64,000 bases of DNA from Faecalibacterium langellae (GTDB lineage Bacteria; Bacillota; Clostridia; Oscillospirales; Ruminococcaceae): positions 1-64,000 of the forward strand of contig NZ_NMTR01000019.1 in the NCBI RefSeq assembly GCF_002549775.1. Reading direction: 5' to 3'. The position numbers and the translations under genes were made by a program. Under the pieces are notes generated by a model that was not told the origin of the DNA, made no database searches, and saw only the letters and a list, made by a program, of their open reading frames with translations. This document shows positions 1 to 64,000 of the stretch, piece after piece. Within the stretch, counting starts at the first letter, position 1. Each line of letters begins with the position of its first letter.

Positions 1-116
<116 letters not shown>

Positions 117-126
117 TTGAACAGAA

Positions 127-155
127 ATCCCTGAGAGTTTTCTCAGGGATTTTTT
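127..155 (+). terminator. rRNA operon terminator
   Basis: A perfect 10-bp stem (ATCCCTGAGA / TCTCAGGGAT) with a 4-nt loop is followed by a T run, 11 bases after the 5S rRNA. Confidence 0.9.
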
Positions 156-216
156 GCTATATATGTGCGCGAAAACGGTACGGTGAAACGTATGCAGAAA
201 AGAGGGGGTGCACACG

Positions 217-873
217 ATGAAACAAAAATATGTGGCGGGAGTCGCTGGAATTGCGGTGCTGAGCATCTTTATATGCTTGATCTTATCACATTACCAGCAT
301 ACTTCTTCATCTCGCCCAAAGGACTGCTATGCCGTGCAGATGCAGCAATTTCACAGTACGGTGGATGCAGATGGGGACGGGATGGACGATCAGACCGACA
401 TTCTGCAGGGTGCGCTGGAGTACGTAAACACGAATCCGAAATATAAGAGCCGCTATTATCAGACGGGGTATCCAGACGACGGGTATGGCGTATGTACCGA
501 TGTGGTGGCCTATGCAATGAAAAATGCTGGTTACGATCTGCAAAAGCTGGTGCAACAGGATATTCTGGAACATCCGGAAGATTACACGGTGACAGAGCCG
601 GATGCAAATATAGATTTTCGCCGTGTACGCAATCTGAAGGTGTTTTTTGCGCACACAGCAATTGCCCTGACCACAGATGTATCTAAAATTGAAGAATGGC
701 AGGGCGGCGATATTGTGATCTTTGAAAGACATATCGGCATCGTGTCCGACCGGCGAAACAAAAACGGAGTGCCTTATATCATTCACCACAATGACCCATG
801 GCAGACGGCTTACGAGCAGGACATTCTGGAAAAACGAACCGATATCGTGGGTCATTACCGGATTTCAAAATAA
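217..873 (+). CDS. DUF1287 family exported protein
   Basis: A 218-residue protein with an N-terminal signal/anchor segment (about residues 5-25) followed by a DUF1287 domain, the family of E. coli YijF. Recognisable pieces are YPDDGYGVCTDVV, with a Cys near the start of the domain, and GDIVIFERHIGIVSD. In this NlpC/P60-like fold such Cys and His residues are plausible catalytic partners, but the function is unknown. I chose ATG 217 over the in-frame GTG at 208 because the SD run AGAGGGGG (201-208) sits 8 nt before 217. The gene stands alone between the rRNA terminator and a strong hairpin. Confidence 0.85.
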   Translation: MKQKYVAGVAGIAVLSIFICLILSHYQHTSSSRPKDCYAVQMQQFHSTVDADGDGMDDQTDILQGALEYVNTNPKYKSRYYQTGYPDDGYGVCTDVVAYAMKNAGYDLQKLVQQDILEHPEDYTVTEPDANIDFRRVRNLKVFFAHTAIALTTDVSKIEEWQGGDIVIFERHIGIVSDRRNKNGVPYIIHHNDPWQTAYEQDILEKRTDIVGHYRISK

Positions 874-876
874 AAA

Positions 877-925
877 GCGGCCCCGCTGCACTGTGCATAA
901 CAGTGCGGCGGGGCCGCATACTTTA
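877..925. terminator. bidirectional terminator between convergent genes
   Basis: A very stable GC-rich stem with arms at 877-894 and 901-917 lies between the convergent DUF1287 and aldolase genes. An A run precedes it and T-rich sequence follows, so it can serve both strands. Confidence 0.8.
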
Positions 926-960
926 TTGGGTGGTGTACCGGTTACGATACAAGCCTCAGC

Positions 961-1824
961 TTAGCCCTTGCCTGCGCAGCCGAACAGCTCGATCTTCTCC
1001 TTGCACTTGGCCTCGATGGCCTTTGCGCCGGGAGCCAGCAGCTTGCGGGGGTCGAAGCCCTTGCCCTGCTGATCCTTGCCTTCCTCAATGTACTTGCGGG
1101 TGGCCTCAGCAAAGACCAGCTGGCACTCAGTGTTGATGTTGATCTTGGAGACGCCCAGGCTGATGGCCTTTGCGATCATCTCGTCGGGGATGCCGGTGCC
1201 GCCGTGCAGGACCAGAGGAATGTTGTTGGTGGCCTTGTGGATGCGGTCCAGAGCCTCGAAGTCCAGGCCCTTCCAGTTTGCCGGGTACACGCCGTGGATG
1301 TTGCCGATGCCGGCAGCCAGGAAGTCGATGCCCAGAGCGGTGATCTTTGCGCACTCCTCGGGGTCTGCGATCTCGCCAGCGCCCACAACGCCGTCCTCGA
1401 CGCCGCCGATGGAACCGACCTCGGCCTCAATGCTCAGGCCCTTGGCGTGTGCCAGGGCGACCAGCTCCTTGGTCTTCTCCACGTTCTCCTCGATGGAGTA
1501 GTGGCTGCCATCGAACATGATGGAGGAGAAGCCGGCCTCAATGCAGGCCTTGCAGCCTTCATAGGTGCCGTGGTCCAGGTGCAGGGCAACGGGGACGGTG
1601 ATGCCCATGGAATCGACCATGGCGCTGACCATGGCAGCGACGGTCTTGAAGCCGGTCATGTACTTGCCGGCACCCTCGGATACGCCCAGGATGACGGGGC
1701 TCTTGGTCTCCTCGCAGGCGGTCAGAACGGACTTGGTCCACTCCAGGTTATTGATGTTGAACTGAGGCACACCGTAGTGGCCATCACGCGCTTTGAGCAG
1801 CATTTCGGTTGCATTTACCAACAT
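961..1824 (-). CDS. fba: class II fructose-1,6-bisphosphate aldolase
   Basis: Cleaves fructose-1,6-bisphosphate to DHAP and glyceraldehyde-3-phosphate in cytosolic glycolysis. At 287 residues it has the usual class II length. Zn-site and active-site blocks are visible: VALHLDHGTYEGC (metal-binding His and catalytic Asp), IEAEVGSIGG, GNIHGVYP and LVLHGGTGIP, with the phosphate-binding region KININTECQ. The start is ATG with GGAGG 8 nt upstream. It is monocistronic, with its own promoter at 1906-1934. The tagatose-bisphosphate aldolase branch of the same family cannot be fully excluded from sequence alone. Confidence 0.93.
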   Translation of the reverse strand: MLVNATEMLLKARDGHYGVPQFNINNLEWTKSVLTACEETKSPVILGVSEGAGKYMTGFKTVAAMVSAMVDSMGITVPVALHLDHGTYEGCKACIEAGFSSIMFDGSHYSIEENVEKTKELVALAHAKGLSIEAEVGSIGGVEDGVVGAGEIADPEECAKITALGIDFLAAGIGNIHGVYPANWKGLDFEALDRIHKATNNIPLVLHGGTGIPDEMIAKAISLGVSKININTECQLVFAEATRKYIEEGKDQQGKGFDPRKLLAPGAKAIEAKCKEKIELFGCAGKG

Positions 1825-1905
1825 TATTCATTACCTCCACAAAATCATTGGGGTTTTGGCCGCGCCACGCCCACATTGTGCATGGCTTAACGAACCTACA
1901 GGGTT

Positions 1906-1934
1906 AGTATACCCCAAACAGCGCCTAAAATCAA
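1906..1934 (-). promoter_or_regulatory. promoter of fba
   Basis: On the minus strand TTGATT (1929-1934), a 17-bp spacer and TATACT (1906-1911) lie about 80 bp upstream of the aldolase start. Confidence 0.7.
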
Positions 1935-1939
1935 TCCAA

Positions 1940-2600
1940 ACAAGCGCATTTTCTGCCCTGCAGGCGGCGAGGAATGCTGATATGTTACCGAACCGGCCGA
2001 AGCGGTCCGGCAGTGGGACCCCAAAAACGGACGTGATGCGACAAAAATCCATGATGCTGGCAACATGAGCACTTTCGACACGGCCCGGCAGAGGGCAGTG
2101 GTTTTCAACACGAATCCACATTCGTCAAAATGATGTTGGTGAAAATTGCAAAAGGTGCCTGTTTCCGCTTCAAAAAACTGTCAGATTTCCGACTTGAAAT
2201 TTACAAATTGTACGCAAGCCGGACCGGAGCGTCGAAACCGATTGTGGAAAAAGCAGTGGAAAGTGTGGAATTCCACAGCCAAAATGGGCTTTGAAGCTGG
2301 AATTTTTCACACTCTCCACAGAGTTTTCAACATGTGGAAAAATAGACGGCCTTTTACGGAATGTATACCACACTTTTGTGGAAAACTTTCTGCCCCGGCA
2401 AAACCGTCAGGTGGCGGCGGACGGGCTGTGAAAACTTTGCGCACGAAAGGACAAAAAACGGCAATTCTCTGGCAAACAGGGCGCGCTTATGTTATACTTT
2501 ACTTTGGATCATCATAAACAAACGGAATCCTGCGCAGGGGCCGGAACGGTCCTGCGCTTTGGGCGTGCTGCACACGCCTGCATACAACGGAAGGAGAACA
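1940..2600. other. long intergenic region with DnaA-box-like cluster
   Basis: No convincing gene is seen in this stretch. It holds three exact copies of TGTGGAAAA, the reverse of the DnaA box TTTTCCACA, at 2243-2251, 2333-2341 and 2377-2385. There is also a perfect 14-bp palindrome TGTGGAATTCCACA at 2264-2277 and looser TCTCCACA/TTTTCAACA matches at 2313-2332. A -10-like TATACT (2493-2498) may serve the downstream methyltransferase gene. Confidence 0.5.
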
Positions 2601-2605
2601 ACAGC

Positions 2606-3415
2606 ATGGAAGAAAAGAATCAGCCGCGCCGCCCGCGCCGCAGCCCGGAGGAACCGCAGCAGAAAAGCGAGAGCCTCGTCTACGGCAAGAACCCGGTGAC
2701 CGAGCTGCTCAAGAGCGGCTCCGGCGTGGACACGGTGCTCATCGCGGAGGGTATGGCCCCGGCCGTGGCGGCTTATTACACCGCGCTGGCCAAGGAGGCC
2801 GGTGCTACCGTGAAGCGGGTGCACCCCAACAAGCTGCGCCTGATGACCGGCACCGAGAGCCACCAGGGCGTGGCTGCCTTTGCCAGCGAGATCGAATATG
2901 TGACGGTGGACGACCTGATGGCGGCAGCCAAGGCCAAGGGCGAAGCGCCCTTCCTGGTGCTGAGCGACGGCATCGAGGATCCCCACAACCTGGGCGCGGT
3001 GATGCGCAGCGCACTGTTGTGCGGTGCCCACGGCATCGTGATCCCCAAGCGCGGCGGCGCATCGGTGACGCCCACCGTCATCAAGTCCAGCGCCGGTGCG
3101 GCCGAGCGGCTGCCGGTGGCCCGTGTGGCCAACATCGGCGAGACCATCCGCCGCCTGAAAGAGCAGGGCGTCTTCGTCTATTGTGCGGACATGGACGGCG
3201 TTTCCCTGCGCAAAAACAACCTCACCGGCCCCATCGCACTGGTGCTGGGCAGCGAGGGCAGCGGCGTGTCGCAGCTGGTGAAAAAGCTGTGCGACGGCGT
3301 GGTGCGGCTGGATATGGCGGCACCCGGCACCGGCGTGGACAGCTATAATGTGTCGGTTGCGGCCGGCATCATCCTGTACGAGATCCAGTCGCAGCGCGGG
3401 GCGCAGCAGGGGTAA
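2606..3415 (+). CDS. rlmB: 23S rRNA (guanosine-2'-O)-methyltransferase, SpoU/TrmH family
   Basis: A SAM-dependent ribose 2'-O-methyltransferase that modifies 23S rRNA (G2251 in E. coli numbering). At 269 residues it has a basic N-terminal tail, then the L30e-like substrate-binding domain (YGKNPVTELL, residues ~25-95) and the SPOUT knot domain. All three SpoU motifs show: IEDPHNLGAVMRSA, IALVLGSEGSG and YNVSVAAGI. The start ATG has AAGGAG 9 nt upstream. The next gene follows after 45 bp, so the two are probably cotranscribed. Paralogues acting on tRNA exist, but the N-terminal domain favours RlmB. Confidence 0.88.
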   Translation: MEEKNQPRRPRRSPEEPQQKSESLVYGKNPVTELLKSGSGVDTVLIAEGMAPAVAAYYTALAKEAGATVKRVHPNKLRLMTGTESHQGVAAFASEIEYVTVDDLMAAAKAKGEAPFLVLSDGIEDPHNLGAVMRSALLCGAHGIVIPKRGGASVTPTVIKSSAGAAERLPVARVANIGETIRRLKEQGVFVYCADMDGVSLRKNNLTGPIALVLGSEGSGVSQLVKKLCDGVVRLDMAAPGTGVDSYNVSVAAGIILYEIQSQRGAQQG

Positions 3416-3460
3416 CAGGAGCAAACTGGAACTCCAACCACAACAACAGGAGGGACAAGA

Positions 3461-6184
3461 ATGCCGAAAAATACCAACGACCACCGGGACCTGACCCCGG
3501 AAGAAATCGCGGCACGGGAGGAAAAGTTCCGCTCGTTTTTCACCACCACGGCGGTGAATGTTCCGGTCGAGATGACCCGGCGGGACGATGAGCCGCAGAA
3601 GCCGAAAAAGCGGTTCGGCCTGTTTGAACACAATAAACCCCGGCGCGAGGCAGAGGAACCGGCGGACACCCCGCTGGAAATGCCCACCGGCGAGGTGCTT
3701 CTGGGCGCGGATGCCCAGCCGGAAGAAGAAGCGGACCTGGAGCTGGTGCTGAAGCCCACGGCAGACCCGGAACCGGAGACCTCGCTGCGGCCGCTGGCCG
3801 AACAGCAGCCTGTGGCTGCGGTGCAGCCCGAGCCGTCTGCCCCGGAAAAGGAGCCGGAACGGCCCGCAGAGCCTGCAAAAATGCCGGAGCCGGAAGCACC
3901 GGCACAGCCCGAGAAGAAGCCGGAACCGCAGGAGCAGCCTGAGCCCCGGGCAGAAAAGTCTGCAAAAGCCGCAAAGCAGCCGAAGCCCCGGAATGCCAAA
4001 AACGCGCCGGAAGTGCTTCTGCCCCAGGAACAGCAGGAGCAGCAGGAGATGGCCGAGCTGAAGGCGATGATCGGCCTGGGCAGCAAAGCGCCAGCCCCGA
4101 AGCCTGCCCCGGCAAAGCAGCCGGAAAAGGCGGCGGAACCCAAGGATGCGGCCATGCCCGCCGTGGTGTTTGCGGCGGCAAAGGACCTGCCGAAGGAACC
4201 GGCGGAGAAACCCTCCATCTTTGAAATGTTCGGCACGCCCGAGGACGAGCAGAAGCCCGAGGCCCCTGCGGCCCAGGCAGAAAAGCAGTCTGCCCCGGGC
4301 AAGGAAGATACCATGAGTCTGCCGCTGCTGCCGCTGGACGAAGAAACGGCGGGGGCAGAAAACGTGGAAGAAACGGCTTCGACAGAGAAAGCACAGAATA
4401 CAGAACGCGCGGAAGCCCAGCCGCAGGAGGAGAGCGCAGAGCCCGCCGCCCCGGCTGAGGAAGCGGAGCCCGCCCCGCCGGAGACCCCGGCGGAAAAGCT
4501 GCGCCGCATGGGCGCAGAGCTGACATTGCGCTGCGCGCTGGCAGGCATTCTGGCCGTGGTGCTGCTGCACTTCGGGCTGGTATCCGACCGGCTGCTGCCT
4601 GCGCTGAACGTGCTGGACCCGGACGCGGCCCCGGCGGCGTTCTACGGCGCGAACCTGCTGCTGTTCGCCGCCAGCCTGTGCGTGGGCTGGCCTGTGCTGC
4701 GCGATGGCCTGAAGGGCCTGCGGGAGCGGCCCTCGGCCGAGGCGATGCCCGCACTGGCTGCGGCTGCGGCGCTGCTGCAGGCCGTGACGGCCATGCTGAA
4801 CGCAAACACCTATCATAACACCGAGGGCATCTCGCTGCTCACCGGTGTGGCAGCGCTGGGGCTGTTCTTTGCGCTGCTGGGCGGCCGGGTGATGCTGGCG
4901 GCCGTGAAGGGCGGCTATGAGCTGATCGCGGCGGACCCCGAACACCGGGGTGCCTACCGCGCAAAAGATAAAGACCTGCTGCGTGCCCTGACACGGGACC
5001 TGGACCAGAAGGACCTCTGGGTACTGCTGAGCCGCCCGCTGCAGGCGGCCGATGGCTTTGTGGAGCAGTGCCTGGGCGAGCGCGCCAGCGAGCGCCGGGC
5101 GCAGAAGACAGCCCGCATCCTGCTGGGTGCAGCGGTGCTCAGCGGAATGCTGTTCGTGCTGTTCGGTGCCGGGTGGAACAAGGCGGTGGCCGCCATGGCC
5201 GCTGTGCTGTGCCTGGGTGCACCGCTGTCTTCCATCCTCATCGCGGGCCTGGCGTCGCTGCGGCTGCAGCGGGCGGCGGCCGCTGTGGGCGCTGTGGTGC
5301 CCGGCTGGCAGGCCATTGAGCAGCTGGGCGGCATCGACACCCTGCAGGTGGACGCCGACGACCTGTTCACCGCCGACAGCGCACTGCTGGAGGATATCCG
5401 CATCTTCAAGGGCGGCCGTATCGACCGCGCCATCCTGTACGCGGCCAGCGTGCTGAACGCCGGGTGCGGCACCCTGCAGGGCCTGTTCCGCCAGATCGTT
5501 GAGGACCGCACCGACATTCTGTTCCCGGTGAAGGATCTGGAGGAGCACAACGGCCTGGGCTTCGTCGGCTGGTGTGACAACAACCGCATCCTGATCGGCA
5601 ACCGCAAATATCTGGAGCAGGAGGGCGTGCCCCTGCCGGACGAAGAATATGAGGCCGAGCACTCCAAAAACGGCGAGCTGCAGATTTTGTATCTGGCCGT
5701 TTCCGGCAGCCTGCACGCCATGTTCGTGCTGCGGTATGTGGGCGGGCGCAACACCGCCCGCAGCCTGGCCGCACTGCAGAAGGAGAATATCCGTCTGCTG
5801 GTCACCTGCCGGGACCCCAGCCTGACGGCCCGCCACATCAGCGAGGCCTACCATCTGCCGGAGGGCATGGTGACCTTGCTGGATCAGGAACAGTGCAACG
5901 CCATTGCAGCGGCCCCCATCGACCCGGCGGACCCCTGCTGCATGATCCATGCGCAGAACTTTGCCAGCCTGACCGGCGGCCTGCAGGCAGCCGACCAGGC
6001 CCAGAACGCCGAGACCAGCGCCACCACGGTGCAGCTGGTGTCGGTGTGGTTCTCCATCGTCATTGCCCTGCTGCTGACCAGTGCGGGCAGCATCTGGCAG
6101 CTTTCGGTGGCGACGGCACTGATGTATCAGGCCGCATGGAGCGCCTTGAGCATTGCCGTGTGCGCCCTGAAGCAGCATAATTAA
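3461..6184 (+). CDS. P-type-ATPase-like membrane protein lacking catalytic motifs
   Basis: A 907-residue protein. Residues 1 to about 345 are a Pro/Glu/Ala-rich, probably disordered cytoplasmic tail. The rest follows the layout of a heavy-metal P-type ATPase: paired TM segments from ~350, a TM segment where the CPC motif belongs (here VLCLGAPLSS), then EQLGGIDTLQVDADDLFT, aligned with the phosphorylation loop (DKTGT replaced by DADDL at ~631-635). A nucleotide-domain-like stretch (NRILIGNRKYLEQEGV, ~705-720) follows, then RLLVTCRDPS where TGDN is expected, and two C-terminal TM helices. Residues needed for ATP-driven transport are missing, so it is probably a pseudoenzyme. SD GGAGG precedes ATG 3461. 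Its role is unknown. Confidence 0.75.
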   Translation: MPKNTNDHRDLTPEEIAAREEKFRSFFTTTAVNVPVEMTRRDDEPQKPKKRFGLFEHNKPRREAEEPADTPLEMPTGEVLLGADAQPEEEADLELVLKPTADPEPETSLRPLAEQQPVAAVQPEPSAPEKEPERPAEPAKMPEPEAPAQPEKKPEPQEQPEPRAEKSAKAAKQPKPRNAKNAPEVLLPQEQQEQQEMAELKAMIGLGSKAPAPKPAPAKQPEKAAEPKDAAMPAVVFAAAKDLPKEPAEKPSIFEMFGTPEDEQKPEAPAAQAEKQSAPGKEDTMSLPLLPLDEETAGAENVEETASTEKAQNTERAEAQPQEESAEPAAPAEEAEPAPPETPAEKLRRMGAELTLRCALAGILAVVLLHFGLVSDRLLPALNVLDPDAAPAAFYGANLLLFAASLCVGWPVLRDGLKGLRERPSAEAMPALAAAAALLQAVTAMLNANTYHNTEGISLLTGVAALGLFFALLGGRVMLAAVKGGYELIAADPEHRGAYRAKDKDLLRALTRDLDQKDLWVLLSRPLQAADGFVEQCLGERASERRAQKTARILLGAAVLSGMLFVLFGAGWNKAVAAMAAVLCLGAPLSSILIAGLASLRLQRAAAAVGAVVPGWQAIEQLGGIDTLQVDADDLFTADSALLEDIRIFKGGRIDRAILYAASVLNAGCGTLQGLFRQIVEDRTDILFPVKDLEEHNGLGFVGWCDNNRILIGNRKYLEQEGVPLPDEEYEAEHSKNGELQILYLAVSGSLHAMFVLRYVGGRNTARSLAALQKENIRLLVTCRDPSLTARHISEAYHLPEGMVTLLDQEQCNAIAAAPIDPADPCCMIHAQNFASLTGGLQAADQAQNAETSATTVQLVSVWFSIVIALLLTSAGSIWQLSVATALMYQAAWSALSIAVCALKQHN

Positions 6185-6200
6185 AAAGGAATTCAAAATT

Positions 6201-6242
6201 GCCAGCCGTGTTCTCTGCCATGAGGGCCCGGCTGGCTTTTTT
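6201..6242 (+). terminator. intrinsic terminator
   Basis: Stem GCCAGCCG (6201-6208) / CGGCTGGC (6229-6236) followed by TTTTTT, 17 bp after the preceding gene. Confidence 0.85.
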
Positions 6243-6275
6243 CAAAAAGTTTTTCAAAATAAATAGGAATTATTC

Positions 6276-6304
6276 TTGATTATGGTGCCGAAATATGGTA
6301 TACT
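6276..6304 (+). promoter_or_regulatory. promoter of rubrerythrin
   Basis: TTGATT (6276-6281), a 17-bp spacer and TATACT (6299-6304) with an upstream TGG extension. A small GGGGA/TCCCC hairpin lies in the leader near 6376-6393. Confidence 0.7.
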
Positions 6305-6429
6305 GTGGTCAGAACAAAACGCACAGCAGCCGAGCAAACGCATCGAACGCACCGTGCAACAAAACCAGAACCGCAGGGGAATGGTCACTCCCCTTACCAC
6401 CACTTTTTTACTTGAAAAGGAGATACATG

Positions 6430-6969
6430 ATGGAACTGAAGGGCACCAAAACCGAAAAGAACCTCTGGGAAGCATTTGCAGGCGAGAGCCAGGCACGCAA
6501 CAAGTACACCTATTTTGCCAGCATGGCTAAGAAGGAAGGCTACGAACAGCTGGCCGCCATCTTTGAGGAGACCGCCGGCAACGAGAAGGAGCACGCCAAG
6601 ATCTGGTTCAAGCTGCTGTGCGGCGGTGCCATCCCCGATACCCTGACCTGCCTGGATATGGCCGCAGGCGGCGAGCACGACGAGTGGACCGAGATGTACC
6701 CCCGCATGGCCAAGGAAGCCAAGGAAGAAGGCTTCCCCCAGATCGCAGCGCTGTTCACCATGGTGGCACAGATCGAGAAGGAGCACGAGGAGCGCTACCG
6801 CGCCTTGGCAGAGAACCTGAAGAACAGCAAGGTCTTTGCCCGCGAGGAGCAGCAGGTGTGGCAGTGCCGGAACTGCGGCTACACCTACATCGGCAAGTCC
6901 GCCCCGCTCAAGTGCCCCGTGTGCGCACACCCCCAGAGCTACTTTGAGCTGAAGAAGATCAACTACTGA
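6430..6969 (+). CDS. rbr: rubrerythrin
   Basis: A non-haem iron peroxidase that reduces H2O2 in the cytosol of anaerobes. At 179 residues it has an N-terminal four-helix diiron domain with ligands in [18 protein letters not shown] and EKEHEERY, then a C-terminal rubredoxin domain with Cys pairs CRNCGY and CPVCAH (residues ~143-168). Two ATGs lie in tandem at 6427 and 6430. I chose 6430 because AGGAG (6418-6422) is then 7 nt away and family members begin [12 protein letters not shown]. It is monocistronic between its own promoter and a terminator, as expected for an oxidative-stress gene. Confidence 0.95.
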
Positions 6970-6988
6970 TTTCTAAATCAAGATGACG

Positions 6989-7032
6989 AACGCCGCCGCG
7001 TCTGGCCAGCCTGCTGGACGTGGCGGCGTTTT
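6989..7032 (+). terminator. intrinsic terminator after rubrerythrin
   Basis: AACGCCGCC (6989-6997) pairs with GGCGGCGTT (7022-7030) around an inner hairpin, ending in TTTT. Confidence 0.8.
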
Positions 7033-7195
7033 GTACAAAAAGCAAAAACACTTTTTGGGACTGTCCACAAAATCCGGCCGATGGGGCGGCCCGGCGGGGC
7101 AAAAAACTTGACCCTCCCCCGCCGGATGTGTAAAATGGTACGAAGACAAGAACTTTTGCACGCAGCTGCAGAACACGCAGGGGAGGTCAGGCGGG

Positions 7196-8146
7196 ATGAT
7201 CAGAACGGTTTGGAAAAACGGCTGTGCAGTGCTGCTGGCGGCATGGGTCCTGCTGGCAGGGCTTCTGCCTGTCCCTGCGGCCCGGGCAGCACAGGTGCAG
7301 GCGCTGCCGGACAGCGGCATGGCGCTGGATGTCTCCGAGCTGACGCTGGAAATGACCGACGACGACCCGCGCCCGGTGGCCTACCTGAGCGTGCAGGCAC
7401 CGGAGGAATACTTTTTCCTCATCTGGACCTCCAGCAACCCGGCGGCCGCGACGGTGGACGGCACCGGCAAGGTGACCGGCCGGGCCGAGGGCACGGCCGT
7501 CATCACCGCCTGCAATGAGCGGGGCGAAAAGGCAGCCTGCACCATCACGGTGAAAAAGGGCACGGCCAGTCACCCGGTGCTGAGCCAGACCGAGGCCGCC
7601 CTGACCATCACCGAGAAGGTGCCCAGCCCGACCCTGCGGCTGACCCTGCAGCAGACGAGCGGTGCCTTTGTGTATGTGCGCCAGTGGACCACCAGCAACC
7701 TGGCGGTGGCCACGGTGAGCAGCAGCGGCACCGTGACAGCGGTGGGTTCCGGCAAGGCGGTGGTCAGCGCATTGACCACGGCTGGGCAGGTGCTGCGGTG
7801 CACCGTCACGGTGACGTCCGAGATCGGGCGGGTGACCGTGAGTAAGAGCGCGATGCTGCTGCAGTCCATCGGGGCCAGCCAGCGGCTGACCGCAAAGGCG
7901 GCGGGCCAGACCGCGCCGGTGCTGACCTGGATGAGCAGCAACCCGGCGGTGGCCAGGGTGAGCGCCGACGGCGTTGTGACGGCAGTGGGCGACGGCGAGA
8001 CCGTGATCATGGCCATCACGCCGGAGGGCCGTGCCGATGCCTGCTATGTGGCGGTGGGGGCAGCGGCCTGGCGCTATCGCTCGGAGGAAGAACTGACCGA
8101 GGTGCTGACCGTCTCCGGCCAGCTGCCGTACTCGGACGGAAAATAA
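7196..8146 (+). CDS. secreted protein with three bacterial Ig-like (Big_2) domains
   Basis: A 316-residue protein with a clear signal peptide (hydrophobic ~10-27, cleavage near ARAAQ). Three BIG2-type Ig-like repeats follow. Each has the family core: WTSSNPAAATVDGTGKVTG, WTTSNLAVATVSSSGTVTA and WMSSNPAVARVSADGVVTA. Such domains usually stack in surface or adhesion proteins. There is no sortase motif, SLH or other catalytic domain, and the tail after the third repeat is about 45 residues. The SD (AGGGGAGG region) lies upstream of ATG 7196. It ends at a strong terminator and no operon partner is obvious. Confidence 0.85.
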   Translation: MIRTVWKNGCAVLLAAWVLLAGLLPVPAARAAQVQALPDSGMALDVSELTLEMTDDDPRPVAYLSVQAPEEYFFLIWTSSNPAAATVDGTGKVTGRAEGTAVITACNERGEKAACTITVKKGTASHPVLSQTEAALTITEKVPSPTLRLTLQQTSGAFVYVRQWTTSNLAVATVSSSGTVTAVGSGKAVVSALTTAGQVLRCTVTVTSEIGRVTVSKSAMLLQSIGASQRLTAKAAGQTAPVLTWMSSNPAVARVSADGVVTAVGDGETVIMAITPEGRADACYVAVGAAAWRYRSEEELTEVLTVSGQLPYSDGK

Positions 8147-8149
8147 CGC

Positions 8150-8188
8150 AAAAAGAGAGAATGTGTGCTGACACGTTCTCTCTTTTTT
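8150..8188. terminator. bidirectional terminator
   Basis: GAGAGAATGTGT pairs with ACACGTTCTCTC, flanked by A5 on the left and T6 on the right. It serves the Big_2 gene on the plus strand and the small minus-strand gene that ends at 8187. Confidence 0.85.
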
Positions 8189-8369
8189 ATGGCAGGCTGC
8201 TGGGCAGGAAGATCAGCGTCCCGCGGGCAGAGTACACCAGCTTCTGCACCGCGCAGCCGTAGCCGCACGCCAGCACCAGCACCACCACCGCTGCCAGCAG
8301 GGCCCAGCGCACCACCTGCCCGCGCAGACGATGCCTGCCGGAAAACGAACTGCCCTTTCTGCGCCGCAT
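8187..8369 (-). CDS. small single-pass membrane protein, unknown
   Basis: About 60 residues: a basic N-terminus (MRRRKGSSFSGRHRLRG), one strong TM helix (WALLAAVVVLVLACGYGC) and a short C-terminal tail, giving a predicted N-in topology. I chose ATG 8369 because an AAGGGGGG run lies just upstream; an in-frame GTG at 8387 is the alternative. The stop codon abuts the shared hairpin terminator, which supports a real transcript. No family is recognised. Confidence 0.5.
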   Translation of the reverse strand: MRRRKGSSFSGRHRLRGQVVRWALLAAVVVLVLACGYGCAVQKLVYSARGTLIFLPSSLP

Positions 8370-8419
8370 CGGCCCGCCCCCCTTCACGTTTTGCCCATCC
8401 TATGCCCCAAAGGCAGAGA

Positions 8420-8448
8420 TTGTGCAGCGGGCGGCGGTGTGGTACAAT
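8420..8448 (+). promoter_or_regulatory. promoter of the rnz-cca operon
   Basis: TTGTGC (8420-8425), a 17-bp spacer and TACAAT (8443-8448), 40 bp before the rnz start. Confidence 0.65.
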
Positions 8449-8487
8449 AAAATCTTAGAGAAAACTTTCTGCAGGGAGAACGATTTT

Positions 8488-9432
8488 ATGCTGACCATCA
8501 CACTGCTGGGCACGGCGGCCACCATGCCGCTGCCGGACCGGGCCCTTTCGGCCGCCTTTGCGGCCTGCGGCGGCCACGGCCTGCTGCTGGACTGCGGCGA
8601 GGGCACGCAGGCGGCGGCGCACAAAGCAGGCGTCAACCTGATGCGCGCGGACGCCATCTGCCTGACCCACTACCACGGCGACCATATCTTCGGCCTGCCG
8701 GGCCTTTTGCAGACGCTGGGTGCCCAGGGCCGCACGCGGCCGCTGGCCCTGTTGGGGCCGGAGGGCCTGCCGGACATCTGGGCGGCTGTGCGCGCATTGA
8801 CCGGCCCGCTGCCCTATGCAGTCAGGCCGCAGGTGCTGCAGCCGGGAAAGGCACTGGCGCTGGACGCCATCGGGACCGGAGAAGGCTGGCCTGCCGGGGC
8901 ACGGCTCGTGCCCTTTGCCACGAAGCACCGGGTAAAGAGCATCGGCTACCGGCTGGAGCTGCCCCGGGCGGGCAAGTTCTCGCCGGAGCGTGCCCGGGCG
9001 CTGGGGGTACCGGTGCCGCAGTGGAAGCTGCTGCAAAAAGGCCAGACCGTCACGGTGGAGGACCGCACGATCCAGCCCGCCGAGGTGCTTGGCCCGCCGC
9101 GCCGGGGATTGAGTTTCGTCTTTTCCGGCGACACGGCACCCTGCCAAGGGCTGATGCAGGCAGCGCAGGACGCCGATCTGCTGGTGTGTGACGCTACCTA
9201 CGCCCTGCCGGAGCAGGAAGCGCAGGCAAAGCAGTGGGGCCACAGCACCTTCGGGCAGAGCGCGGCGCTTGCTGCACAGGCGGGGGCAAAACGGCTCTGG
9301 CTCACCCACTATTCACCCATGATCACCGACCCGGAGGAATACGCCGCCGAGGCGCAGAGCATTTTCCCGACGGCGGAGTGCGGCTTTGACGGCAAGTGCA
9401 TCACCCTGCAGTACGAGGAGGTGCAGCCATGA
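8488..9432 (+). CDS. rnz: ribonuclease Z (tRNA 3'-endonuclease), metallo-beta-lactamase fold
   Basis: Removes 3' trailers from tRNA precursors. At 314 residues it has the usual short RNase Z (ElaC) length. The Zn-binding signature THYHGDHIFGLPG is at ~residues 57-69. Further metal/active-site blocks are FATKHRVKSIGYRL, FVFSGDT and LWLTHYSP. Start ATG 8488 has an AGGGAGA SD 8 nt upstream. Its stop overlaps the cca start by 4 nt (ATGA), so the two tRNA 3'-end enzymes are translationally coupled: rnz trims the 3' end that cca then completes with CCA. Confidence 0.9.
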   Translation: MLTITLLGTAATMPLPDRALSAAFAACGGHGLLLDCGEGTQAAAHKAGVNLMRADAICLTHYHGDHIFGLPGLLQTLGAQGRTRPLALLGPEGLPDIWAAVRALTGPLPYAVRPQVLQPGKALALDAIGTGEGWPAGARLVPFATKHRVKSIGYRLELPRAGKFSPERARALGVPVPQWKLLQKGQTVTVEDRTIQPAEVLGPPRRGLSFVFSGDTAPCQGLMQAAQDADLLVCDATYALPEQEAQAKQWGHSTFGQSAALAAQAGAKRLWLTHYSPMITDPEEYAAEAQSIFPTAECGFDGKCITLQYEEVQP

Positions 9433-10676
9433 CCATTTCCATGGATCCGGGCGCGGCGGCGCTGCTGGACGCGCTGCACACAGCGGGCTATGCGGCCTAC
9501 GCGGTGGGCGGCTGCGTGCGGGACAGTCTGCTGGGCCTTGTGCCCCACGACTGGGACCTGTGCACCAGCGCCCTGCCCCAGCAGGTGATCGGATTGTTCG
9601 GGGCGCAGCAGTGCATCCCCACCGGCCTGCAGCACGGCACCGTGACCGTGAAGCAGGGCGGTGCCCTTTACGAGATCACCACCTTCCGCACCGAGGGCAG
9701 CTACAGCGACGGCCGCCACCCGGACGAAGTACACTTTGTGCCGGACGTGCGGGAGGACCTTGCCCGGCGGGATTTCACCATCAACGCCATGGCCTACAAC
9801 GAAAAAGAGGGGCTCATCGACCCCTTCGGCGGGCAGGATGATTTGAAGAACGGCATCCTGCGGGCGGTGGGTGCACCGCACCAGCGGTTCACCGAGGACG
9901 CTTTGCGCATCCTGCGGCTGTACCGGTTTGCGGCGCGGTTCGGCTTTGCCCTCGACCCGGCCACGGCGCAGGCGGCGGAAGAATTGTGTGCGCACTTGGA
10001 CTGCGTTTCGGCAGAGCGCATTGAGGAAGAACTGGCAAAGCTGCTGGCCGCGCCCGCCCCGGCGGCATATCTCGATGAAAAAATACTCGATGTTATTCTG
10101 CCGGAGCTTGCGCCGGAAGCCTTGACTGCGGCAAAGCCGGTGGTGGACGCCTGCCCGGCAGGGGCGGACAACCTGCCCGTCCGGCTGGCGGCGCTATTGC
10201 TGAGTCTTGGCGAGGACGGCACCCGCCGCGCCCTCAAGCGCCTGCGCTGTTCCAACGCCTGCATTGAGGAGACGGCAGTGCTTGTGCGGGAGTATCGGGC
10301 AGGGGCACAGAGCCGTCGGGCAGCGCCAGCAGAGACCACTATACCCGACCTTACTATCTATACCCGCCACCTGCTGGGCCAATATGGCCTGAAGACCGTG
10401 CAGCGGCTGGCGGCGCTGGGGGCGGCCATGCAGCCGAAGCGGGCGGCGGATTTTGAACGGCTTTCCAAATTGGCCGAACGAATGGACGCCGACGGCGTGT
10501 GCTGCCGGGTTTCGCAATTGGCCGTGAACGGCCGCGACCTGATGGCGGCGGGCATCCCTGCCGGGCCGGGCCTGCGCCGGGTGCTGGAAGCGCTGCTGGA
10601 CAGCGTCATCCGGGAAGAATGCCCCAACGAGCGGGACGCCCTGCTGGCCCGGGCACAGCAAATTTCTGCGTCTTGA
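9429..10676 (+). CDS. cca: CCA tRNA nucleotidyltransferase
   Basis: Adds or repairs the 3'-CCA end of tRNAs. At 415 residues, the class II nucleotidyltransferase head shows YAVGGCVRDSLLG, the metal-binding HDWDLCTSA, and EDLARRDFTINAMAY. The RNA-binding neck block with FTEDALRILRLYRFAARFGF follows, then the helical body. The C-terminus resembles the CCA-adding HD-less type. Start ATG 9429 overlaps the rnz stop codon. The stop codon itself overlaps the -35 box of the next promoter. Confidence 0.92.
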   Translation: MTISMDPGAAALLDALHTAGYAAYAVGGCVRDSLLGLVPHDWDLCTSALPQQVIGLFGAQQCIPTGLQHGTVTVKQGGALYEITTFRTEGSYSDGRHPDEVHFVPDVREDLARRDFTINAMAYNEKEGLIDPFGGQDDLKNGILRAVGAPHQRFTEDALRILRLYRFAARFGFALDPATAQAAEELCAHLDCVSAERIEEELAKLLAAPAPAAYLDEKILDVILPELAPEALTAAKPVVDACPAGADNLPVRLAALLLSLGEDGTRRALKRLRCSNACIEETAVLVREYRAGAQSRRAAPAETTIPDLTIYTRHLLGQYGLKTVQRLAALGAAMQPKRAADFERLSKLAERMDADGVCCRVSQLAVNGRDLMAAGIPAGPGLRRVLEALLDSVIREECPNERDALLARAQQISAS

Positions 10677-10701
10677 CAAGCGGTTTTTCCAGAGTTACTA
10701 T
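10673..10701 (+). promoter_or_regulatory. promoter of mnmA
   Basis: Consensus TTGACA (10673-10678, overlapping the cca stop), a 17-bp spacer and TACTAT (10696-10701). A second -10-like TATACT follows at 10703. Confidence 0.75.
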
Positions 10702-10744
10702 TATACTACTATCTTAGTGTGTTGAATGCACCAAAGGAGAATTT

Positions 10745-11848
10745 ATGACCACACAGACCCCTGATTGCAAGCCCCGCGCCCTCATCGCCATGAGCGGCGG
10801 CGTGGACAGCTCGGTGGCGGCGTGGCTGATGCAGCAGGCGGGCTACGACTGCACCGGCATCACCATGCGGCTCACCCGCAACGAAACACTGGGCCAGTCC
10901 GGCTTTCACACCTGCTGTTCGGAGAAGGACATCGAGGACGCCGCCGAGGTGGCCTTTGCGCTGGATATCCCCTACGAAGTGCTGGATTTCACCGCCGACT
11001 TCCGGGAGCAGATCATTGAAAAGTTCGTCCGCGTCTACGAGACGGGCGGCACGCCCAACCCCTGCATCGACTGCAATAAATATATGAAGTTCCGCCACCT
11101 GCTGGACTGGGCCGAGGCCCACGGCATGGAGTACGTGGTCACCGGCCACTATGCCCGGGTGGAGCAGGACGAGGTCACCGGCCGCTTCCTGCTGAAAAAG
11201 GGTCTGGATGAGGGCAAGGACCAGAGCTATGTGCTCTACAACCTCACCCAGGAGCAGCTGGCCCACATCCGGCTGCCGTTGGGCGGCCTGCACAAGACCG
11301 AGGTGCGGGACATCGCCGAACAGCACAAGTTCGTCAACGCCCGCAAGCACGACAGCCAGGACATCTGCTTTGTGCCGGACGGCGACTACGCCCGCTTCAT
11401 GGAGGATTTTACCGGCAAGCACTACCCGGCTGGCGATTTTCTGGACGAAAGCGGCAGGGTGGTGGGCACCCACAGCGGTGCCGTGCGCTACACGCTGGGC
11501 CAGCGCAAGGGCCTTGGGCTGGCGCTGGGGGCCCCGGTGTACGTCTGCGGCAAGGACATGCAGGCAAACACGGTCACCGTGGGCCCGGAAGAAAACCTCT
11601 TTGACCGCATCGTGTATGCGGACGAAGCAAACTGGATCGCCATCCCGGAATTGACAGCCCCGCTGCGGGTCACGGCCCGCACCCGGTACCATCAGGCCGA
11701 ACAGGCCGCGACGGTTTACCCGGCACCGGACGGCTTCCGGCTGGAGTTCGACCAGCCCCAACGTGCGCCCACACCCGGGCAGGCTGTGGTGCTGTATCAG
11801 GGCGATGTGGTGCTGGGCGGCGGCACCATTACGAGAGTGGAAAAGTAA
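10745..11848 (+). CDS. mnmA: tRNA-specific 2-thiouridylase
   Basis: Thiolates U34 of tRNA-Lys/Glu/Gln (s2U) using ATP and a persulfide donor. At 367 residues it has the N-terminal PP-loop AMSGGVDSSVAAW and the catalytic Cys in GGTPNPCIDCN. The second Cys is in SQDICFVPDG, with HYARVE and the C-terminal beta-barrel domains beyond ~residue 210. SD AAAGGAG precedes ATG 10745. It is followed after 10 bp by tcdA, another anticodon-loop modification enzyme, so the pair forms a tRNA-modification operon. Confidence 0.94.
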   Translation: MTTQTPDCKPRALIAMSGGVDSSVAAWLMQQAGYDCTGITMRLTRNETLGQSGFHTCCSEKDIEDAAEVAFALDIPYEVLDFTADFREQIIEKFVRVYETGGTPNPCIDCNKYMKFRHLLDWAEAHGMEYVVTGHYARVEQDEVTGRFLLKKGLDEGKDQSYVLYNLTQEQLAHIRLPLGGLHKTEVRDIAEQHKFVNARKHDSQDICFVPDGDYARFMEDFTGKHYPAGDFLDESGRVVGTHSGAVRYTLGQRKGLGLALGAPVYVCGKDMQANTVTVGPEENLFDRIVYADEANWIAIPELTAPLRVTARTRYHQAEQAATVYPAPDGFRLEFDQPQRAPTPGQAVVLYQGDVVLGGGTITRVEK

Positions 11849-11858
11849 GGAGAACAAC

Positions 11859-12629
11859 ATGCAAAATCAGTATTCCCGCACGCAGCTGCTGCTGGGCGCG
11901 GAAGCCATGGAAAAACTGCACAATTCCCGCGTGGCGGTGTTCGGCATCGGCGGCGTGGGCGGCTACACCGTCGAAGCGCTGGCACGCAGCGGTGTGGGTG
12001 CGCTGGACCTCATCGACGACGACAAAGTCTGCCTGACCAACCTGAACCGCCAGATCATTGCCACCCACAAGACGGTGGGCAAGTTCAAGGTGGATGTGGC
12101 TGAGGAGCGCATCCACGAGATCGACCCGGACATCAAGGTGACTACCTACAAGACCTTCTTCACGCCGGAAACACAGGACAGCTTTGACTTTACCCAGTTC
12201 GACTACGTGGTGGACGCCATCGACACCGTTACCGGCAAGCTGGCCCTTGTGATGAAGTGCAAGGAAGCCGGTGTGCCCATCATCTGCGCCATGGGCGCGG
12301 GCAACAAGATGGACCCCACCCGCTTTGAGGTGACCGATATCTACAAGACCTCAGTCTGCCCGCTGGCAAAGGTGATGCGCACCGAGTGCCGCAAGCGTAA
12401 GATCAAGCACCTGAAGGTGGTCTACTCCAAGGAGCCTGCCATGACTCCCATCGAGGACGATTCCATCAGCTGCAAGTACCACTGCATTTGCCCGCCGGGC
12501 ACCCAGCGCAAGTGCACCCTGCGCCGCTCGGTGCCGGGCTCCAACGCCTTTGTGCCCTCGGTGGCGGGCCTGATCATTGGCGGCGAGGTGGTCAAGGACC
12601 TCGTGGGCTTTGTACCGATGAAAGGGTAA
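11859..12629 (+). CDS. tcdA: tRNA threonylcarbamoyladenosine dehydratase (ThiF/E1-like)
   Basis: Cyclises t6A37 of ANN-decoding tRNAs to ct6A by an E1-like adenylation. At 256 residues it has the nucleotide-binding loop VFGIGGVGGYTVEAL, then LIDDDKVCLTNLNRQ, DAIDTVTGKLALV and AMGAGNKMDPTR, plus conserved Cys residues in HCICPPGTQRKC. It is shorter at the C-terminus than E. coli TcdA, as in other Firmicutes. SD AAGGAG lies directly after the mnmA stop, so the two are cotranscribed. Confidence 0.9.
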   Translation: MQNQYSRTQLLLGAEAMEKLHNSRVAVFGIGGVGGYTVEALARSGVGALDLIDDDKVCLTNLNRQIIATHKTVGKFKVDVAEERIHEIDPDIKVTTYKTFFTPETQDSFDFTQFDYVVDAIDTVTGKLALVMKCKEAGVPIICAMGAGNKMDPTRFEVTDIYKTSVCPLAKVMRTECRKRKIKHLKVVYSKEPAMTPIEDDSISCKYHCICPPGTQRKCTLRRSVPGSNAFVPSVAGLIIGGEVVKDLVGFVPMKG

Positions 12630-12638
12630 AAAACGTAC

Positions 12639-12667
12639 TTGTGCATTTTTTAAAGACGTGCTAAAAT
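12639..12667 (+). promoter_or_regulatory. promoter of the GNAT-like gene
   Basis: TTGTGC (12639-12644), a 17-bp spacer and TAAAAT (12662-12667), 20 bp before the coding start. Confidence 0.6.
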
Positions 12668-12687
12668 AATAAAAAAGGAGATAAAGG

Positions 12688-13200
12688 ATGCGGCTTCAGT
12701 ATTTTGTAACCAAAGCGGATTCCGGGGAACAGGTTCTGATTGCAATGGAACCGGCTATGAAGAACGATTTGGAAGCAACGAAAAATGGCTGGCAGTCGGA
12801 CTGGACCAGCGACTTTATCTCTGACCCGCGGCTTGAAAAGTATGCAGCCAAAACAGAAGCTGGGGAGATCGTTGCACTGGGAGCCTACCGGGAAGATGAC
12901 CATGGCATTTCTGTTTTTATCGCAGACATTGAGGCACAGCCGGAGAGCAACCCGACGCTTACGAAAAAACGCCGTTATGCCGGTGTAGGCCGAATGATGA
13001 TCGCCTATGGCATCCAGCTTTCCATCGACAGCGGGCACGGTGGCGTGGTGACCTTTGCAGCAAAAACGGACGAACTGTACGAACATTATGTCAATGATTT
13101 TCATGCAGTGCCGATTTTTCAGCCATTTCCCGGCGGGCCGAAGCTGCTGATGCTGGCAGACGAGGGCGCACAGGAAATTTTTGGAGCCTATCTATTCTGA
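12688..13200 (+). CDS. GNAT-like acetyltransferase, substrate unknown
   Basis: 170 residues. The central RRYAGVGRMMIAYGIQLS resembles the acetyl-CoA pyrophosphate loop of GNAT motif A (R-x-x-G-x-G/A). It is followed by strand-helix GGVVTFAAKTDELYEHYV and AVPIF, like the motif B end of the fold. The N-terminal ~80 residues are less typical. SD AAAAAGGAG lies upstream of ATG 12688. The next gene begins 18 bp later, so they probably form a two-gene operon that ends at 13486-13511. The family assignment is by fold-like pattern only. Confidence 0.6.
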   Translation: MRLQYFVTKADSGEQVLIAMEPAMKNDLEATKNGWQSDWTSDFISDPRLEKYAAKTEAGEIVALGAYREDDHGISVFIADIEAQPESNPTLTKKRRYAGVGRMMIAYGIQLSIDSGHGGVVTFAAKTDELYEHYVNDFHAVPIFQPFPGGPKLLMLADEGAQEIFGAYLF

Positions 13201-13218
13201 ATGACAGGAGGGAGCACA

Positions 13219-13473
13219 ATGGCAGAACAGGAACTGCAGGTGGCACGGATGGACGAGGAGACCATGGAATATTTGAACGTTCTGTTTAGCGTGTGCAAGC
13301 GGTTCAATACGGATTATTACCACGCCGATCCGAAGCAGCGTGCATTTATGGATGCGGTTGCGACGCATGAGTATCAGCTGAAAAAGGCACATGAAAAAGG
13401 CCTGCAGCGTTCGGCAGTGCCTCCCTTTATGGGAATCGTTCGAAGCGAGCGCAGCAACAATATGCCTGCATAA
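13219..13473 (+). CDS. small conserved-looking protein, unknown
   Basis: 84 residues, soluble and charged, with no signal peptide or TM helix. I chose ATG 13219 (MAEQELQVAR) because AGGAGGG lies 7 nt upstream; the in-frame ATG at 13201 has no SD of its own. Helix-rich composition with NVLFSVCKRFNTDYYHADPKQRAFMDAV. Not recognised. It follows the GNAT-like gene closely and precedes a strong terminator, so it is probably its partner in the same transcript. Confidence 0.6.
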   Translation: MAEQELQVARMDEETMEYLNVLFSVCKRFNTDYYHADPKQRAFMDAVATHEYQLKKAHEKGLQRSAVPPFMGIVRSERSNNMPA

Positions 13474-13485
13474 ATAAGGACAGAA

Positions 13486-13511
13486 AGGCCCGCGGACGGC
13501 GGGCCTTTTTT
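13486..13511 (+). terminator. intrinsic terminator
   Basis: Stem GGCCCGC / GCGGGCC with loop GGAC-like and T6, just after the small gene. Confidence 0.9.
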
Positions 13512-13523
13512 ACGCCCTAAATA

Positions 13524-13613
13524 AATTTGCAACTAATTTGCATTTTGGTATTGCAATTGGAGAGAATATCGTGTATAATCATCCCTGTTCGAAAATGCAA
13601 ATTGATTGCAATT
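13524..13613 (+). promoter_or_regulatory. promoter with five TTGCA-type operator repeats
   Basis: TTGCAA (13551-13556), a 17-bp spacer and consensus TATAAT (13574-13579). Around it: AATTTGCA at 13524 and again 11 bp later at 13535, TATTGCAATT over the -35 box, the inverted copy ATGCAAATT at 13595-13603, and ATTGCAATT at 13605-13613. The arrangement looks like repressor sites bracketing the promoter of the permease gene. Confidence 0.6.
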
Positions 13614-13653
13614 TATTGAAATGAAGCGACAAACAGTCGTTTTTGGAGCGTAT

Positions 13654-14541
13654 ATGGAACTGTTTCTGGATGTTCTGGGCGAATCGCTGGTGGATACCGC
13701 CAAGATGCTGCCCTTCCTCTTTCTGGCTTATCTGCTGATCGAATACATCGAGACCCGCCACGGTGAGCGCATTGAAGCGCTGCTGGCGGGCGGCGGGCGC
13801 TGGGGTGCTGTGCCGGGTGCGGTGCTGGGCTGTGTGCCGCAGTGCGGCTTCTCGGCCATCGCGTCCAACTTCTACTCCTCCCGGGTCATCACGCTGGGTA
13901 CCCTGATGGCGGTCTACCTTGCTACCAGCGACGAGGCCATCCCGCTGCTGGTGTCTATGCCGGCCTACTGGGACAAGTTGGTGCTGCTGATGGTCATCAA
14001 GGTGGTGTACGCCATTGCGGTGGGCTTTGTGCTGGATTTCGTCCTGCGGGGCGTGCTGCCCAAAAGTCTGCGCGGCGGCTACACCGGCCACGCCGACGAA
14101 GTGGACTGCCACGAGGAGCACAGCGACGAGGAAGGCAAGCCTGCTCCCATCTGGAAGGCCGCCCTGCGCCACACGCTGGAAATTTTCGTGTTCATCTTTG
14201 CGTTCAGCCTGGTGTTCGGCCTGATCGTCGAGGGCGTGGGCGAGGATGTGTTCGCCGATCTGCTGGGCCGCATGGGCTTTTTCCAGCCGGTGGTGGCCGC
14301 GCTGGTGGGCCTGATCCCCAACTGTGCCGCCAGCGTGCTGCTGACCCAGCTGTATGTGGAAGGTGCTCTGCGCTTTTCCAGTCTGGTGGCAGGCCTGTGC
14401 ACCGGCGCAGGCGTGGGTCTGGCGGTGCTGTGGCGCACGAACCCTTCCTGGAAGCAGAACCTGTTCATCACCGGCCTGACCTGGGGTGCGGGCGCGTTCC
14501 TCGGCGTGGCGATGCAGATCGTTGTGGCAGTGGCAGCCTGA
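13654..14541 (+). CDS. putative metal (manganese-type) exporter permease, ArsP_2-like
   Basis: 295 residues, about eight to ten TM segments, in the family often named 'putative manganese transporter' (PF11449-like, related to COG0701 permeases). There are two inverted-topology halves with matching signatures: GCVPQCGFSAIASNFYSS (~residues 60-80) and GLIPNCAASVLLTQLYVEG (~220-240). A His/Asp/Glu/Cys-rich cytoplasmic loop (DEVDCHEEHSDEEG) between them suits metal binding. Start ATG 13654 has GGAG 6 nt upstream; an earlier in-frame ATG at 13621 has no SD. The upstream operator array suggests metal-responsive control. The ion is inferred. Confidence 0.7.
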   Translation: MELFLDVLGESLVDTAKMLPFLFLAYLLIEYIETRHGERIEALLAGGGRWGAVPGAVLGCVPQCGFSAIASNFYSSRVITLGTLMAVYLATSDEAIPLLVSMPAYWDKLVLLMVIKVVYAIAVGFVLDFVLRGVLPKSLRGGYTGHADEVDCHEEHSDEEGKPAPIWKAALRHTLEIFVFIFAFSLVFGLIVEGVGEDVFADLLGRMGFFQPVVAALVGLIPNCAASVLLTQLYVEGALRFSSLVAGLCTGAGVGLAVLWRTNPSWKQNLFITGLTWGAGAFLGVAMQIVVAVAA

Positions 14542-14914
14542 CGATTGGAAGAACCGCCGCTTACGGGTTGCGGCTCCCAGCATCCGCTTCGTGCCTTGAG
14601 CGGCACTCGCGTCTTGCTGGCCGCTGCCCCAACAGCTCCTCCCTGTACCCGCCGCAGGCGGCGGTCGTCGCCGTTGCACTCTGGGCATATTCAGCGGAAA
14701 TAATATTTTTATTCTTGCAAAAATAGAGCAGACTGCGGTCTGCTCTGTTTTTGCGTTTTCACACGAAAGGGCCGCAGCGGAAAGCGGCTTCATGGTCCCA
14801 AACAAGGCTGTTGCATAAAATTCTGTGCAATGGCCTTATTTTTATGTCCAAATGCACCCCAATTTTTAAAAAGTATGGTATACTGGTACAAAACCAGTTC
14901 CATAGGAGAAAAGA
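14542..14914. other. intergenic region with terminator and palindromes
   Basis: No gene is seen. The first ~150 bp hold GC-rich imperfect inverted repeats of unknown meaning. A terminator hairpin AGAGCAGAC/GTCTGCTCT plus T5 lies at 14725-14752. Near 14876-14884 an extended -10 (TATGGTATACT) is likely the promoter of the HAD gene; I see no good -35 at 17 bp. Confidence 0.5.
14725..14752 (+). terminator. intrinsic terminator
   Basis: AGAGCAGAC (14725-14733) / GTCTGCTCT (14738-14746) followed by a T-rich run. Confidence 0.85.
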
Positions 14915-15814
14915 ATGCAATACAAGATTCTGGCAAGCGATTATGACAACACGCTGGTGCCTTTTGGCGAGGGCAAGCCGCGGCAGAAGGTGGTAAAGGC
15001 CGTGAAAAAGCTGCAGGCGGCAGGCGGCAAGTTCGTGCTGAGCACCGGCCGCGCCTTCCCCAGCGTGAACCTCAAGGGCCAGCTGGGCGGCATCCGGTTC
15101 GACTACGCCATCACCTGCAACGGTGCCTGCGTGGTGGACCGCGAGGGCCGCATCGTGGCCGAGCACCCGCTCACCGCCGAGGAGATGTACGCGCTGGTGG
15201 ATTTCTGCGAGGACTACAACTACCCGCTGCAGTTCAACTTCCGCGATGCCTGCTATGCCTACTGCGAGTACGAATACCTGCATGAGGGCTACCGGCAGAT
15301 GAACAGCACCGGGCTGGACTGTGTGGACGGCGAAGACCAGGACCGCCACCTCATCGACATGCCCCACGCGGCCTTTGCGGCCATCCCGCCGGAGCGGGTG
15401 GCGGACTTCAACGCAAAATACGGCCACTTGGGCCTGCACTGGATGATGGTGGGTGCGCAGAACGCCGACGGCTACTGTTACTACGACATCGTGCGCGGCG
15501 GCATGGACAAGGGCGTGGGCCTTGCCGACCTGTGCGAGCAGCTGGGCCTGACCCTGGCTGAAGCCGTGGCGGCGGGTGACTCCGCCAACGACATCGGGAT
15601 GCTGAAGGCCGCCGGGCTCAGTGTCTGCATGGCCAACGGCACCGAGGACGCCAAGGCTGCTGCCGACCGCATCATCGGCGATGTGCGGGAGGACGGCCTG
15701 GCAGACCTCATCGAGGAGCTCTGGTTCGGCGGCCCCAAGGCGGTGCCCTCCGGCCGCGACCTGGGCTTGGCCTGGGGCAAGATCGAAAGCGCAGGCAGCG
15801 GCAATGAGTTTTGA
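14915..15814 (+). CDS. HAD superfamily phosphatase, Cof type (IIB)
   Basis: 299 residues. HAD motif I is ASDYDNTLVP (nucleophile Asp at ~9), motif II is LSTGRAF, motif III includes the Lys in GMDKGVGL, and motif IV is GDSANDIGML. The C2B cap lies between about residues 80 and 200. The family dephosphorylates sugar phosphates, FMN/PLP-like or other small phosphates; the substrate cannot be told. The N-terminal DYDNT replaces the more usual DLDGT. Its end overlaps the glycosylase start by 11 nt, implying coupled translation. Confidence 0.85.
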   Translation: MQYKILASDYDNTLVPFGEGKPRQKVVKAVKKLQAAGGKFVLSTGRAFPSVNLKGQLGGIRFDYAITCNGACVVDREGRIVAEHPLTAEEMYALVDFCEDYNYPLQFNFRDACYAYCEYEYLHEGYRQMNSTGLDCVDGEDQDRHLIDMPHAAFAAIPPERVADFNAKYGHLGLHWMMVGAQNADGYCYYDIVRGGMDKGVGLADLCEQLGLTLAEAVAAGDSANDIGMLKAAGLSVCMANGTEDAKAAADRIIGDVREDGLADLIEELWFGGPKAVPSGRDLGLAWGKIESAGSGNEF

Positions 15815-16292
15815 GCCGGTGTACAACGCCCACAGCCGGGCACTGATCCTGGGCACCTGGCCCAGCCCCAAAAGCCGGGAGATGGCCTTTTACTACGGCC
15901 ACCCGCAGAACCGCTTCTGGCCTATGCTGGCGGCGCTGACCGGCGAGCCGGTGCCCGTCCGGGAAGACATTGAAGCGAAAAAGCTGATCATCCTGCGCCA
16001 CGGGCTGGCGCTCTGGGATACGCTGGAAAGCTGCACCATCACCGGCGCTTCGGATGCTTCCATCAAGGACGTGGTGCCCAACGACATCGCGGCCCTGCTG
16101 GCAAAAGCCCCCATCGAAGCGGTGTTCTGCAACGGGGCCACGGCATACCGCATCTATACAAAGTATCTGCAGCCGGTGTCCGGCATCGCTGCCATTAAAC
16201 TGCCCAGCACCAGCCCCGCCAACGCGGCCTGCCGCCCGGAAAAGCTGCGGGAAGTCTGGGCCGAAGCGCTGGGGCCGTGGATTTCCAAATGA
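15804..16292 (+). CDS. DNA-deoxyinosine glycosylase, uracil-DNA glycosylase superfamily
   Basis: 162 residues, the size of hypoxanthine/mug-type glycosylases, which excise deaminated bases. The family signature near the N-terminus reads ALILGTWPSPKSREMAF with YYGHPQNRFW close behind. The C-terminal KLPSTSPANA corresponds to the DNA-intercalation block. ATG 15804 lies inside the end of the HAD gene. There is no strong separate SD, consistent with coupling to the upstream gene. Confidence 0.8.
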   Translation: MSFEPVYNAHSRALILGTWPSPKSREMAFYYGHPQNRFWPMLAALTGEPVPVREDIEAKKLIILRHGLALWDTLESCTITGASDASIKDVVPNDIAALLAKAPIEAVFCNGATAYRIYTKYLQPVSGIAAIKLPSTSPANAACRPEKLREVWAEALGPWISK

Positions 16293-16330
16293 TTGCGAAG
16301 CTGTAAATTATCCGTGAAGCCCTTGCGTTT

Positions 16331-16359
16331 TTGGCAAAGGGCGGTATTATGGATAGCAT
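16331..16359 (+). promoter_or_regulatory. promoter of the envelope operon
   Basis: TTGGCA (16331-16336), a 17-bp spacer and TAGCAT (16354-16359), 32 bp before xpaC. A CCCTTGC/GCAAAGGG hairpin overlaps the -35 region and may end the upstream transcript. Confidence 0.5.
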
Positions 16360-16391
16360 AAGGGGTATCTTCCCCGGATAAGGAGAAAAAC

Positions 16392-17021
16392 ATGAGCAAG
16401 ACGATCCGCACCCGGAAGCCAAGCGTCCTGCCGTTCTACGCGATGGCGCTGGTCTTTCTGGTATTGTGCGCGGTGCTGCCGGTGTATAAGCTGTGGGCGC
16501 TGCTGGTGGCGCTGGGCGGGGCCCTGGTGGCCTTTGGCGCGGCGCAGAAGGTCTGCCCGCCCCGGGTGGTGGAGCACGAGGTGCCCTTCCACACCGGTGT
16601 GGAGGATGTGGACCAGATGCTGGCCGACATGCAAAAGCAGCTGGACACCCTGCACGCGCTGAACGAAGCTTTGCCGGAGCCGCAGCTGTCCGCTGCCATG
16701 ACCCGCATGGAAAAGGCGGGCCGCTCCATCGTGGAAGCGGTGGAAGCAAACCCCGAAAAGGCAAAGCAGGTGCGCCGGTTCGCAAACTACTACCTGCCGG
16801 ACGCGGTGAATGTGCTGCAGCAGTACGCCAAGCTGGCAAAGCAGGGGGTGCGCGGTGAGAACGCCGCCGCCATCCGCGCCGAGGTGGAGCACAACGCGGC
16901 CTCCATCGCCACGGCGTTTGAAAACCAGCTGGATGCCCTGTATGCCGCCGAGAGCATGGACCTTTCTGCCGACATCACCGTGCTGCAGAACATGCTCAAA
17001 GGGCAGGGACTGAGTAAATGA
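16392..17021 (+). CDS. XpaC-like membrane protein (5-bromo-4-chloroindolyl phosphate hydrolysis family)
   Basis: 209 residues with two N-terminal TM helices (~15-30 and ~34-50) followed by a long helical cytoplasmic domain with EDVDQMLADMQKQLDTLHALNEAL. This is the arrangement of Bacillus XpaC/YceG-neighbour proteins. The biochemical role is unknown; the family name comes from an old phosphatase-stain phenotype. SD AAGGAG precedes ATG 16392. It is followed by TelA, the usual XpaC partner, after a 110-bp repeat-bearing spacer. Confidence 0.8.
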   Translation: MSKTIRTRKPSVLPFYAMALVFLVLCAVLPVYKLWALLVALGGALVAFGAAQKVCPPRVVEHEVPFHTGVEDVDQMLADMQKQLDTLHALNEALPEPQLSAAMTRMEKAGRSIVEAVEANPEKAKQVRRFANYYLPDAVNVLQQYAKLAKQGVRGENAAAIRAEVEHNAASIATAFENQLDALYAAESMDLSADITVLQNMLKGQGLSK

Positions 17022-17025
17022 GAAT

Positions 17026-17105
17026 GCGCCCTCTCAGGCCGCTTCGCGTCCAGCTCTCCCAGAGGGAGAGCCGAGAAAGGCCGCGGCGAGGGCGGGGACG
17101 CTAAC
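17026..17105 (+). repeat. palindromic intergenic repeat, diverged copy
   Basis: GCTCTCCCAGAGGGAGAGCC forms a hairpin inside a longer GCCCTCTC ... GAGGGCGG palindrome. It matches the two tandem units at 20681-20820 in the CTCTCCCA..GGGAGAGCC core, so it is a third member of that repeat family. Confidence 0.65.
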
Positions 17106-17133
17106 GACCGCATTGGAAAGGAAGGAATCACTT

Positions 17134-18288
17134 ATGGCAGACAACAACTTCAACTTTGACCTCGACGCACCCGCAGTGCCCACCCTGACGCTGGACCCGA
17201 CCCCGGCGGCAGAGGAAGCAAAGCCCGCGCCTGCCCCCCAGCAGGCCGCACCGGAACAGCAGGTGAACCTGACCCCGGAGGAACAGGCCATGGTGGACCA
17301 GTTCGCCGAGAAGATCGACATCACCAACAGCCAGCAGGTGCTGCAGTACGGCTCGGCCTGCCAGAAGAAGATCGGCGATTTCTCCGAAGCGGCCCTTTCC
17401 AAGGTGGCCACCAAAGACCTGGGCGAAGTGGGCGACATGATCACCGGCCTGATCGGCGAGCTGAAAAGCTTTGATGCCAATGAGGAGCAGCAGAAGGGCA
17501 TCATGGGCTTCTTCAAAAAGAAGACGAACCAGCTGGATGCCCTCAAGACCAAGTACGACAAGGCCGAGACCAATGTGGAGAAGATCCAGTCCATGCTGGA
17601 AGGCCATCAGGTCCAGCTGCTGAAGGACATCGCCATGCTGGATAAGATGTACGAGCTGAACATGGCCTACTTCAAGGAGCTGAGCATGTACATCCTGGCC
17701 GGCAAGAAAAAGCTGGCCGATGTGCGTGCCAACGAGCTGCAGCAGGCCATGGACAAGGCCAAGGCTTCCGGCCTGCCGGAAGACGCGCAGGCCGCCCGCG
17801 ACCTGGCCGACCAGTGCGAGCGCTTTGAAAAGAAGCTCTACGATCTGGAGCTCACCCGCAACATCAGCCTGCAGATGGGCCCGCAGATCCGCCTGCTGCA
17901 GAACAACGACACCATGATGGCCGAGAAGATCCAGTCCACAATCGTGAACACCATTCCCCTGTGGAAGAACCAGATGGTGCTGGCGCTGGGTCTGGCCCAC
18001 AGCCAGCAGGCCATGCAGGCCGAGCGTGCCGTCACCGACATGACCAACGACCTGCTCAAGAAGAACGCTGAGGCCCTCAAGATGGGCACCATCGAGACCG
18101 CCAAGGAAAGCCAGCGCGGCGTGGTGGACATCGAGACCCTGCAGCAGACCAACAAGAGCCTGATCGAGACGCTGGACGAGCTGAACAAGATCCAGAACGA
18201 GGGCCGCGCAAAGCGCGCTGCTGCCGAGCAGGAGCTGAACCGCATCGAAGACGAACTGAAGGCAAAAATGATGGAGATCCGGAGCTGA
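17134..18288 (+). CDS. TelA-like toxic anion resistance protein
   Basis: 384 residues. The N-terminal ~50 are Pro/Ala-rich. The remainder is the long, helical, Gln/Glu/Lys-rich TelA/KlaA domain (PF05816), with characteristic KKTNQLDALKTKYDKAETNV, ALGLAHSQQAMQAERAVTDM and IETAKESQRGVVDIETLQ blocks. It is cytoplasmic and coiled-coil-like. Family members are linked to tellurite/colicin/antimicrobial tolerance and envelope stress, with no defined activity. ATG 17134 has AAGGAAGGA 8 nt upstream. The next gene starts 2 bp after the stop. Confidence 0.88.
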   Translation: MADNNFNFDLDAPAVPTLTLDPTPAAEEAKPAPAPQQAAPEQQVNLTPEEQAMVDQFAEKIDITNSQQVLQYGSACQKKIGDFSEAALSKVATKDLGEVGDMITGLIGELKSFDANEEQQKGIMGFFKKKTNQLDALKTKYDKAETNVEKIQSMLEGHQVQLLKDIAMLDKMYELNMAYFKELSMYILAGKKKLADVRANELQQAMDKAKASGLPEDAQAARDLADQCERFEKKLYDLELTRNISLQMGPQIRLLQNNDTMMAEKIQSTIVNTIPLWKNQMVLALGLAHSQQAMQAERAVTDMTNDLLKKNAEALKMGTIETAKESQRGVVDIETLQQTNKSLIETLDELNKIQNEGRAKRAAAEQELNRIEDELKAKMMEIRS

Positions 18289-18289
18289 G

Positions 18290-19051
18290 ATGGCAAACGC
18301 AGATTTTTCTCACAGCACAAACCAGACGAACCCCGGCGGCTTTGACAGCGGCAGCTACCGCGAACAGGCCCAGCCGGAGCAGACCGTGCAGCTGACGCCT
18401 TTGCAGCAGAAGCTGGCCGGGCTGGAAGCAAAGCTGCCCGGTGCACTTTCCACCCGGGCGGCGGCGCTGGCATTGAGCGTGGTGGTGATGCTGGCGGCCT
18501 TCGTGGGCTTTGGCGGCGCAAAGCTGCGTAGCAAATACAACGCGGCAAGCCAGTGGTTCACCGTGGGCGTGGCCGCCGACAACGGCTACAACCTGAGTGA
18601 AGAACTGACCACCCGCATGAACACGGCGGCCAACGTGATCACGACCGCCGGCAACACGCTGGGTGCGGACAGCACCGAGGTGCAGGATGCACAGACCGCC
18701 CTGAGCGATTTTACCGCCTGCCTTGAAGCCGTGCAGAACGGCGGCAGGAGCCAGAACCTTACCTCACTGCCCTACTATCAGGGCAGCACGATGCACGCGC
18801 TCTACCAGGCCAACGAAGCCCTGGGGGCTATGATCGACCAGCTCTATGCCAAGCTGCAGGAGCAGGCCGAGAACCCCATGAAGATGGGCGCGGTGCAGGG
18901 CCAGTACGGCCAGTTCAACAGTGCAGGCACCATCATCGGCAGCCTGCAGTACAACACGGCAGTCTATGACTACCAGAATGAAGTCGGCGGCTTCCCGGCC
19001 AGTGTGCTGGGCGGTCTCGTCGGCGTGAAGGAGGTCGAACCCTTCGCATGA
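18290..19051 (+). CDS. LemA-family-like membrane protein
   Basis: 253 residues. A disordered N-terminal ~45 residues precede one TM helix (AAALALSVVVMLAAFVGFGG, ~62-82) and a helical extracellular domain. The C-terminus (SLQYNTAVYDYQNEVGGFPASV) carries the LemA N-x-x-V-x-x-Y-N-x-x-x-x-x-F-P pattern. The N-terminal part is diverged. It starts 2 bp after telA and overlaps the TPM gene by 4 nt; LemA-TPM pairing is common in bacteria and supports the assignment. Confidence 0.75.
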   Translation: MANADFSHSTNQTNPGGFDSGSYREQAQPEQTVQLTPLQQKLAGLEAKLPGALSTRAAALALSVVVMLAAFVGFGGAKLRSKYNAASQWFTVGVAADNGYNLSEELTTRMNTAANVITTAGNTLGADSTEVQDAQTALSDFTACLEAVQNGGRSQNLTSLPYYQGSTMHALYQANEALGAMIDQLYAKLQEQAENPMKMGAVQGQYGQFNSAGTIIGSLQYNTAVYDYQNEVGGFPASVLGGLVGVKEVEPFA

Positions 19052-20076
19052 AACAGTTTGCAAAACGCATCAGCGCCCTTGTGCTCGTTTTCGTGCTGAG
19101 CCTGGCGGCGCTGGCCCCGGCGGCATCCGCTGCCGCCAGCCTGCCCGCCCTGCCCAGCGGCCAGTGTGTCGTGGACGACGCGGGTGTGCTGAGCAGTTCC
19201 ACCGTGCAGGCCATCACGGACCTGAACGCCCAGCTGGAATCCAGCTGCAATGGTGCCCAGATCGGCGTCCTGACGGTAGATTATACGGGCAATTATTCCA
19301 CTGAGGATTATGCAACGGAGGCGTTCAACACCTGGGGCATCGACTCGGCGTCGGAGAACAACGGCGTGCTGATCCTGCTGGTGATGGAATCGCCCCTGTA
19401 TGACGACGGTGACTACTATGTGACCTACGGCGACGGCTTCCGCAACACCACGCTGGAAAGCCAGGCCAGCGCCATTGCCCAGACCATGGAGGACGATTTT
19501 GTCCGCAAGGACTACGACAGCGCCGTGGTCACCTGCGCCAACAACGTGGCGGAGACCATCGCGGAGATCTACGGCGTCAGCCTGTCCGGCGGCAGCTACA
19601 ACGATGGCTACTATGACGGCGGTTACGCAGAGCCTGTGGATGAGCCCACGACCTTCGGGGATGTGGTGCTGGGCATCGTGATGCTGTTCATCACCCTGCT
19701 GCTCCTGCTCATCATCGTGACGGCGGTGCTGCGCATCTTCGTGGCACCCATCGGCTATGCAATGGGCTTCCGGCGCGGGTTCTTTGCCTGGGGTGCACCG
19801 CATTATCACCGGCCGACCCCGCCGCCGCCTCCGGGCCCCGGCCCTGGCATGGGCGGCCCGCGCCCGCCGCGCAATGACCGCCCCCGCGGCGGCAGCAGCA
19901 ACCGGCGCCCGCCCCGTCCCCCGCAGGGCGGCAGCTTTGGCGGCGGCTCTTTCGGCGGAAGCAGCTTCGGCGGTTCCCGCGGTGGTGGCAGTTTCGGCGG
20001 CGGCAGCTTTGGCGGCGGCTTCGGTGGCATGGGCGGCGGCGGAAGCCATGGCGGCGGCGGTGGCCGCGGCCGCTGA
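19048..20076 (+). CDS. TPM-domain (YgcG-like) exported membrane protein with Gly-rich tail
   Basis: 342 residues: a signal peptide (~8-28, ending near SAAAS), a TPM_phosphatase domain (~35-180, VVDDAGVLSSSTVQ, NNGVLILLVME, YVTYGDGFRN), one TM helix (VVLGIVMLFITLLLLLIIV, ~210-230), and a cytoplasmic tail rich in Pro/Arg then Gly/Ser/Phe repeats ending GGGGGRGR. TPM proteins act at the envelope, some as acid phosphatases or in photosystem or membrane-protein maintenance. It overlaps the LemA stop by ATGA, so translation is coupled. Confidence 0.85.
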   Translation: MKQFAKRISALVLVFVLSLAALAPAASAAASLPALPSGQCVVDDAGVLSSSTVQAITDLNAQLESSCNGAQIGVLTVDYTGNYSTEDYATEAFNTWGIDSASENNGVLILLVMESPLYDDGDYYVTYGDGFRNTTLESQASAIAQTMEDDFVRKDYDSAVVTCANNVAETIAEIYGVSLSGGSYNDGYYDGGYAEPVDEPTTFGDVVLGIVMLFITLLLLLIIVTAVLRIFVAPIGYAMGFRRGFFAWGAPHYHRPTPPPPPGPGPGMGGPRPPRNDRPRGGSSNRRPPRPPQGGSFGGGSFGGSSFGGSRGGGSFGGGSFGGGFGGMGGGGSHGGGGGRGR

Positions 20077-20116
20077 GCAGTCCTTTATAACTTGAGCAGA
20101 AAGCGAGGGTTCGGAT

Positions 20117-20494
20117 ATGGAAGCGTTGATCGTGATCCTTGTGGTCGTGGTGCTGGTGCTCATTCTGATGCCCCGCGGCCCGCGCGGACCCCGCCCGCCC
20201 CATGGCCCGGATGACTTCGGCGGGCCCGGCGGCCCCTACGGCGGCGGCTTTTATGGCGGCTGGGGCAGGCCCCGGCGTCCGCGCCCGCCGCGCCGCCCGC
20301 CTTATGGCGGCGGCTTTGGTCCCGGCCCGGGCGGCCCTGGCATGGGCGGCCCGCGTCCTCCGCGCGGCGGTATGGGTGGTCGCCCCGGTGGAATGGGCGG
20401 CAGACCCGGCGGTGGTATGGGTGGACGCTCCGGCGGCTTCGGCGGCATGGGCGGCGGCAGAAGCCATGGCGGCGGTGGTGGCCGCGGCCGCTGA
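20117..20494 (+). CDS. small Gly/Arg/Pro-rich membrane-anchored protein
   Basis: 125 residues: an N-terminal TM helix (ALIVILVVVVLVLILM), then a low-complexity Gly/Arg/Pro tail. Its last ~20 residues nearly match the tail of the preceding TPM protein (GGMGGGRSHGGGGGRGR against GGMGGGGSHGGGGGRGR), so the tail was probably duplicated. The AGCGAGGG-like SD before ATG 20117 is weak. It is the last gene of the XpaC-TelA-LemA-TPM transcript. The function is unknown; the RG-rich tail could bind nucleic acid or acidic envelope polymers. Confidence 0.65.
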   Translation: MEALIVILVVVVLVLILMPRGPRGPRPPHGPDDFGGPGGPYGGGFYGGWGRPRRPRPPRRPPYGGGFGPGPGGPGMGGPRPPRGGMGGRPGGMGGRPGGGMGGRSGGFGGMGGGRSHGGGGGRGR

Positions 20495-20511
20495 TCGACC
20501 CGAAAACCTGA

Positions 20512-20560
20512 GAGGGAGAAACCTGTGTGCAACGGTGCACAGGGCTTCTCCCTCTTTTTT
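20512..20560 (+). terminator. terminator of the envelope operon
   Basis: GAGGGAGAA (20512-20520) / TTCTCCCTC (20546-20554) with a nested CCTGTGTGC/GCACAGG stem, then T6. Confidence 0.9.
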
Positions 20561-20587
20561 GTTCCTTTTATCGTGAAAGGAATTCAT

Positions 20588-20616
20588 TTGACAAAACAAC
20601 TTTGCTAATCTATACT
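20588..20616 (+). promoter_or_regulatory. promoter of ilvA-ridA
   Basis: Consensus TTGACA (20588-20593), a 17-bp spacer and TATACT (20611-20616). It leaves a ~220-nt leader filled by the tandem repeat. Confidence 0.8.
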
Positions 20617-20680
20617 GAGAACCATGCAATTGCCATGAAAAATGAAGCCGATCCGCAAGAGGGCATATGCCGGAAAGGAG

Positions 20681-20820
20681 CCCTCTCGCCGGTGCCGTCC
20701 GCCTGACGGCGGCGCAGCCCCGGAGCTCTCCCAAAGGGAGAGCCAAGAAACCCTCTCGCCGGTGCCGTCCGCCTGACGGCGGCGCAGCCCCGGAGCTCTC
20801 CCAAAGGGAGAGCCAAGAAT
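20681..20820 (+). repeat. two tandem 70-bp palindromic units in the ilvA leader
   Basis: Units 20681-20750 and 20751-20820 are identical except for the last base. Each contains two hairpins: GCCGTCCGCC..GGCGGC and GCTCTCCCAAAGGGAGAGCC. They lie between the promoter and the ilvA start, so they are transcribed into the leader. Confidence 0.9.
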
Positions 20821-20841
20821 CAATATAAAGGATGTATCACC

Positions 20842-22047
20842 ATGCTGACTCTGGATAAGATCTACCACGCCGCCTTTGTGCTGAAGGACGTTGCCCGCAA
20901 GACTGACCTCATCGAGGCACCCAAGCTCTCGAAGGACTGCCAGCTCTACCTGAAAACCGAGAACCTGCAGGCCACCGGCAGCTTCAAGGTGCGCGGCGCT
21001 TACTATAAGATCAGCCAGCTTTCCCCGGAGGAGAGCGCCAAGGGCGTCATTGCCTGCTCGGCGGGCAACCACGCGCAGGGCGTGGCGCTGGCAGCCACCC
21101 GGCGCGGCATCAAGAGCATCGTCTGCATGCCGGACGGTGCGCCCATCATGAAGGTGGAGAACACCAAGAATCTGGGCGCGGAGGTCTGTCTCGTGCCCGG
21201 CACCTACGACGACGCCCACGACAAGGCCGTGGAGCTGCAGGAAGAAACCGGCATGACCTTCATCCATCCCTACGACGATGAGCTGGTCATCGCAGGCCAG
21301 GGCACCATCGGCCTGGAAATTCTGGACCAGCTGCCCGATCTGGATGCGGTCATCGTGCCGGTGGGCGGCGGCGGCCTGATCTCTGGCGTGGCCTTTGCCA
21401 TCAAGAGCCTGCGCCCGGAGGTGAAGGTCTACGGCGTGCAGGCCGAGGGCGCACCCAGCATGTACCGCAGCCTGCACGAGCACAAATACCAGACCCTGAA
21501 GGCTGCTTCCACCTTTGCGGACGGCATCCAGGTCAAGACCCCCGGTGAGCTGACCTACCAGATCTGTGAGCAGTATGTGGACGACATCGTCACCGTCACC
21601 GAGGACGAGACGGCCGCCGCCATCCTCTCGCTGATGGAAAACCAGAAGCTGGTGGCCGAGGGTGCCGGTGCGGTGCCGGTGGCAGCTGCCCTGTTCCACA
21701 AGCTGCCCATCGAAGGCAAGAAGGTGGTGTGTGTCGTCTCCGGCGGCAACATCGACGTGAACATCCTGAACCGCGTCATCACCCGTGGTCTGGTCATGAG
21801 CGGCCGCAAGGCGAACATGACCATCGCACTGGAGGACAAGCCCGGCCAGCTGAAGAAGGTGGCCGAGATCGTCTCCCGCTGCGGCAGCAACGTGGTGTCG
21901 GTGCAGCACGACGGCTCCGACCCCAACATGCCCATTTCCAGCTGCTTCCTCAAGCTCACCCTCGAGACCCGCGACGCGGCCCAGATCGAGCAGATCCGCA
22001 CTGAGCTCACCAAAGAGGGCTTCCAGCTGGTGAGCGAGAGAGTGTAA
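20842..22047 (+). CDS. ilvA: threonine ammonia-lyase (threonine deaminase) with ACT domain
   Basis: PLP enzyme converting threonine to 2-oxobutanoate plus ammonia. At 401 residues, PLP-Lys lies in [12 protein letters not shown] (~45-55), the substrate loop in [13 protein letters not shown], and the phosphate-binding Gly loop is VGGGGLISG (~173-180). A C-terminal ACT-like domain (~327-400, [17 protein letters not shown]) is typical of the shorter TdcB/IlvA type. The true start is ATG 20842. RidA, which detoxifies its enamine product, is the next gene. Confidence 0.93.
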
Positions 22048-22058
22048 TGTCAACACAA

Positions 22059-22185
22059 GGGCGGTGAGCCGGAAGCTTCCCCCTCGGACACGAGTCGGGC
22101 CATTCCATCGCCCGCCCTATCGCCTGACGGCGACAGGGTCCCACCCCAGCGGACGGTCCTCGGAGAAACTTCCAGCCCGCCGCCC
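22059..22185 (+). other. long imperfect inverted repeat between ilvA and ridA
   Basis: GGGCGGTGAGCCGGAAGCTT at 22059-22078 pairs imperfectly with the complementary stretch at 22167-22185, enclosing inner stems such as GCCTGACGGC. No gene is seen in it. It would form a large hairpin in the ilvA-ridA transcript. Confidence 0.55.
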
Positions 22186-22219
22186 AGATAAGTGCATCAT
22201 TCGATAAAGGAGAATTGTT

Positions 22220-22594
22220 ATGAAAGTCGTTTCTACGTCCAACGCACCCGCCGCCATCGGCCCCTACAGCCAGGCACTGGACCTGGGCAGCATGGTGTTT
22301 GTCTCCGGACAGATCCCCGTGGACCCCGCCACCGGCACCATGGCTGACACCGTGGAGGAGCAGGCCGCCCAGAGCCTTGCAAACCTCAAGGCCATTCTGG
22401 CCGAAGCGGGCCTGACCATGGCAAATGTGGTCAAGACGGTCATCTTCCTGGCCGACATCAACGACTTTGCTGCGGTGAACGCTGTGTATGCCAAGGCATT
22501 CACGGAACCGTTCCCGGCCCGCAGCTGCGTGCAGGTGGCCGCTATCCCCAAGGGCGCAAAGCTCGAGATCGAGTGCATCGCCGTGCGGGAGTAA
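22220..22594 (+). CDS. ridA: RidA family reactive enamine/imine deaminase
   Basis: Hydrolyses 2-aminoacrylate and 2-aminocrotonate, the unstable products of threonine/serine dehydratases. At 124 residues it is a standard RidA trimer subunit. The active-site Arg is in PARSCVQVAAIPKGAKLEIE (~105), the N-terminal signature is NAPAAIGPYSQAL, and FVSGQIPVDPATG is present. SD AAGGAG precedes ATG 22220. Its position directly after ilvA makes physiological sense. Confidence 0.95.
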   Translation: MKVVSTSNAPAAIGPYSQALDLGSMVFVSGQIPVDPATGTMADTVEEQAAQSLANLKAILAEAGLTMANVVKTVIFLADINDFAAVNAVYAKAFTEPFPARSCVQVAAIPKGAKLEIECIAVRE

Positions 22595-22635
22595 CACATT
22601 GTATAAGCCTTCCCCCGAGGGAAAATCCTATACAC

Positions 22636-22670
22636 AAAAGAGGCTGTGCCATTGGCACAGCCTCTTTTGC
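22636..22670 (+). terminator. intrinsic terminator after ridA
   Basis: AAAAGAGGCTGTGCC pairs with GGCACAGCCTCTTTT around a 3-nt loop. Confidence 0.9.
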
Positions 22671-22812
22671 ATGTATGAGGAAGAAAGAAAATGGCGTTTT
22701 ACGGAGGAATTTTCCGATTTTGCGTGCATTCCACAGCACGCTGACGGCCCGGCGGGCAAGAAAAAATCCTGCATCCGGGCAGCGGCGGTCCGAACACAGG
22801 ATCACAAAAATA

Positions 22813-22885
22813 TCGGAGTGGCGAGACTTGAACTCGCGGCCTCCTGCTCCCAAAGCAGGCGCGCTACCAACTGCGCAACACCCCG
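22813..22885 (-). tRNA. tRNA-Pro (anticodon TGG)
   Basis: On the minus strand the acceptor arms CGGGGTG / CACTCCG pair with discriminator A. The D-arm (GCGCAGTTGGTAGCGC), the T-arm (GAGTTCAAGTCTC region) and an anticodon stem CCTGC/GCAGG with loop TTTGGGA give anticodon TGG. CCA is not encoded. Confidence 0.95.
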
Positions 22886-22979
22886 GCATCCGGCGGCACG
22901 GCTGCACCGCCGAGGTATAGTATATCGTTTTTTGGGCCGTTCGTCAATAGCGGTGAGCTTCTGTCCGCAGGACGAAAAC

Positions 22980-23007
22980 AGAAAAGAGCAGGCCCTGATC
23001 GGCCTGC
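22980..23007 (-). terminator. terminator of the YitT gene
   Basis: GCAGGCC (22988-22994) / GGCCTGC (23001-23007), followed on the minus strand by TCTTTTC. Confidence 0.7.
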
Positions 23008-23025
23008 CTTTCGCTGGAAGACGCG

Positions 23026-23910
23026 TTAGTTGAAGGAGCGGAAGCCCTTGCCGATGATCTCGCTGGAATTGACGATGGTGATGAAGCTCTTGGGGTCGTG
23101 CTCCCGCAGGAAGTTGCGCAGCTGCAGCGCCTGACGGCGGGTCAGCACCGTGACCAGCACGCTCAGCTCGTGGTGGGTGTAGGCACCGTAGGCCTTTTCC
23201 ACGGTGGCAGAGCGGTTCATATCGTGGATGATAAAGTCCAGAATGGGCTGGGGGTTGGCCGTCATGATGGTGCACACCTTGCGCAGGCGGATGTTTTCAA
23301 TGGCACCGTCCACCACGAAGCTCTTGCCCATCAGGCCCAGGATGCAGTAAAGGCCGGTGCCCATGCCGAACCGCCAGGCCGCCGCCAGCACGATGAGGAT
23401 ATCGCTCACCATCAGGGCCTTGCCGATTTCCATCGAGGTATATTTTGCCAGAATGAGGGCCACAATATCGGTGCCGCCGGTGGATGCGCCGATGTCGAAC
23501 ACGATGGCTGCACCCAAAGCGGGCAGGAACACCGCGAACACCAGGTCCAGCATGGCATCGCCGCTCATGGACAGGTTCGAGGGGTAGAGCCACTCGCAGA
23601 CAGAGACGAAGAAGGACAGCGCAAAGGAGGAGTAGATGGTCCAGCCCATGCACTTGACGCCCAGAAAGATGAAGCCCAGCACCACCAGCGCCAGGTTGAT
23701 GATCCACATGAAGCCGCCCACGTTGATCTTCGGGAACAGGTCTGCCAGCAGGATGGACAGGCCCGAGGTGCCGCCGAAGGCGAAGTGGTTGGGATTTTTA
23801 AAGTAGACGATGCCGACCGCCGTCAGGATCAGGCCGAGGTTCAGCTCGGCGAAAAAATTTAAATTCTTCAGCAGATTTTCCCTGCTGAATGCTTCTTTTA
23901 AACCGTTCAT
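23026..23910 (-). CDS. YitT family membrane protein (DUF161/DUF2179)
   Basis: 294 residues with five to six TM helices over residues ~20-195 (including ELNLGLILTAVGIVYFKNPN, INLALVVLGFIFLGVKC and DIGASTGGTDIVALIL, the YitT core). A soluble C-terminal DUF2179 domain follows (~205-290, THHELSVLVTVLTRRQALQL). The function is unknown, with transport suspected. Start ATG at 23910 has GGAGG within 10 nt upstream. It is monocistronic, divergent from glnS. Confidence 0.9.
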   Translation of the reverse strand: MNGLKEAFSRENLLKNLNFFAELNLGLILTAVGIVYFKNPNHFAFGGTSGLSILLADLFPKINVGGFMWIINLALVVLGFIFLGVKCMGWTIYSSFALSFFVSVCEWLYPSNLSMSGDAMLDLVFAVFLPALGAAIVFDIGASTGGTDIVALILAKYTSMEIGKALMVSDILIVLAAAWRFGMGTGLYCILGLMGKSFVVDGAIENIRLRKVCTIMTANPQPILDFIIHDMNRSATVEKAYGAYTHHELSVLVTVLTRRQALQLRNFLREHDPKSFITIVNSSEIIGKGFRSFN

Positions 23911-24079
23911 GGGTTTCCTCCTATTCTAAATACGGCAAAACATGCCGTATGCCCTGCAAAAATATACTCTCCTTTCACCCTTGTGTCAAGGGATAGGGTA
24001 AAAGTTGTAGAAATTGGGCAATTCGCAGCAAAATTCCACGCAAAAATGCGCATTTGCCCCACAATTTGAATCGTTCATC

Positions 24080-24108
24080 TTGAAGCAGAACAAAAATTAG
24101 TGTATTAT
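24080..24108 (+). promoter_or_regulatory. promoter of glnS
   Basis: TTGAAG (24080-24085), a 17-bp spacer and TATTAT (24103-24108), with a second TATACT just downstream. Confidence 0.6.
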
Positions 24109-24160
24109 ATACTATTATGGAATATATGGGCACGCTGTGCCCTTGACAGGGGGAAAACTC

Positions 24161-25819
<1,659 letters not shown>

Positions 25820-25849
25820 GCAGTTTTTTGAAAAGGAGCCGTTGAGTTC

Positions 25850-26239
25850 ATGAAACGCAGACTGACAAGAAATGCGATCCTGATGGCCATTGTGACCCTC
25901 ATTATGGGCATCGGCCTGAGTTTGTATATCGCCAGCACCGGCACGGTGCCCGCAGCGGACAACGCCGCCAGCTACACCGACGGCACCTACACTGCCAGCG
26001 CCCATGGCTGCCTGAGCGATGTGGCCGTCACCGTGACCATCACCGGCGGCAAGGTGACGGATGTGGACATCGACGCTTCCGGCGAGACGCCGGAGCTGGG
26101 CGGCAACGCGGCGGCAGCGCTGGCAGAGCAGCTGACGGAGGCTGGTACCACCACCGGCGTGGACGCCGTGGCAGGGGCCACCATGACCAGCGATGCTGTC
26201 TTTACCGCCATGGACGACTGCCTGAGCCAGGCACAGTAA
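25850..26239 (+). CDS. exported FMN-binding domain protein
   Basis: 129 residues: an N-terminal membrane anchor/signal (~8-30, AILMAIVTLIMGIGLSLYI), then one FMN_bind domain (PF04205). The flavinylation site is visible as DAVAGATMTSDAV near residue 110, where FMN is attached to the Thr of the S/A-G-A-T-x-T/S motif by ApbE in known members. Extracytosolic flavoproteins of this sort carry electrons at the membrane. SD AAAGGAG precedes ATG 25850. It sits after glnS, probably by read-through. Confidence 0.85.
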   Translation: MKRRLTRNAILMAIVTLIMGIGLSLYIASTGTVPAADNAASYTDGTYTASAHGCLSDVAVTVTITGGKVTDVDIDASGETPELGGNAAAALAEQLTEAGTTTGVDAVAGATMTSDAVFTAMDDCLSQAQ

Positions 26240-26249
26240 GCGCACAAAG

Positions 26250-26283
26250 ATCCCTTCGGGCCTTTTCCCGGAGGGATTTTTCT
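26250..26283 (+). terminator. intrinsic terminator
   Basis: ATCCCTTCGGG / CCCGGAGGGAT followed by T5. Confidence 0.85.
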
Positions 26284-26284
26284 G

Positions 26285-26313
26285 TTGTGCCGGACGGTGT
26301 CATCTGCTAAAAT
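26285..26313 (+). promoter_or_regulatory. promoter of pepD
   Basis: TTGTGC (26285-26290), a 17-bp spacer and TAAAAT (26308-26313). Confidence 0.65.
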
Positions 26314-26360
26314 AGAAACTGGAAAGTATTTTTACACTGAACCAAAGGAGAGGGAACATT

Positions 26361-27812
26361 ATGAGCGCATTGACCGGACTGGAACCGGCATCGGTTTTTC
26401 ATTATTTTGAGGCGATCTGCGGCATCCCGCACACCTCCCACCACGAGAAGGCCCTGAGCGACTACTGCGCGGATTTCGCGAAGGAGCACGGCCTTGCCTG
26501 CCGCCAGGACGAGATGGGCAACCTGCTCATCAAGGCCCCGGCCACCCCGGGCTACGAGAACGAGCCTGCCCTGATCTTGCAGGGCCATCTGGACATGGTG
26601 GGCGACAAGACCGCCGACTGCAAGCTGGACCTCGAAAAGGACGCCATCCGCCCCGTGGTGGACGGCGGCTATGTGCACGCCGAGGGCACCACGCTGGGCG
26701 GCGATGACGGCATTGCCGTGGCCTATGCGCTGGCTGTGCTGGACGCCGACGACATCCCCCACCCGGCGCTGGAAGTGGTGCTGACCGTCTGCGAGGAAGT
26801 GGGCCTGCTGGGCGCTTCCGCCATGGACTTTTCTGACCTCGCGGGCCGCCTGCTCATCAACATCGACTCGGAGGAGGAGGGCGTGCTGACCGCAGGCTGC
26901 GCCGGCGGCCGCCGCATCGAGTGCCACTTGCCCGCTGCCCGGGCGGCCGTGACCGGCACTGCTGTGAAGGCGGATATCGTGGGCCTTGTGGGCGGCCACT
27001 CCGGCACCGAGATCCACAAGGGCCGGGCCAACGCCATCGCCCTGCTGGGCCGCTGGCTGACCCTGCTGGAAGACCACGGCGTGCAGTACGCTGTGCTGGC
27101 CCTCTCCGGCGGTGCGAAGGAGAACGTCATCCCGAAGGAGAGCAGCGTCACGCTGGTGCTGCCCGCAGGCATCACCGAAGCCGTGCATGCCGCCGCGGCC
27201 GACTTTGCGGCCCAGATGCAGGCCGAATACGGCACGGCAGACCCCGCCATCCGCCTGCAGCTCACCGAACAGGGCTGCAGCGAGTACAGCGCGCTGGATG
27301 CCGATTCCACCCAGCGGCTGCGCAAGGCCCTGCTGCTGATGCCCTGGGGCGTGCAGGCCATGAGCATGGACGTGCCGGGCCTTGTGGAGACCTCGCTGAA
27401 TCTGGGCGTGGCGGAGCTGGGCGACGCCGAAGCCATTCTGCGCTTCTCCGTGCGCAGCTCGGTGCCCTCGGCCAAGGAACTGCTGGCCCGCAAGGTACAG
27501 ACCCTGACCGAGCTGCTGGGCGGCAGCGTGCGGTTCCACGGCGACTACCCGGCCTGGACCTACGCCCGCGAGAGCGCCCTGCGGGACCGCTGCGTGGCCG
27601 TCTATGAAGCGCAGTACGGCGCAAAGCCGCAGATCGTGGCGCTGCACGCAGGCCTTGAGTGCGGCATCCTCTCGGGCAAGATCGACGGGCTGGACTGCAT
27701 CTCCTTTGGCCCGAACCTGCTCAACGTCCACACCCCCAACGAGCGCGCCGACATCGCTTCGGTGGCCCGGGTGTGGGAGTACCTGAAGGCGATTCTGGCG
27801 TATAAAGAGTAA
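26361..27812 (+). CDS. pepD: aminoacyl-histidine dipeptidase (M20C, PepD)
   Basis: Cytosolic Zn dipeptidase that hydrolyses a broad set of dipeptides including beta-Ala-His. At 483 residues it has the usual PepD length. Metal-site blocks are ILQGHLDMVGDK, TLGGDDGIAVA and VCEEVGLLGA; INIDSEEEGVLTAGCAGG and the C-terminal LHAGLECGIL are typical for PepD. SD AAAGGAGAGGG lies upstream. It is monocistronic, ending convergently against the dipeptide epimerase at a shared hairpin. Confidence 0.93.
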   Translation: MSALTGLEPASVFHYFEAICGIPHTSHHEKALSDYCADFAKEHGLACRQDEMGNLLIKAPATPGYENEPALILQGHLDMVGDKTADCKLDLEKDAIRPVVDGGYVHAEGTTLGGDDGIAVAYALAVLDADDIPHPALEVVLTVCEEVGLLGASAMDFSDLAGRLLINIDSEEEGVLTAGCAGGRRIECHLPAARAAVTGTAVKADIVGLVGGHSGTEIHKGRANAIALLGRWLTLLEDHGVQYAVLALSGGAKENVIPKESSVTLVLPAGITEAVHAAAADFAAQMQAEYGTADPAIRLQLTEQGCSEYSALDADSTQRLRKALLLMPWGVQAMSMDVPGLVETSLNLGVAELGDAEAILRFSVRSSVPSAKELLARKVQTLTELLGGSVRFHGDYPAWTYARESALRDRCVAVYEAQYGAKPQIVALHAGLECGILSGKIDGLDCISFGPNLLNVHTPNERADIASVARVWEYLKAILAYKE

Positions 27813-27816
27813 TAGC

Positions 27817-27856
27817 AACAAAAAGAAGGGCTGCCGCAGCAGCCCTTCTTTTTGTT
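27817..27856. terminator. bidirectional terminator
   Basis: A perfect 18-bp stem: AACAAAAAGAAGGGCTGC with its complement around CGCA. The A/T-rich ends serve pepD and the dipeptide epimerase. Confidence 0.92.
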
Positions 27857-27858
27857 GC

Positions 27859-28953
27859 TTAGATATAACGGATCTTGCCCGGCTCAATGCCCTTGATGCC
27901 GAGACCCGGCTCGTCGGAGACGGTGATGTCCTTTTCGTTGAATACGGCACCGCCGAGGATGGGGTCCTCGCTGCACAGCACGGGGCCGTCCAGATCGACA
28001 CGGGTGATGATCTGCTTTGCACAGGCCAGATGCACGGCCGCGTTCACGCTGATCTTGGCTTCCAGCATGCAGCCGATCATGCATTCCACGCCATAGACCT
28101 CAGCGGCAGAGGCAATCTTGAGGGCGTTGTACAGGCCGCCGCACTTCATCAGCTTGATGTTCACGAGGTCGGCTGCGCCCATCTGCATGATGGTCAGGGC
28201 GTCCTGCGGGGAGAACACGCTCTCGTCGGCCAGCACCGGCACATAGGAGCGCTCGGTGACGTACTTCAGGCCGTCGAAGTCGTGGGCCTTGACCGGCTGC
28301 TCCACGAACTCGATGTCCAGGCCCTTCTCCTGCATCCCGTTCAGGATGCGCACGGCTTCCTTCGGGGTCCAGCCCTGATTCGCGTCGATGCGGATGCAGG
28401 TCTCCTTGGGCACGGCGGCGCGGATGGCGCTCAGGCGGGCGATGTCCTTTTCCGGCTCCTTGCCCACCTTGACCTTCAGGCAGTCGTAGCCGCGGTCGAT
28501 GGCGTTCAGGGCGTCGCGCACCATCTCCTCGGGGTCGTTCACGCTGATGGTGATGTCGGTGACGATGGACTTCTTCGCGCCGCCCATCAGCTTGTAGACC
28601 GGGATCTTATACAGCTGGCCATACAGGTCCCACAGGGCCATATCCACGGCAGCCTTGGCGCTGGTGTTCTTCTGGATGCAGCCGTTCAGCGCGATCATCA
28701 GGTCTTCGAACTCATCCACGTCGCGGCCGACGATGGTCTTGGCGATGTGGTCGCGGATGGCACCGATGATAGCACCGGTGGTGTCGCCGGTGATAACGCC
28801 GGTGGGAGGTGCCTCACCGTAGCCCACCGCACCGGTGTCGGTGTGGATCTCAACGATCACATCCTCCACGCTGCTGACCGAACGCAGGGCCGTTTTGAAC
28901 GGCACACGCAGCGGCACCGAGATCAGGCCGAGACGCACTTCTGTGATTTTCAT
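27859..28953 (-). CDS. dipeptide epimerase (enolase superfamily)
   Basis: Racemises the alpha-carbon of a dipeptide residue; the best-known members act on L-Ala-D/L-Glu from murein peptide. At 364 residues, the muconate-lyase-group KxK acid/base pair is in CLKVKVGKEP. Metal ligands lie in RIDANQGW, FVEQPV and VLADESVF, and the second catalytic Lys is in NIKLMKCGG. Start ATG 28953 has AAAGGGG upstream. It is divergent from the DUF819 gene with an operator-rich spacer between. The exact dipeptide is inferred. Confidence 0.88.
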   Translation of the reverse strand: MKITEVRLGLISVPLRVPFKTALRSVSSVEDVIVEIHTDTGAVGYGEAPPTGVITGDTTGAIIGAIRDHIAKTIVGRDVDEFEDLMIALNGCIQKNTSAKAAVDMALWDLYGQLYKIPVYKLMGGAKKSIVTDITISVNDPEEMVRDALNAIDRGYDCLKVKVGKEPEKDIARLSAIRAAVPKETCIRIDANQGWTPKEAVRILNGMQEKGLDIEFVEQPVKAHDFDGLKYVTERSYVPVLADESVFSPQDALTIMQMGAADLVNIKLMKCGGLYNALKIASAAEVYGVECMIGCMLEAKISVNAAVHLACAKQIITRVDLDGPVLCSEDPILGGAVFNEKDITVSDEPGLGIKGIEPGKIRYI

Positions 28954-28982
28954 AGAAAACCTACCCCTTTCGATAAAAAATA

Positions 28983-29048
28983 TTGCCAAATTATGAAATC
29001 CATGGTAACATTGTATACGAAGTTGTCAATCTTGTAAAGACAATTGTC
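28983..29048. promoter_or_regulatory. divergent promoter region with TTGT..ACAA operators
   Basis: Plus strand (DUF819): TTGCCA (28983-28988), 17 bp, TAACAT (29006-29011). Minus strand (epimerase): TTTACA (29033-29038), 17 bp, TACAAT (29010-29015). Operator-like elements are ATTGTATACGA at 29010-29020, overlapping both -10 boxes, TTGTC..GACAA at 29023-29043, and the perfect palindrome GACAATTGTC at 29039-29048. They resemble the operator at 33305-33320. Confidence 0.6.
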
Positions 29049-29082
29049 CGCAATTTCACACAAAAGAAAGGGGATCGGGTCC

Positions 29083-30246
29083 ATGATCACAAACGGTTTC
29101 ACCTACATCGCGGTGCTGGTGTTCATTGCCGCACTGCTGGTGTGGCTGCAGCGCTACACAAAGTCGAAGTTTTTTGACTATGCGCCGCCCATCGTTCTGC
29201 TCTACCTCATCACCATGATCCTGTGCACGCTGGGTGCATGGGACATGGAAGCCACCAAACCGGCTTATTCGGTGCTGAAGAACAATCTGCTTTACACCAT
29301 GATCTTCCTGATGCTGCTGCGCTGCGACATCCGCAAGATCATCAAGCTGGGCCCCAAGATGCTGGGCGGCTTCTTTGCCGCTTCCTTCTCCATCGCGGTG
29401 GGCTTCATTGCCACCTTCGCCATCATGAAGGGCTTCCTGGGCTCTGAGGCCTGGAAGGCTCTGGGTGCGCTGTGCGGCAGCTGGATGGGCGGTTCCGGCA
29501 ACATGATCGCCGTGCAGGCTGCTCTGGACATCGGCGAGGGCGACATGGCGTACGCGCTGGTCGTGGACTCCATCGACTATTCGATCTGGGTCATGTTCCT
29601 GCTGTGGGCCATCAATCTGGCACCCAAGTTCAACAAGTGGGCCAAGGCCGACACCACCACGCTGGATGAAGTGTCCCGCCGTCTGGAAGAGGACGCAAAG
29701 GCCAACGAGGACAAGGCCAGCTTTGTCAACCTGATCTTCCTGCTGGGTCTGGCTCTGGTGATCTCTGCCTTCGGTCAGGACATCGGCGCAGCGCTGAACG
29801 GCGCAATGCCCTTCCTGGACAAGGCCACCTGGACCGTCCTGCTCATCACGCTGGCCGGTCTGATCGGCGCCGTCACTCCCGTGGGCCGCATGGCAGGCAG
29901 CACCGAGCTTTCCAACCTGCTGCTCTACTCGGTCGTGGCGCTGCTGGCCTCCCGCGCAAGCTTCCTGGAGCTGACCGACGCGCCCGCATGGATCCTGGCC
30001 GGCTTCATGATCCTGGCCATCCACGGCATCATCCTGGTGCTGCTGGCTAAGATCTTCCACCTCGACATGTTCACCTGCGGCGTGGCTTCGCTGGCAAACA
30101 TCGGCGGCTCTGCTTCCGCTCCCATTCTGGCCGGTGCCTACAGCGGCGCACTGGTCCCCGTTGGCGTTCTGATGGCCCTGATGGGCTACGTCATCGGCAC
30201 GGCAGGCGGCCTGATCACTGCAAACATCATGTCGCTGCTGGCATAA
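29083..30246 (+). CDS. DUF819 family permease
   Basis: 387 residues with about ten TM helices and the DUF819 (YjcL-like) pattern: MLLRCDIRKIIKLGPKML, GALCGSWMGGSGNMIAV and CGVASLANIGGSASAPILAGAY. The family is predicted to transport small organic anions or peptides; no substrate is proven. I chose ATG 29083 with GAAAGGGG 9 nt upstream over an in-frame upstream GTG. Divergent pairing with dipeptide epimerase suggests that it moves a dipeptide or its amino acids. Confidence 0.85.
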   Translation: MITNGFTYIAVLVFIAALLVWLQRYTKSKFFDYAPPIVLLYLITMILCTLGAWDMEATKPAYSVLKNNLLYTMIFLMLLRCDIRKIIKLGPKMLGGFFAASFSIAVGFIATFAIMKGFLGSEAWKALGALCGSWMGGSGNMIAVQAALDIGEGDMAYALVVDSIDYSIWVMFLLWAINLAPKFNKWAKADTTTLDEVSRRLEEDAKANEDKASFVNLIFLLGLALVISAFGQDIGAALNGAMPFLDKATWTVLLITLAGLIGAVTPVGRMAGSTELSNLLLYSVVALLASRASFLELTDAPAWILAGFMILAIHGIILVLLAKIFHLDMFTCGVASLANIGGSASAPILAGAYSGALVPVGVLMALMGYVIGTAGGLITANIMSLLA

Positions 30247-30270
30247 GCGTTCCCGCAACCAATACTGCAA

Positions 30271-30304
30271 AAAAGACCGGACACCGCAGGGTGCCCGGTC
30301 TTTT
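30271..30304. terminator. bidirectional terminator
   Basis: AAAAGACCGGACACC pairs with GGTGCCCGGTCTTTT between the convergent DUF819 and M18 genes. Confidence 0.9.
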
Positions 30305-30319
30305 GCTGTCGATAGGGGG

Positions 30320-31639
30320 TCAGGCCTTGTGCACGGCCAGGGTGCCGAAGCCGGTCTCCTCGAAGTGGCTGCTGTAGAACTCCTTCATCAGCCGGATGAG
30401 AGAGATGGTGTCCTTGGCACCGGCGGTCTCGTAACAGGAGTGCATGGCCAGCTGCGGCAGGCCGATGTCCACGCAGTTCATGGACACCTGCGCCATGGCC
30501 AGGTTGCCCAGGGTGCTGCCGCCCGCCTTATCGGAACGGTTGGCGAAGTACTGCAGGGGCACCCCGGCGCGGGCGGCCAGCTCCTTGGCAACGGCCATGC
30601 TCATGCCGTCGCTGGTGTACTTCTGGCCCGCATGGACCTTGACCACAACGCCCTCGTTCATGTAGGTGCAGTTGTTGGCGTCGGTGTGCTCCGGGTGGTT
30701 CGGGTGCACGGCGTGGGCGTTGTCGGCGCTGAACATGAAGCTGGATGCCACCGCGCGGTGGAAGTCCTCGTCGCTGGGGCAGACGTTCTGCGCGATGCGG
30801 TGCAGCACGTCGTACAGGAAGGTGGAAGCCGCACCCTGCTTGGTGCCGGAGCCCACTTCCTCGTTATCAAAGAAGGCGGCCACGTTGACGGATTCGGCGC
30901 TGCGGCCCTGCAGCAGGCCCTTCAGGATGCCGAACACGCACTGCTGGTCGTCCAGGCGGCCGGAGGAGATGAACTCCTCGTTGCAGCCCCAGACGGTGGC
31001 CTTCTCGCGGATGCAAAGGAACAGGTCGCTGCCCAGGATCTGGTCTTCGGCCACGTTCAGCTCGGCGGCGATGAGCTTTTTCAGCACGCCTTCCTCGGCG
31101 GCACCGCCCAGCAGGGGCAGCATGTCGATCTGCTTGTTGAAGGAGGCCTTGTCGTTCACCTCGCGGTTCATATGGATGGCCACGCTTGGGATGAGCAGCA
31201 GGTCGCGGTCCAGTGCCACCAGACGGGAGGTGATGGCGTCGCCGTCCTTCACCAGCACGCGGCCGGCCACGGACAGCGGGCGGTCCAGCCAGGTGGAGCA
31301 GATCATGCCGCCGTAGCCCTCGGTATTCAGGCGGGTGTACTTCTGGCCCATGTGAAGTTCTGCGTTCTCCTTGATGCGGAAGCAGGGGGAATCCGTGTGG
31401 GCAGCGGCCACGTTGAAGCTGTAGCGCTCAAGCCGGGTGCCCATGCGGAAGGCGATGATGCTGGAGCCGTTGCGGCAGACGAAATAGTCCCTGCCGGGCT
31501 CCAGCTGCCACTTGCCGCTTTCCAGCAGCTCGGAGAAGCCCGCCTTCAGCAGGATCTCCCGGACGGATGCGGTGGTGTGGTAGGCGGTGGGGTTGCCGTC
31601 GATGAAGGAAAGCAGCTCCCTGACTTCGGTCTCGATCAT
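30320..31639 (-). CDS. M18 family aminopeptidase (aspartyl aminopeptidase type)
   Basis: A Zn-dependent tetrahedral aminopeptidase that removes N-terminal residues, often Asp/Glu, from peptides. At 439 residues, metal and catalytic blocks are VAAAHTDSPCF, SGRLDDQQC, FFDNEEVGSGT, MFSADNAHAVHPN and the C-terminal QLAMHSCYETAG. Start ATG 31639 has GGAGG 8 nt upstream. It lies 93 bp downstream of the APC permease with only a moderate hairpin between, so read-through is plausible and both fit acidic-peptide use. Confidence 0.92.
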   Translation of the reverse strand: MIETEVRELLSFIDGNPTAYHTTASVREILLKAGFSELLESGKWQLEPGRDYFVCRNGSSIIAFRMGTRLERYSFNVAAAHTDSPCFRIKENAELHMGQKYTRLNTEGYGGMICSTWLDRPLSVAGRVLVKDGDAITSRLVALDRDLLLIPSVAIHMNREVNDKASFNKQIDMLPLLGGAAEEGVLKKLIAAELNVAEDQILGSDLFLCIREKATVWGCNEEFISSGRLDDQQCVFGILKGLLQGRSAESVNVAAFFDNEEVGSGTKQGAASTFLYDVLHRIAQNVCPSDEDFHRAVASSFMFSADNAHAVHPNHPEHTDANNCTYMNEGVVVKVHAGQKYTSDGMSMAVAKELAARAGVPLQYFANRSDKAGGSTLGNLAMAQVSMNCVDIGLPQLAMHSCYETAGAKDTISLIRLMKEFYSSHFEETGFGTLAVHKA

Positions 31640-31668
31640 AAATGTGAACCTCCGATCGGTGATCTCAG

Positions 31669-31703
31669 AAAAGGCCGGTCGAAATCAGAAGATTTGACCG
31701 GCC
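31669..31703 (-). terminator. hairpin between permease and aminopeptidase genes
   Basis: GGCCGGTCGAAATC pairs with GATTTGACCGGCC, followed on the minus strand by TTTTC. The short T run suggests partial termination. Confidence 0.65.
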
Positions 31704-31731
31704 CGTTCAAGTACTTTTGATTGATCTTATT

Positions 31732-33177
31732 TTACTTCTGCTGCTCGCGCTTTGCAATAGCCGGCAGGATGAAGCCCAGAACCGTCAGCACCACGGGGGT
31801 GATGACGTTCAGCGCAAAGGTGAAGGGGTCCTTGTCGTACATGCCCATCACGCAGCAGATGGCCGTGACGGCAAAGCACCAGACGCCGAAGAACTTGGCG
31901 ACCTTCTGGTTCTTCACGAAGCGGTACTCGGCGGGGATGGTGTCATAGGCGTTGCGCAGGGCAACGTAGGCCACGAACACCCACAGGTAACGCATGGGCA
32001 TACAGACAGAGTTCAGCTTGGTCAGCTGGCGCAGCACAGCGGCAGCGCCGGGCACGAAGGACTGCACCAGAATGATGGAACCGGACAGCACGGCCACCAT
32101 CTTGATGCCGTTGCTGTGCACGCCGTGGGCGTTGACCTTGTGCAGGCCCTGCGGGATGAACTGCTGGGTGTGCTCGTTGTCCAACAGCATACGCAGCGGG
32201 GCGTCGATGCTGAGGATCAGCACGGCGAACTGGCTGATGACATTGCACAGGGCATAGATGATCATGAACAGGTCGCCGACGTGGTAATACTGGCCCAGCT
32301 TCTGGAAGGCCCAGTAGGAACTGTTGGCGGCGTAGGCGTTAAAGCTCTCGGTGCTTTCATTGATGACAGCGGGGTCGAACATGCGGCTCATGGCCAGCGT
32401 GCCCAGAACGGCGCAGACCACCACCATGCCGGCCAGTGCGATCATGCCCTTGGGGAAGCCCTTGCTGGGGTTCTCGACCTTGTTGACGTAGGGGGAAATT
32501 TTCTCGCAGCCGCCCACAGCGAACACCAGAATGGACAGCGAGGTGAAGTAGGTGACGTTGAAGTTCGGGATGAGGCTGCTGAAGCTCAGGTTCGCGTGCA
32601 CATATTCGGCGGTGGGGTTGATGGCCGGGGCGGCAAACATCATCACGATGTACAGCAGCGACATGATAAAGGTGCAGGTGCCGGCGGCGGTGAGCAGCTT
32701 TTTCAGCGGGTTCAGGCCCAGGCTGGCGATGTAGCAGCCCAGCAGCAGGATGCCGAAGGTGGCCAGCTGGATGTACAGGGTGGGGAAGGAGTCGTAGGTC
32801 TCCGCGTTGCGGAAGACGGCCCAGCTCAGCGCCTTGAGGAAGCCGCTGCCCTTGCTGGCGATGTAGGTGATGTGGCAGGCCCAGTAGGTCCAGCCGGCGT
32901 AGTAAGCAAGCTTTGCGTTGGTGGTCTGGTGCAGCCAGGAGCTGACGCCGCCGCCCTCGTTTTTGAAGGCAGAGCCCAGCTCACCCACCATCAGGGCATA
33001 GGGGATGAAGTAGAGCGCGAACATCAGGATCCAGCTGAAGATGACCTGCGGGCCGTTGAAGTAGACAAAGCCGTTGGTGATGTTGCCAAAGCCCCACACG
33101 GTGGAAAAGGCCATGAACGCAAGGACCGGCCAGCTGATCTTGGTGGTTTCGGCTGCTTTTTGGGTAGATGTTGACAT
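31732..33177 (-). CDS. APC family amino acid permease (glutamate/GABA-antiporter-like)
   Basis: 481 residues with about twelve TM helices. The N-terminal APC helix-1 pattern is SWPVLAFMAFSTVWGFGNI, followed by GPQVIFSWILMFALYFIPYALMVGELGSAF and VFAVGGCEKISPYVNKVENPSKGFPKGM. The resemblance is to the GadC/YgjI-type subgroup, so acidic amino acids are plausible substrates. ATG 33177 has AGAGAGGA 8-9 nt upstream; upstream in-frame starts lack an SD. Its promoter overlaps a perfect palindrome, probably bound by the neighbouring GntR protein. Confidence 0.86.
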   Translation of the reverse strand: MSTSTQKAAETTKISWPVLAFMAFSTVWGFGNITNGFVYFNGPQVIFSWILMFALYFIPYALMVGELGSAFKNEGGGVSSWLHQTTNAKLAYYAGWTYWACHITYIASKGSGFLKALSWAVFRNAETYDSFPTLYIQLATFGILLLGCYIASLGLNPLKKLLTAAGTCTFIMSLLYIVMMFAAPAINPTAEYVHANLSFSSLIPNFNVTYFTSLSILVFAVGGCEKISPYVNKVENPSKGFPKGMIALAGMVVVCAVLGTLAMSRMFDPAVINESTESFNAYAANSSYWAFQKLGQYYHVGDLFMIIYALCNVISQFAVLILSIDAPLRMLLDNEHTQQFIPQGLHKVNAHGVHSNGIKMVAVLSGSIILVQSFVPGAAAVLRQLTKLNSVCMPMRYLWVFVAYVALRNAYDTIPAEYRFVKNQKVAKFFGVWCFAVTAICCVMGMYDKDPFTFALNVITPVVLTVLGFILPAIAKREQQK

Positions 33178-33288
33178 GCGGATAATCCTCTCTTTCTTTT
33201 CCGGCTGCCGCAAAAGCGGGCCGGAAGTCCTCCGCCAAAAGCGATGCGTCTGGCCAAAGAACGACAGATTTCGATCGTTTACCGGTAT

Positions 33289-33320
33289 AGTATAGCACAA
33301 TTGTAGATTGTAGACAATCT
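33289..33320 (-). promoter_or_regulatory. permease promoter with palindromic operator on the -35
   Basis: Minus strand TTGTCT (33312-33317), 17 bp, TATACT (33289-33294). The perfect palindrome AGATTGT-AG-ACAATCT (33305-33320) covers the -35, which is where a GntR-type repressor would act. Confidence 0.7.
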
Positions 33321-33336
33321 GCAATTTAAATAAAAT

Positions 33337-33360
33337 AACCGCCCAGTATTTAGGCGGTTG
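33337..33360 (-). terminator. terminator of the gntR gene
   Basis: AACCGCC / GGCGGTT stem; on the minus strand it is followed by ATTTTATTT. Confidence 0.75.
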
Positions 33361-33391
33361 TCTGAATTTCAGGGCCGGTGCCGCGCCGGGC

Positions 33392-34054
33392 TCAGCGGGC
33401 GGCGGTGCTCTTTTCCGCTTCACGGAGTGCTTCCAGCGGCTTCATGTAGTGGTCGTAGACGGCCTGACAGGCGGCCTCGGTGTCGCGGGAGGCAAGGGCA
33501 TGGTAAAGCTCGGTGTGGATCACGTTCTGCCGCACCGCCAGATCGCCGTGGTAAGGGCCGCTTTTCACCCCGGCAATGAGACTGCCGTAGTTCAGGTCAT
33601 CCCAGAATTTCAGCAGCCGGGGCAGTCCGGCCCGCTGCACGATGATGCGGTGGAAGCGGTTGTCGTTCTCCACGATGGCCAGAAGGTCCCCGGAGGGAAC
33701 TTGCAGCATCTCGTCCAGAAGGCCGCGCATGGCGGCAAGGTCTTCCGCCGGGAACTGGCAGTCGAACTGCCGCAGGGCGGTCATTTCCAGATTGGCCCGC
33801 AGCAGATAAATTTCGTAGGCGTCCTCAATGGTGATCTTTTTGACCGAGCAGCCCACATTGCGGGAATACTCGATCAGGCCCTCCTGTTCCAGCTGGCGCA
33901 GTGCTTCCCGGATGGGCGCGCGGCTGGAGCCGAACTCCTCGGCCAGCTTTTGTTCGGTGAGCTTGCAGCCGGGCTGCAGCCCGCCGGTCAATATTTTTTC
34001 CCGGATGGCGGAGGTGATGCTTTCCCGCAGCGTGTGAAAGGTGAATTCGCTCAT
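33392..34054 (-). CDS. GntR family transcriptional regulator, FCD (FadR-like) type
   Basis: 220 residues. The N-terminal winged helix (~1-70) has KLAEEFGSSRAPIREALRQLEQEGLIEYS, the GntR signature. The C-terminal FCD ligand domain has probable metal/ligand residues in ENDNRFHRIIVQ, VIHTELYHAL and VYDHYMKP. Such regulators usually repress nearby catabolic genes until a small acid binds. SD GAGGGGA lies before ATG 34054. It is transcribed toward the permease, and palindromes of TTGT-N2-ACAA type occur at the permease and epimerase/DUF819 promoters. Confidence 0.9.
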   Translation of the reverse strand: MSEFTFHTLRESITSAIREKILTGGLQPGCKLTEQKLAEEFGSSRAPIREALRQLEQEGLIEYSRNVGCSVKKITIEDAYEIYLLRANLEMTALRQFDCQFPAEDLAAMRGLLDEMLQVPSGDLLAIVENDNRFHRIIVQRAGLPRLLKFWDDLNYGSLIAGVKSGPYHGDLAVRQNVIHTELYHALASRDTEAACQAVYDHYMKPLEALREAEKSTAAR

Positions 34055-34194
34055 GATAATGTTCCCCTCTAAAAATTTCCCATACCATAGAATACCATGA
34101 AATACGGGAAAAGAAAAGCGAAAATCTTTTCAGAGCAGCGGGGCTTTGTGTTCCTGCGTTCAACTCTGGCGGGGGAGAAACGGTACCCCGGCGG

Positions 34195-36233
34195 TCACAC
34201 CAGCGCTTTCCAGAGGGTGCGGGTGCGGCTGTTGGGGCTGGCAATGCCGTGGGCCCCGCTCAGGGCATCGCCCACCGCAAACACAGCGGCTTCGCTGCCG
34301 TCCTTGGCGGCGATCATCCATGCAGCGCCCAGACCGTTGGGTTCCGGGTCCACCAAGCGGTGCAGTTCGCCGCCGCGCAGCAGGGCACCGTGCTTGCGGT
34401 ACCACGCCACATAGGGGCGCAGGGCGGCCAGTTCTTCCTCGGTGTACTTTGTCAGGTCCAGCTCAAAGCCGAAGGTGCCGGTCAGGGCCGCTGCCATGCG
34501 GGCTTCCGGGGTGGAGATGTGGCCGGTGCAGTGGTTCGGCACCGTGGAGAAGTGGGCCCCCATCACGCAGCCGGGGTAGAACAGGCTGGTGCCGTACTGG
34601 ATGACCAGGCGGCTGCGGGCGTCGGTGTTGTCGCTGCACCAAATTTGGGGGCTGTAGTAGAGCATGCCGCAGTCAAAGCGGGCACCGCCGCCCGCGCAGT
34701 TTTCCAGCAGCAGGCCGGGGTACTTTTCGGTCAGGCGGCGCTGCAGCTCGTATACGCCCATTACATAGCGGTGGTACACTTCACCCTGCCGTTTGGCCGG
34801 GAGCTTTGCGTTATAGACATGCGCCAGCGAGCGGTTCATGTCCCACTTGAGGTACTTGAGCGGGCAGCTTTCCAGAATGGTGTCCAGCTGCTGCCAGATG
34901 CCGTCCACTACCTCCGGGCGGCTGAAGTCCAGCGTGTACTGCTGGCGGATCTCCAGCGGTGTGCGGCCCGGGATGGCAAAGGCCCAGTCGGGGTGGGCAC
35001 GGTAGAGGTCGGAGTTTGGGCTGATGGCTTCCGGCTCCACCCACAGGCCCATCTCGAGGCCCAGCAGGTTGAGCTTTTTGCACAGGCCGGGCAGGCCGTC
35101 CGGCAGTTTGCGGGTGTCGGCCACCCAGTCGCCCAAGCTGGACGAAGTATCGTTGCGGCCCTTGAACCAGCCGTCATCCAGCACAAACAGGTCGATGTCT
35201 GCCTGTTTGGCGGCCTGCGCCAGCTCCAGCAGCTTCTTTTCGTCAAAATCAAAGTAGCAGGCTTCCCAGCTGTTGATGAGCACTGGGCGGGGGGCCGTCA
35301 TATCCTGCCAGCGCGGCGGCAGCAGCCGGGTGCGGATGGCGTTGTGGAAGCGGCGGCTCATTTCGCCCAGACCCTGATCGGAGTAGACCATAGCGGCTTC
35401 CGGTGCGGTGAAGCTCTCGCCGGGGGCCAGTGTCCAGTGGAAGTGATACGGGTGGATGCCCATGACCAGCCGTTCACCGGCGTCAGCACGTTCTACCTCA
35501 ATGAGGTAGTTGCCGCTGTAGACGAAGGCAAAGCCCCAGGCTTCGCCGGTGGTCTCGGTGGTGTCGGCATGGCACAGGGCCACGGCGGGGTTATGGGCAT
35601 GGCCCGGGATGCCCCGCATGCTGCCGATGCTCTGGATGCCGCACCGCAGAGGTGCACGCTCCGGGGTACGCTCTGCCGCCCATGTGCCGTTGAGGGTAAT
35701 AAGCTCCAGCGCGTCCGGCGTAAAGTCGAGGGAAAGGGAAGCGGCTTTGTGCAGCGTGAGCGGCTCCGCGCCCGTGTTGGTGTAGACCACCGTGCGGGTG
35801 ATGAGGTCCTCGGTTTCGTATACGGTGTAGCGTACCTCAGCGGAAAGGCCGCCTGCGTCCTTGAGGAAAACGGAAAGGGTTTCGACGCCATTGCCGTCAC
35901 GGAACATGGGCAGGCCGGGCAGCTGGGGTTTGCCGACATGAGCTTCTGCACGGTCGAATACAAACGCCGCCGCCTCGGTGCCGTCGGCATATTCGAGCAC
36001 CACTGCCGGGGTGCGGTTGTCCGCCGTGCCGCTGCCGGAAAGTTCCTGCGGCAGCAGGTCCGGCCAGCAGCCGGGGTCACTGTGGGGGACTCGGCCGTCG
36101 GCCAGCGCCGGGGCATTATCCGGCAGGCGGGGACCGTAATAGGTGTGCAGCAGCACTCCCTCCGGGCCCACGGCCAGCTGGTAGCTGGTGTGGGCGGTGT
36201 GCAGGGTAAAACGGTTTCAGAACGGACGATCAT
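34195..36233 (-). pseudogene. GH36 alpha-galactosidase, frameshifted near the start
   Basis: About 675 residues of an intracellular GH36 alpha-galactosidase, which releases alpha-1,6-galactose. Catalytic blocks are intact: LKYLKWDMNRS (nucleophile Asp), ENCAGGGARFD and WCSDNTDARSR (acid/base Asp), plus FVLDDGWFKGR. The expected start ATG 36233 has GGAGG 10 nt upstream but reads only MIVRSET before leaving frame. The main frame resumes at RFTLHTAHTSYQ after a TGA at about 36216-36218. One missing A in the AAA run at 36215-36217 explains it. Reinitiation at GTG 36171 would lose about 20 residues. This could be real decay or a sequencing indel. Confidence 0.75.
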
Positions 36234-36235
36234 GC

Positions 36236-36898
36236 TCAGAACTCCTCCGGGTCAGTTTCTTCTTCTTTGCGGCCTGCTTTTTCCAGCTTGGCGAAGGCGG
36301 GGCGCATCAGGGCCGCCATGCCCAGCGCCGAACCGGAACCGCCGATGAGCAGCGCGAGCGGGGCCAGATACACGAACCACGCCGGGGCGGCCTTTGCCAG
36401 CAGCGGCAGCCACGCCAGAAAGGCGAGGATGCCCACACTGGACAAGAGATTTGCCAGCGTCATGCGCCCGCCGTCGGCCAGGGCGCTGAGTGCTTTCGGA
36501 TAGCTGAACCGGGCCAGCAGGGCAAAGTCCCAGCTGCCGCAGCAGCCCACCACCAGCAAAAGCAGGAAGGACGCGGCCGCAAGGACGCCGTTGGACGCAG
36601 TATCCTGCGCCGTGGCGATCTGCAGGCCGCGGAAACCGGCCAGACCGCCGAGCAGGACCACCAGCCAGAGGGCGGTGCTTTGTTTGAAGTCTCGTTTGAA
36701 CGCCTTGAAAAAGTCGGTGCGCACCGTGTAGTCCTCCCTGGCGGCCAGCTTGTTCACCACGGTGAACAGCCCCAGCGTGGACGCGCCTGCCGTCACCACA
36801 GGGATGCAGCACACGAGCCACAGGACGTTGGCGAACACAAGGTCGCCGATCTTGCCCATCAGGAGGAAAAACGGGGCATCGGTGTTTGTCTTTTTCAT
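36236..36898 (-). CDS. DUF624 (YesL-like) membrane protein
   Basis: 220 residues with four to five TM helices. The N-terminus KIGDLVFANVLWLVCCIPVVTAGASTLGLF is the DUF624 hallmark found beside carbohydrate ABC transporters and glycosidases. The function is unknown. ATG 36898 (MKKTNTD) has AAAGGAA 6-8 nt upstream and is preferred over the in-frame ATG at 36913. It lies between the GH130 and GH36 genes with a 2-bp gap to the latter's start, so it is part of that operon and the only unbroken gene of the locus. Confidence 0.85.
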   Translation of the reverse strand: MKKTNTDAPFFLLMGKIGDLVFANVLWLVCCIPVVTAGASTLGLFTVVNKLAAREDYTVRTDFFKAFKRDFKQSTALWLVVLLGGLAGFRGLQIATAQDTASNGVLAAASFLLLLVVGCCGSWDFALLARFSYPKALSALADGGRMTLANLLSSVGILAFLAWLPLLAKAAPAWFVYLAPLALLIGGSGSALGMAALMRPAFAKLEKAGRKEEETDPEEF

Positions 36899-36922
36899 GG
36901 CGGTTCCTTTCACATCGGGGCG

Positions 36923-38112
36923 TTACTCCCCGATGCTTTTGAGATATTCGAGATTTTTGTCGATGAGCTCGCACCGCTGCTTCACGCAGTCTACACTGCG
37001 CAGCGGGTCGGCCGGAGTGTTGAAGGCGAAGTCCAGCAGCTTCTCGATGGTGGTGGAAGCCACATGCAGGCGGGTGTCGCTGGATGCATAATAAATATAC
37101 ACACTGCCGTCCTCGTCGGCAATGGCACCGTTGGTGAACACCACGTTGGAAACATCACCCACGCGCTCCCAGTCGCGGGGTGCGATCAGGAACCCGGCGG
37201 GTTCGGCAATGACCTTGGCGGGATCGTCCAGGGCGGTGACGAACACATAAATGACATACCGCAGACCGGCGGCGGTGTTGCGCACGCCGTGGGCGATGTG
37301 CAGCCAGCCCTTTTCGGTCTTGATGGGGGTGGCACCTTCGCCGTTCTTGGCCTCGGTGATGGTGTGGTAGCGGCGGGGGCTGGTGATGATCTCCTCGTCG
37401 ATGACGGCATGGGTGATGTCGTCGCACAGGCCAAAGCCTACGCCGCCGCCGGAACCGGTGTCGATGAAGTCATCCATGGGGCGGGTGTAGAAGGCGTACT
37501 TGCCGTTCACGAACTCGGGCAGCAGGTCCACGTTGCGCTGCTGGGGGCTGCGCTTGGTGACAAGGTTCGGCAGGCGCTCCCAGGTCTTGAGGTCCTTGGT
37601 GCGCACGATGCCGGCCGCGGCCACGGCGGCGGACAGGTCGTTGACGGTGGTGTCCTTGCTCTCGGAGCAGAACACGCCGTAGATCCAGCCGTCCTCGTGC
37701 TGGGTCAGGCGCATATCATAGACGTTGGTCTCCTCCGGGCAGGTGCCCGGCAGCAGGATGGGCTTTTCCCAGAAGTGGAAGCCCTCCACGGGGCTGTCGC
37801 TCTCGGCCACGCCGAAAAAGCTCTTGCGGTCGTTGCCCTCGATGCGGGCCACAAGGTAATACTTGCCGTTCAGCTTGATGGCACCGGAGTTGAACACGGC
37901 GTTCACGCCCAAACGCTCCATAAAGTGGGGGTTGTTTTCCGGGTTCAGATCGAATCGCCACGAAAGGGAAATGCTCTCACGGGTCAGCACCGGGTTTTCC
38001 CACCGGTCGTAGATGCCGTTGTAGAAATCGGTCTTTTTGTTTTTGCGGGCGAGGTAGGCGTCCTGCAAAGCCTTCTGGCGCAGGTATTCGGGTGGAGTTT
38101 AGACTGTGACAT
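36923..38112 (-). pseudogene. GH130 mannosyl-glucose phosphorylase-like, frameshifted at codon 5
   Basis: Nearly complete GH130 subfamily-1-like protein (4-O-beta-D-mannosyl-D-glucose phosphorylase type), which works in beta-mannan breakdown. Blocks are [63 protein letters not shown] and [16 protein letters not shown] 38112 has a good SD (GGAGGG) but the frame is lost after MSQS. The main frame resumes with [14 protein letters not shown] right behind a TAA. One missing A in the run at 38098-38100 would restore it. The start overlaps the AGE stop, as in intact operons. A TTG start at 38068 is a poor alternative. Confidence 0.75.
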
Positions 38113-38412
38113 CGGGGTCCCTCCTCATCAGTTCCATACACATTCTGCCGTTGTGGTAGGGGCATTTCCACGGCTCCAGGATCGGTTTGCGGCTGGACGG
38201 CTTCCCGTCTGCGTCCACATCCCAGAACCACTCGCTGCCGGGGCGTTTGTCCACCAGCATGTTGCAGATGTAGTGGTAAATATCGGCGGCGGCATCGCGG
38301 TATTTTGCATCGCCGCTCTTGGCAAATTCGTTCACAAAGCCGAGGATGCTTTCGGCCTGCACCCACCAGACCCGGGTGGTGTCCACCTTGCCGCACTCTA
38401 CCGCCACCGCGC
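38099..38412 (-). pseudogene. C-terminal fragment of AGE family (cellobiose 2-epimerase-like) protein
   Basis: About 100 residues matching the end of the N-acylglucosamine/cellobiose 2-epimerase family: TTRVWWVQAESILGFVNEF, EWFWDVDADGKPS and EPWKCPYHNGRMCMELMRR. The family is ~390-420 residues, so roughly three quarters are missing. Upstream of codon ~5 the sequence switches to an opposite-strand DUF2264 fragment. In mannan loci this epimerase turns mannobiose into mannosyl-glucose for GH130, which is encoded next. Confidence 0.75.
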
Positions 38413-39422
38413 CGAATTATTTGCACAGCAGTTCGTCTACTGGTTCGACGCCAACGGTGCGGCCCTGCCCTTTGGCCGCAGCCTGACCTATCGGTTTGCT
38501 CAGAACTGCTTCTGGTCGGCCTGCATCTGGGCGGGGCTGGAACCCCTGCCCCTGCCGGTGATGAAGGGCATCATCGTGCGCAACTTCCGGTGGTGGCTTT
38601 TCCAGAACATCTTTGACCGGGACGGCATCCTGACCATCGGCTACTGCTACCCGCAGATGTACATGGCCGAAAACTACAACGCCCCGGGCAGCCCCTATTG
38701 GAGCATGAAAAGCTTTTTGCTGCTGGCCCTGCCGGACGACCACCCCTTCTGGGCAGCCGAAGCCGCCCCGCTGCCTGCGCTGGATGCCCTCAAGCCCATG
38801 CCCTTTGCCAACATGCTGGTGCAGCGCCGGGCGGGCCGGGTGACGGCCTATCCGGCGGGTGTGAACCAGGTGCCCGGCCACGGCCAGTTCCCGGAAAAGT
38901 ACGCAAAGTTCGCCTACGACACCCGGTTCGGCTTCTGCGCTTCCCGCAGCCGGGAGGTGATAGAACAGGCCGCACCGGACAGCATGCTGGCCTTTGTCAT
39001 CGACCGCAACGTGTTCGTGCGCCGGGCCTCCGAAAGCTGGAAGATCGAAAAGGGGGCCGTGGTCACAAGGTGGTCGCCCTTCCCCGGCATTGAGGTGACC
39101 ACCACCATCACCCCCACTGCCACCGGCCACCACCGCCACCACGAGGTGGACAGTGCCTTTGATTGTGAAGCCTACGACACCGGCTTTGCGGTGCCGAATT
39201 TTGCACCGGGCTATGACGAAACGGTGGAAAACCACAGTGCCGAAGCCCACTGTGACACCCTGTGCTGCAAGGGTGTCCGGCACGGGCGAAGGCGTGCTCA
39301 TCAAGTGCGACCCCAACACCAGCCTGTATTTTGCCAATGTGCGGCTGCCTGCGGTGAAATACGCTATTGCAAAAGGACACACTGTGATGGATACGGATAT
39401 CACAGATATCGCTGAAAAATAA
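38395..39422 (+). pseudogene. C-terminal fragment of a DUF2264 protein with internal frameshift
   Basis: Reads as DUF2264 from LYRHRAELFAQQFVYWF through ALPFGRSLTYRFAQ and YCYPQMYMAENYNAPGSP, but has no N-terminal half and no start. Near 39271-39273 a GGG run shifts the frame: HCDTLCCK continues correctly as VSGTGEGVLIKCDPNTS only if one G is removed. It ends at TAA 39420. It abuts the AGE fragment head to head at about 38395-38415. The full family is ~600+ residues and is linked to polysaccharide use; the function is unknown. Confidence 0.75.
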
Positions 39423-39502
39423 TGCAAACTGTGATCCAAAACCGAACCAAAACGGCTGTTCTTTTCCGCAAAACGCGGGGGAGAACGGTCGTTTTCCGGT
39501 TT

Positions 39503-39540
39503 CACACACGATTTTTTCTCCGGCGGAAAAAAGTGTGTGT
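39503..39540 (+). terminator. hairpin after the DUF2264 fragment
   Basis: CACACACG-ATTTTTTC pairs with GAAAAAAGTGTGTG. It could be a terminator or an operator for the following small gene. Confidence 0.5.
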
Positions 39541-39640
39541 CTTGTTCTGAAAAAACTGCAGAATGCTCCAAAGAAGATGCGTTTTCTTCGGTGGGGCGGT
39601 GTGTTATCCTTTTCTTGGACAAAGAAAGGGGGCAGGCGCG

Positions 39641-39862
39641 ATGACGCTGACCGACCGACAGTACGCGCTGCTGCAGCGGCTGAGCAGAATGCCGGACACC
39701 GCCCTTTCTGCACTCAGTCAGGAAATGGACCTTGCCCCGCAGACCCTCCGGCAGGATGTGAATGCGCTGATGCCGCTGTTCCTGCTCTGCATTGCCGTCG
39801 GCACTGCGGTGGCCGCAGCCCTGATCCTGTTCTTCCGCAAGAAGACCCACAAAGTTCACTAA
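39641..39862 (+). CDS. small HTH-plus-TM protein, possible deletion chimera
   Basis: 73 residues. Residues 1-47 look like the first helix-turn-helix of a BglG/PRD-type or HTH_11 regulator (LTDRQYALLQRLSRM, LSQEMDLAPQTLRQDVNAL). Residues ~48-66 form one TM helix and the end is RKKTHKVH, like the C-terminus of a PTS or transporter permease. The joint near LMPLF may mark an in-frame deletion that fused two genes. SD AAGGGGG lies upstream of ATG 39641. It sits 15 bp before manA. Confidence 0.5.
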   Translation: MTLTDRQYALLQRLSRMPDTALSALSQEMDLAPQTLRQDVNALMPLFLLCIAVGTAVAAALILFFRKKTHKVH

Positions 39863-39877
39863 GGAGGCTCCCTTACC

Positions 39878-40818
39878 ATGGCACAGTTCATTCGGTTGAA
39901 ACCGGTTTTCAAAGAGACGATCTGGGGCGGTTCCGCTCTTGCGCAGCGGGGGTTTGATATCCCCGGCGACCACACGGGCGAAGCCTGGGTCACCAGCGCC
40001 CACCCCAACGGCGACTGCGAGATCGCCGCAGGGGAATATCAGGGCAAGACCCTGAGCTGGCTGTGGAACGAGCATCAGGAACTGTTCGGCAGCATCGGCG
40101 GCGACCGTTTTCCGCTGCTGGTCAAGGTGATCCACGCAAAGCAGGACCTGAGCATTCAGGTGCACCCGGACAACCGCTATGCCCGTCGCCACGAAAACGG
40201 CAGCCTGGGCAAGGCTGAGTGCTGGTACATTCTGGACTGCGAGCCGGGGGTCGACATCATCGTGGGCCACTCGGCCAGCAGTGACGAGGCCCTGTGCGAG
40301 GAGATCGACCACGGCGAGTGGAACAAGCTGCTGCACCCGCGCCCCATCCACCCCGGCGATTTCTTCTACATCGCCCCGGGCACGGTGCACGCCATCCGCG
40401 CAGGCACCGTCCTGCTGGAGGTCCAGCAGAGCAGCGATATCACACCTACCGCCTGTACGACTACGACCGCCTGCAGAACGGCAAACCCCGTGCCCTGCAT
40501 ATCCAGCAGAGCAAGGACGTGATCCAGAGCCCCTACGAGGCCCCGACCCTGACCCAGAAGTCCCGCTGCACACCAGACTACGACTGGGAAGAACTGGTCC
40601 GCAGCCCCTACTTCACCCTCTCCCACGTCCGGGTGTATGACCACTACGAGTTCTGGATGGATGAGCCTTTTGCCATCGTGAACGTCCTGTCCGGCAGCGG
40701 CACCATCAACGGCGAGCCCATCCGGCAGGGCGAGAGCCTGATCCTTCCCTTCGGCACCGGCAAGGTCTCGGTGGAAGGCACGGTGGAGATCGCGATCTCC
40801 TCGCTGACGATCTCCTGA
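39878..40818 (+). pseudogene. manA: class I mannose-6-phosphate isomerase, frameshifted
   Basis: Interconverts mannose-6-P and fructose-6-P. The first part reads to VLLEVQQSSDIT, with Zn-site blocks HAKQDLSIQVHPDN and GKAECWYILD. The remainder continues in another frame from YRLYDYDRLQNGKPR to the end. At 40441-40446 the sequence CACACC has two bases more than CACC, which would keep the family's D-x-T-Y-R frame. The product would be cut after ~205 of ~312 residues. SD GGAGG lies before ATG 39878. A ManA step fits a mannan locus. Confidence 0.78.
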
Positions 40819-40860
40819 ACGGCCTGAACGATTTGAACTGCTATCTTCCCCATTCAATAA

Positions 40861-40895
40861 ACCGGCCCTTCACAGTGGTGAAGGGCCGGTTTTCG
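40861..40895 (+). terminator. intrinsic terminator after manA
   Basis: ACCGGCCCTTCAC / GTGAAGGGCCGGT perfect 13-bp stem, then TTTT. Confidence 0.92.
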
Positions 40896-41056
40896 TTTAC
40901 GGAGGAAGCGGCATGCCCCGCAATGCCCTTACCGATGTACCGTTTCCCTTAAAATATGCCATGATTTAAGGGAAAGGCAGGCAGACCAAGGGCTTTTGAT
41001 CGGGCAGAACGGAAAAAACGCAGAAGACAGAAAAATGGAATTATCATAGAAAGCTC

Positions 41057-41085
41057 TTGCACAACTACTCCCATGGGAGTATAAT
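41057..41085 (+). promoter_or_regulatory. promoter with 14-bp perfect palindrome in the spacer
   Basis: TTGCAC (41057-41062), 17 bp, TATAAT (41080-41085). The perfect palindrome ACTCCCATGGGAGT (41067-41080) fills the spacer up to the -10, a classic autoregulatory operator position for an XRE antitoxin. Confidence 0.75.
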
Positions 41086-41105
41086 CAAAGCAAAGAGGTG
41101 ATTCT

Positions 41106-41783
41106 ATGGAAAAAATAATCTACCACGGTTCGGATCATATTCTTTCAAAGCCAAAGTTCGGCTATGGAAAAACGTACAATGACTATGGTGTTGGCTTTTA
41201 CTGCACCGAAAACCCTAATATGGCCAAAGAGTGGGGCGTTGGCATAGACCACAACGGTTATGCCAACCAGTACAGGATTGAATGCGATGGCCTGACCATT
41301 CTGGATTTAAATGCTCCCGGCTATACGATGCTACACTGGCTGACCATCCTGTTGGAGAACCGCGAATTCGATGCTTCCGCCCCTTTGGCCGCAGAAGCCA
41401 AAGAATACCTTCTGAAAAACTTTCACCTCGACTATAAGTCTGCCGACATCATCATTGGCTATCGGGCAGATGACAGCTATTTTTCCTTTGCATCCGATTT
41501 TATCAACGGTGCGATCTCTTACCGTCAGTTATGCAATGCCATGCGCTTGGGCAAGCTGGGGCAACAGTTCGTATTGAAAAGCAGAGCAGCTTTTGAACGT
41601 CTGGAATTTCTCGGCTATGAGACCGCAGATTCAAAAGAATGGTATAAGAAAAAGGCCTTCCGTGACCAGACAGCCCGCCGCCAGTATTTTGACGTGGAGC
41701 GCAACCGCCGCCAGAGGGGAGACCTTTATATCACCACGATTCTTGATGAGGAGATGAAGCCCGATGATCCACGCTTACGATAA
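41106..41783 (+). CDS. DUF3990 protein, ADP-ribosyltransferase-like
   Basis: 225 residues. The N-terminus YHGSDHILSKPKFGYGKTYN, then DYGVGFYCTENPNMAKEWG, is the DUF3990 (PF13151-like) pattern, which resembles the H-x-T / Y core of ART-fold enzymes. The middle and C-terminus are helical and basic. No signal peptide. It overlaps the next gene by 20 nt. With that XRE-domain partner and a palindromic operator it looks like the toxin half of a type II toxin-antitoxin pair; this role is inferred. Confidence 0.7.
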   Translation: MEKIIYHGSDHILSKPKFGYGKTYNDYGVGFYCTENPNMAKEWGVGIDHNGYANQYRIECDGLTILDLNAPGYTMLHWLTILLENREFDASAPLAAEAKEYLLKNFHLDYKSADIIIGYRADDSYFSFASDFINGAISYRQLCNAMRLGKLGQQFVLKSRAAFERLEFLGYETADSKEWYKKKAFRDQTARRQYFDVERNRRQRGDLYITTILDEEMKPDDPRLR

Positions 41784-42420
41784 AAGCTACCTTGCCGCCG
41801 CGCAGAAAAACCTTGCCCGGATGCTGGATTACCTCGTCAACGATCTGCATCACCCGCTGGAAACCGCGTGGCAGTGGTTTCTGACCAGTGAGTTATCTGC
41901 CCGGTTCGAGCAGGGAGACTGTTCGGTGTTGGTGGGTATGTCCGGTGTGGAGTTTGCCCGCGCTGTACTGGAGCAGGCGGGCGAAGCCGTGCCCATGCAG
42001 CAGCCCTCGTATGCCTACGACCGCAGCCCGGAATACTGGACAGGCTGGGCCCTTGCCTATTACCAGTGGCTGACCGGTCTGCGCTTTGCGGAGATCGAGC
42101 AGGCAGTGCCGATCACGAAGGTGCGGCTGCTGTATACTCCCTACCATGAGATGGATGTGAAGCAGTTTGCGGACAAGATGAACGAGTTGTACCGCGCAGC
42201 AAAACCGGAAACAAATCTGAAAGCCCTGCGTGCCTTGGCAGGTTTGAGCCAATCGGAACTGGCAGAACAGACCGATGTGCCGGTGCGTACCATCCAGCAG
42301 TACGAACAGCGGCAGAAAGATATCAACAAAGCACAGGCGGAAACACTGCTCCGCCTTGCGAGGACGTTGAACTGTAATGTGGAAGATCTGATGGAGAAAG
42401 TGCCCTTTCCAAGGAATTGA
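41764..42420 (+). CDS. XRE-family helix-turn-helix protein (candidate antitoxin)
   Basis: 218 residues. The first ~140 residues form a novel-looking helical domain that may hold the partner protein (DKSYLAAAQKNLARMLDYLVNDL). The last ~65 are a XRE HTH: LKALRALAGLSQSELAEQTDVPVRTIQQYEQRQ-like, ending NVEDLMEKV. The gene begins inside the DUF3990 gene, so the pair is translationally coupled. The order toxin-like first and HTH second is the less common HigBA-like order. It ends just before the lysS-end repeat that marks the mobile element. Confidence 0.75.
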   Translation: MIHAYDKSYLAAAQKNLARMLDYLVNDLHHPLETAWQWFLTSELSARFEQGDCSVLVGMSGVEFARAVLEQAGEAVPMQQPSYAYDRSPEYWTGWALAYYQWLTGLRFAEIEQAVPITKVRLLYTPYHEMDVKQFADKMNELYRAAKPETNLKALRALAGLSQSELAEQTDVPVRTIQQYEQRQKDINKAQAETLLRLARTLNCNVEDLMEKVPFPRN

Positions 42421-42551
42421 CAGCGTCACGCGCTCTTGTTATAATTGAAACAACATCTCCCCCGGGCCTCTGCGCGCAGCGTATGCACACTCGGAGGCGT
42501 TTTGTTTATAAAAGAAGATTTTCCAAACAGTGCCTGGAAAATTGGGCAAAG

Positions 42552-42582
42552 AAAAAATGCCAGACGATGTCTGGCATTTTTT
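42552..42582. terminator. terminator, ancestral lysS terminator
   Basis: AAAAAATGCCAGAC pairs with GTCTGGCATTTTTT. On the minus strand it lies just beyond the leftover lysS end at 42619-42645, so it probably terminated lysS before the element inserted. It also serves the XRE gene on the plus strand. Confidence 0.85.
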
Positions 42583-42618
42583 GTTATCTCATTTGTTATC
42601 TCAGAGGAACAGGAATTT

Positions 42619-42645
42619 ACTGCTCAATCGGCTTCATCGTGGGGA
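42619..42645 (-). repeat. left attachment-site core (27 bp, lysS 3' end copy)
   Basis: The 27 bases are identical to 53310-53336. On the minus strand they read as the last lysS codons (TMKPIEQ) and here end in a TAA. The core therefore derives from the original lysS end and flanks the integrated element. Confidence 0.9.
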
Positions 42646-42767
42646 CAGGTCAAGGAAGGCTCACAAATGGCTTTATTTTCCTTTATAAGCCTATCCATGC
42701 GACTTCCTTTTTCCTGCTCCCGTACATCACCCTACGCAACTCTCCACAACTTACCGGCAATTTGGTG

Positions 42768-42797
42768 TAAAAGTGGTGTAGTGGTTGGTGTAGTAGA
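42768..42797 (+). repeat. GGTGTAG arm-type repeats, left end
   Basis: Three close copies of the TGGTGTA(G/A) motif occur at about 42768-42797, next to the integrase gene. The same motif recurs in both orientations near the right end (53141-53256). These look like arm-binding sites of the tyrosine integrase. Confidence 0.65.
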
Positions 42798-42799
42798 TT

Positions 42800-44032
42800 T
42801 CAGACCGAAATGCCCAATTTGCCGTTCAGATTTGCAAAGGAATGGGCTTTGGCTTCCTTGGTGGCTTCCGCGTAAATCTCCATCGTGGTGCTGATGTCCC
42901 GGTGTCCCATGATGTCCTGAATGATCTTCAGGTTGGTTTCATTTTCACACAGCCGGGTGCAGAACGTGTGCCGGAGATTATGGCAGGAGAAAGGCGGCAG
43001 CAGCTGCGGCTCTCGTTTTTCCTTTTCGGCCTTTTCCAGTTCGGCTTCGTTGTATGCCACGCTGATGCGCTTGATGGCGCGGTTGACCGTCTGCGGGTTC
43101 TGCAGCTGGCCGAAGCGGTTCAGGAATACGAAGTCCGAGATTCCGTCGATTTCGTATTCGCATACCAGTTCCAGCTCCTGCTGGTTGGTGCGCTCCTGCT
43201 CCAGTGCCTTCCGCACTTCGGGCAAGATCGGAATTGTCCGCTTACCGGCGGCAGTCTTGGGGGTGGACATGGTGAAATAGCAGCCGCCCACCTCGTGGTC
43301 ATGGTACACCAGATTGTGCTGGATGGTGATAAACCCACTCTCGAAGTCGATGTCACCCCAGCACAGGCCAACCGTTTCCGAGATGCGGCATCCGGTACCC
43401 AGCATGAAGGTGAACATCGGGAGCCAGTGCTGGAACTTCGGCGTTTTCTTGATGAAGTTCAGGAACGCCTGCTGCTGGGGCAGTGTCAGAGCGTGACGTT
43501 TGGGCGTTTCGTACTGGTGAGCGGCTTTAATGGCCGTCAGGACACCATCCGTGGGATTCACACGGATGTACTCATCGTCCACCGCCACCGCAAAGACCTG
43601 ATGGAGAACATTCTGGATGGTTTCCAGCGTGTTCAATGCCATCTTGCCGTTGCGGACGATGCCATTGTAGTAGCTGCGGATATCCGACTTGCGAATGTCC
43701 TTGAGCTTCATCATGCCGATCTCATCCCGAACGAACCGATTGTACATATAAACGTAGTTGGCGAAGGTATGCTCTTTCAAGCCCACCTTGTTCTTACGCC
43801 ACAGTTCAAACAGGTCATTCAGGGTCAGGCTGCACTCCGGGATGCGGAGGCCATCTGCCAAGTCGTGCTGGATCTTCTCTTCCTTTTCGCGCAGCCCCTC
43901 CAAGGTTGCATCATAGATGGTATGGCGTTTTCCGTTTTTCGCAGTCCAACGGTACATATACAGCCCGTCACTTTTGCGATAAACCTCGCCATCCTTCAAA
44001 ACACGGCCTTTATTGTCTTTACGTCTTTGCAT
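42800..44032 (-). CDS. int: tyrosine site-specific integrase
   Basis: 410 residues, Tn916/phage-type integrase: an N-terminal AP2-like arm-binding region, SAM-like core-binding domain (~60-160), then the catalytic domain. R-H-R-H-Y residues are visible in GTGCRISETVGLCW, HNLRHTFCTRL and MGHRDISTTMEIYAEAT. I chose ATG 44032 (MQRRKDNKG) with AAAAGGAG 7 nt upstream over the ATG at 44050, whose SD would be poor. The gene runs toward the attachment site at 42619, the usual layout, and should catalyse integration into the end of lysS. Confidence 0.93.
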   Translation of the reverse strand: MQRRKDNKGRVLKDGEVYRKSDGLYMYRWTAKNGKRHTIYDATLEGLREKEEKIQHDLADGLRIPECSLTLNDLFELWRKNKVGLKEHTFANYVYMYNRFVRDEIGMMKLKDIRKSDIRSYYNGIVRNGKMALNTLETIQNVLHQVFAVAVDDEYIRVNPTDGVLTAIKAAHQYETPKRHALTLPQQQAFLNFIKKTPKFQHWLPMFTFMLGTGCRISETVGLCWGDIDFESGFITIQHNLVYHDHEVGGCYFTMSTPKTAAGKRTIPILPEVRKALEQERTNQQELELVCEYEIDGISDFVFLNRFGQLQNPQTVNRAIKRISVAYNEAELEKAEKEKREPQLLPPFSCHNLRHTFCTRLCENETNLKIIQDIMGHRDISTTMEIYAEATKEAKAHSFANLNGKLGISV

Positions 44033-44139
44033 ATAAACTCTCCTTTTCATTCACAGAATGTTGAAAAGGAGCCTTACGCCATGAGTATACCATGACGCAA
44101 GACTCCCTGCAACATCAAACGGTCAATTTTTGAACCGCA

Positions 44140-44427
44140 TCAGATCGAGAATGCCTTGTCCAGATATTCGTCCAGCTTACGGCGTTTGATCAGCCGTTTG
44201 GTTCCGTTCCAAAGAACGAACTTGCATTCATCGCTATCGGTCATTGACCGCAGTTTATTGATACCGATCCCAGAGTAAGCCGCTGCTTCCTCCAAGGTCA
44301 GATTACTCTTTTGCCAAATCGGAACTTGTCGGGACTTAGTCCCTCCATCTTGCTGACGCAAGACCGTTCCGTTGCTTAAAGTCCCCACTGGGGACTTCAT
44401 TGCTTCGCAAACGCAAACTTCTTTCAC
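44140..44427 (-). CDS. xis: excisionase-like small DNA-binding protein
   Basis: The C-terminal ~65 residues (VPIWQKSNLTLEEAAAYSG, GINKLRSM, LWNGTKRLIKRRKLDEYL) match the Tn916 Xis-type winged helix that directs excision. The start is uncertain. GTG 44427 has GGAGG 5 nt upstream and gives 95 residues; ATG 44400 is the alternative. The N-terminal ~28 residues are encoded by the structured repeat at 44324-44413 and are not part of the Xis family. It lies just upstream of int in the same direction. Confidence 0.7.
   Translation of the reverse strand: MKEVCVCEAMKSPVGTLSNGTVLRQQDGGTKSRQVPIWQKSNLTLEEAAAYSGIGINKLRSMTDSDECKFVLWNGTKRLIKRRKLDEYLDKAFSI
44324..44413. repeat. structured repeat, copy 1
   Basis: About 90 bp with three successive hairpins: GGGAC-TTA-GTCCC, CTTGC..GCAAG and AAGTCCCC-ACT-GGGGACTT. 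The same order recurs at 48057-48155 with compensatory changes in the stems. It overlaps the N-terminal codons of the Xis-like gene. Confidence 0.8.
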
Positions 44428-44504
44428 TTGCACCTCCACTTCCTTGTAACCGGGTGTCGGGGCAGAAAGTGCCAGCTTTCTGCCCCAAACGTTCCCGATG
44501 AGGT

Positions 44505-45731
44505 TCAGATTTCCGAGTGCCCCTCCTGTGTGCGGGGTTGTGCCGCTGGTTTGTTTTGCGCCTGTTCTGCCTGCAAGCGGCTCAGCAGTTGCAGAACAGA
44601 ATCCCGTGCTTTCTCCTTGACCTGTTCCTTGCCTTTCTGCCGGACTTCTGGCTTCAGCAGCTTCTCCTGCAAGCGGGTAGCGGTGGATTGCATGGTCTTG
44701 AGGAACTTGTCCAGCACGGTGTCCAAACGGTGCGCTGCATACTCTCTTGTAGTCTGCGGAGCCTTGCGCTCCGGGGACAGCACCCACTTCTTCGTGTCCT
44801 CGATTATCCGCATATCTTCTTTCCGGGTCTCGGTGCGCACCACATCGGTCACGACCTCCACCGCCTTGTCGTAGGCTGCTGCCGAAACATCTTCCAGCAG
44901 GGTCTCCATATCCGAAACTTTCAGGGTCAGTTCGTCCAGCTTGCTCTGCTGGGCGGCAAGCTGCTCCTTCTGCTTGGCAAGGATGAAGTCCTGCTTTTCC
45001 AGATACTTGCGGTTGCCGTATTCTGCTTCTTCCTCCAAATCCAACCCATGACGTTTTGCAACCTCAAACAGCATCTTCCGGCAGGCGGCATCAAAGGTGA
45101 TCTTGCGGTTGTTGCGGCGGCTGAGGGGCATGTCCGGGTCAGGCAGGTCGAAGCCCAGTGTTTCCAATGCCTTTTCCTGCTGGGGAGCAACCTCGCCGTA
45201 CTTGTTCTCACAGTCGAACACATGGCGCTCGTGGATGTGGGGTGTGCTTTCGTCCAGATGCAACGCCCAATCCAGAACGTGAACATGATTGCCAAACTTT
45301 GCTTTGAACTCCTCGATGAACTCGGTGACGATGTTTAGCAAGTCCTCTGCCGAAGCGTGTTCATCCAGCGTTCCAAGCTGGTAGATAGTTTCTTCCGGGC
45401 AGGTCTTGCGGCTGGACAGCAGGTCGGGAATGGAGCGGTTGCGCTCCGTGTGCCGAATCTTGGCGTTGCGCTCGTTCTGGCTTTCCACAAAAGCCGTGTA
45501 GTGGGTTTCGTAGAATTGATGTTCCACATCTGAGAAGGTTGTCGCCAGATCATCCGGGTCTTGTGGGTCAAGAGCCGAACGGAAACCGTGGAAGCAGTCC
45601 CAGTAGATGTTGCCCTTGGCTCGTTCCGGGTCGATGTGCTCACTGTTGGCAAGGTTGAAACTGCGGTCATTGTGCTTGGGGTTGTAAGTGCCGTGTGCTC
45701 CGGCTCGTCCGTTGTGTCGTGTCAGCTTCAG
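44505..45731 (-). CDS. MobV-type relaxase (plasmid mobilisation/recombination protein)
   Basis: About 408 residues. The conserved N-terminus KLTRHNGRAGAHGTYNPKHN and the relaxase metal motif WALHLDESTPHIHERHVF identify a Mob/Pre (MobV) nicking enzyme that starts conjugative transfer of the element at oriT. The C-terminal half is coiled coil (LAKQKEQLAAQQSKLDELTLKV). No ATG fits. The codon at the right distance (9 nt) from GGAGG is CTG 45731, just before KLTRHNG, so the start is either non-standard or has mutated; an upstream in-frame TTG is at 45752. Confidence 0.78.
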   Translation of the reverse strand: MKLTRHNGRAGAHGTYNPKHNDRSFNLANSEHIDPERAKGNIYWDCFHGFRSALDPQDPDDLATTFSDVEHQFYETHYTAFVESQNERNAKIRHTERNRSIPDLLSSRKTCPEETIYQLGTLDEHASAEDLLNIVTEFIEEFKAKFGNHVHVLDWALHLDESTPHIHERHVFDCENKYGEVAPQQEKALETLGFDLPDPDMPLSRRNNRKITFDAACRKMLFEVAKRHGLDLEEEAEYGNRKYLEKQDFILAKQKEQLAAQQSKLDELTLKVSDMETLLEDVSAAAYDKAVEVVTDVVRTETRKEDMRIIEDTKKWVLSPERKAPQTTREYAAHRLDTVLDKFLKTMQSTATRLQEKLLKPEVRQKGKEQVKEKARDSVLQLLSRLQAEQAQNKPAAQPRTQEGHSEI

Positions 45732-46363
45732 ATAGACATCCCTCCGTTTCAACAGCTTGGCGGGGAGAACGCAGCAGCGAAGCTGCTGGATCTGCCGCCG
45801 TTTTGCGCCAGATAATACCCAGTAGGATATGACGCATAGCATCATATCACTGGGCAAGGCGTTCCCCCTTGACCCTTGCAAAGAGCTGGTCTCGCCTGTC
45901 GGCTCGGTCGGTGCTTCAAAAGGCCGGTGGCCTTTTGAGGTCGCCACTGGCGACCCGCACCCCTCTGCACTCTTGCTCCGGGCAAGCTGACAGGCAAAGA
46001 TTTGCGAATCCCTGCCCGCCAGCTCGTCCGGCTTTTTCAGTGGGCCATTTTGACCCACTGATTTTGCCTGTTCCCAAAATAGTAACAGGCAGATAGACGG
46101 TCTGATAACGGCCATCTTGCCCAGATTCCCATTTTGGGAATTTGGGTGGAAGCTGATAAGTGCCGCTTTCCGGCACTTATCACTATTGGCAAACTGTCAA
46201 CCTGGCGCTTTGCCAATACCCCCTATATGGTGCGTATTCGGTCAATCGCTGCGTACGTGCGTACAGAGAAAGGGCATCCGCCGCGTACGCACGTACGCAG
46301 CAAAACGCCCATATTCTCCTTTATGGGGGGTCATGTCCGCCAGCTATTGGGGGTGAGGTCGGG
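45732..46363. other. hairpin-rich region between mob and rep, candidate oriT/origin
   Basis: No gene is seen. Perfect or near-perfect inverted repeats: CAAAAGGCC/GGCCTTTTG (45917-45937), GGTCGCC/GGCGACC (45939-45955), CAGTGGG/CCCACTG (46039-46061), TTCCC/GGGAA (46126-46140), GATAAGTGCCG/CGGCACTTATC (46155-46181), TTGGCAAA/TTTGCCAA (46186-46216) and a 17-bp arm pair at 46248-46264 / 46285-46301. The position upstream of the relaxase gene suits oriT and a replication origin. Confidence 0.55.
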
Positions 46364-47650
46364 CTACACAAGGGCTTCGATGCCCACAAAGCCCCGGACA
46401 CGCCGCCCGGACGAGTTGACAATGTTGTTGGTGGATTCCAGCTTATACCTGCGCTGGTTGGCGATCAGCACATCGCTGAACCCTCGTGCCTTGATCGCAT
46501 TCAAGCTGTTCTCCTCGCACCACATCTTGTAGACCTCATACAGCTCTTTCGAGCTGGTACAGGAATCTGCCTTCAGGCGGATGTAGCCCTCGGATTCGAG
46601 GAAATCGAACACATTGTTGTTATCCCGCTTCACCAGTTCCCGGTTGCGCTTGGCACGGTCACTCTCGGTGAACTGAAAGCCGTTATTCACCAGCCGCTGC
46701 AAGCCCTCAAATGCCCACAGCAGGATGCCCTCGACCTCTGCCGCCATCTTCTCTGCAATGTCCGGGTCATCCACACGGGACAGGGGCTTGTCCTTGGTGG
46801 TCAGGATGAGCTGACGGCGGTAGAAACCGTCCGAGCGGTCATACAGAGCCTGCAAGTCACCGTTGCTGAACGCCAGCAGGCGGGCGTACATCCAGCCCTG
46901 ATAGCTCTGCTTGCCCTTGCGCTCCAAATCCATCTGCCCCTGTGCGGTCACGATGGACTTGACATAGTTGGTCTGGCGCAGGGCTTCCATCCGCATATCA
47001 TCGTCCACACAGAGCAGGGTGTGTTCGAGGTCGGCACGGGCAAAGCGGTTCTCCGAGATCTTGCCGATGCTGCCATCCTTCATGTTGCAGCCGAACAGCC
47101 GGGACAGCACCACACCGATCTGCGACTTTCCCTCGCCGCCGTTGCCCTTGATGACCATCATGCGCTGTCCCTTGTTGCTGGGGATCAGGCAGTAGCCAAT
47201 AAACCCCTGCACGGTGGGGATATCCTCCGGGTAGAGCAGGTTGGACAGGAACCGCAGCCAATGGACAGGCTGTGGGGCTTTCGGGTCATATTTGACCGGG
47301 AGCCGGTTGCGGACGATCTCCGGCTTGCCCTCCTGAAAGGTACCGCCCAGATACAGGGTGCCGTTTGCCAGCGCAATGCGGTCGGTGACAGGTGGAAAGT
47401 CCTCTACCTGTGCCGCCAGTTTCAGCACGTCCACCACATTGGTGACCTTCTTGGCAAGGTTCGCCCCGACGTATTCACGCATCATCTCGAAGATCTCGCA
47501 GCGCAGGGGCATGGGGTCCACCATTCTGCCGTCCGGGGTGAAAAATGCGCCATTCGAGTAAAGCAGCTGGTGGGTGCTCAGAAAATCGTCACAAAACAGG
47601 GATTCGTTGAAAAAGCCTTTCTTGAACCATGCAGGGGTAAAATTACTCAT
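46364..47650 (-). CDS. D5/P4-type primase-helicase (plasmid/phage replication protein)
   Basis: 428 residues of a superfamily 3 helicase: Walker A GNGGEGKSQIGVV, Walker B HTLLCVDDD, sensor region LLAFSNGDLQALYDRSDGFYRR and a C-terminal DUF5906/primase-C winged helix. The N-terminal primase polymerase domain is absent, so this is the helicase half, or it pairs with an unrecognised partner. Start: ATG 47650 or 47656 (six bases apart); AAAGGA lies upstream of both. It probably drives autonomous replication of the excised element. Confidence 0.83.
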   Translation of the reverse strand: MSNFTPAWFKKGFFNESLFCDDFLSTHQLLYSNGAFFTPDGRMVDPMPLRCEIFEMMREYVGANLAKKVTNVVDVLKLAAQVEDFPPVTDRIALANGTLYLGGTFQEGKPEIVRNRLPVKYDPKAPQPVHWLRFLSNLLYPEDIPTVQGFIGYCLIPSNKGQRMMVIKGNGGEGKSQIGVVLSRLFGCNMKDGSIGKISENRFARADLEHTLLCVDDDMRMEALRQTNYVKSIVTAQGQMDLERKGKQSYQGWMYARLLAFSNGDLQALYDRSDGFYRRQLILTTKDKPLSRVDDPDIAEKMAAEVEGILLWAFEGLQRLVNNGFQFTESDRAKRNRELVKRDNNNVFDFLESEGYIRLKADSCTSSKELYEVYKMWCEENSLNAIKARGFSDVLIANQRRYKLESTNNIVNSSGRRVRGFVGIEALV

Positions 47651-47681
47651 AGGCATTCCGTCCTTTCTTGGCGTTACGGAG

Positions 47682-47712
47682 AAACGATGTGATCATTTTG
47701 ATCACATCGTTT
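47682..47712. promoter_or_regulatory. 14-bp perfect inverted repeat upstream of rep
   Basis: AAACGATGTGATCA-TTT-TGATCACATCGTTT, centred about 47 bp upstream of the rep start. It could be an operator or attenuator hairpin for the replication gene, or an origin element. Confidence 0.6.
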
Positions 47713-48056
47713 TACTCCGCAACTGGGAAATCAACGTCCTGCCGTTCTCCCTGCATGGCTTTCCTGCCCCCCTTCCGGCGGTGTTTTCCGGCTCTCCCAC
47801 TTGGGGGTCATCGCCGGGTATCCCATGCAGATGGTCATGCGGTTTTCAAGGTGCAACGGGCAAAACGGCAACAAAAAAGCCGTTACAAAACAGACCAGCC
47901 CTGCCTTCGCTTTTTTCTGGAAGGTCATGCTAGTCGGTTATGTAACGGCTGAAAGCCAAAATGTTCATCCCCACAGGGTCTGAACGAATATGTAAAAATA
48001 TGTTATATTCAATTGTTGGGATAGATTACCACAAAAATCGAGCCGTGTCAACGTGA
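47713..48056. other. intergenic region, no confident gene
   Basis: A short minus-strand frame (47731-47928) lacks an SD and a recognisable domain. The rest is AT-rich toward 48000. I see no clear gene. Confidence 0.4.
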
Positions 48057-48155
48057 ACTTGTCGGGGCAAGGCCCCTCCATCTTGCTGCGCAAGACCGTT
48101 CTGTCGCTTAAAAGCCCCACTGGGGCTTTCATTGCTCCGCTGCGCTGCGCAAACG
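48057..48155. repeat. structured repeat, copy 2
   Basis: Same hairpin order as 44324-44413: GGGGC-AAG-GCCCC, CTTGC-TGC-GCAAG and AAAGCCCC-ACT-GGGGCTTT. Linkers are largely conserved (CTCCATCTTGCTG, AAGACCGTT), while stem bases changed in pairs. Confidence 0.8.
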
Positions 48156-48384
48156 CGCACTTTTGAAAACACGCCACTTTCGGCAGCTTGCAAGAGAAGG
48201 CGAGGAAAACTTTGGCAAAAAGAGAGAGGGCTGGACGGTGCCAGCCCTCTTGACAAGGCAACAACAGCCAAAAAGTTTCATTCCCACCCTCAAACCATCT
48301 TCATCCCGGTTTCGTCCCGGTTTGCAGAATGCCCTTGCAATCCGAAAGGAGCCGTGCTATAATGCCGCTGTAATTGAATCAGAA

Positions 48385-48491
48385 ATCTTCAGGGCAGGGT
48401 GCGATTCCCTACCGGTGGTACAGCCCACGAGCCGTAAGGCATGATTCGGTGAAACTCCGAAGCCGACAGTACAGTCTGGATGAAAGAAGAT
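48385..48491 (+). promoter_or_regulatory. FMN riboswitch (RFN element)
   Basis: Begins ATCTTCAGGGCAGGGTGC and holds ATTCCCTACCGG, GATTCGGTGAAACTCCGAAG, CCGACAGT and CAGTCTGGATG before closing with AGAAGAT: the whole conserved RFN core. An antiterminator/terminator region follows, with the terminator hairpin at 48602-48630. It should shut off the rib operon when FMN is plentiful. Confidence 0.95.
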
Positions 48492-48601
48492 ACCAAGCGC
48501 AGAGCCCGCACGGTTCTGCGCTTGTGGAGGCTGCTCTGGGATGCGTTTGCATTCTGGAGCTTTCTTTTTTGCACAAGGGTCCCTTGTGTCTTTTCGGCTT
48601 G

Positions 48602-48630
48602 CCCTGAACGTTTTTGTTCAGGGCTTTTTC
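48602..48630 (+). terminator. riboswitch-controlled terminator
   Basis: CCCTGAAC / GTTCAGGG stem with T-rich loop, then CTTTTTC, ending a few bases before the ribD SD (GGAGG). Upstream, AAGCGCAGA/TCTGCGCTT (near 48495-48529) is another switchable stem. Confidence 0.8.
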
Positions 48631-48646
48631 TTTTGGAGGCGACACG

Positions 48647-49771
48647 ATGAACGACAAAGAGTATATGCGTCTGGCTTTGCAGCTTGCAAAAAAGGGTTGC
48701 GGATGGACGTCTCCCAACCCGATGGTGGGTGCCGTGGTCGTAAAAGAGGGCAGGATCATCGGACAGGGCTGGCACCAGAGATACGGTCAGGCTCATGCGG
48801 AGCGCAATGCGCTGGCATCCTGCACCGAAGATCCGCAGGGAGCGACCCTGTATGTGACATTGGAACCGTGCTGCCATTACGGAAAGCAGCCGCCCTGCGT
48901 GGATGCGATTCTGGACGCGGGCATTCACCGGGTGGTCGTGGGTTCTGCTGACCCGAATCCGCTGGTGGCTGGAAAAGGAATTGCAATCCTGCGCACACAC
49001 GGCATAGATGTGACCGAAAATGTTCTGCAAGAGGAATGCGATGCGCTGAACAAGGTGTTCTTCCACTATATCACCACAAAACGCCCCTTCGTTTCCATGA
49101 AATACGCCATGACGATGGACGGAAAAATCGCCACATACACAGGCGCTTCCAAATGGATCACCGGGGAAATTGCCCGGAATCATGTTCAACGGCAGCGACA
49201 CCGATTCCGCGGCATTATGGTGGGAGTCGGAACCATCCTAGCAGATGACCCGCTGCTGACCTGCCGGATAGAGGGTGGCCGTGATCCCGTCCGGATCATC
49301 TGTGATACACATTTGCGGACACCGCTGCAATCACAGGTGGTCATGACCGCCAAACAGGTTCCGACCATTCTTGCGACCTGCTGCGGCGACCCGGAGAAGC
49401 AGGCGGCATATCAACAGGCCGGGTGCCGGGTCCTTTGTCTGGAAGCGCATTGCGGTCATGTGAATCTTCTGCAACTGATGGAACAGCTGGGGCAGGAGCA
49501 GATCGACAGCATTCTGCTGGAAGGCGGCGGAACCTTGAACTGGTCTGCACTGGAAAGCGGCATCGTGCAGCAGGTACAGGCTTACATTGCCCCGAAGCTG
49601 TTCGGAGGAAGGGATGCCAAAGCACCCATTGAGGGTGCAGGTGTCCCGCTTCCGGATGCTGCATTCCGCCTGAAGAACAGCCGATTGGAACAGCTTGGCA
49701 AAGATTTCCTGATCGAAAGTGAGGTAGAGTACCCGTGTTTACCGGAATCGTGGAAGAAGTCGGAACAATAA
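48647..49771 (+). CDS. ribD: bifunctional pyrimidine deaminase/reductase RibD
   Basis: Second and third steps of riboflavin synthesis: deaminates, then reduces, the GTP-derived pyrimidine. At 374 residues, the N-terminal Zn deaminase domain has AHAERNAL and TLEPCCHYGKQPPC; the C-terminal reductase domain has FVSMKYAMTMDGKIA, SKWITGE and DSILLEGGGTLNWSAL. ATG 48647 has GGAGG 7-8 nt upstream. Its end overlaps ribE by 37 nt. It is the first gene behind the FMN riboswitch, in the mobile element. Confidence 0.95.
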   Translation: MNDKEYMRLALQLAKKGCGWTSPNPMVGAVVVKEGRIIGQGWHQRYGQAHAERNALASCTEDPQGATLYVTLEPCCHYGKQPPCVDAILDAGIHRVVVGSADPNPLVAGKGIAILRTHGIDVTENVLQEECDALNKVFFHYITTKRPFVSMKYAMTMDGKIATYTGASKWITGEIARNHVQRQRHRFRGIMVGVGTILADDPLLTCRIEGGRDPVRIICDTHLRTPLQSQVVMTAKQVPTILATCCGDPEKQAAYQQAGCRVLCLEAHCGHVNLLQLMEQLGQEQIDSILLEGGGTLNWSALESGIVQQVQAYIAPKLFGGRDAKAPIEGAGVPLPDAAFRLKNSRLEQLGKDFLIESEVEYPCLPESWKKSEQ

Positions 49772-50376
49772 AATCCATCAATCGGGGACAGCATTCCGCC
49801 GTACTGACTGTTCGTGCAAAAACGGTTCTGGAAGGAACCAGGATCGGCGACAGCATCGCCGTCAACGGCATCTGTCTGACCGTCAGGCAGCTCTTCCCGG
49901 ATAGCTTTGCTGCGGATGTCATGCACGAGACCTTGAACCGCTCTGCACTTGCACAGCTCACCATTGGAAGTGCTGTCAATCTGGAACGTGCCATGCCGGC
50001 CAACGGACGTTTTGGCGGACACATCGTAGCAGGCCATGTGGATGGCGTCGGACGCATTGCTAATATCCGAAAAGACGATACGGCTATCTGGTACACCATT
50101 CATGCAGATTCTGCGATCCTTCGCTATGTCGTTGAAAAAGGCTCTATCACAATAGACGGTATCAGCCTGACCGTGGCTGCGGTGGAACCTACGGGCTTTT
50201 CCGTGTCCACGATACCGCACACCGTCCGTCAGACGAACCTGAACCAACGGCACAAAGGGGATTTTGTCAATTTGGAAACCGATGTTGTTGGAAAATATAT
50301 CGAGAGGCTGCTTCCATCAGAAACACCGAAGCAAAACACGCTCACAAAAGAAATGCTGCTGCGCTGCGGCTTTTAA
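49735..50376 (+). CDS. ribE: riboflavin synthase (alpha subunit)
   Basis: Final step: dismutation of two 6,7-dimethyl-8-ribityllumazine molecules to riboflavin. 213 residues made of two similar lumazine-binding barrels. The N-terminus MFTGIVEEVGTI is invariant in the family, with ADVMHETLNRS and GGHIVAGHVDGVG in barrel 1 / linker, and TIDGISLTV in barrel 2. The start is GTG 49735, within ribD, implying coupled translation. Confidence 0.95.
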   Translation: MFTGIVEEVGTIKSINRGQHSAVLTVRAKTVLEGTRIGDSIAVNGICLTVRQLFPDSFAADVMHETLNRSALAQLTIGSAVNLERAMPANGRFGGHIVAGHVDGVGRIANIRKDDTAIWYTIHADSAILRYVVEKGSITIDGISLTVAAVEPTGFSVSTIPHTVRQTNLNQRHKGDFVNLETDVVGKYIERLLPSETPKQNTLTKEMLLRCGF

Positions 50377-50388
50377 GGAGAGTTTACG

Positions 50389-51585
50389 ATGAACTTCAAT
50401 ACCATTCCCGAAGCTTTGCAAGACCTGAAGCAAGGAAAAATCATTCTGGTAACGGATGACCCCGACCGTGAAAACGAGGGGGACTTCATCTGTGCTGCCG
50501 AATTTGCCACCACCGAAAACATCAACTTTATGGCGACCCACGGCAAAGGTCTGATCTGTATGCCGATGTCCGAGGCTTTCGTCCAGAAGCTGCAATTTCC
50601 GCAGATGGTGCAGTATAACACCGACAACCATGAAACGGCATTTACGGTGTCCATCGACCACGTTTCTACTTCTACGGGCATTTCTGCCGCAGAGCGTTCC
50701 ATTACGGCGATGGCTTGTGTGGACGATCACGCAAAAGCAGAAGATTTCCGCAGACCGGGCCATATGTTCCCCCTTCTGGCAAAAAAGAACGGTGTGTTGG
50801 AGCGCAACGGTCACACGGAAGCAACCGTTGACCTGTGCCGTCTGGCAGGGCTGAAAGAATGCGGCCTGTGCTGCGAGATCATGCGGGAGGATGGCACGAT
50901 GATGCGCACCGCTGAACTGGCAAAGCTGGCAGAGCGTTTCCAGATCAAATTCATCACCATCCGTGATTTACAGGAGTACCGCAAGTGTCACGATAAACTG
51001 GTCGATCAGGTGACAGCAGTGAACCTGCCCACCAAGTATGGCACCTTCAGAGCTTATGGTTTTGTGAGCCGCCTGAACGGAGAGCATCACATTGCACTGG
51101 TAAAAGGTGAGATTGGCGATGGAAAGGATATTCTGTGCCGCGTCCACTCGGAATGCCTGACAGGAGATACATTTGGCTCTTTGCGTTGTGACTGCGGCCA
51201 GCAGCTGGCCGCTGCCATGACGCAGATCGAAAAAGAAGACCGGGGTATCCTGCTCTATATGCGGCAGGAAGGCCGGGGCATCGGTCTGATCAACAAACTG
51301 CGTGCCTATGAACTTCAGGAGCAGGGCATGGATACGCTGGAAGCCAATCTCGCTCTGGGGTTCCATGGAGATGAACGGGAGTATTATCTCGGCGCACAGA
51401 TTCTCCGGGAACTTGGCGTAAAAAGCCTGCGCCTGCTTACCAATAACCCGGACAAAGTATATCAGCTCTCCGAGTTTGGGCTGGAGATCTCCGAGCGCGT
51501 ACCCATTCAGATGACGGCGACCCCGTATGACCTGTTTTACCTGAAAACGAAGCAGGCACGGATGGGGCATCTTCTGGAATATTAA
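50389..51585 (+). CDS. ribBA: bifunctional DHBP synthase / GTP cyclohydrolase II
   Basis: Makes both precursors of lumazine. At 398 residues, the N-terminal RibB domain (~1-200) has [14 protein letters not shown] and [11 protein letters not shown]. The C-terminal RibA domain has the Zn-Cys set [20 protein letters not shown] and [24 protein letters not shown] precedes ATG 50389, 12 bp after ribE. Confidence 0.96.
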
Positions 51586-51606
51586 CAACGAAAGAGGTAT
51601 TTAAAA

Positions 51607-52083
51607 ATGAAAACATTTGAAGGTAAGCTGGTTTCTCAGAACATCAAGGTCGGCATCGTAGCTGCCCGCTTCAACGAATTTATCACGTCCAAACTTCTGA
51701 GCGGAGCAATGGATGGTCTGTTCCGGCACGATGTGCAGGACGCTGATATTCATGTTGCATGGGTTCCAGGTGCTTTTGAGATCCCACTGGTTGCCTCTAA
51801 AATGGCAAAAAGCGGAAAGTATGATGCTGTGATCTGCCTTGGTGCCGTGATTCGCGGTTCTACCAGCCATTACGACTATGTGTGCAATGAGGTTTCCAAA
51901 GGCATTGCCACGGTCTCGCTGGAAAGCGGGGTTCCCGTCCTCTTTGGTGTTCTGACCACCGAAAACATCGAACAGGCCATCGAGCGGGCAGGCACCAAAG
52001 CAGGTAATAAAGGCTATGACTGTGCAGTCAGTGCCATCGAGATGGTAAACCTGCTCCGGGAAATGGATACCGCCGCAGAGTAA
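51607..52083 (+). CDS. ribH: 6,7-dimethyl-8-ribityllumazine synthase
   Basis: Condenses DHBP with the ribitylaminouracil. At 158 residues it is the standard size. Active-site blocks are [36 protein letters not shown] and [26 protein letters not shown] lies upstream. It completes a ribD-ribE-ribBA-ribH set in the same order as in Bacillus. Confidence 0.96.
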
Positions 52084-52103
52084 AATACACGCAGGAGTTT
52101 GCC

Positions 52104-52520
52104 ATGATCGTTATAAAGACCCGACAGCCTGACCCGGAATTGGAGCAGAAGATCCGGATGCTTCTGGAACGAGAGCACATCGAGGCAGAGCAAATATCCA
52201 TTGATTCATGGGAGAAGTTGGTTCTTCCGGGGCTTACACTGGACGGAATGACCCACGAAGTGTCGTGCAACGGCAGAAAAGTCTCCCTTACACGACTGGA
52301 GTTCGATTTGCTGCTGATGCTTGCCTCCCACGAAGGACAAATCTTCTCAAAAGAAGAGCTTTTCCGTGCTGTGTGGGGACAAAACTGTGACGACACCTTA
52401 AAGGTCGTGGCAAATACCGTTTCCAATCTGCGAAAGAAGCTGGCCGGCTGCGGCAGCTTTATCCGCACTACCCACGGCGGCTATACTTTTGTAAGCCAAA
52501 AGGAGAACGACCCGGCATGA
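52104..52520 (+). CDS. OmpR/PhoB-type winged-helix protein without receiver domain
   Basis: 138 residues. The first ~45 residues are of unknown type. Residues ~46-132 form a trans_reg_C winged helix: SLTRLEFDLLLMLASHEGQ, FSKEELFRAVWGQ and VVANTVSNLRKKL, then FIRTTHGGYTFV. No phospho-acceptor domain is present, so it is either a truncated response regulator or a stand-alone DNA-binding protein. It lies 20 bp after ribH and overlaps the phosphatase gene by 4 nt, so it is part of the same transcript. It could regulate the cargo or element. Confidence 0.8.
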   Translation: MIVIKTRQPDPELEQKIRMLLEREHIEAEQISIDSWEKLVLPGLTLDGMTHEVSCNGRKVSLTRLEFDLLLMLASHEGQIFSKEELFRAVWGQNCDDTLKVVANTVSNLRKKLAGCGSFIRTTHGGYTFVSQKENDPA

Positions 52521-52966
52521 CCAGAATCTTATTTATTTGTCTCGGAAATATCTGCCGAAGTCCGATGGCGGAGTATGTGATGAAAGACCTTACGTCCAAG
52601 GCCGGACTATCCGAGCAATTTGAAATCGCATCAGCCGCCACCAGTGCATGGGAAATCGGAAATCCGGTCTATCCTCCTGCACGGCAGAAGCTGGCAGAAC
52701 ATGGCATCGACTGCAACGGCAAGACCGCCCGGCAGATGACCCGGCTGGATTATGCACGGTATGATCATCTGATTGGCATGGACGAAAGTAATCTGTGCGA
52801 CATCCTGCGGCTTGTCGGCGGAGACCCACAGCATAAAGTCTCGCTGCTGATGGCGCATACGGATCATCCCCGTGAAGTGGCAGACCCATGGTTCACAGGA
52901 GACTTTGAAGCCACATGGCAGGATGTGCTGGAAGGCTGCACGGCATTGCTTGAGGAACTGCGCTAA
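52517..52966 (+). CDS. low-molecular-weight protein-tyrosine-phosphatase family protein
   Basis: 149 residues. The P-loop CLGNICRSPMAEYVM at the N-terminus has the C-x5-R-S signature, and the general acid Asp is in VADPWFTGDFEATW. It normally dephosphorylates phosphotyrosine, but related enzymes act on small molecules. It overlaps the preceding gene by ATGA and is the last gene of the rib transcript. Riboflavin synthesis needs an unidentified phosphatase in many bacteria, so a link is worth testing; this is only a context inference. Confidence 0.9.
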   Translation: MTRILFICLGNICRSPMAEYVMKDLTSKAGLSEQFEIASAATSAWEIGNPVYPPARQKLAEHGIDCNGKTARQMTRLDYARYDHLIGMDESNLCDILRLVGGDPQHKVSLLMAHTDHPREVADPWFTGDFEATWQDVLEGCTALLEELR

Positions 52967-53085
52967 ATTGGCGTAAATTTTGGCGTATGCTGAATCAAGG
53001 TGCATTTTATAATCACCAGCGACGAGCTGATTTAACCGCATGGAACGCCGATTGGTAGCATAAAATCCTTATATGAAACAAAAAG

Positions 53086-53125
53086 CGGCAGCTACGTTGT
53101 TTTTCGCAACATAGCTGCCGTATCT
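53086..53125 (+). terminator. hairpin ending the rib transcript region
   Basis: CGGCAGCTACGTTG (53086-53099) / CAACATAGCTGCCG (53107-53120) with a T-rich loop, about 120 bp after the phosphatase gene. Confidence 0.6.
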
Positions 53126-53140
53126 TCGTTTTGGGAGTTC

Positions 53141-53256
53141 GGTGTAGCCACTACACCAATCCGCCTATTCAATTCTTACACCACACCGCTTTGTAAGGCT
53201 CCTTTTCGGGAAAACGTCCCAAAATTGGTGTAGTTGTGGTGTAGTACCGCAGATGC
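53141..53256. repeat. GGTGTAG arm-type repeats, right end
   Basis: CGGTGTAGCCACTACACC near 53140-53157 (inverted pair), then ACACCACACC near 53180, and TTGGTGTAG and GTGGTGTAG near 53225-53243. The motif matches that at 42768-42797 beside int. Confidence 0.6.
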
Positions 53257-53307
53257 CGCTTGAAATCCGTTCAAAATTTCATCGTATCTTCGTCTGAATT
53301 TTGCATT

Positions 53308-54819
53308 TCACTGCTCAATCGGCTTCATCGTGGGGAACAGCAGCACGTCACGGATAGAAGCGCTGTCCGTCAGCAGCATGACCAGACGGTCCACGCCGAA
53401 GCCCAGGCCGCCCGTGGGGGGCAGGCCGTACTCCAGAGCGTTGACGTAGTCGTAGTCCACCTGGGCCTTGCAGTCCGGCTCGATGGCCTTGCGCTCGGCC
53501 ACCTGACGCTCGAAGCGGCCCTTCTGGTCAATGGGGTCGTTCAGCTCGCTGAAGGCGTTGCCGTACTCGGTGCAGTCGATGAAATACTCAAAGCGCTCGG
53601 TGAAGGCGGGGTCGTCCGGCTTGCGCTTGGCAAGGGGGCTGATCTCCACGGGGTAGTCGTAGATGAAGGTGGGCTGGATGAGTTTGTCCTCCACGAAGGC
53701 ATCGAAGAACTCGGCCAGGATGGCACCCTTGGTGGGCACCTCGGGCAGCTCCACGTTGTGGGCCTTGGCGGCGGCAATGGCGTCCTCGTCGGTGGCCCAG
53801 TCGTTGAAGTCCACGCCGGAGTACTTCTTCACGGCCTCGATCATGGTCAGGCGCTCCCAGTGGCCCATGTCGATCTGCTTGCCCTGATAGGGGATGACCA
53901 TGCTGCCGCAGATCTTCTGAGCCAGACGCTTGTACAGCTCCTCCACCAGATCCATCATGCCGTGGAAATCGGTGAAGGCCTGATACAGCTCGATGCTGGT
54001 GAACTCCGGGTTGTGCTTGGGGTCCATGCCCTCGTTGCGGAAGATGCGGCCCACTTCATATACGCGGTCCATGCCGCCCACGATCAGGCGCTTGAGGTAC
54101 AGCTCGGTCTCGATGCGCAGCACCATGTCCATGTTCAGGCTGTTGTGATGGGTGTAGAAGGGGCGTGCCGATGCGCCGATCTCGAAGGGGGTCAGGATGG
54201 GGGTGTCCACTTCCAGGAAGCCCTTCTCGTCCAGATAAGCGCGGATCTCCTTCAGGATCTGGCTGCGCTTGACGAAGGTGTCCTTGACCTCCGGGTTTGC
54301 GATCAGGTCCACATAGCGCTGGCGATACCGCATCTCGGTGTCGGTCAGGCCGTGGAACTTCTCGGGCAGGGGGCGCAGGCTCTTGGCCAGCAGCACCAGC
54401 TCGGTGGCGCGGACGCTCAGCTCGCCGGTCTTGGTGCGGAACACCTCGCCCTTCACGCCGATGATATCGCCCACGTCCAGCTTCTTGAAGGCGGCATAAG
54501 CCTCCTCGCCCAGCTCATCGCGGCGGACATACAGCTGGATGTCGCCCTTGTCGTCGCGCAGGTGGGCAAAGCTGGCCTTGCCCATCACGCGCTTGGACAT
54601 CATGCGGCCAGCCAGGGCAACCTGCTTGCCGCTGTCGGTCTCGTTGGGCAGGTCCTTGAATTCTTCCTTCAGGTCGGCCGAGTAGGCGTCCTGCGGGTAC
54701 TTGGTCAGGGTAAAGGGGTCATGACCGGCGGCCTGCAGGTCTGCCAGCTTCTGGCGGCGCACCTGCACCTGCTCGCTCTCGGACAGGCCCTGTGCGGGGT
54801 TTCTCTTTTGTTCTTCCAT
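53308..54819 (-). CDS. lysS: lysyl-tRNA synthetase, class II
   Basis: Charges tRNA-Lys. At 503 residues it has an OB-fold anticodon domain (~55-150), then the class II core with motif 2 IFRNEGMDPKHNPEFTSIE and motif 3 GLGFGVDRLVMLLTDS. The start ATG 54819 lies 23 bp after greA, so the two form an operon. The last codons (TMKPIEQ) and stop lie in the 27-bp core that recurs at 42619. The element inserted here and resupplied an intact end, so the protein is unbroken. Confidence 0.96.
   Translation of the reverse strand: MEEQKRNPAQGLSESEQVQVRRQKLADLQAAGHDPFTLTKYPQDAYSADLKEEFKDLPNETDSGKQVALAGRMMSKRVMGKASFAHLRDDKGDIQLYVRRDELGEEAYAAFKKLDVGDIIGVKGEVFRTKTGELSVRATELVLLAKSLRPLPEKFHGLTDTEMRYRQRYVDLIANPEVKDTFVKRSQILKEIRAYLDEKGFLEVDTPILTPFEIGASARPFYTHHNSLNMDMVLRIETELYLKRLIVGGMDRVYEVGRIFRNEGMDPKHNPEFTSIELYQAFTDFHGMMDLVEELYKRLAQKICGSMVIPYQGKQIDMGHWERLTMIEAVKKYSGVDFNDWATDEDAIAAAKAHNVELPEVPTKGAILAEFFDAFVEDKLIQPTFIYDYPVEISPLAKRKPDDPAFTERFEYFIDCTEYGNAFSELNDPIDQKGRFERQVAERKAIEPDCKAQVDYDYVNALEYGLPPTGGLGFGVDRLVMLLTDSASIRDVLLFPTMKPIEQ
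53310..53336 (-). repeat. right attachment-site core (27 bp) in the lysS 3' end
   Basis: Identical to 42619-42645 and still joined to the lysS coding body. The flanks diverge on both sides of the core (CATTTC against AATTT on one side, AACAGC against CAGGTC on the other), as expected for attR against attL. Confidence 0.9.
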
Positions 54820-54842
54820 GGTTTCTCCTATTATATCCTATA

Positions 54843-55328
54843 TCAGCCCTGGGAGTGGGTGATGGCCAGCACGGTGTACTCCACGGTGTGGCCGGTGGGC
54901 AGCAGCACTTCGGTCTTGTCGCCCACAGCCTTGTTCAGCAGGGCGTGGCCCACGGGGCTCTCGTCGCTGATCTTGCCGTTCAGGGGGTCGGCCTCGGTGC
55001 GGCCCACGATGTCGTATTCTTCGGTCTCGTCCTCGCCGGTCATCTGGATGGTGACGTGGGTGCCCACGGACACGCTCTCCACGCTCAGCTCGCTCTCGTC
55101 GATGACGACGGCGTTCTTGATCATCTGCTCCAGCTCGGTGATGCGGTTCTCCACCAGGCCCTGGGTGTTCTTGGCCTCGTCGTACTCGCTGTTCTCGGAC
55201 AGGTCGCCGTGGCTGCGGGCTTCCTTGATCTCCTCGGCCAGCTCCTTGCGGCGGACGGTCTTGAGGTATTCCAGCTCCTCCTGCATCGCCTTCAGGCCAG
55301 CAGCGGACATCTTGATCTCTTGTGCCAT
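54843..55328 (-). CDS. greA: transcription elongation factor GreA
   Basis: Rescues backtracked RNA polymerase by stimulating transcript cleavage. At 161 residues it has an N-terminal antiparallel coiled coil (~8-75, including ELAEEIKEARSHGDLSENSEYDEAK with the acidic tip) and a C-terminal FKBP-like domain (EYDIVGRTEADPLNGKIS, PVGHALL). SD AAGGAGAG precedes ATG 55328. It is first in the greA-lysS operon. Confidence 0.96.
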   Translation of the reverse strand: MAQEIKMSAAGLKAMQEELEYLKTVRRKELAEEIKEARSHGDLSENSEYDEAKNTQGLVENRITELEQMIKNAVVIDESELSVESVSVGTHVTIQMTGEDETEEYDIVGRTEADPLNGKISDESPVGHALLNKAVGDKTEVLLPTGHTVEYTVLAITHSQG

Positions 55329-55402
55329 TTGAGAATCTCTCCTTGTCTCTATTTGTTTCGCGCAGGTGCAAAGCCGCGCAATGATGCCATTTTGACTACA
55401 TT

Positions 55403-55431
55403 ATTATAATAGCAAGCAGGGGGTTTGTCAA
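55403..55431 (-). promoter_or_regulatory. consensus promoter of greA-lysS
   Basis: Minus strand TTGACA (55426-55431), 17 bp, TATAAT (55403-55408): a perfect sigma-A consensus. Confidence 0.85.
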
Positions 55432-55488
55432 TAAAAAAGGCGGGGCTGCGGGGGGAAAAAGGGGAGAGAAGGGCGGTGCAGTGCAGCA

Positions 55489-55517
55489 AAAAGGCCAGCG
55501 CAGAAGCGCTGGCCTTT
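55489..55517 (-). terminator. terminator of the first SLH-type gene
   Basis: AAAGGCCAGCGC / GCGCTGGCCTTT with loop AGAA, followed by T5 on the minus strand. Confidence 0.92.
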
Positions 55518-55529
55518 GATGAGGGGGCG

Positions 55530-57953
55530 TTATTTTGCAAAGGCGTGGTTCCACACCTCGATGACCCGCCACTTGGGCACCCGGCCGTCGGGGGCAAAGG
55601 TGCCGTCGCTGCGGGCGGTGAGCAGGCCCTGCTCGGTGCACCAGCGGGCCGCAGCCTGCTGGTCGGCGTCCGTGATGTCCGGGTACACGGTCACGACGGC
55701 ACCGGCTTCCGGGCGGCCTGCGGCGTTCCACAGCAGCTGGGCCAGTTCGCCGCGGGTGGCGGGGATGGCGGTGCCTTCCGGCAGCAGGTTTTTCAGCATG
55801 ACGCGGGTCGTCACCTCATAGCCGCCCCACACGGCGGCCCCCGCGAGGGCCGTACCGGCAACCACGGCCACGACGGCCGAACCGTCACCGTCCGCTGCTT
55901 CGCCGGGGTCCACGGGCTTCAGGGTGGGCGTGATGACCAGTTCGCTTGCGCCGGTCAGGTCGTTGTTCCATTCTGGCGCATCCGGGGCATCCGGGTCGGT
56001 CACATCGGACGTGATCACGGTCACATTCTTTCCACAGGTCAGCACCACGGCATCCGTGGCACCTTCCCGCTTGACATCGCTGTCCACCGCGATGTCGTAC
56101 ACTTCCACGCTGTCGTCCGGCGTGTAGGTCAGCTGGTTGGTGAACAGGCCGCCGGTGCCCTCGTTGCGCAGGGTCACGGTACCGGAACACTGGATGATGT
56201 GTTCATCGTCGTTATTGTCGCCGATCAGTTTATCGCCATCCGTTTTGCCGGTGATGGTCACATTCCGGGCACCTGCAATGGTCAGCAGGTAATTCAGAGC
56301 CTGACCGCTGGTGTTGGTCAGGGTCACATCACCCGTGCAAGTAATGTTCGCTGCGCCTTCCACGGCACACCGCTCCTCCGAATCCGCACGCACGGTCACG
56401 TCCTGCGCGGCGTACACGGTCAGACCTTCCCACACACCGCCGCCGATGGGATTCGTGATCTCCACATTGCCGCGGCAGGCGATGTCGGCATCATTGTAAA
56501 CGAGATAGGAGTCATAACGGCCGTCCAGGGTCACATCCTGTGCGTCGTGCACTAGCAGGCTGTCGCCCACCACACCGCCGCCGGTGTTCGTCAGGACTGC
56601 ATCACCGGTGCAGGTGATCTTGGCATCGCCGTTAACGGCATAATCGTCGGAATCGCTGTCCTCGCTTTCCGGGGTGTTGGCCGTCACGGTCACGTTCTGC
56701 GCATTGTACACGGTCAGGTCATAGCGCACGCATGAGCCGCTCTCGTTCGTGATGGTCACATCGCCGCTGGCGCTGACCACAACGTCATCGTGCACAAGGT
56801 TACCATCATAATCTCCCTGCAGGGTCACATTTTTTACGCCGTCCGCGTACACACTGCCCATCACGATGCCGTTCAGCACCACGCTGGGCACCGTGCCGGT
56901 CTTGGGGTCGGCCAGACCCTGTATCTTCACGTCCTTATGGTCCATCGTGAAATCAAAGCGGATGGTGAAGGTGTCGTTGGCAAAGGTCACATCCGCGTTC
57001 GAATTGTTTTTCAGATGCTGCGGTGTAAAGACCTCGGTGTAATCGTTATAGGTGACGTGGAGTTCCATTTCCGTGTTCTCGGCCTTTTTCCAGTTGGCCC
57101 CCACGGTGATATCCTCGTCCGGCATGTGGAAAAGGCATTCCGGCGGGTCATTGCCCTCAAGTTTCAGCCCTTCCGGCAGGACCCAGTGGTCCAGTTCCAG
57201 CGCATCGGCGGGGCGCTCCACATGCACCTCCACCAACTCGCCCCGGTAGAAGCGGGTGCTGACCTGCCCGGTGCGGTCGCTGATGGCGCAGCCGTTTTTC
57301 ACGGTCAGGGTGTAGGTGGGTTCTGCTTTGATCGTAATGCTGCGGGTCAGAGTGGTTATGTGGCCGTCCGTCTTGCTGTAGCGGTACATCTCGCCCGGCG
57401 CAAGCACACCTTCAAGGTAGTCTGACAGGCGCAGCACCATCTCGCTGCTGGACTGGTTTATGAACACTACTTCCTGCGCCGCATCGCCCTGCGCAGCGGT
57501 GTTTTCCACGGTCAGGCTGCCAGTGCAGCCGGGGTAAACAATATTCACCGCTGGGCCGTCCGGCACATAGCCCGAGAGCGTCATGTTGTGGACGTTTGCC
57601 GTGTTCAGCACGGTTTTCACCGCCGGGCCGTCTGCCACCGTGATGTCGAGGTCCACGGTCTTTTCGGGGTTCACATCGATGTAAAGGCCCTCGATGGTCT
57701 TTGTGCTGCTCAGCACGCCGTCCTTGTAGGCAAGGGTGCCGTCGCCAAGGATGTCGTCGGTGTTCTCTTTCACCACGATGGGATTTTCCTTATCCTTGTA
57801 CACCACGGCGATGCTGCCCTCGGGGTAGGTGCCGGGCTGCAGCGTTGCGGCGGGCTCGTCTGCCGCGGCCAGCGCAGGCGCACACAGGCTCAGGGCCATG
57901 GCACCGGACACCAGCGCCGCCGTCAGGCGTCGGATGAGGTTGCGTTGTTTCAT
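55530..57953 (-). CDS. secreted surface protein with C-terminal SLH-like repeat (paralogue A)
   Basis: 807 residues: a signal peptide (~8-28, ending near ALAAAD) and a long beta-rich region of repeated strands such as NVTLQGDYDGNLV, DVTLDGRYDSYLV, NVTITGKTDGDKL, DVTITNES and GNVEITNP, suggesting a parallel beta-helix. A mid-domain resembles InlB_B-type repeats (ANWKKAENTE). A hydrophobic hinge (VVAVVAGTALAGAAVWGGYEV) leads to one SLH-like repeat (~740-800, ATRGELAQLLWNAAGRPE). ATG 57953 has GGAGG upstream. Probably surface-exposed. The 3' 293 bp are identical to paralogue B. Confidence 0.85.
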   Translation of the reverse strand: MKQRNLIRRLTAALVSGAMALSLCAPALAAADEPAATLQPGTYPEGSIAVVYKDKENPIVVKENTDDILGDGTLAYKDGVLSSTKTIEGLYIDVNPEKTVDLDITVADGPAVKTVLNTANVHNMTLSGYVPDGPAVNIVYPGCTGSLTVENTAAQGDAAQEVVFINQSSSEMVLRLSDYLEGVLAPGEMYRYSKTDGHITTLTRSITIKAEPTYTLTVKNGCAISDRTGQVSTRFYRGELVEVHVERPADALELDHWVLPEGLKLEGNDPPECLFHMPDEDITVGANWKKAENTEMELHVTYNDYTEVFTPQHLKNNSNADVTFANDTFTIRFDFTMDHKDVKIQGLADPKTGTVPSVVLNGIVMGSVYADGVKNVTLQGDYDGNLVHDDVVVSASGDVTITNESGSCVRYDLTVYNAQNVTVTANTPESEDSDSDDYAVNGDAKITCTGDAVLTNTGGGVVGDSLLVHDAQDVTLDGRYDSYLVYNDADIACRGNVEITNPIGGGVWEGLTVYAAQDVTVRADSEERCAVEGAANITCTGDVTLTNTSGQALNYLLTIAGARNVTITGKTDGDKLIGDNNDDEHIIQCSGTVTLRNEGTGGLFTNQLTYTPDDSVEVYDIAVDSDVKREGATDAVVLTCGKNVTVITSDVTDPDAPDAPEWNNDLTGASELVITPTLKPVDPGEAADGDGSAVVAVVAGTALAGAAVWGGYEVTTRVMLKNLLPEGTAIPATRGELAQLLWNAAGRPEAGAVVTVYPDITDADQQAAARWCTEQGLLTARSDGTFAPDGRVPKWRVIEVWNHAFAK
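55558..55850 (-). repeat. 293-bp identical 3' cassette, copy in paralogue A
   Basis: Every base matches 58390-58682 by direct comparison. It encodes the hinge end and SLH-like repeat. The genes diverge sharply immediately outside. Confidence 0.95.
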
Positions 57954-58006
57954 GCTGCGTTCCTCCTTTGAATGAAAATGACAGGGGGGGATATGCTTCT
58001 GCCCAA

Positions 58007-58039
58007 AGTATACCATACGGCGGCCCGCTGCGGGTGCAA
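58007..58039 (-). promoter_or_regulatory. promoter region of paralogue A
   Basis: Minus strand TTGCAC (58034-58039), 21 bp, extended -10 TATGGTATACT (TATACT at 58007-58012). The identical geometry plus the flanking GCGCGAAT..GTGCAAACC-type sequence recurs at paralogue B. Confidence 0.6.
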
Positions 58040-58194
58040 ACCTGCGCGAATCGCCCGGAAAACAGCGTGAAAAAAGCGGCAGCGGTACGGTGAGTGGTAC
58101 GCTGTCGCTTTTTGTTGAGTTGTGCGGAAAGGTGTGTTATACTGGCGGTGCTGCCCTTCTCCATTCTGGCAACAGAAGGGAGGTGAGTCACAGG

Positions 58195-58653
58195 ATGATT
58201 CAAGTCCTGATTGATTTTATCGTGGCCGTTGCAGCACAGATAACCGCCTGCTACCTGTGCAGCGACAGCCACGAAGAAGTTGGTTGGAACATTCCATTGT
58301 ATCCACGCACAAAAAAGCGCCCCCTCGGAGTTGCAGCTCCGAGAGGGCGCTTTTGTATTTATTTGCGGGCGAAAGCCTTATTCCACACTTCGATGACCCG
58401 CCACTTGGGCACCCGGCCGTCGGGGGCAAAGGTGCCGTCGCTGCGGGCGGTGAGCAGGCCCTGCTCGGTGCACCAGCGGGCCGCAGCCTGCTGGTCGGCG
58501 TCCGTGATGTCCGGGTACACGGTCACGACGGCACCGGCTTCCGGGCGGCCTGCGGCGTTCCACAGCAGCTGGGCCAGTTCGCCGCGGGTGGCGGGGATGG
58601 CGGTGCCTTCCGGCAGCAGGTTTTTCAGCATGACGCGGGTCGTCACCTCATAG
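58195..58653 (+). CDS. possible small hydrophobic peptide (reading frame probably shorter than drawn)
   Basis: ATG 58195 has a strong SD (GGGAGGTGA) and a TATACT box ~55 bp upstream. It encodes a hydrophobic start MIQVLIDFIVAVAAQITACY, like short membrane peptides of Clostridia. The frame then runs through a perfect terminator hairpin (58313-58354) into antisense of the next gene, which cannot be real coding. The original stop may have been lost by a small indel before 58310. The stretch 58220-58272 is also a long imperfect inverted repeat. Function unknown. Confidence 0.3.
   Translation: MIQVLIDFIVAVAAQITACYLCSDSHEEVGWNIPLYPRTKKRPLGVAAPRGRFCIYLRAKALFHTSMTRHLGTRPSGAKVPSLRAVSRPCSVHQRAAACWSASVMSGYTVTTAPASGRPAAFHSSWASSPRVAGMAVPSGSRFFSMTRVVTS
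58313..58354. terminator. bidirectional terminator
   Basis: AAAAGCGCCCCCTCGGAG pairs with CTCCGAGAGGGCGCTTTT. It ends paralogue B on the minus strand and the small plus-strand transcript. Confidence 0.9.
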
Positions 58654-60650
58654 CCGCCCCACACGGCGGCCCCCGCGAGGGCTGCGCTGACCAGCACGCC
58701 GCTGGCGTCGGTGATGAACTGCCCGACTGCGTCCGAGTCCACATCACCCGGCAGCAACGACGCCGGAGTGATGAGCAGGTGCTGCACCGCGCGCAGGTCG
58801 TCCAGCGCGTCCAGTTGGTAAAGATCGCTCCGCACCTCGCCGGTCTCCCCGTTCAGGGTGACGACGTAGGGCTGCTCGGTCTCCGGGTAGTATTCCAGAA
58901 GATACCAGGCAGCGTCGGAATCCCCGATGGCACTGCCGTCGCGCTGGGTGATATCTACGATGCCGCTGCAGGTGAAAAAGGCGCGCTGGGGCAGTGCGTT
59001 CGCGTCCACGGTCACATTCTGGGCGCTGCTCACCCGCAAAGCGTACCACGGGGCACCGATGAGCCGGATGCTGCCGCCCGCCCGAAGATAACAGGCCACA
59101 CCGAGGGTGTCGGCGGCGGTGGAAAGTGCAATGTCGCCGGTGCAGTCGATGTTGAGCCGGTCGCAGAGCGTGCCGTCGGTTTTGGCCGTCACGTTCCGCA
59201 CACCGGAGATGTCGGAATAACGGCTGGATGTGTTTGCCAGCACCACGTCGCGGGCATTGGTGATCTGCAGCGAGTAGACGGTATCAAGGTGGTCGTGACC
59301 GTCCAGCTCCCCGATGCGGCACGCGTCAAGGGTCACGTCCCGCACGCCGTCCACGATGAGCGTATCGACGGTCAGGTTCTTCAGCACCACGTCCGGGAGC
59401 TCGTCTTCGGTGGGGGCAAGGCCCAGAACGCGGAGGGGCCTGGCTGCTTTTATGTCGTCCACGATGAAGCCGTCCACGACAAAAGCACCGTCTTCATAGG
59501 TGATGCCGTTTATGGGGGCAGCTTCCAGCGAAGCCTTGCTGACGATGAACGAATCCTGTCCCGTGCTGAGCCACAGAGCCTGACCTGTGGCCTGCTCCCG
59601 GTCCCAGTTGGCGGCGGCCGTCACAGCGCAGGCAGGCATCGTGAAGCGGATGCCGTCGCCCTTCCGGTTAAACTGCACGGCGGTGCCGTCCTCTTTGGTC
59701 ACGGTCCAGTCCGTAAAGGTGGTGCCGTCCACCGGGCGCTTCAAGACCAGACGCACTTCTTCGTCCGCATAGAACACCGTTCGGCCCTGGGCGGAATCTG
59801 CCGGCGCGCAGCCGGTCAGGGTGAGCTGATAGTCTTGCTCGTGTTTTGCTGTGATCCAGCTGGGATTGCCAAACGTGCCGAACACGGTGCTGTCGCCCGG
59901 CTGGAACACATCGCAGGTGGCACCCATGGAAGATGCGCGGAATACGAGCTCGGTGGCACCGGTGTTATAGTAGTGCAGGTTGCCGGACTTGCCGTCGCTG
60001 GTCTTATCACACAGCACCAAACCGCCTGCAGGGTTGCGCAACTCGAACTCGCCGCCGCAGCGGACGGTTGCGTCGTTGACGGTGGGCTGGTTGACCGTGC
60101 CGCCGGTAATGGTCACGTCGCCGCCCGCATTCACGGTGAGTTTTTCGCCGCCCACGGCACGGTCGGCGCCGGTGATGCTCACAGCGCCGTCGCTGGTGAT
60201 GTCCGTGCTGCCGGTGACAGCCTGTGCTTCGGCGGCACTGCTGGTGACGGCGACGCTGGCGCTGTCCGTGATGGTCAAGTCGCCCTTCACGGCCGGGCCG
60301 GTGGTGCCGTTCAGCACCACGTTCACGCCGGGCGCGGAGATGGTGAGCGCCTGGAAGTAGGTTCCGGTGACGGTGAGGGTGCGGTCTGCGGCGGTGTATT
60401 GCAGCACAACGTCGCCGCTGGGGGCGCCCACAATGGTCCAGTCCCAGTCCTCCTGCGTGCCAAAATAGAGCTTGTCAAAGACGATGGTGTCCGCGGTGCT
60501 GTTCTCGGCGGTGGACGCTGTGGCCGCGGGCGCGGCGGGGTCCGCTGCGGCGCTGGGGGCTTCTGCCAGCGCCGGCGCGCAGAAGCTGAGAGCCATGGCC
60601 GCCGTCAGTACGGCCGCCGTGAAGCGCCGGGTGAGCGTGTACAGTTTCAT
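58359..60650 (-). CDS. secreted surface protein with C-terminal SLH-like repeat (paralogue B)
   Basis: 763 residues with the plan of the downstream paralogue: a signal peptide (~8-30, ending ALAEAPS), a beta-strand-rich body (LTITDSASVAVTSS, DVTITGGTVNQPTV, NVTVDANALPQRAFF), a central InlB_B-like part (DWTVTKEDGTAVQF), the hinge SAALAGAAVWGGYEV and one SLH-like repeat. The bodies share architecture but little sequence, while the last 293 bp are identical. ATG 60650 has GGAGG 8 nt upstream. Likely surface-anchored, ligand unknown. Confidence 0.85.
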   Translation of the reverse strand: MKLYTLTRRFTAAVLTAAMALSFCAPALAEAPSAAADPAAPAATASTAENSTADTIVFDKLYFGTQEDWDWTIVGAPSGDVVLQYTAADRTLTVTGTYFQALTISAPGVNVVLNGTTGPAVKGDLTITDSASVAVTSSAAEAQAVTGSTDITSDGAVSITGADRAVGGEKLTVNAGGDVTITGGTVNQPTVNDATVRCGGEFELRNPAGGLVLCDKTSDGKSGNLHYYNTGATELVFRASSMGATCDVFQPGDSTVFGTFGNPSWITAKHEQDYQLTLTGCAPADSAQGRTVFYADEEVRLVLKRPVDGTTFTDWTVTKEDGTAVQFNRKGDGIRFTMPACAVTAAANWDREQATGQALWLSTGQDSFIVSKASLEAAPINGITYEDGAFVVDGFIVDDIKAARPLRVLGLAPTEDELPDVVLKNLTVDTLIVDGVRDVTLDACRIGELDGHDHLDTVYSLQITNARDVVLANTSSRYSDISGVRNVTAKTDGTLCDRLNIDCTGDIALSTAADTLGVACYLRAGGSIRLIGAPWYALRVSSAQNVTVDANALPQRAFFTCSGIVDITQRDGSAIGDSDAAWYLLEYYPETEQPYVVTLNGETGEVRSDLYQLDALDDLRAVQHLLITPASLLPGDVDSDAVGQFITDASGVLVSAALAGAAVWGGYEVTTRVMLKNLLPEGTAIPATRGELAQLLWNAAGRPEAGAVVTVYPDITDADQQAAARWCTEQGLLTARSDGTFAPDGRVPKWRVIEVWNKAFARK
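58390..58682 (-). repeat. 293-bp identical 3' cassette, copy in paralogue B
   Basis: Second copy of 55558-55850, offset 2832 bp, same orientation. Confidence 0.95.
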
Positions 60651-60714
60651 GCAAAGTTCCTCCTTGTCCGGGCAGGAAGCGCACGCTGTGCCCTCCCGCA
60701 GTATTTCCGGCCCA

Positions 60715-60747
60715 AGTATACCATAAAGCGGCGAGCCATTTGTGCAA
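60715..60747 (-). promoter_or_regulatory. promoter region of paralogue B
   Basis: Minus strand TTGCAC (60742-60747), 21 bp, TATGGTATACT (TATACT at 60715-60720), like paralogue A. Confidence 0.6.
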
Positions 60748-60837
60748 ACCCGCGCGAATGGGGGCGAAATATGCGCGAATGGCGGGCAAAGGCAGAGCGG
60801 ACAGCGGCCGCAGGAACTTCTCGCTTTTTTCCGCAAC

Positions 60838-60876
60838 AAAAACCCCCGCTGACAGAGGGAAAAGTGTCAACGGGGG
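60838..60876 (-). terminator. terminator of the EF-G-like gene
   Basis: CCCCCG..TGACA pairs with TGTCA..CGGGGG; on the minus strand it is followed by T5. Confidence 0.75.
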
Positions 60877-60891
60877 CCGGGGTGATGTCTA

Positions 60892-60975
60892 AAATGATGT
60901 GCTTGCGCAATGAGGTTGTTCCTGCGGAACAAATGATGTGCCTGCGCAATGATGTGCCGCTGCGCGGCAATGGCG
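60892..60975. repeat. short direct repeats with hairpins
   Basis: AAATGATGTGC(T/C)TGCGCAATGA occurs at 60892 and 60931, and a third, looser AATGATGTGCCGC..GCGGCAATGG follows at 60948. They lie between two terminators and no gene is seen. Confidence 0.6.
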
Positions 60976-61018
60976 GAGGGGGCTGCCGCCGGTCAGGCGG
61001 CTGGGGGAGTTGGCGCGC

Positions 61019-63103
61019 TCAGTCGTCTGCGGCTTCGTCCAGATTGCCCAGCTTCTTGGCCTGCTCCACCACGGCGGGCACCAGCATCTCGGGCAGAGTC
61101 TCGTAGCGGGCAAACTCGGTGGTGAACCAGCCGCGGCCCTGGGTGGTCTGCCGGATGAAGGTGGTAAAGTTGGCCAGCTCTGCCAGCGGCACTTCGGCGA
61201 TGATGGTCTGCAGGCCGTCTTCGTCGGGCTCCATGCCCAGCACGCGGCCGCGGCGCTTGGTCACATCGCCCATGATGTCGCCGGTGTTGTCGCCCGGCAC
61301 ATGGGCCTTCAGGGTGTGGATGGGCTCCAGAATGACCGGGCCGGCCTCCGGCATGGCGGCCTTGTAAGCCAGCTTGGCGGCCATGATGAAGGCCATCTCC
61401 GAGCTGTCTACGGGGTGGTAGCTGCCGTCCAGCAGGGTGGCTTTCAGGCCCACCACGGGGTAACCGGCCAGCACGCCCTTTTCAGCGGCAAGGCGCACGC
61501 CCTTTTCCACGGCGGGGAAGAAGTTCTTGGGCACGCTGCCGCCGAACACCTTCTCCTCGAACACCACCTGCTCGCTGTCGCAGGGCTCAAAGTTGATGAC
61601 GACGTCGCCGAACTGGCCGTGGCCGCCGGTCTGCTTCTTGTGGCGGCCCTGCTTCTGGCAGGCCTTGCGGATGGACTCGCGGTAGGCGATGCGGGGTGCT
61701 TCCAGCCCGATCTCCACGCCGAACTTGTTCTTGAGCTTGGCCTTCACCACGTCCAGATGCTGCTCGCCCAGGCCGCCGATGACCTGCTGATGGGTCTCGG
61801 CGTTGTTCTGGTAGCTCAGGGTGGGGTCTTCCTCCATCAGGCGGGCCAGCGCGCTGGAAATCTTGCCCTCGTCGCCCTTCTTGGCCACGGTGACGGCCAT
61901 GAACAGGCTGGGCTGCGGGAACACGGGCGCGGGCAGCTTCACCACACGCTCGGCGTCGCACAGGGTGTCGCCGGTCTTGGCGCTCACCAGCTTTGCCACG
62001 GCGCCGATGTCACCGGCGATGATGCCGTCGGAGTCCACCTGCTTTTTGCCGATGACGGTGAGGGGCTTGGAAATTTTCTCCACGTCGCCGGTGCGGGCGT
62101 TGGTGAGGGGCTCACCGGCCGTCACCTTGCCGCTGACCACGCGCAGATAGCTCAGCTTGCCCACAAACGGGTCGGCCACGGTCTTGAAGACGTAGGCGGC
62201 GGTGGGTTCGTCCACGGTGCAGTGCAGCTCCACGGGCTCGCCGTTTGCATCCTCGGCCAGGGTGCTGGCTTCGTGCTCCGGGCTGGGCAAGAGCTTATGC
62301 ATGTTGAACAGCAGCATATCCAGTGCCTGCTGGTTCACGGCGCTGCCGCAGAACACGGGGGTGATCAGGCCGTCCTTGACGCCCTTGCGCATACCCTCGA
62401 CGATCTCCTCGGTGGTGAAGGGCTCACCGCCGAAGAATTTCTCCATCAGCTCATCGTCGGTCTCGGCAATGGCCTCGCTCATGGCCTCGATCAGGCCCTG
62501 GAAGCGGTGGCCGATGTCGGGCAGGTCCACCTGGATCTGCTTGCCGCCCTCGTACTTGAAGGCCTTCTGGCTGAACAGGTTGATGTACACGGGGGTGCCG
62601 TCGTCGAGCTTTGCCGGCACGACGCAGGGGCAGACGGTGGAGCCGAACTTGATCTTCATGTCCTCGAGGATCTTGAAGTAGTTCGCGTTCTCCAGATCGC
62701 ACTTGGAGACAAAGACCATCGTTGCCTTGTTGTTTTTGCGGGCCAGCTGGAAGGCCTTCTCGGCACCCACGGTGACGCCGCTGCGGCCGGACACTACCAC
62801 CAGCACGCTCTCGGCGGCGCGGATGCCCTCGTACTCACCGGCCTCGAAGTCGAACAGGCCCGGCGCGTCGATCAGGTTGTACTTGATACCCTCGTACTCC
62901 ACGGGCACCACGGATGCCGACAGGCTGGCCTTGCGCTTTGCTTCCTCGGGGTCAAAGTCCGAAATCGTGGTGCCGTCTTCCACACGGCCCATACGCTCGG
63001 CAGCGCCCGAAAAATAGACCAGCGCCTCGGTGAGCGTGGTCTTGCCGCTGCCGGCATGACCGGCAATCAAGATATTGCGGATGTTGTTGCTTGCGTATTT
63101 CAT
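61019..63103 (-). CDS. elongation factor G-like GTPase (paralogue)
   Basis: 694 residues with the five-domain EF-G layout. G1 is IAGHAGSGKTTL, G3 is LIDAPGLFDFEAG and G4 is VFVSKCD. Domain IV has KQTGGHGQFGDVVINFEP and the C-terminus RRGRVLGMEPDEDGLQTI. G3 lacks the catalytic His of canonical DTPGHVDF (Leu instead) and G4 is SKCD instead of NKxD, so this is the secondary EF-G type, not housekeeping FusA. ATG 63103 has GAGGG ~10 nt upstream. No str-operon genes are nearby, which agrees. Confidence 0.88.
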   Translation of the reverse strand: MKYASNNIRNILIAGHAGSGKTTLTEALVYFSGAAERMGRVEDGTTISDFDPEEAKRKASLSASVVPVEYEGIKYNLIDAPGLFDFEAGEYEGIRAAESVLVVVSGRSGVTVGAEKAFQLARKNNKATMVFVSKCDLENANYFKILEDMKIKFGSTVCPCVVPAKLDDGTPVYINLFSQKAFKYEGGKQIQVDLPDIGHRFQGLIEAMSEAIAETDDELMEKFFGGEPFTTEEIVEGMRKGVKDGLITPVFCGSAVNQQALDMLLFNMHKLLPSPEHEASTLAEDANGEPVELHCTVDEPTAAYVFKTVADPFVGKLSYLRVVSGKVTAGEPLTNARTGDVEKISKPLTVIGKKQVDSDGIIAGDIGAVAKLVSAKTGDTLCDAERVVKLPAPVFPQPSLFMAVTVAKKGDEGKISSALARLMEEDPTLSYQNNAETHQQVIGGLGEQHLDVVKAKLKNKFGVEIGLEAPRIAYRESIRKACQKQGRHKKQTGGHGQFGDVVINFEPCDSEQVVFEEKVFGGSVPKNFFPAVEKGVRLAAEKGVLAGYPVVGLKATLLDGSYHPVDSSEMAFIMAAKLAYKAAMPEAGPVILEPIHTLKAHVPGDNTGDIMGDVTKRRGRVLGMEPDEDGLQTIIAEVPLAELANFTTFIRQTTQGRGWFTTEFARYETLPEMLVPAVVEQAKKLGNLDEAADD

Positions 63104-63449
63104 ATCGGTTTTTCCCTCATTTCCGCCGCACGGAGCATTCTCTCCGCTTTTGTGGCATATTTTACAAAGATAATACCACACTCAAAACGAATTTTAAATA
63201 TTTCGTTTGAAAATTCTGGCGAATCGGCCGCCAAACTTCGCGGCGTTGTTTTGTGCAAGTTGACGTGAGGGGCGGCGCAAAACGGTACGGTTGTGCATTG
63301 TGCCGAAAAATGGCGAAAAACTTTGGTGGGGCGAAAAAGTCCGAAACTATTGCAACTGAATAAGGGGGGGGGGGGGGGGGGTATAATGAAAATGAGGTGC
63401 CATGCCTTCGGGGGGGCACCCGGACAACAAAGAGAGCGAGGGATAAACA
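63104..63449. other. divergent intergenic region
   Basis: Between the EF-G-like gene and the LRR gene. It is AT-rich near 63150-63200, probably the EF-G promoter on the minus strand. It holds the poly-G promoter at 63350-63387 and a GGTGCC/GGCACC hairpin near 63397-63421 in the leader of the LRR gene. No coding is seen. Confidence 0.5.
63350..63387 (+). promoter_or_regulatory. promoter with an 18-G homopolymer between -35 and -10
   Basis: TTGCAA (63350-63355), then CTGAATAA, G18 (63364-63381), then consensus TATAAT (63382-63387). The spacer is 26 bp; a tract of 9 G would give the optimal 17. This is the layout of slipped-strand phase-variable promoters. Confidence 0.7.
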
Positions 63450-64000
63450 ATGAGAAAAAAAAAAACGCGATTTCTCAGTGCAGCGCTTTAGCCGTGCATG
63501 ATGGCATCCACCCTGCCGGTGGGCGCATTTGCAGCGGCACCGGCTGCGGCCAGCACAGAAAGCGCAGTGAGCACGCAGGCGGAGGAAGAATTTGTACAGC
63601 CGGAGTCTGTTGAAATCAATAGCACAAACTTCCAGGATATGAACTTCCAAAACTATGTCAAACGGTATGACACAGATGGAAATGGCAGCCTCAGCCTGGA
63701 GGAGCGAAATAAGGTAACAACGATCGAATTGCCAGATGGCTTATATTGCCCGACAATGAAGGGTATTGAGTATTTCCCGGAACTAGTCACATTGAAATGC
63801 CCTAATGCCAATGTGCGCTCGCTGGACGTGAGCAAGAACCTGAAACTGGAAACGCTGTGGTGCTTTTGGAACAGCCTGAAGCAGCTTGATGTCAGCAAGA
63901 ATAAGGCATTGAAAGATCTGCGGTGTGGTTACAACTACCTGACGACGTTGAATGTGAGCCAAAATGAAGCACTGGAACATCTGAGCACGAATGATATGCG
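63450..64000 (+). pseudogene. LRR surface protein, 5' part, with in-frame amber codon
   Basis: Starts ATG 63450 (SD GAGGG 7 nt upstream) with MRKKKTRFLSAAL, then TAG at 63489-63491. The same frame then continues as CMMASTLPVGAFAAAPAAA, the rest of a signal peptide, and stays open to the window end. Next come an EF-hand-like loop (DTDGNGSLSLEE) and leucine-rich repeats of the LxxLDVSKNxxLxxL type (VRSLDVSKNLKLETLWC, LKQLDVSKNKALKDLRC). The A11 run right after ATG is another slippage site. It may be an OFF-phase gene, a decayed gene or a sequencing error; the 3' end lies outside the window. Confidence 0.65.

Follow-up and report, generated by a model that had tools for sequence, protein, structure and literature searches.

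A probable integrative mobilizable element carrying a riboflavin cassette at the 3' end of lysS in Faecalibacterium

ICEs that integrate in the 3' end of lysS are described in Streptococcus (PMC4701971), among them the vanG family (PMC7168690), and a survey of gut mobile elements counts vitamin B biosynthesis genes among the genes enriched on them (PMC6907783). In the 64,000-nucleotide stretch of Faecalibacterium langellae DNA analysed here (the window), the end of lysS adjoins an element with a complete riboflavin operon (Table 1). It is, in our view, very likely an integrative mobilizable element (IME) belonging to a lysS-targeting family of Faecalibacterium with Tn916-type integrases, and that the riboflavin cassette is its exchangeable cargo. 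A first-pass annotation of the same DNA had proposed a mobilisable-type element with a riboflavin operon at this site, and the att repeats, int and xis, the MobV-like relaxase and the rib operon bear this out.

Table 1. Features of the element and its target gene, in window coordinates
Feature	Position	Strand	Basis
attL, int-proximal 27-bp core copy	42619..42645	.	exact repeat; homology with five related elements ends at 42614-42616 on the int side
Three TGGTGTA repeats, candidate arm-type integrase binding sites, int end	42763..42792	+	sequence
int, Tn916-type tyrosine integrase, 416 aa	42800..44050	-	PF00589, PF02920; PDB 6emy 'Int protein' E=2e-33
xis, excisionase of Tn916 type, start codon tentative	44140..44334	-	PF09035 E=1.6e-21
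Relaxase, divergent Mob_Pre/MobV-like, HLDESTPHIH motif	44505..45845	-	PF01076 E=0.0024, sub-threshold
Possible oriT or replication origin: perfect inverted repeat of 17 bp in the gap separating relaxase and primase	46248..46301	.	DNA fold z = -5.4
Primase, P4-family C-terminal type, 430 aa	46364..47656	-	TIGR01613 above cut-off; DUF5906
Riboflavin cassette, 4,664 bp, block common to all ten copies	48299..52962	+	exact edges vs four other-context copies (G030, G028, G009, G027)
Sigma-70-like promoter TTGCAA-17-TATAAT, inside cassette	48335..48363	+	by eye; identical in copies printed
FMN riboswitch aptamer	48381..48495	+	Rfam RF00050, 110.2 bits
Candidate attenuator (hairpin plus T-run), downstream of the riboswitch and ahead of ribD	48601..48632	+	by eye
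ribD	48614..49771 (start as listed)	+	TIGR00326
ribE, riboflavin synthase	49735..50376	+	TIGR00187
ribBA	50389..51585	+	NF006803 above cut-off
ribH, lumazine synthase	51607..52083	+	TIGR00114
Winged-helix Trans_reg_C protein, 138 aa	52104..52520	+	PF00486
Low-molecular-weight phosphatase family (LMWPc) protein	52517..52966	+	PF01451
Four TGGTGTA/TACACCA repeats, candidate arm-type sites, lysS end	53152..53243	.	sequence
attR, 27-bp core, last lysS codons	53310..53336	.	exact repeat of attL
lysS, target gene, intact	53308..54819	-	listed ORF and sequence

The element is 10,691 bp long (42619-53336) and has a perfect 27-bp copy of the lysS 3' end at each boundary, in agreement with the perfect repeat claimed in the first-pass annotation; the repeat widens to 30 nt with one mismatch (42616-42645 and 53307-53336). 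On the int side homology ends at 42614-42616 in the elements of G002, G012, G013 (contig C36), G017 and G029. On the lysS side it continues into lysS where related elements adjoin this gene, and it ends at 53336 in three copies which do not adjoin lysS (G013:C36, at a contig end, G013:C7 and the second G017 element). Misassembly of the repeat had been named as a possible pitfall, but MT839064.1, a contig obtained independently from human faeces, agrees at 98% with window 38801-43408 and spans the left junction, which argues against an assembly accident there. Since the att core is the 3' end of an intact lysS, integration appears to be lysS-specific, and a lysS-flanked int/xis element is also present in another genus (L298). 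The stop codon of lysS is now TGA, and would be TAA if the left core copy were restored. Seven of the 16 copies of the TGGTGTA 7-mer in the window fall in the two element ends, and the repeats at the int end are retained in all four related elements checked.

The integrase combines a PF02920 N-terminal domain with the catalytic PF00589 domain and has a Tn916-Xis partner, as is characteristic of the Tn916 type. A dispersed repeat adjoins the 5' end of xis. The relaxase, whose N-terminal end is approximate and was set from 446-aa homologues, scores 18.2 bits against PF01076 (Mob_Pre), under the cut-off of 25.5, and three distant homologues (L317-L319) pass this cut-off with 51-67 bits, thus we class it only as MobV-like; its AlphaFold2 model has a mean pLDDT of 48. 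Of the gene content listed in the first-pass annotation, int, xis, primase, riboswitch and rib genes were all recovered, but the relaxase call is, by these scores, weaker than had been stated. All five relatives compared retain the inverted repeat between relaxase and primase, G012 with a single substitution. No conjugation family was recognised among the ten element proteins scanned, a set made up without the small ORFs, therefore the element is best read as an IME: it has its own integrase with defined att sites, a relaxase identified through a chain of homologues, no recognised mating-pair genes, and an oriT at the level of a candidate.

RibD, RibE, RibBA and RibH are all full length and score above the NCBIfam cut-offs, which makes the riboflavin operon complete. 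For ribD the in-frame ATG at 48647, which lies past the hairpin, is a likelier start than the listed one, judging from the sequence. The right edge of the cassette falls within the last codons of the LMWPc gene, and this phosphatase accompanies the cassette in all ten copies; the Trans_reg_C protein has no match to a receiver domain. An FMN riboswitch was found in 30 of 31 Faecalibacterium genomes, and the second one of this genome sits ahead of an importer-like ECF S-component gene, thus riboflavin import looks ancestral and synthesis a later addition.

The full-length RibBA/cassette is present in 10 of the 31 genus genomes (10 of 22 among the good assemblies), at several loci. The search for rib elements at other lysS ends, recommended in the first-pass annotation, did yield complete A elements with rib in G002 and G012, but the scope is wider: in six of the ten carriers the cassette is away from lysS and in a seventh (G013) it is in a truncated A element, hence complete copies of the rib IME were seen in three genomes only (G000, G002 and G012). 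One could imagine that the genus inherited the rib operon from its ancestor and that most species then lost it, with the repeats and the integrase as incidental neighbours. The operon is complete and riboswitch-led, and RibBA (E<=1e-150) is found in 36 of 297 family genomes sampled, as such a history would have it. We nevertheless regard it as highly improbable, because rib is far more alike between species than rpoB or lysS: the median third-codon-position identity is 96% for the cassette versus 78% for rpoB, and the rib value is the higher one in 44 of 45 pairs for rpoB and in 45 of 45 for lysS. The rib tree rejects the rpoB tree (AU p = 5.4e-8), and the near-sisters G027 and G028, with 98.0% identity in rpoB third positions, have rib copies of 94.1% identity at different places. 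With the same operon in different elements and places of related species, riboflavin synthesis appears to have been passed sideways and not simply inherited, and the horizontal movement postulated earlier for this group holds.

Near-identical cassettes in unrelated contexts, with one common block, could also result from ordinary homologous recombination or DNA uptake, in which case the IMEs would be merely adjacent to a cassette spreading mainly by these routes. Such an origin seems quite unlikely to us, as the A-element and serine-recombinase contexts have no common homology outside the block edges (BLAST and printed flanks), and of the ten copies three belong to complete A elements at lysS and a fourth to a truncated one. 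Improbable is also the idea that the 4,664-bp block itself travels as a vitamin cassette, exchanged as one fixed-edge unit between unrelated integrative elements (lysS IMEs and serine-recombinase elements) by some specific process and not by chance recombination, and that the LMW phosphatase is dedicated to the phosphatase step that the rib operon lacks, so that the cassette would be metabolically complete.

The reading of the cassette as cargo of a lysS-targeting IME draws on the other members of the family. A near-identical integrase (94-100%) is encoded in 6 of 31 genus genomes, each time with the core 157 bp downstream. Other Faecalibacterium genomes have the same backbone at lysS with its cargo slot filled differently, and further lysS-targeting elements often stand in tandem with it; this comparison takes in copies of the same backbone or only of its lysS-side end, and long-range synteny is claimed for G002 and G015 only. 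The cargo is of arsenic type in G013:C36 and, by ORF starts only, in G030, a FecCD-type ABC system in G003, an ABC system in G009, TetR and a dehydrogenase in G029, and AAA and membrane proteins in G017. A, B and C elements form tandem arrays with core copies between them. Downstream of lysS in G028 there is an ICE-like region with a coupling protein, a MobA/MobL relaxase and ParB, which is a possible helper. At 13 of 18 family integrase loci a lysS-end-like motif (<=3 mismatches) lies within 400 bp of the integrase, compared with about 1 of 18 expected from the window's own density; the other five are without it.

The comparison with relatives suggested in the first-pass annotation, which anticipated an empty lysS-terminator site, revealed no clean empty site among 30 lysS loci. 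Twelve of these 30 loci have the core (<=3 mismatches); an A-type end comes next in eight of them and a B-type-like end in four. Two of these four, G008 and G014, showed no B gene within the 20-40 kb read, and their lysS ends may be scars or empty sites. We considered the AAATTTCC...hairpin which follows attL in G012, G002 and G017 as host flank, which would make G008 and G014 empty sites, and dropped this reading because B elements bounded by their own integrase and a core have this very sequence as their lysS-side end (G013, G015, G017, G027). Similarly, the hairpin at 42552-42582 is present, but its proposed role as the ancestral lysS terminator is not supported, as in the relatives read the sequence next to lysS or attL is an element end or resembles one. 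In the stretches compared downstream of lysS (<=20 kb each), nothing corresponds to window 25000-42616 save a 74-bp piece inside another element, and the gene pair of the left flank is located elsewhere in other species and was not seen beside lysS.

Neither the attP pattern nor the rib-promoter pattern has a match in IMG/VR (0 each), the integrase and RibBA have none there either, and the relaxase has one 91% relative (L303). There was no match in the plasmid collection; nine records of the phage collection matched, none covering 80% of the query, and two of them are int-end pieces with flank. At G003, G009, G030 and the second G017 element int was not found in the 22-57 kb read, thus many copies look dead. 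It is a possible, if rather unlikely, alternative that the element of this strain is a fixed, immobile remnant of past transfer, with Int or relaxase now inactive: besides the sister copies without int, the relaxase of G017 is split into two frames, the dispersed repeat lies next to xis, and IMG/VR revealed no circle. Against this, int, xis, relaxase and primase all have open frames in this genome and the att copies are identical over 27 bp. Moreover, a contig of the arsenic sister in ATCC 27768 has the core at both ends and a coverage of 600 versus 297 and 348 for two end-matching contigs, which suggests two copies or a circle.

If the element is, as we favour, an IME with exchangeable cargo, the integrase would recombine its 27-bp core with the identical core at the lysS end, and the identity of the cores would keep the lysS reading frame. 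We infer that Int and Xis could reverse integration and release a circle, and that the relaxase would nick this circle, which could then be mobilized in trans to a new cell by the conjugation machinery of another element. Between primase and lysS there is a slot for exchangeable cargo, filled here by the riboflavin cassette, which has a promoter-like site and an FMN riboswitch of its own. Sequence comparison establishes the boundaries, the gene content, the exchange of cargo, the tandem arrays, the patchy distribution and the horizontal spread. As to growth, the host seemingly relies otherwise on a riboswitch-controlled importer, and gain of the cassette would be expected to confer riboflavin prototrophy. 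Riboflavin synthesis would then be a mobile accessory trait in this gut genus, gained and exchanged like resistance genes; if so, species labels would fail to predict vitamin B2 auxotrophy, which bears on cross-feeding models. lysS also stands out as a hotspot at which elements accumulate whose exchangeable cargo is metabolic, metal-related or of other kinds.

It remains to compare the element with described systems. Like Tn916-type Int-Xis modules it has an Int with PF02920 and a Tn916-Xis (PF09035), the best PDB match of the integrase being 6emy, which we take to be the Int of Tn1549; unlike these modules, it is tied to lysS, and no Tn916 conjugation gene was recognised among the proteins scanned. 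With MobV (Mob_Pre) mobilizable elements and plasmids it shares the HxDExxPHxH motif, presumably a mark of MobV, a weak PF01076 match and homologues above the cut-off, whereas the relaxase is remote from 4lvi, a plasmid recombination enzyme of solved structure (MobM-type, E=0.3 only). The order ribD-ribE-ribBA-ribH is that of the rib operons of other genera of the same bacterial family (18 of 20 loci, the other two being cut off before ribH), but their RibBA is at most 79% identical in the family genomes sampled. We also considered the LMW phosphatase and the regulator as general parts of rib operons, and rejected this because the 18 other family loci reaching past ribH have no Trans_reg_C or LMWPc relatives at E<=1e-4. 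The main text of the gut mobile-element survey has 0 occurrences of riboflavin or lysS (PMC6907783), and in the literature consulted we found no prior description of a riboflavin-carrying IME; lysS as a target is already known from Streptococcus. The Streptococcus lysS ICEs are conjugative, some carry tet(W), and riboflavin cargo is not mentioned in the available parts of the two papers, while they resemble the element described here in their tyrosine integrase, in the use of the lysS 3' end, and in the direct repeats, theirs of 13-17 bp, at the end of the gene (PMC4701971; PMC7168690).

Full-length RibBA was found in 10 of the 31 Faecalibacterium genomes compared (one genome per species, including F. 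hattorii APC922/41-1, G008), and in 10 of the 22 good assemblies among them, with identities of 97-100%; G024 makes an eleventh, with a partial match (69%) located at the end of a contig. All ten copies share a block that is 94.4-99.8% identical, and whose right edge cuts the LMWPc gene in its final codons. The block edges are exact in comparison with four copies set in other surroundings, next to a serine-recombinase fragment (domain searched in G030): G030 and G028 carry the block at one locus, F. prausnitzii APC923/51-1 (G009) and strain I4-3-84 (G027) at another. In F. prausnitzii APC923/61-1 (G015) and G014 it occupies further places with IME remnants alongside, and in F. prausnitzii ATCC 27768 (G013) it belongs to an element of the same backbone family as ours (A-type) with a single core copy and a lost int end, on a contig without lysS. 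Median third-codon identity over 45 pairs was 96.0% for rib, 78.0% for rpoB and 77.1% for lysS, rib exceeding rpoB in 44 pairs and lysS in all 45. In the sole exception, the near-sisters G027 and G028, rib has diverged more than rpoB and the loci differ, which points to separate gains. The rpoB topology was rejected by the rib alignment (AU p = 5.4e-8). The several loci, the third-codon identities and this rejection support the suggestion of the first-pass annotation that the rib genes move horizontally. In the sample of 297 family genomes, no RibBA from outside the genus exceeded 79% identity, so no donor was identified.

The 27-bp direct repeat proposed to bound the element is exact at both positions, and the genes said to lie between its copies were all recovered, namely int, Xis, relaxase-like, primase and the riboswitch-led rib operon. 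Int-side homology to five other elements ends at 42614-42616, and lysS-side homology ends at 53336 in all three copies away from lysS. The G+C content of the element is 0.52-0.56 (1.5-kb steps) compared with 0.54-0.68 across most of the remaining window, the 1.5 kb to its left being likewise low (0.525). The window is a section of a 178,524-bp contig from a genome of 2.82 Mb.

Features of the element and its left flank, in window coordinates
Feature	Position	Description
Gene pair	41106-42420	left of element; 225-aa protein and antitoxin-like HTH gene
attL	42619-42645	left-most part of element, int-proximal
Three TGGTGTA repeats		between attL and integrase
Integrase		416 aa; Tn916-type N-terminal domain
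Xis		next after integrase; Tn916-type
~100-bp repeat, first copy	44314-44408	adjoins xis
Relaxase-like protein		between Xis and inverted repeat
17-bp perfect inverted repeat	46248-46264 / 46285-46301	between relaxase-like gene and primase
P4-type primase		between inverted repeat and rib cassette
~100-bp repeat, second copy	48050-48157	
rib cassette		strand opposite to primase side; between primase and right-hand repeats
Block common to ten rib copies	48299-52962	
LMWPc-family gene	52517-52966	end of rib cassette
Four TGGTGTA repeats		between rib cassette and attR
attR	53310-53336	right end of element, then lysS

TGGTGTA occurs 16 times in the window, seven of these in the two element ends, and the end repeats are kept in all four related elements checked. 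Their placement and conservation are as expected of arm-type integrase sites, for which they are candidates. The relaxase-like protein matches Mob_Pre weakly (E=0.0024); its homologues L317-L319 (28-29% identity) exceed the cut-off. The ten element proteins scanned gave no match to a conjugation family, so transfer would depend on a helper. Downstream of lysS, G028 has an ICE-like region that encodes a coupling protein, a MobA/MobL relaxase and ParB. No circular form was found by attP pattern in IMG/VR; excision and transfer of the element are predicted from its sequence. The inverted repeat with ~30 bp on either side is conserved and, by eye, its surroundings are inverted in G002 and contig C36 of G013 relative to the window genome (G000), F. 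longum CLA-AA-H243 (G012), G017 and strain I4-1-79 (G029); it is possibly an invertible segment or an origin. Of the 43 matches listed when the element is compared with its own genome, 35 are to the ~100-bp repeat. The repeat is found in Faecalibacterium phage FP_Toutatis too, and its first copy is present in G012 and absent in G002, which suggests a small mobile repeat. The 225-aa protein left of the element had no NCBIfam match, and we take it to be DUF3990-like; in Gemmiger formicilis (L162) the same gene pair is separated by a few kb from a lysS-type core, and other Faecalibacterium have it elsewhere.

The core was present, at no more than 3 mismatches, in 12 of 30 lysS loci, adjoined by an A-type end in 8 and a B-type-like end in 4; in G013 and G028 divergence begins within the core. 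A clean empty site was not found among the 30 lysS loci. Window positions 14.9-26 kb have long matches, in conserved order, ~30-39 kb past lysS in G002 and G015 (distances by hand), therefore lysS seems to be at the same chromosomal place there, followed by a variable stretch; a short match in G012 is consistent with this, and one of 273 bp in G030 runs in the opposite orientation. In another group within the genus (L069-L075) the lysS frames are longer (619-779 aa) and the core is missing or has 8 mismatches, so the LysS C-terminus seems extended. In the human-faeces contig MT837647.1 (L183), the core at the A-type int end carries three differences, all in its second half and shared with G027 lysS; on this evidence the crossover would fall within the core's first part.

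An integrase 94-100% identical to that of the window was found in 6 of the 31 genomes. As mapped from the lysS side, where an A-type element or its lysS-side end is at the core, rib cargo is present in G000, G002 and G012, the latter two answering the call for rib elements at other lysS ends. Other cargo comprises TetR and zinc dehydrogenase (G029), an AAA and a membrane protein (G017), FecCD permease with ATPase (G003), an ABC ATPase (G009) and, with ORF starts as the sole guide, arsenic-type genes (G030). Contig C36 of G013, with core at both ends, encodes an ArsR-type regulator, an ArsP_1 permease and an arsenate-reductase-like protein. The arsenic-cargo sister IME of ATCC 27768 (L149, NZ_PXUP01000040.1, 1-7801) has the att core at both contig ends; the coverage in its title, 600, is about twice that of the two contigs with ends matching it (348 and 297), which fits either two tandem copies or a circle. 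An LMWPc-family protein is encoded at the end of the rib cassette, and another within the arsenic cargo carried in the same slot (L108:5228-5629). The same core is used by a B-type element whose integrase is 49% identical and which encodes a VapE-type protein. Tandem elements with core copies between them were seen; G017, for example, has the order lysS-A-B-A and G015 the order lysS-B-C-B end. In G017 and G013 a B-type element between two core copies (L085, L109, L291, L101) contains what is presumably a GH32-like gene, so sugar use may likewise be mobile at this site.

Beyond the genus, 18 family-level integrase loci, the best of 31 matches listed, were scanned over the 400 bp downstream of int for a lysS-end-like 14-mer, with at most 3 mismatches allowed. 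It was present in 13 (11 at no more than 2 mismatches) and absent from 5; about one locus in 18 is expected from the 14-mer density of the window. The motif occurred in 12/12 Faecalibacterium integrase loci examined (at least 46% identity; four further integrases without a locus were left out) and in 0/4 loci of distant integrases (31-33%). In G142, of another genus, identical 22-bp core-like repeats lie at lysS and the int end, 11.9 kb apart (L298). By these motifs the integrase clade is lysS-linked outside Faecalibacterium too.

FMN riboswitches were detected in 30 of the 31 genomes, the exception being G026; G001, G006 and G016 have two each although RibBA was not found there, and G024 and G027 three each. 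The neighbourhood was read in two genomes: the second riboswitch of the window genome precedes a 199-aa ECF S-component gene, and in G017, which lacks a RibBA match, a similar gene follows the sole riboswitch. No NCBIfam model names a substrate above cut-off, hence the assignment to riboflavin import rests on the riboswitch. Import would be the ancestral state, to which the cassette adds synthesis. Because a promoter-like site, a riboswitch and an attenuator-like hairpin all lie within it, the cassette would stay regulated at any landing site; the riboflavin phenotype it would confer is predicted.

Among butyrate producers, strains of F. prausnitzii rank with those that have the most vitamin auxotrophies (PMC7360928), and in Roseburia riboflavin genes are present or absent by species (PMC7478625). 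Vitamin B genes are enriched on gut mobile elements in a survey whose main text does not name riboflavin (PMC6907783). Neither a riboflavin-carrying IME, in agreement with the earlier claim, nor this Faecalibacterium lysS hotspot was described in the literature that we searched. The lysS 3' end as a target is already known from Streptococcus ICEs (PMC4701971, PMC7168690), which, as described there, are like the present element in integrating at this end of the gene.
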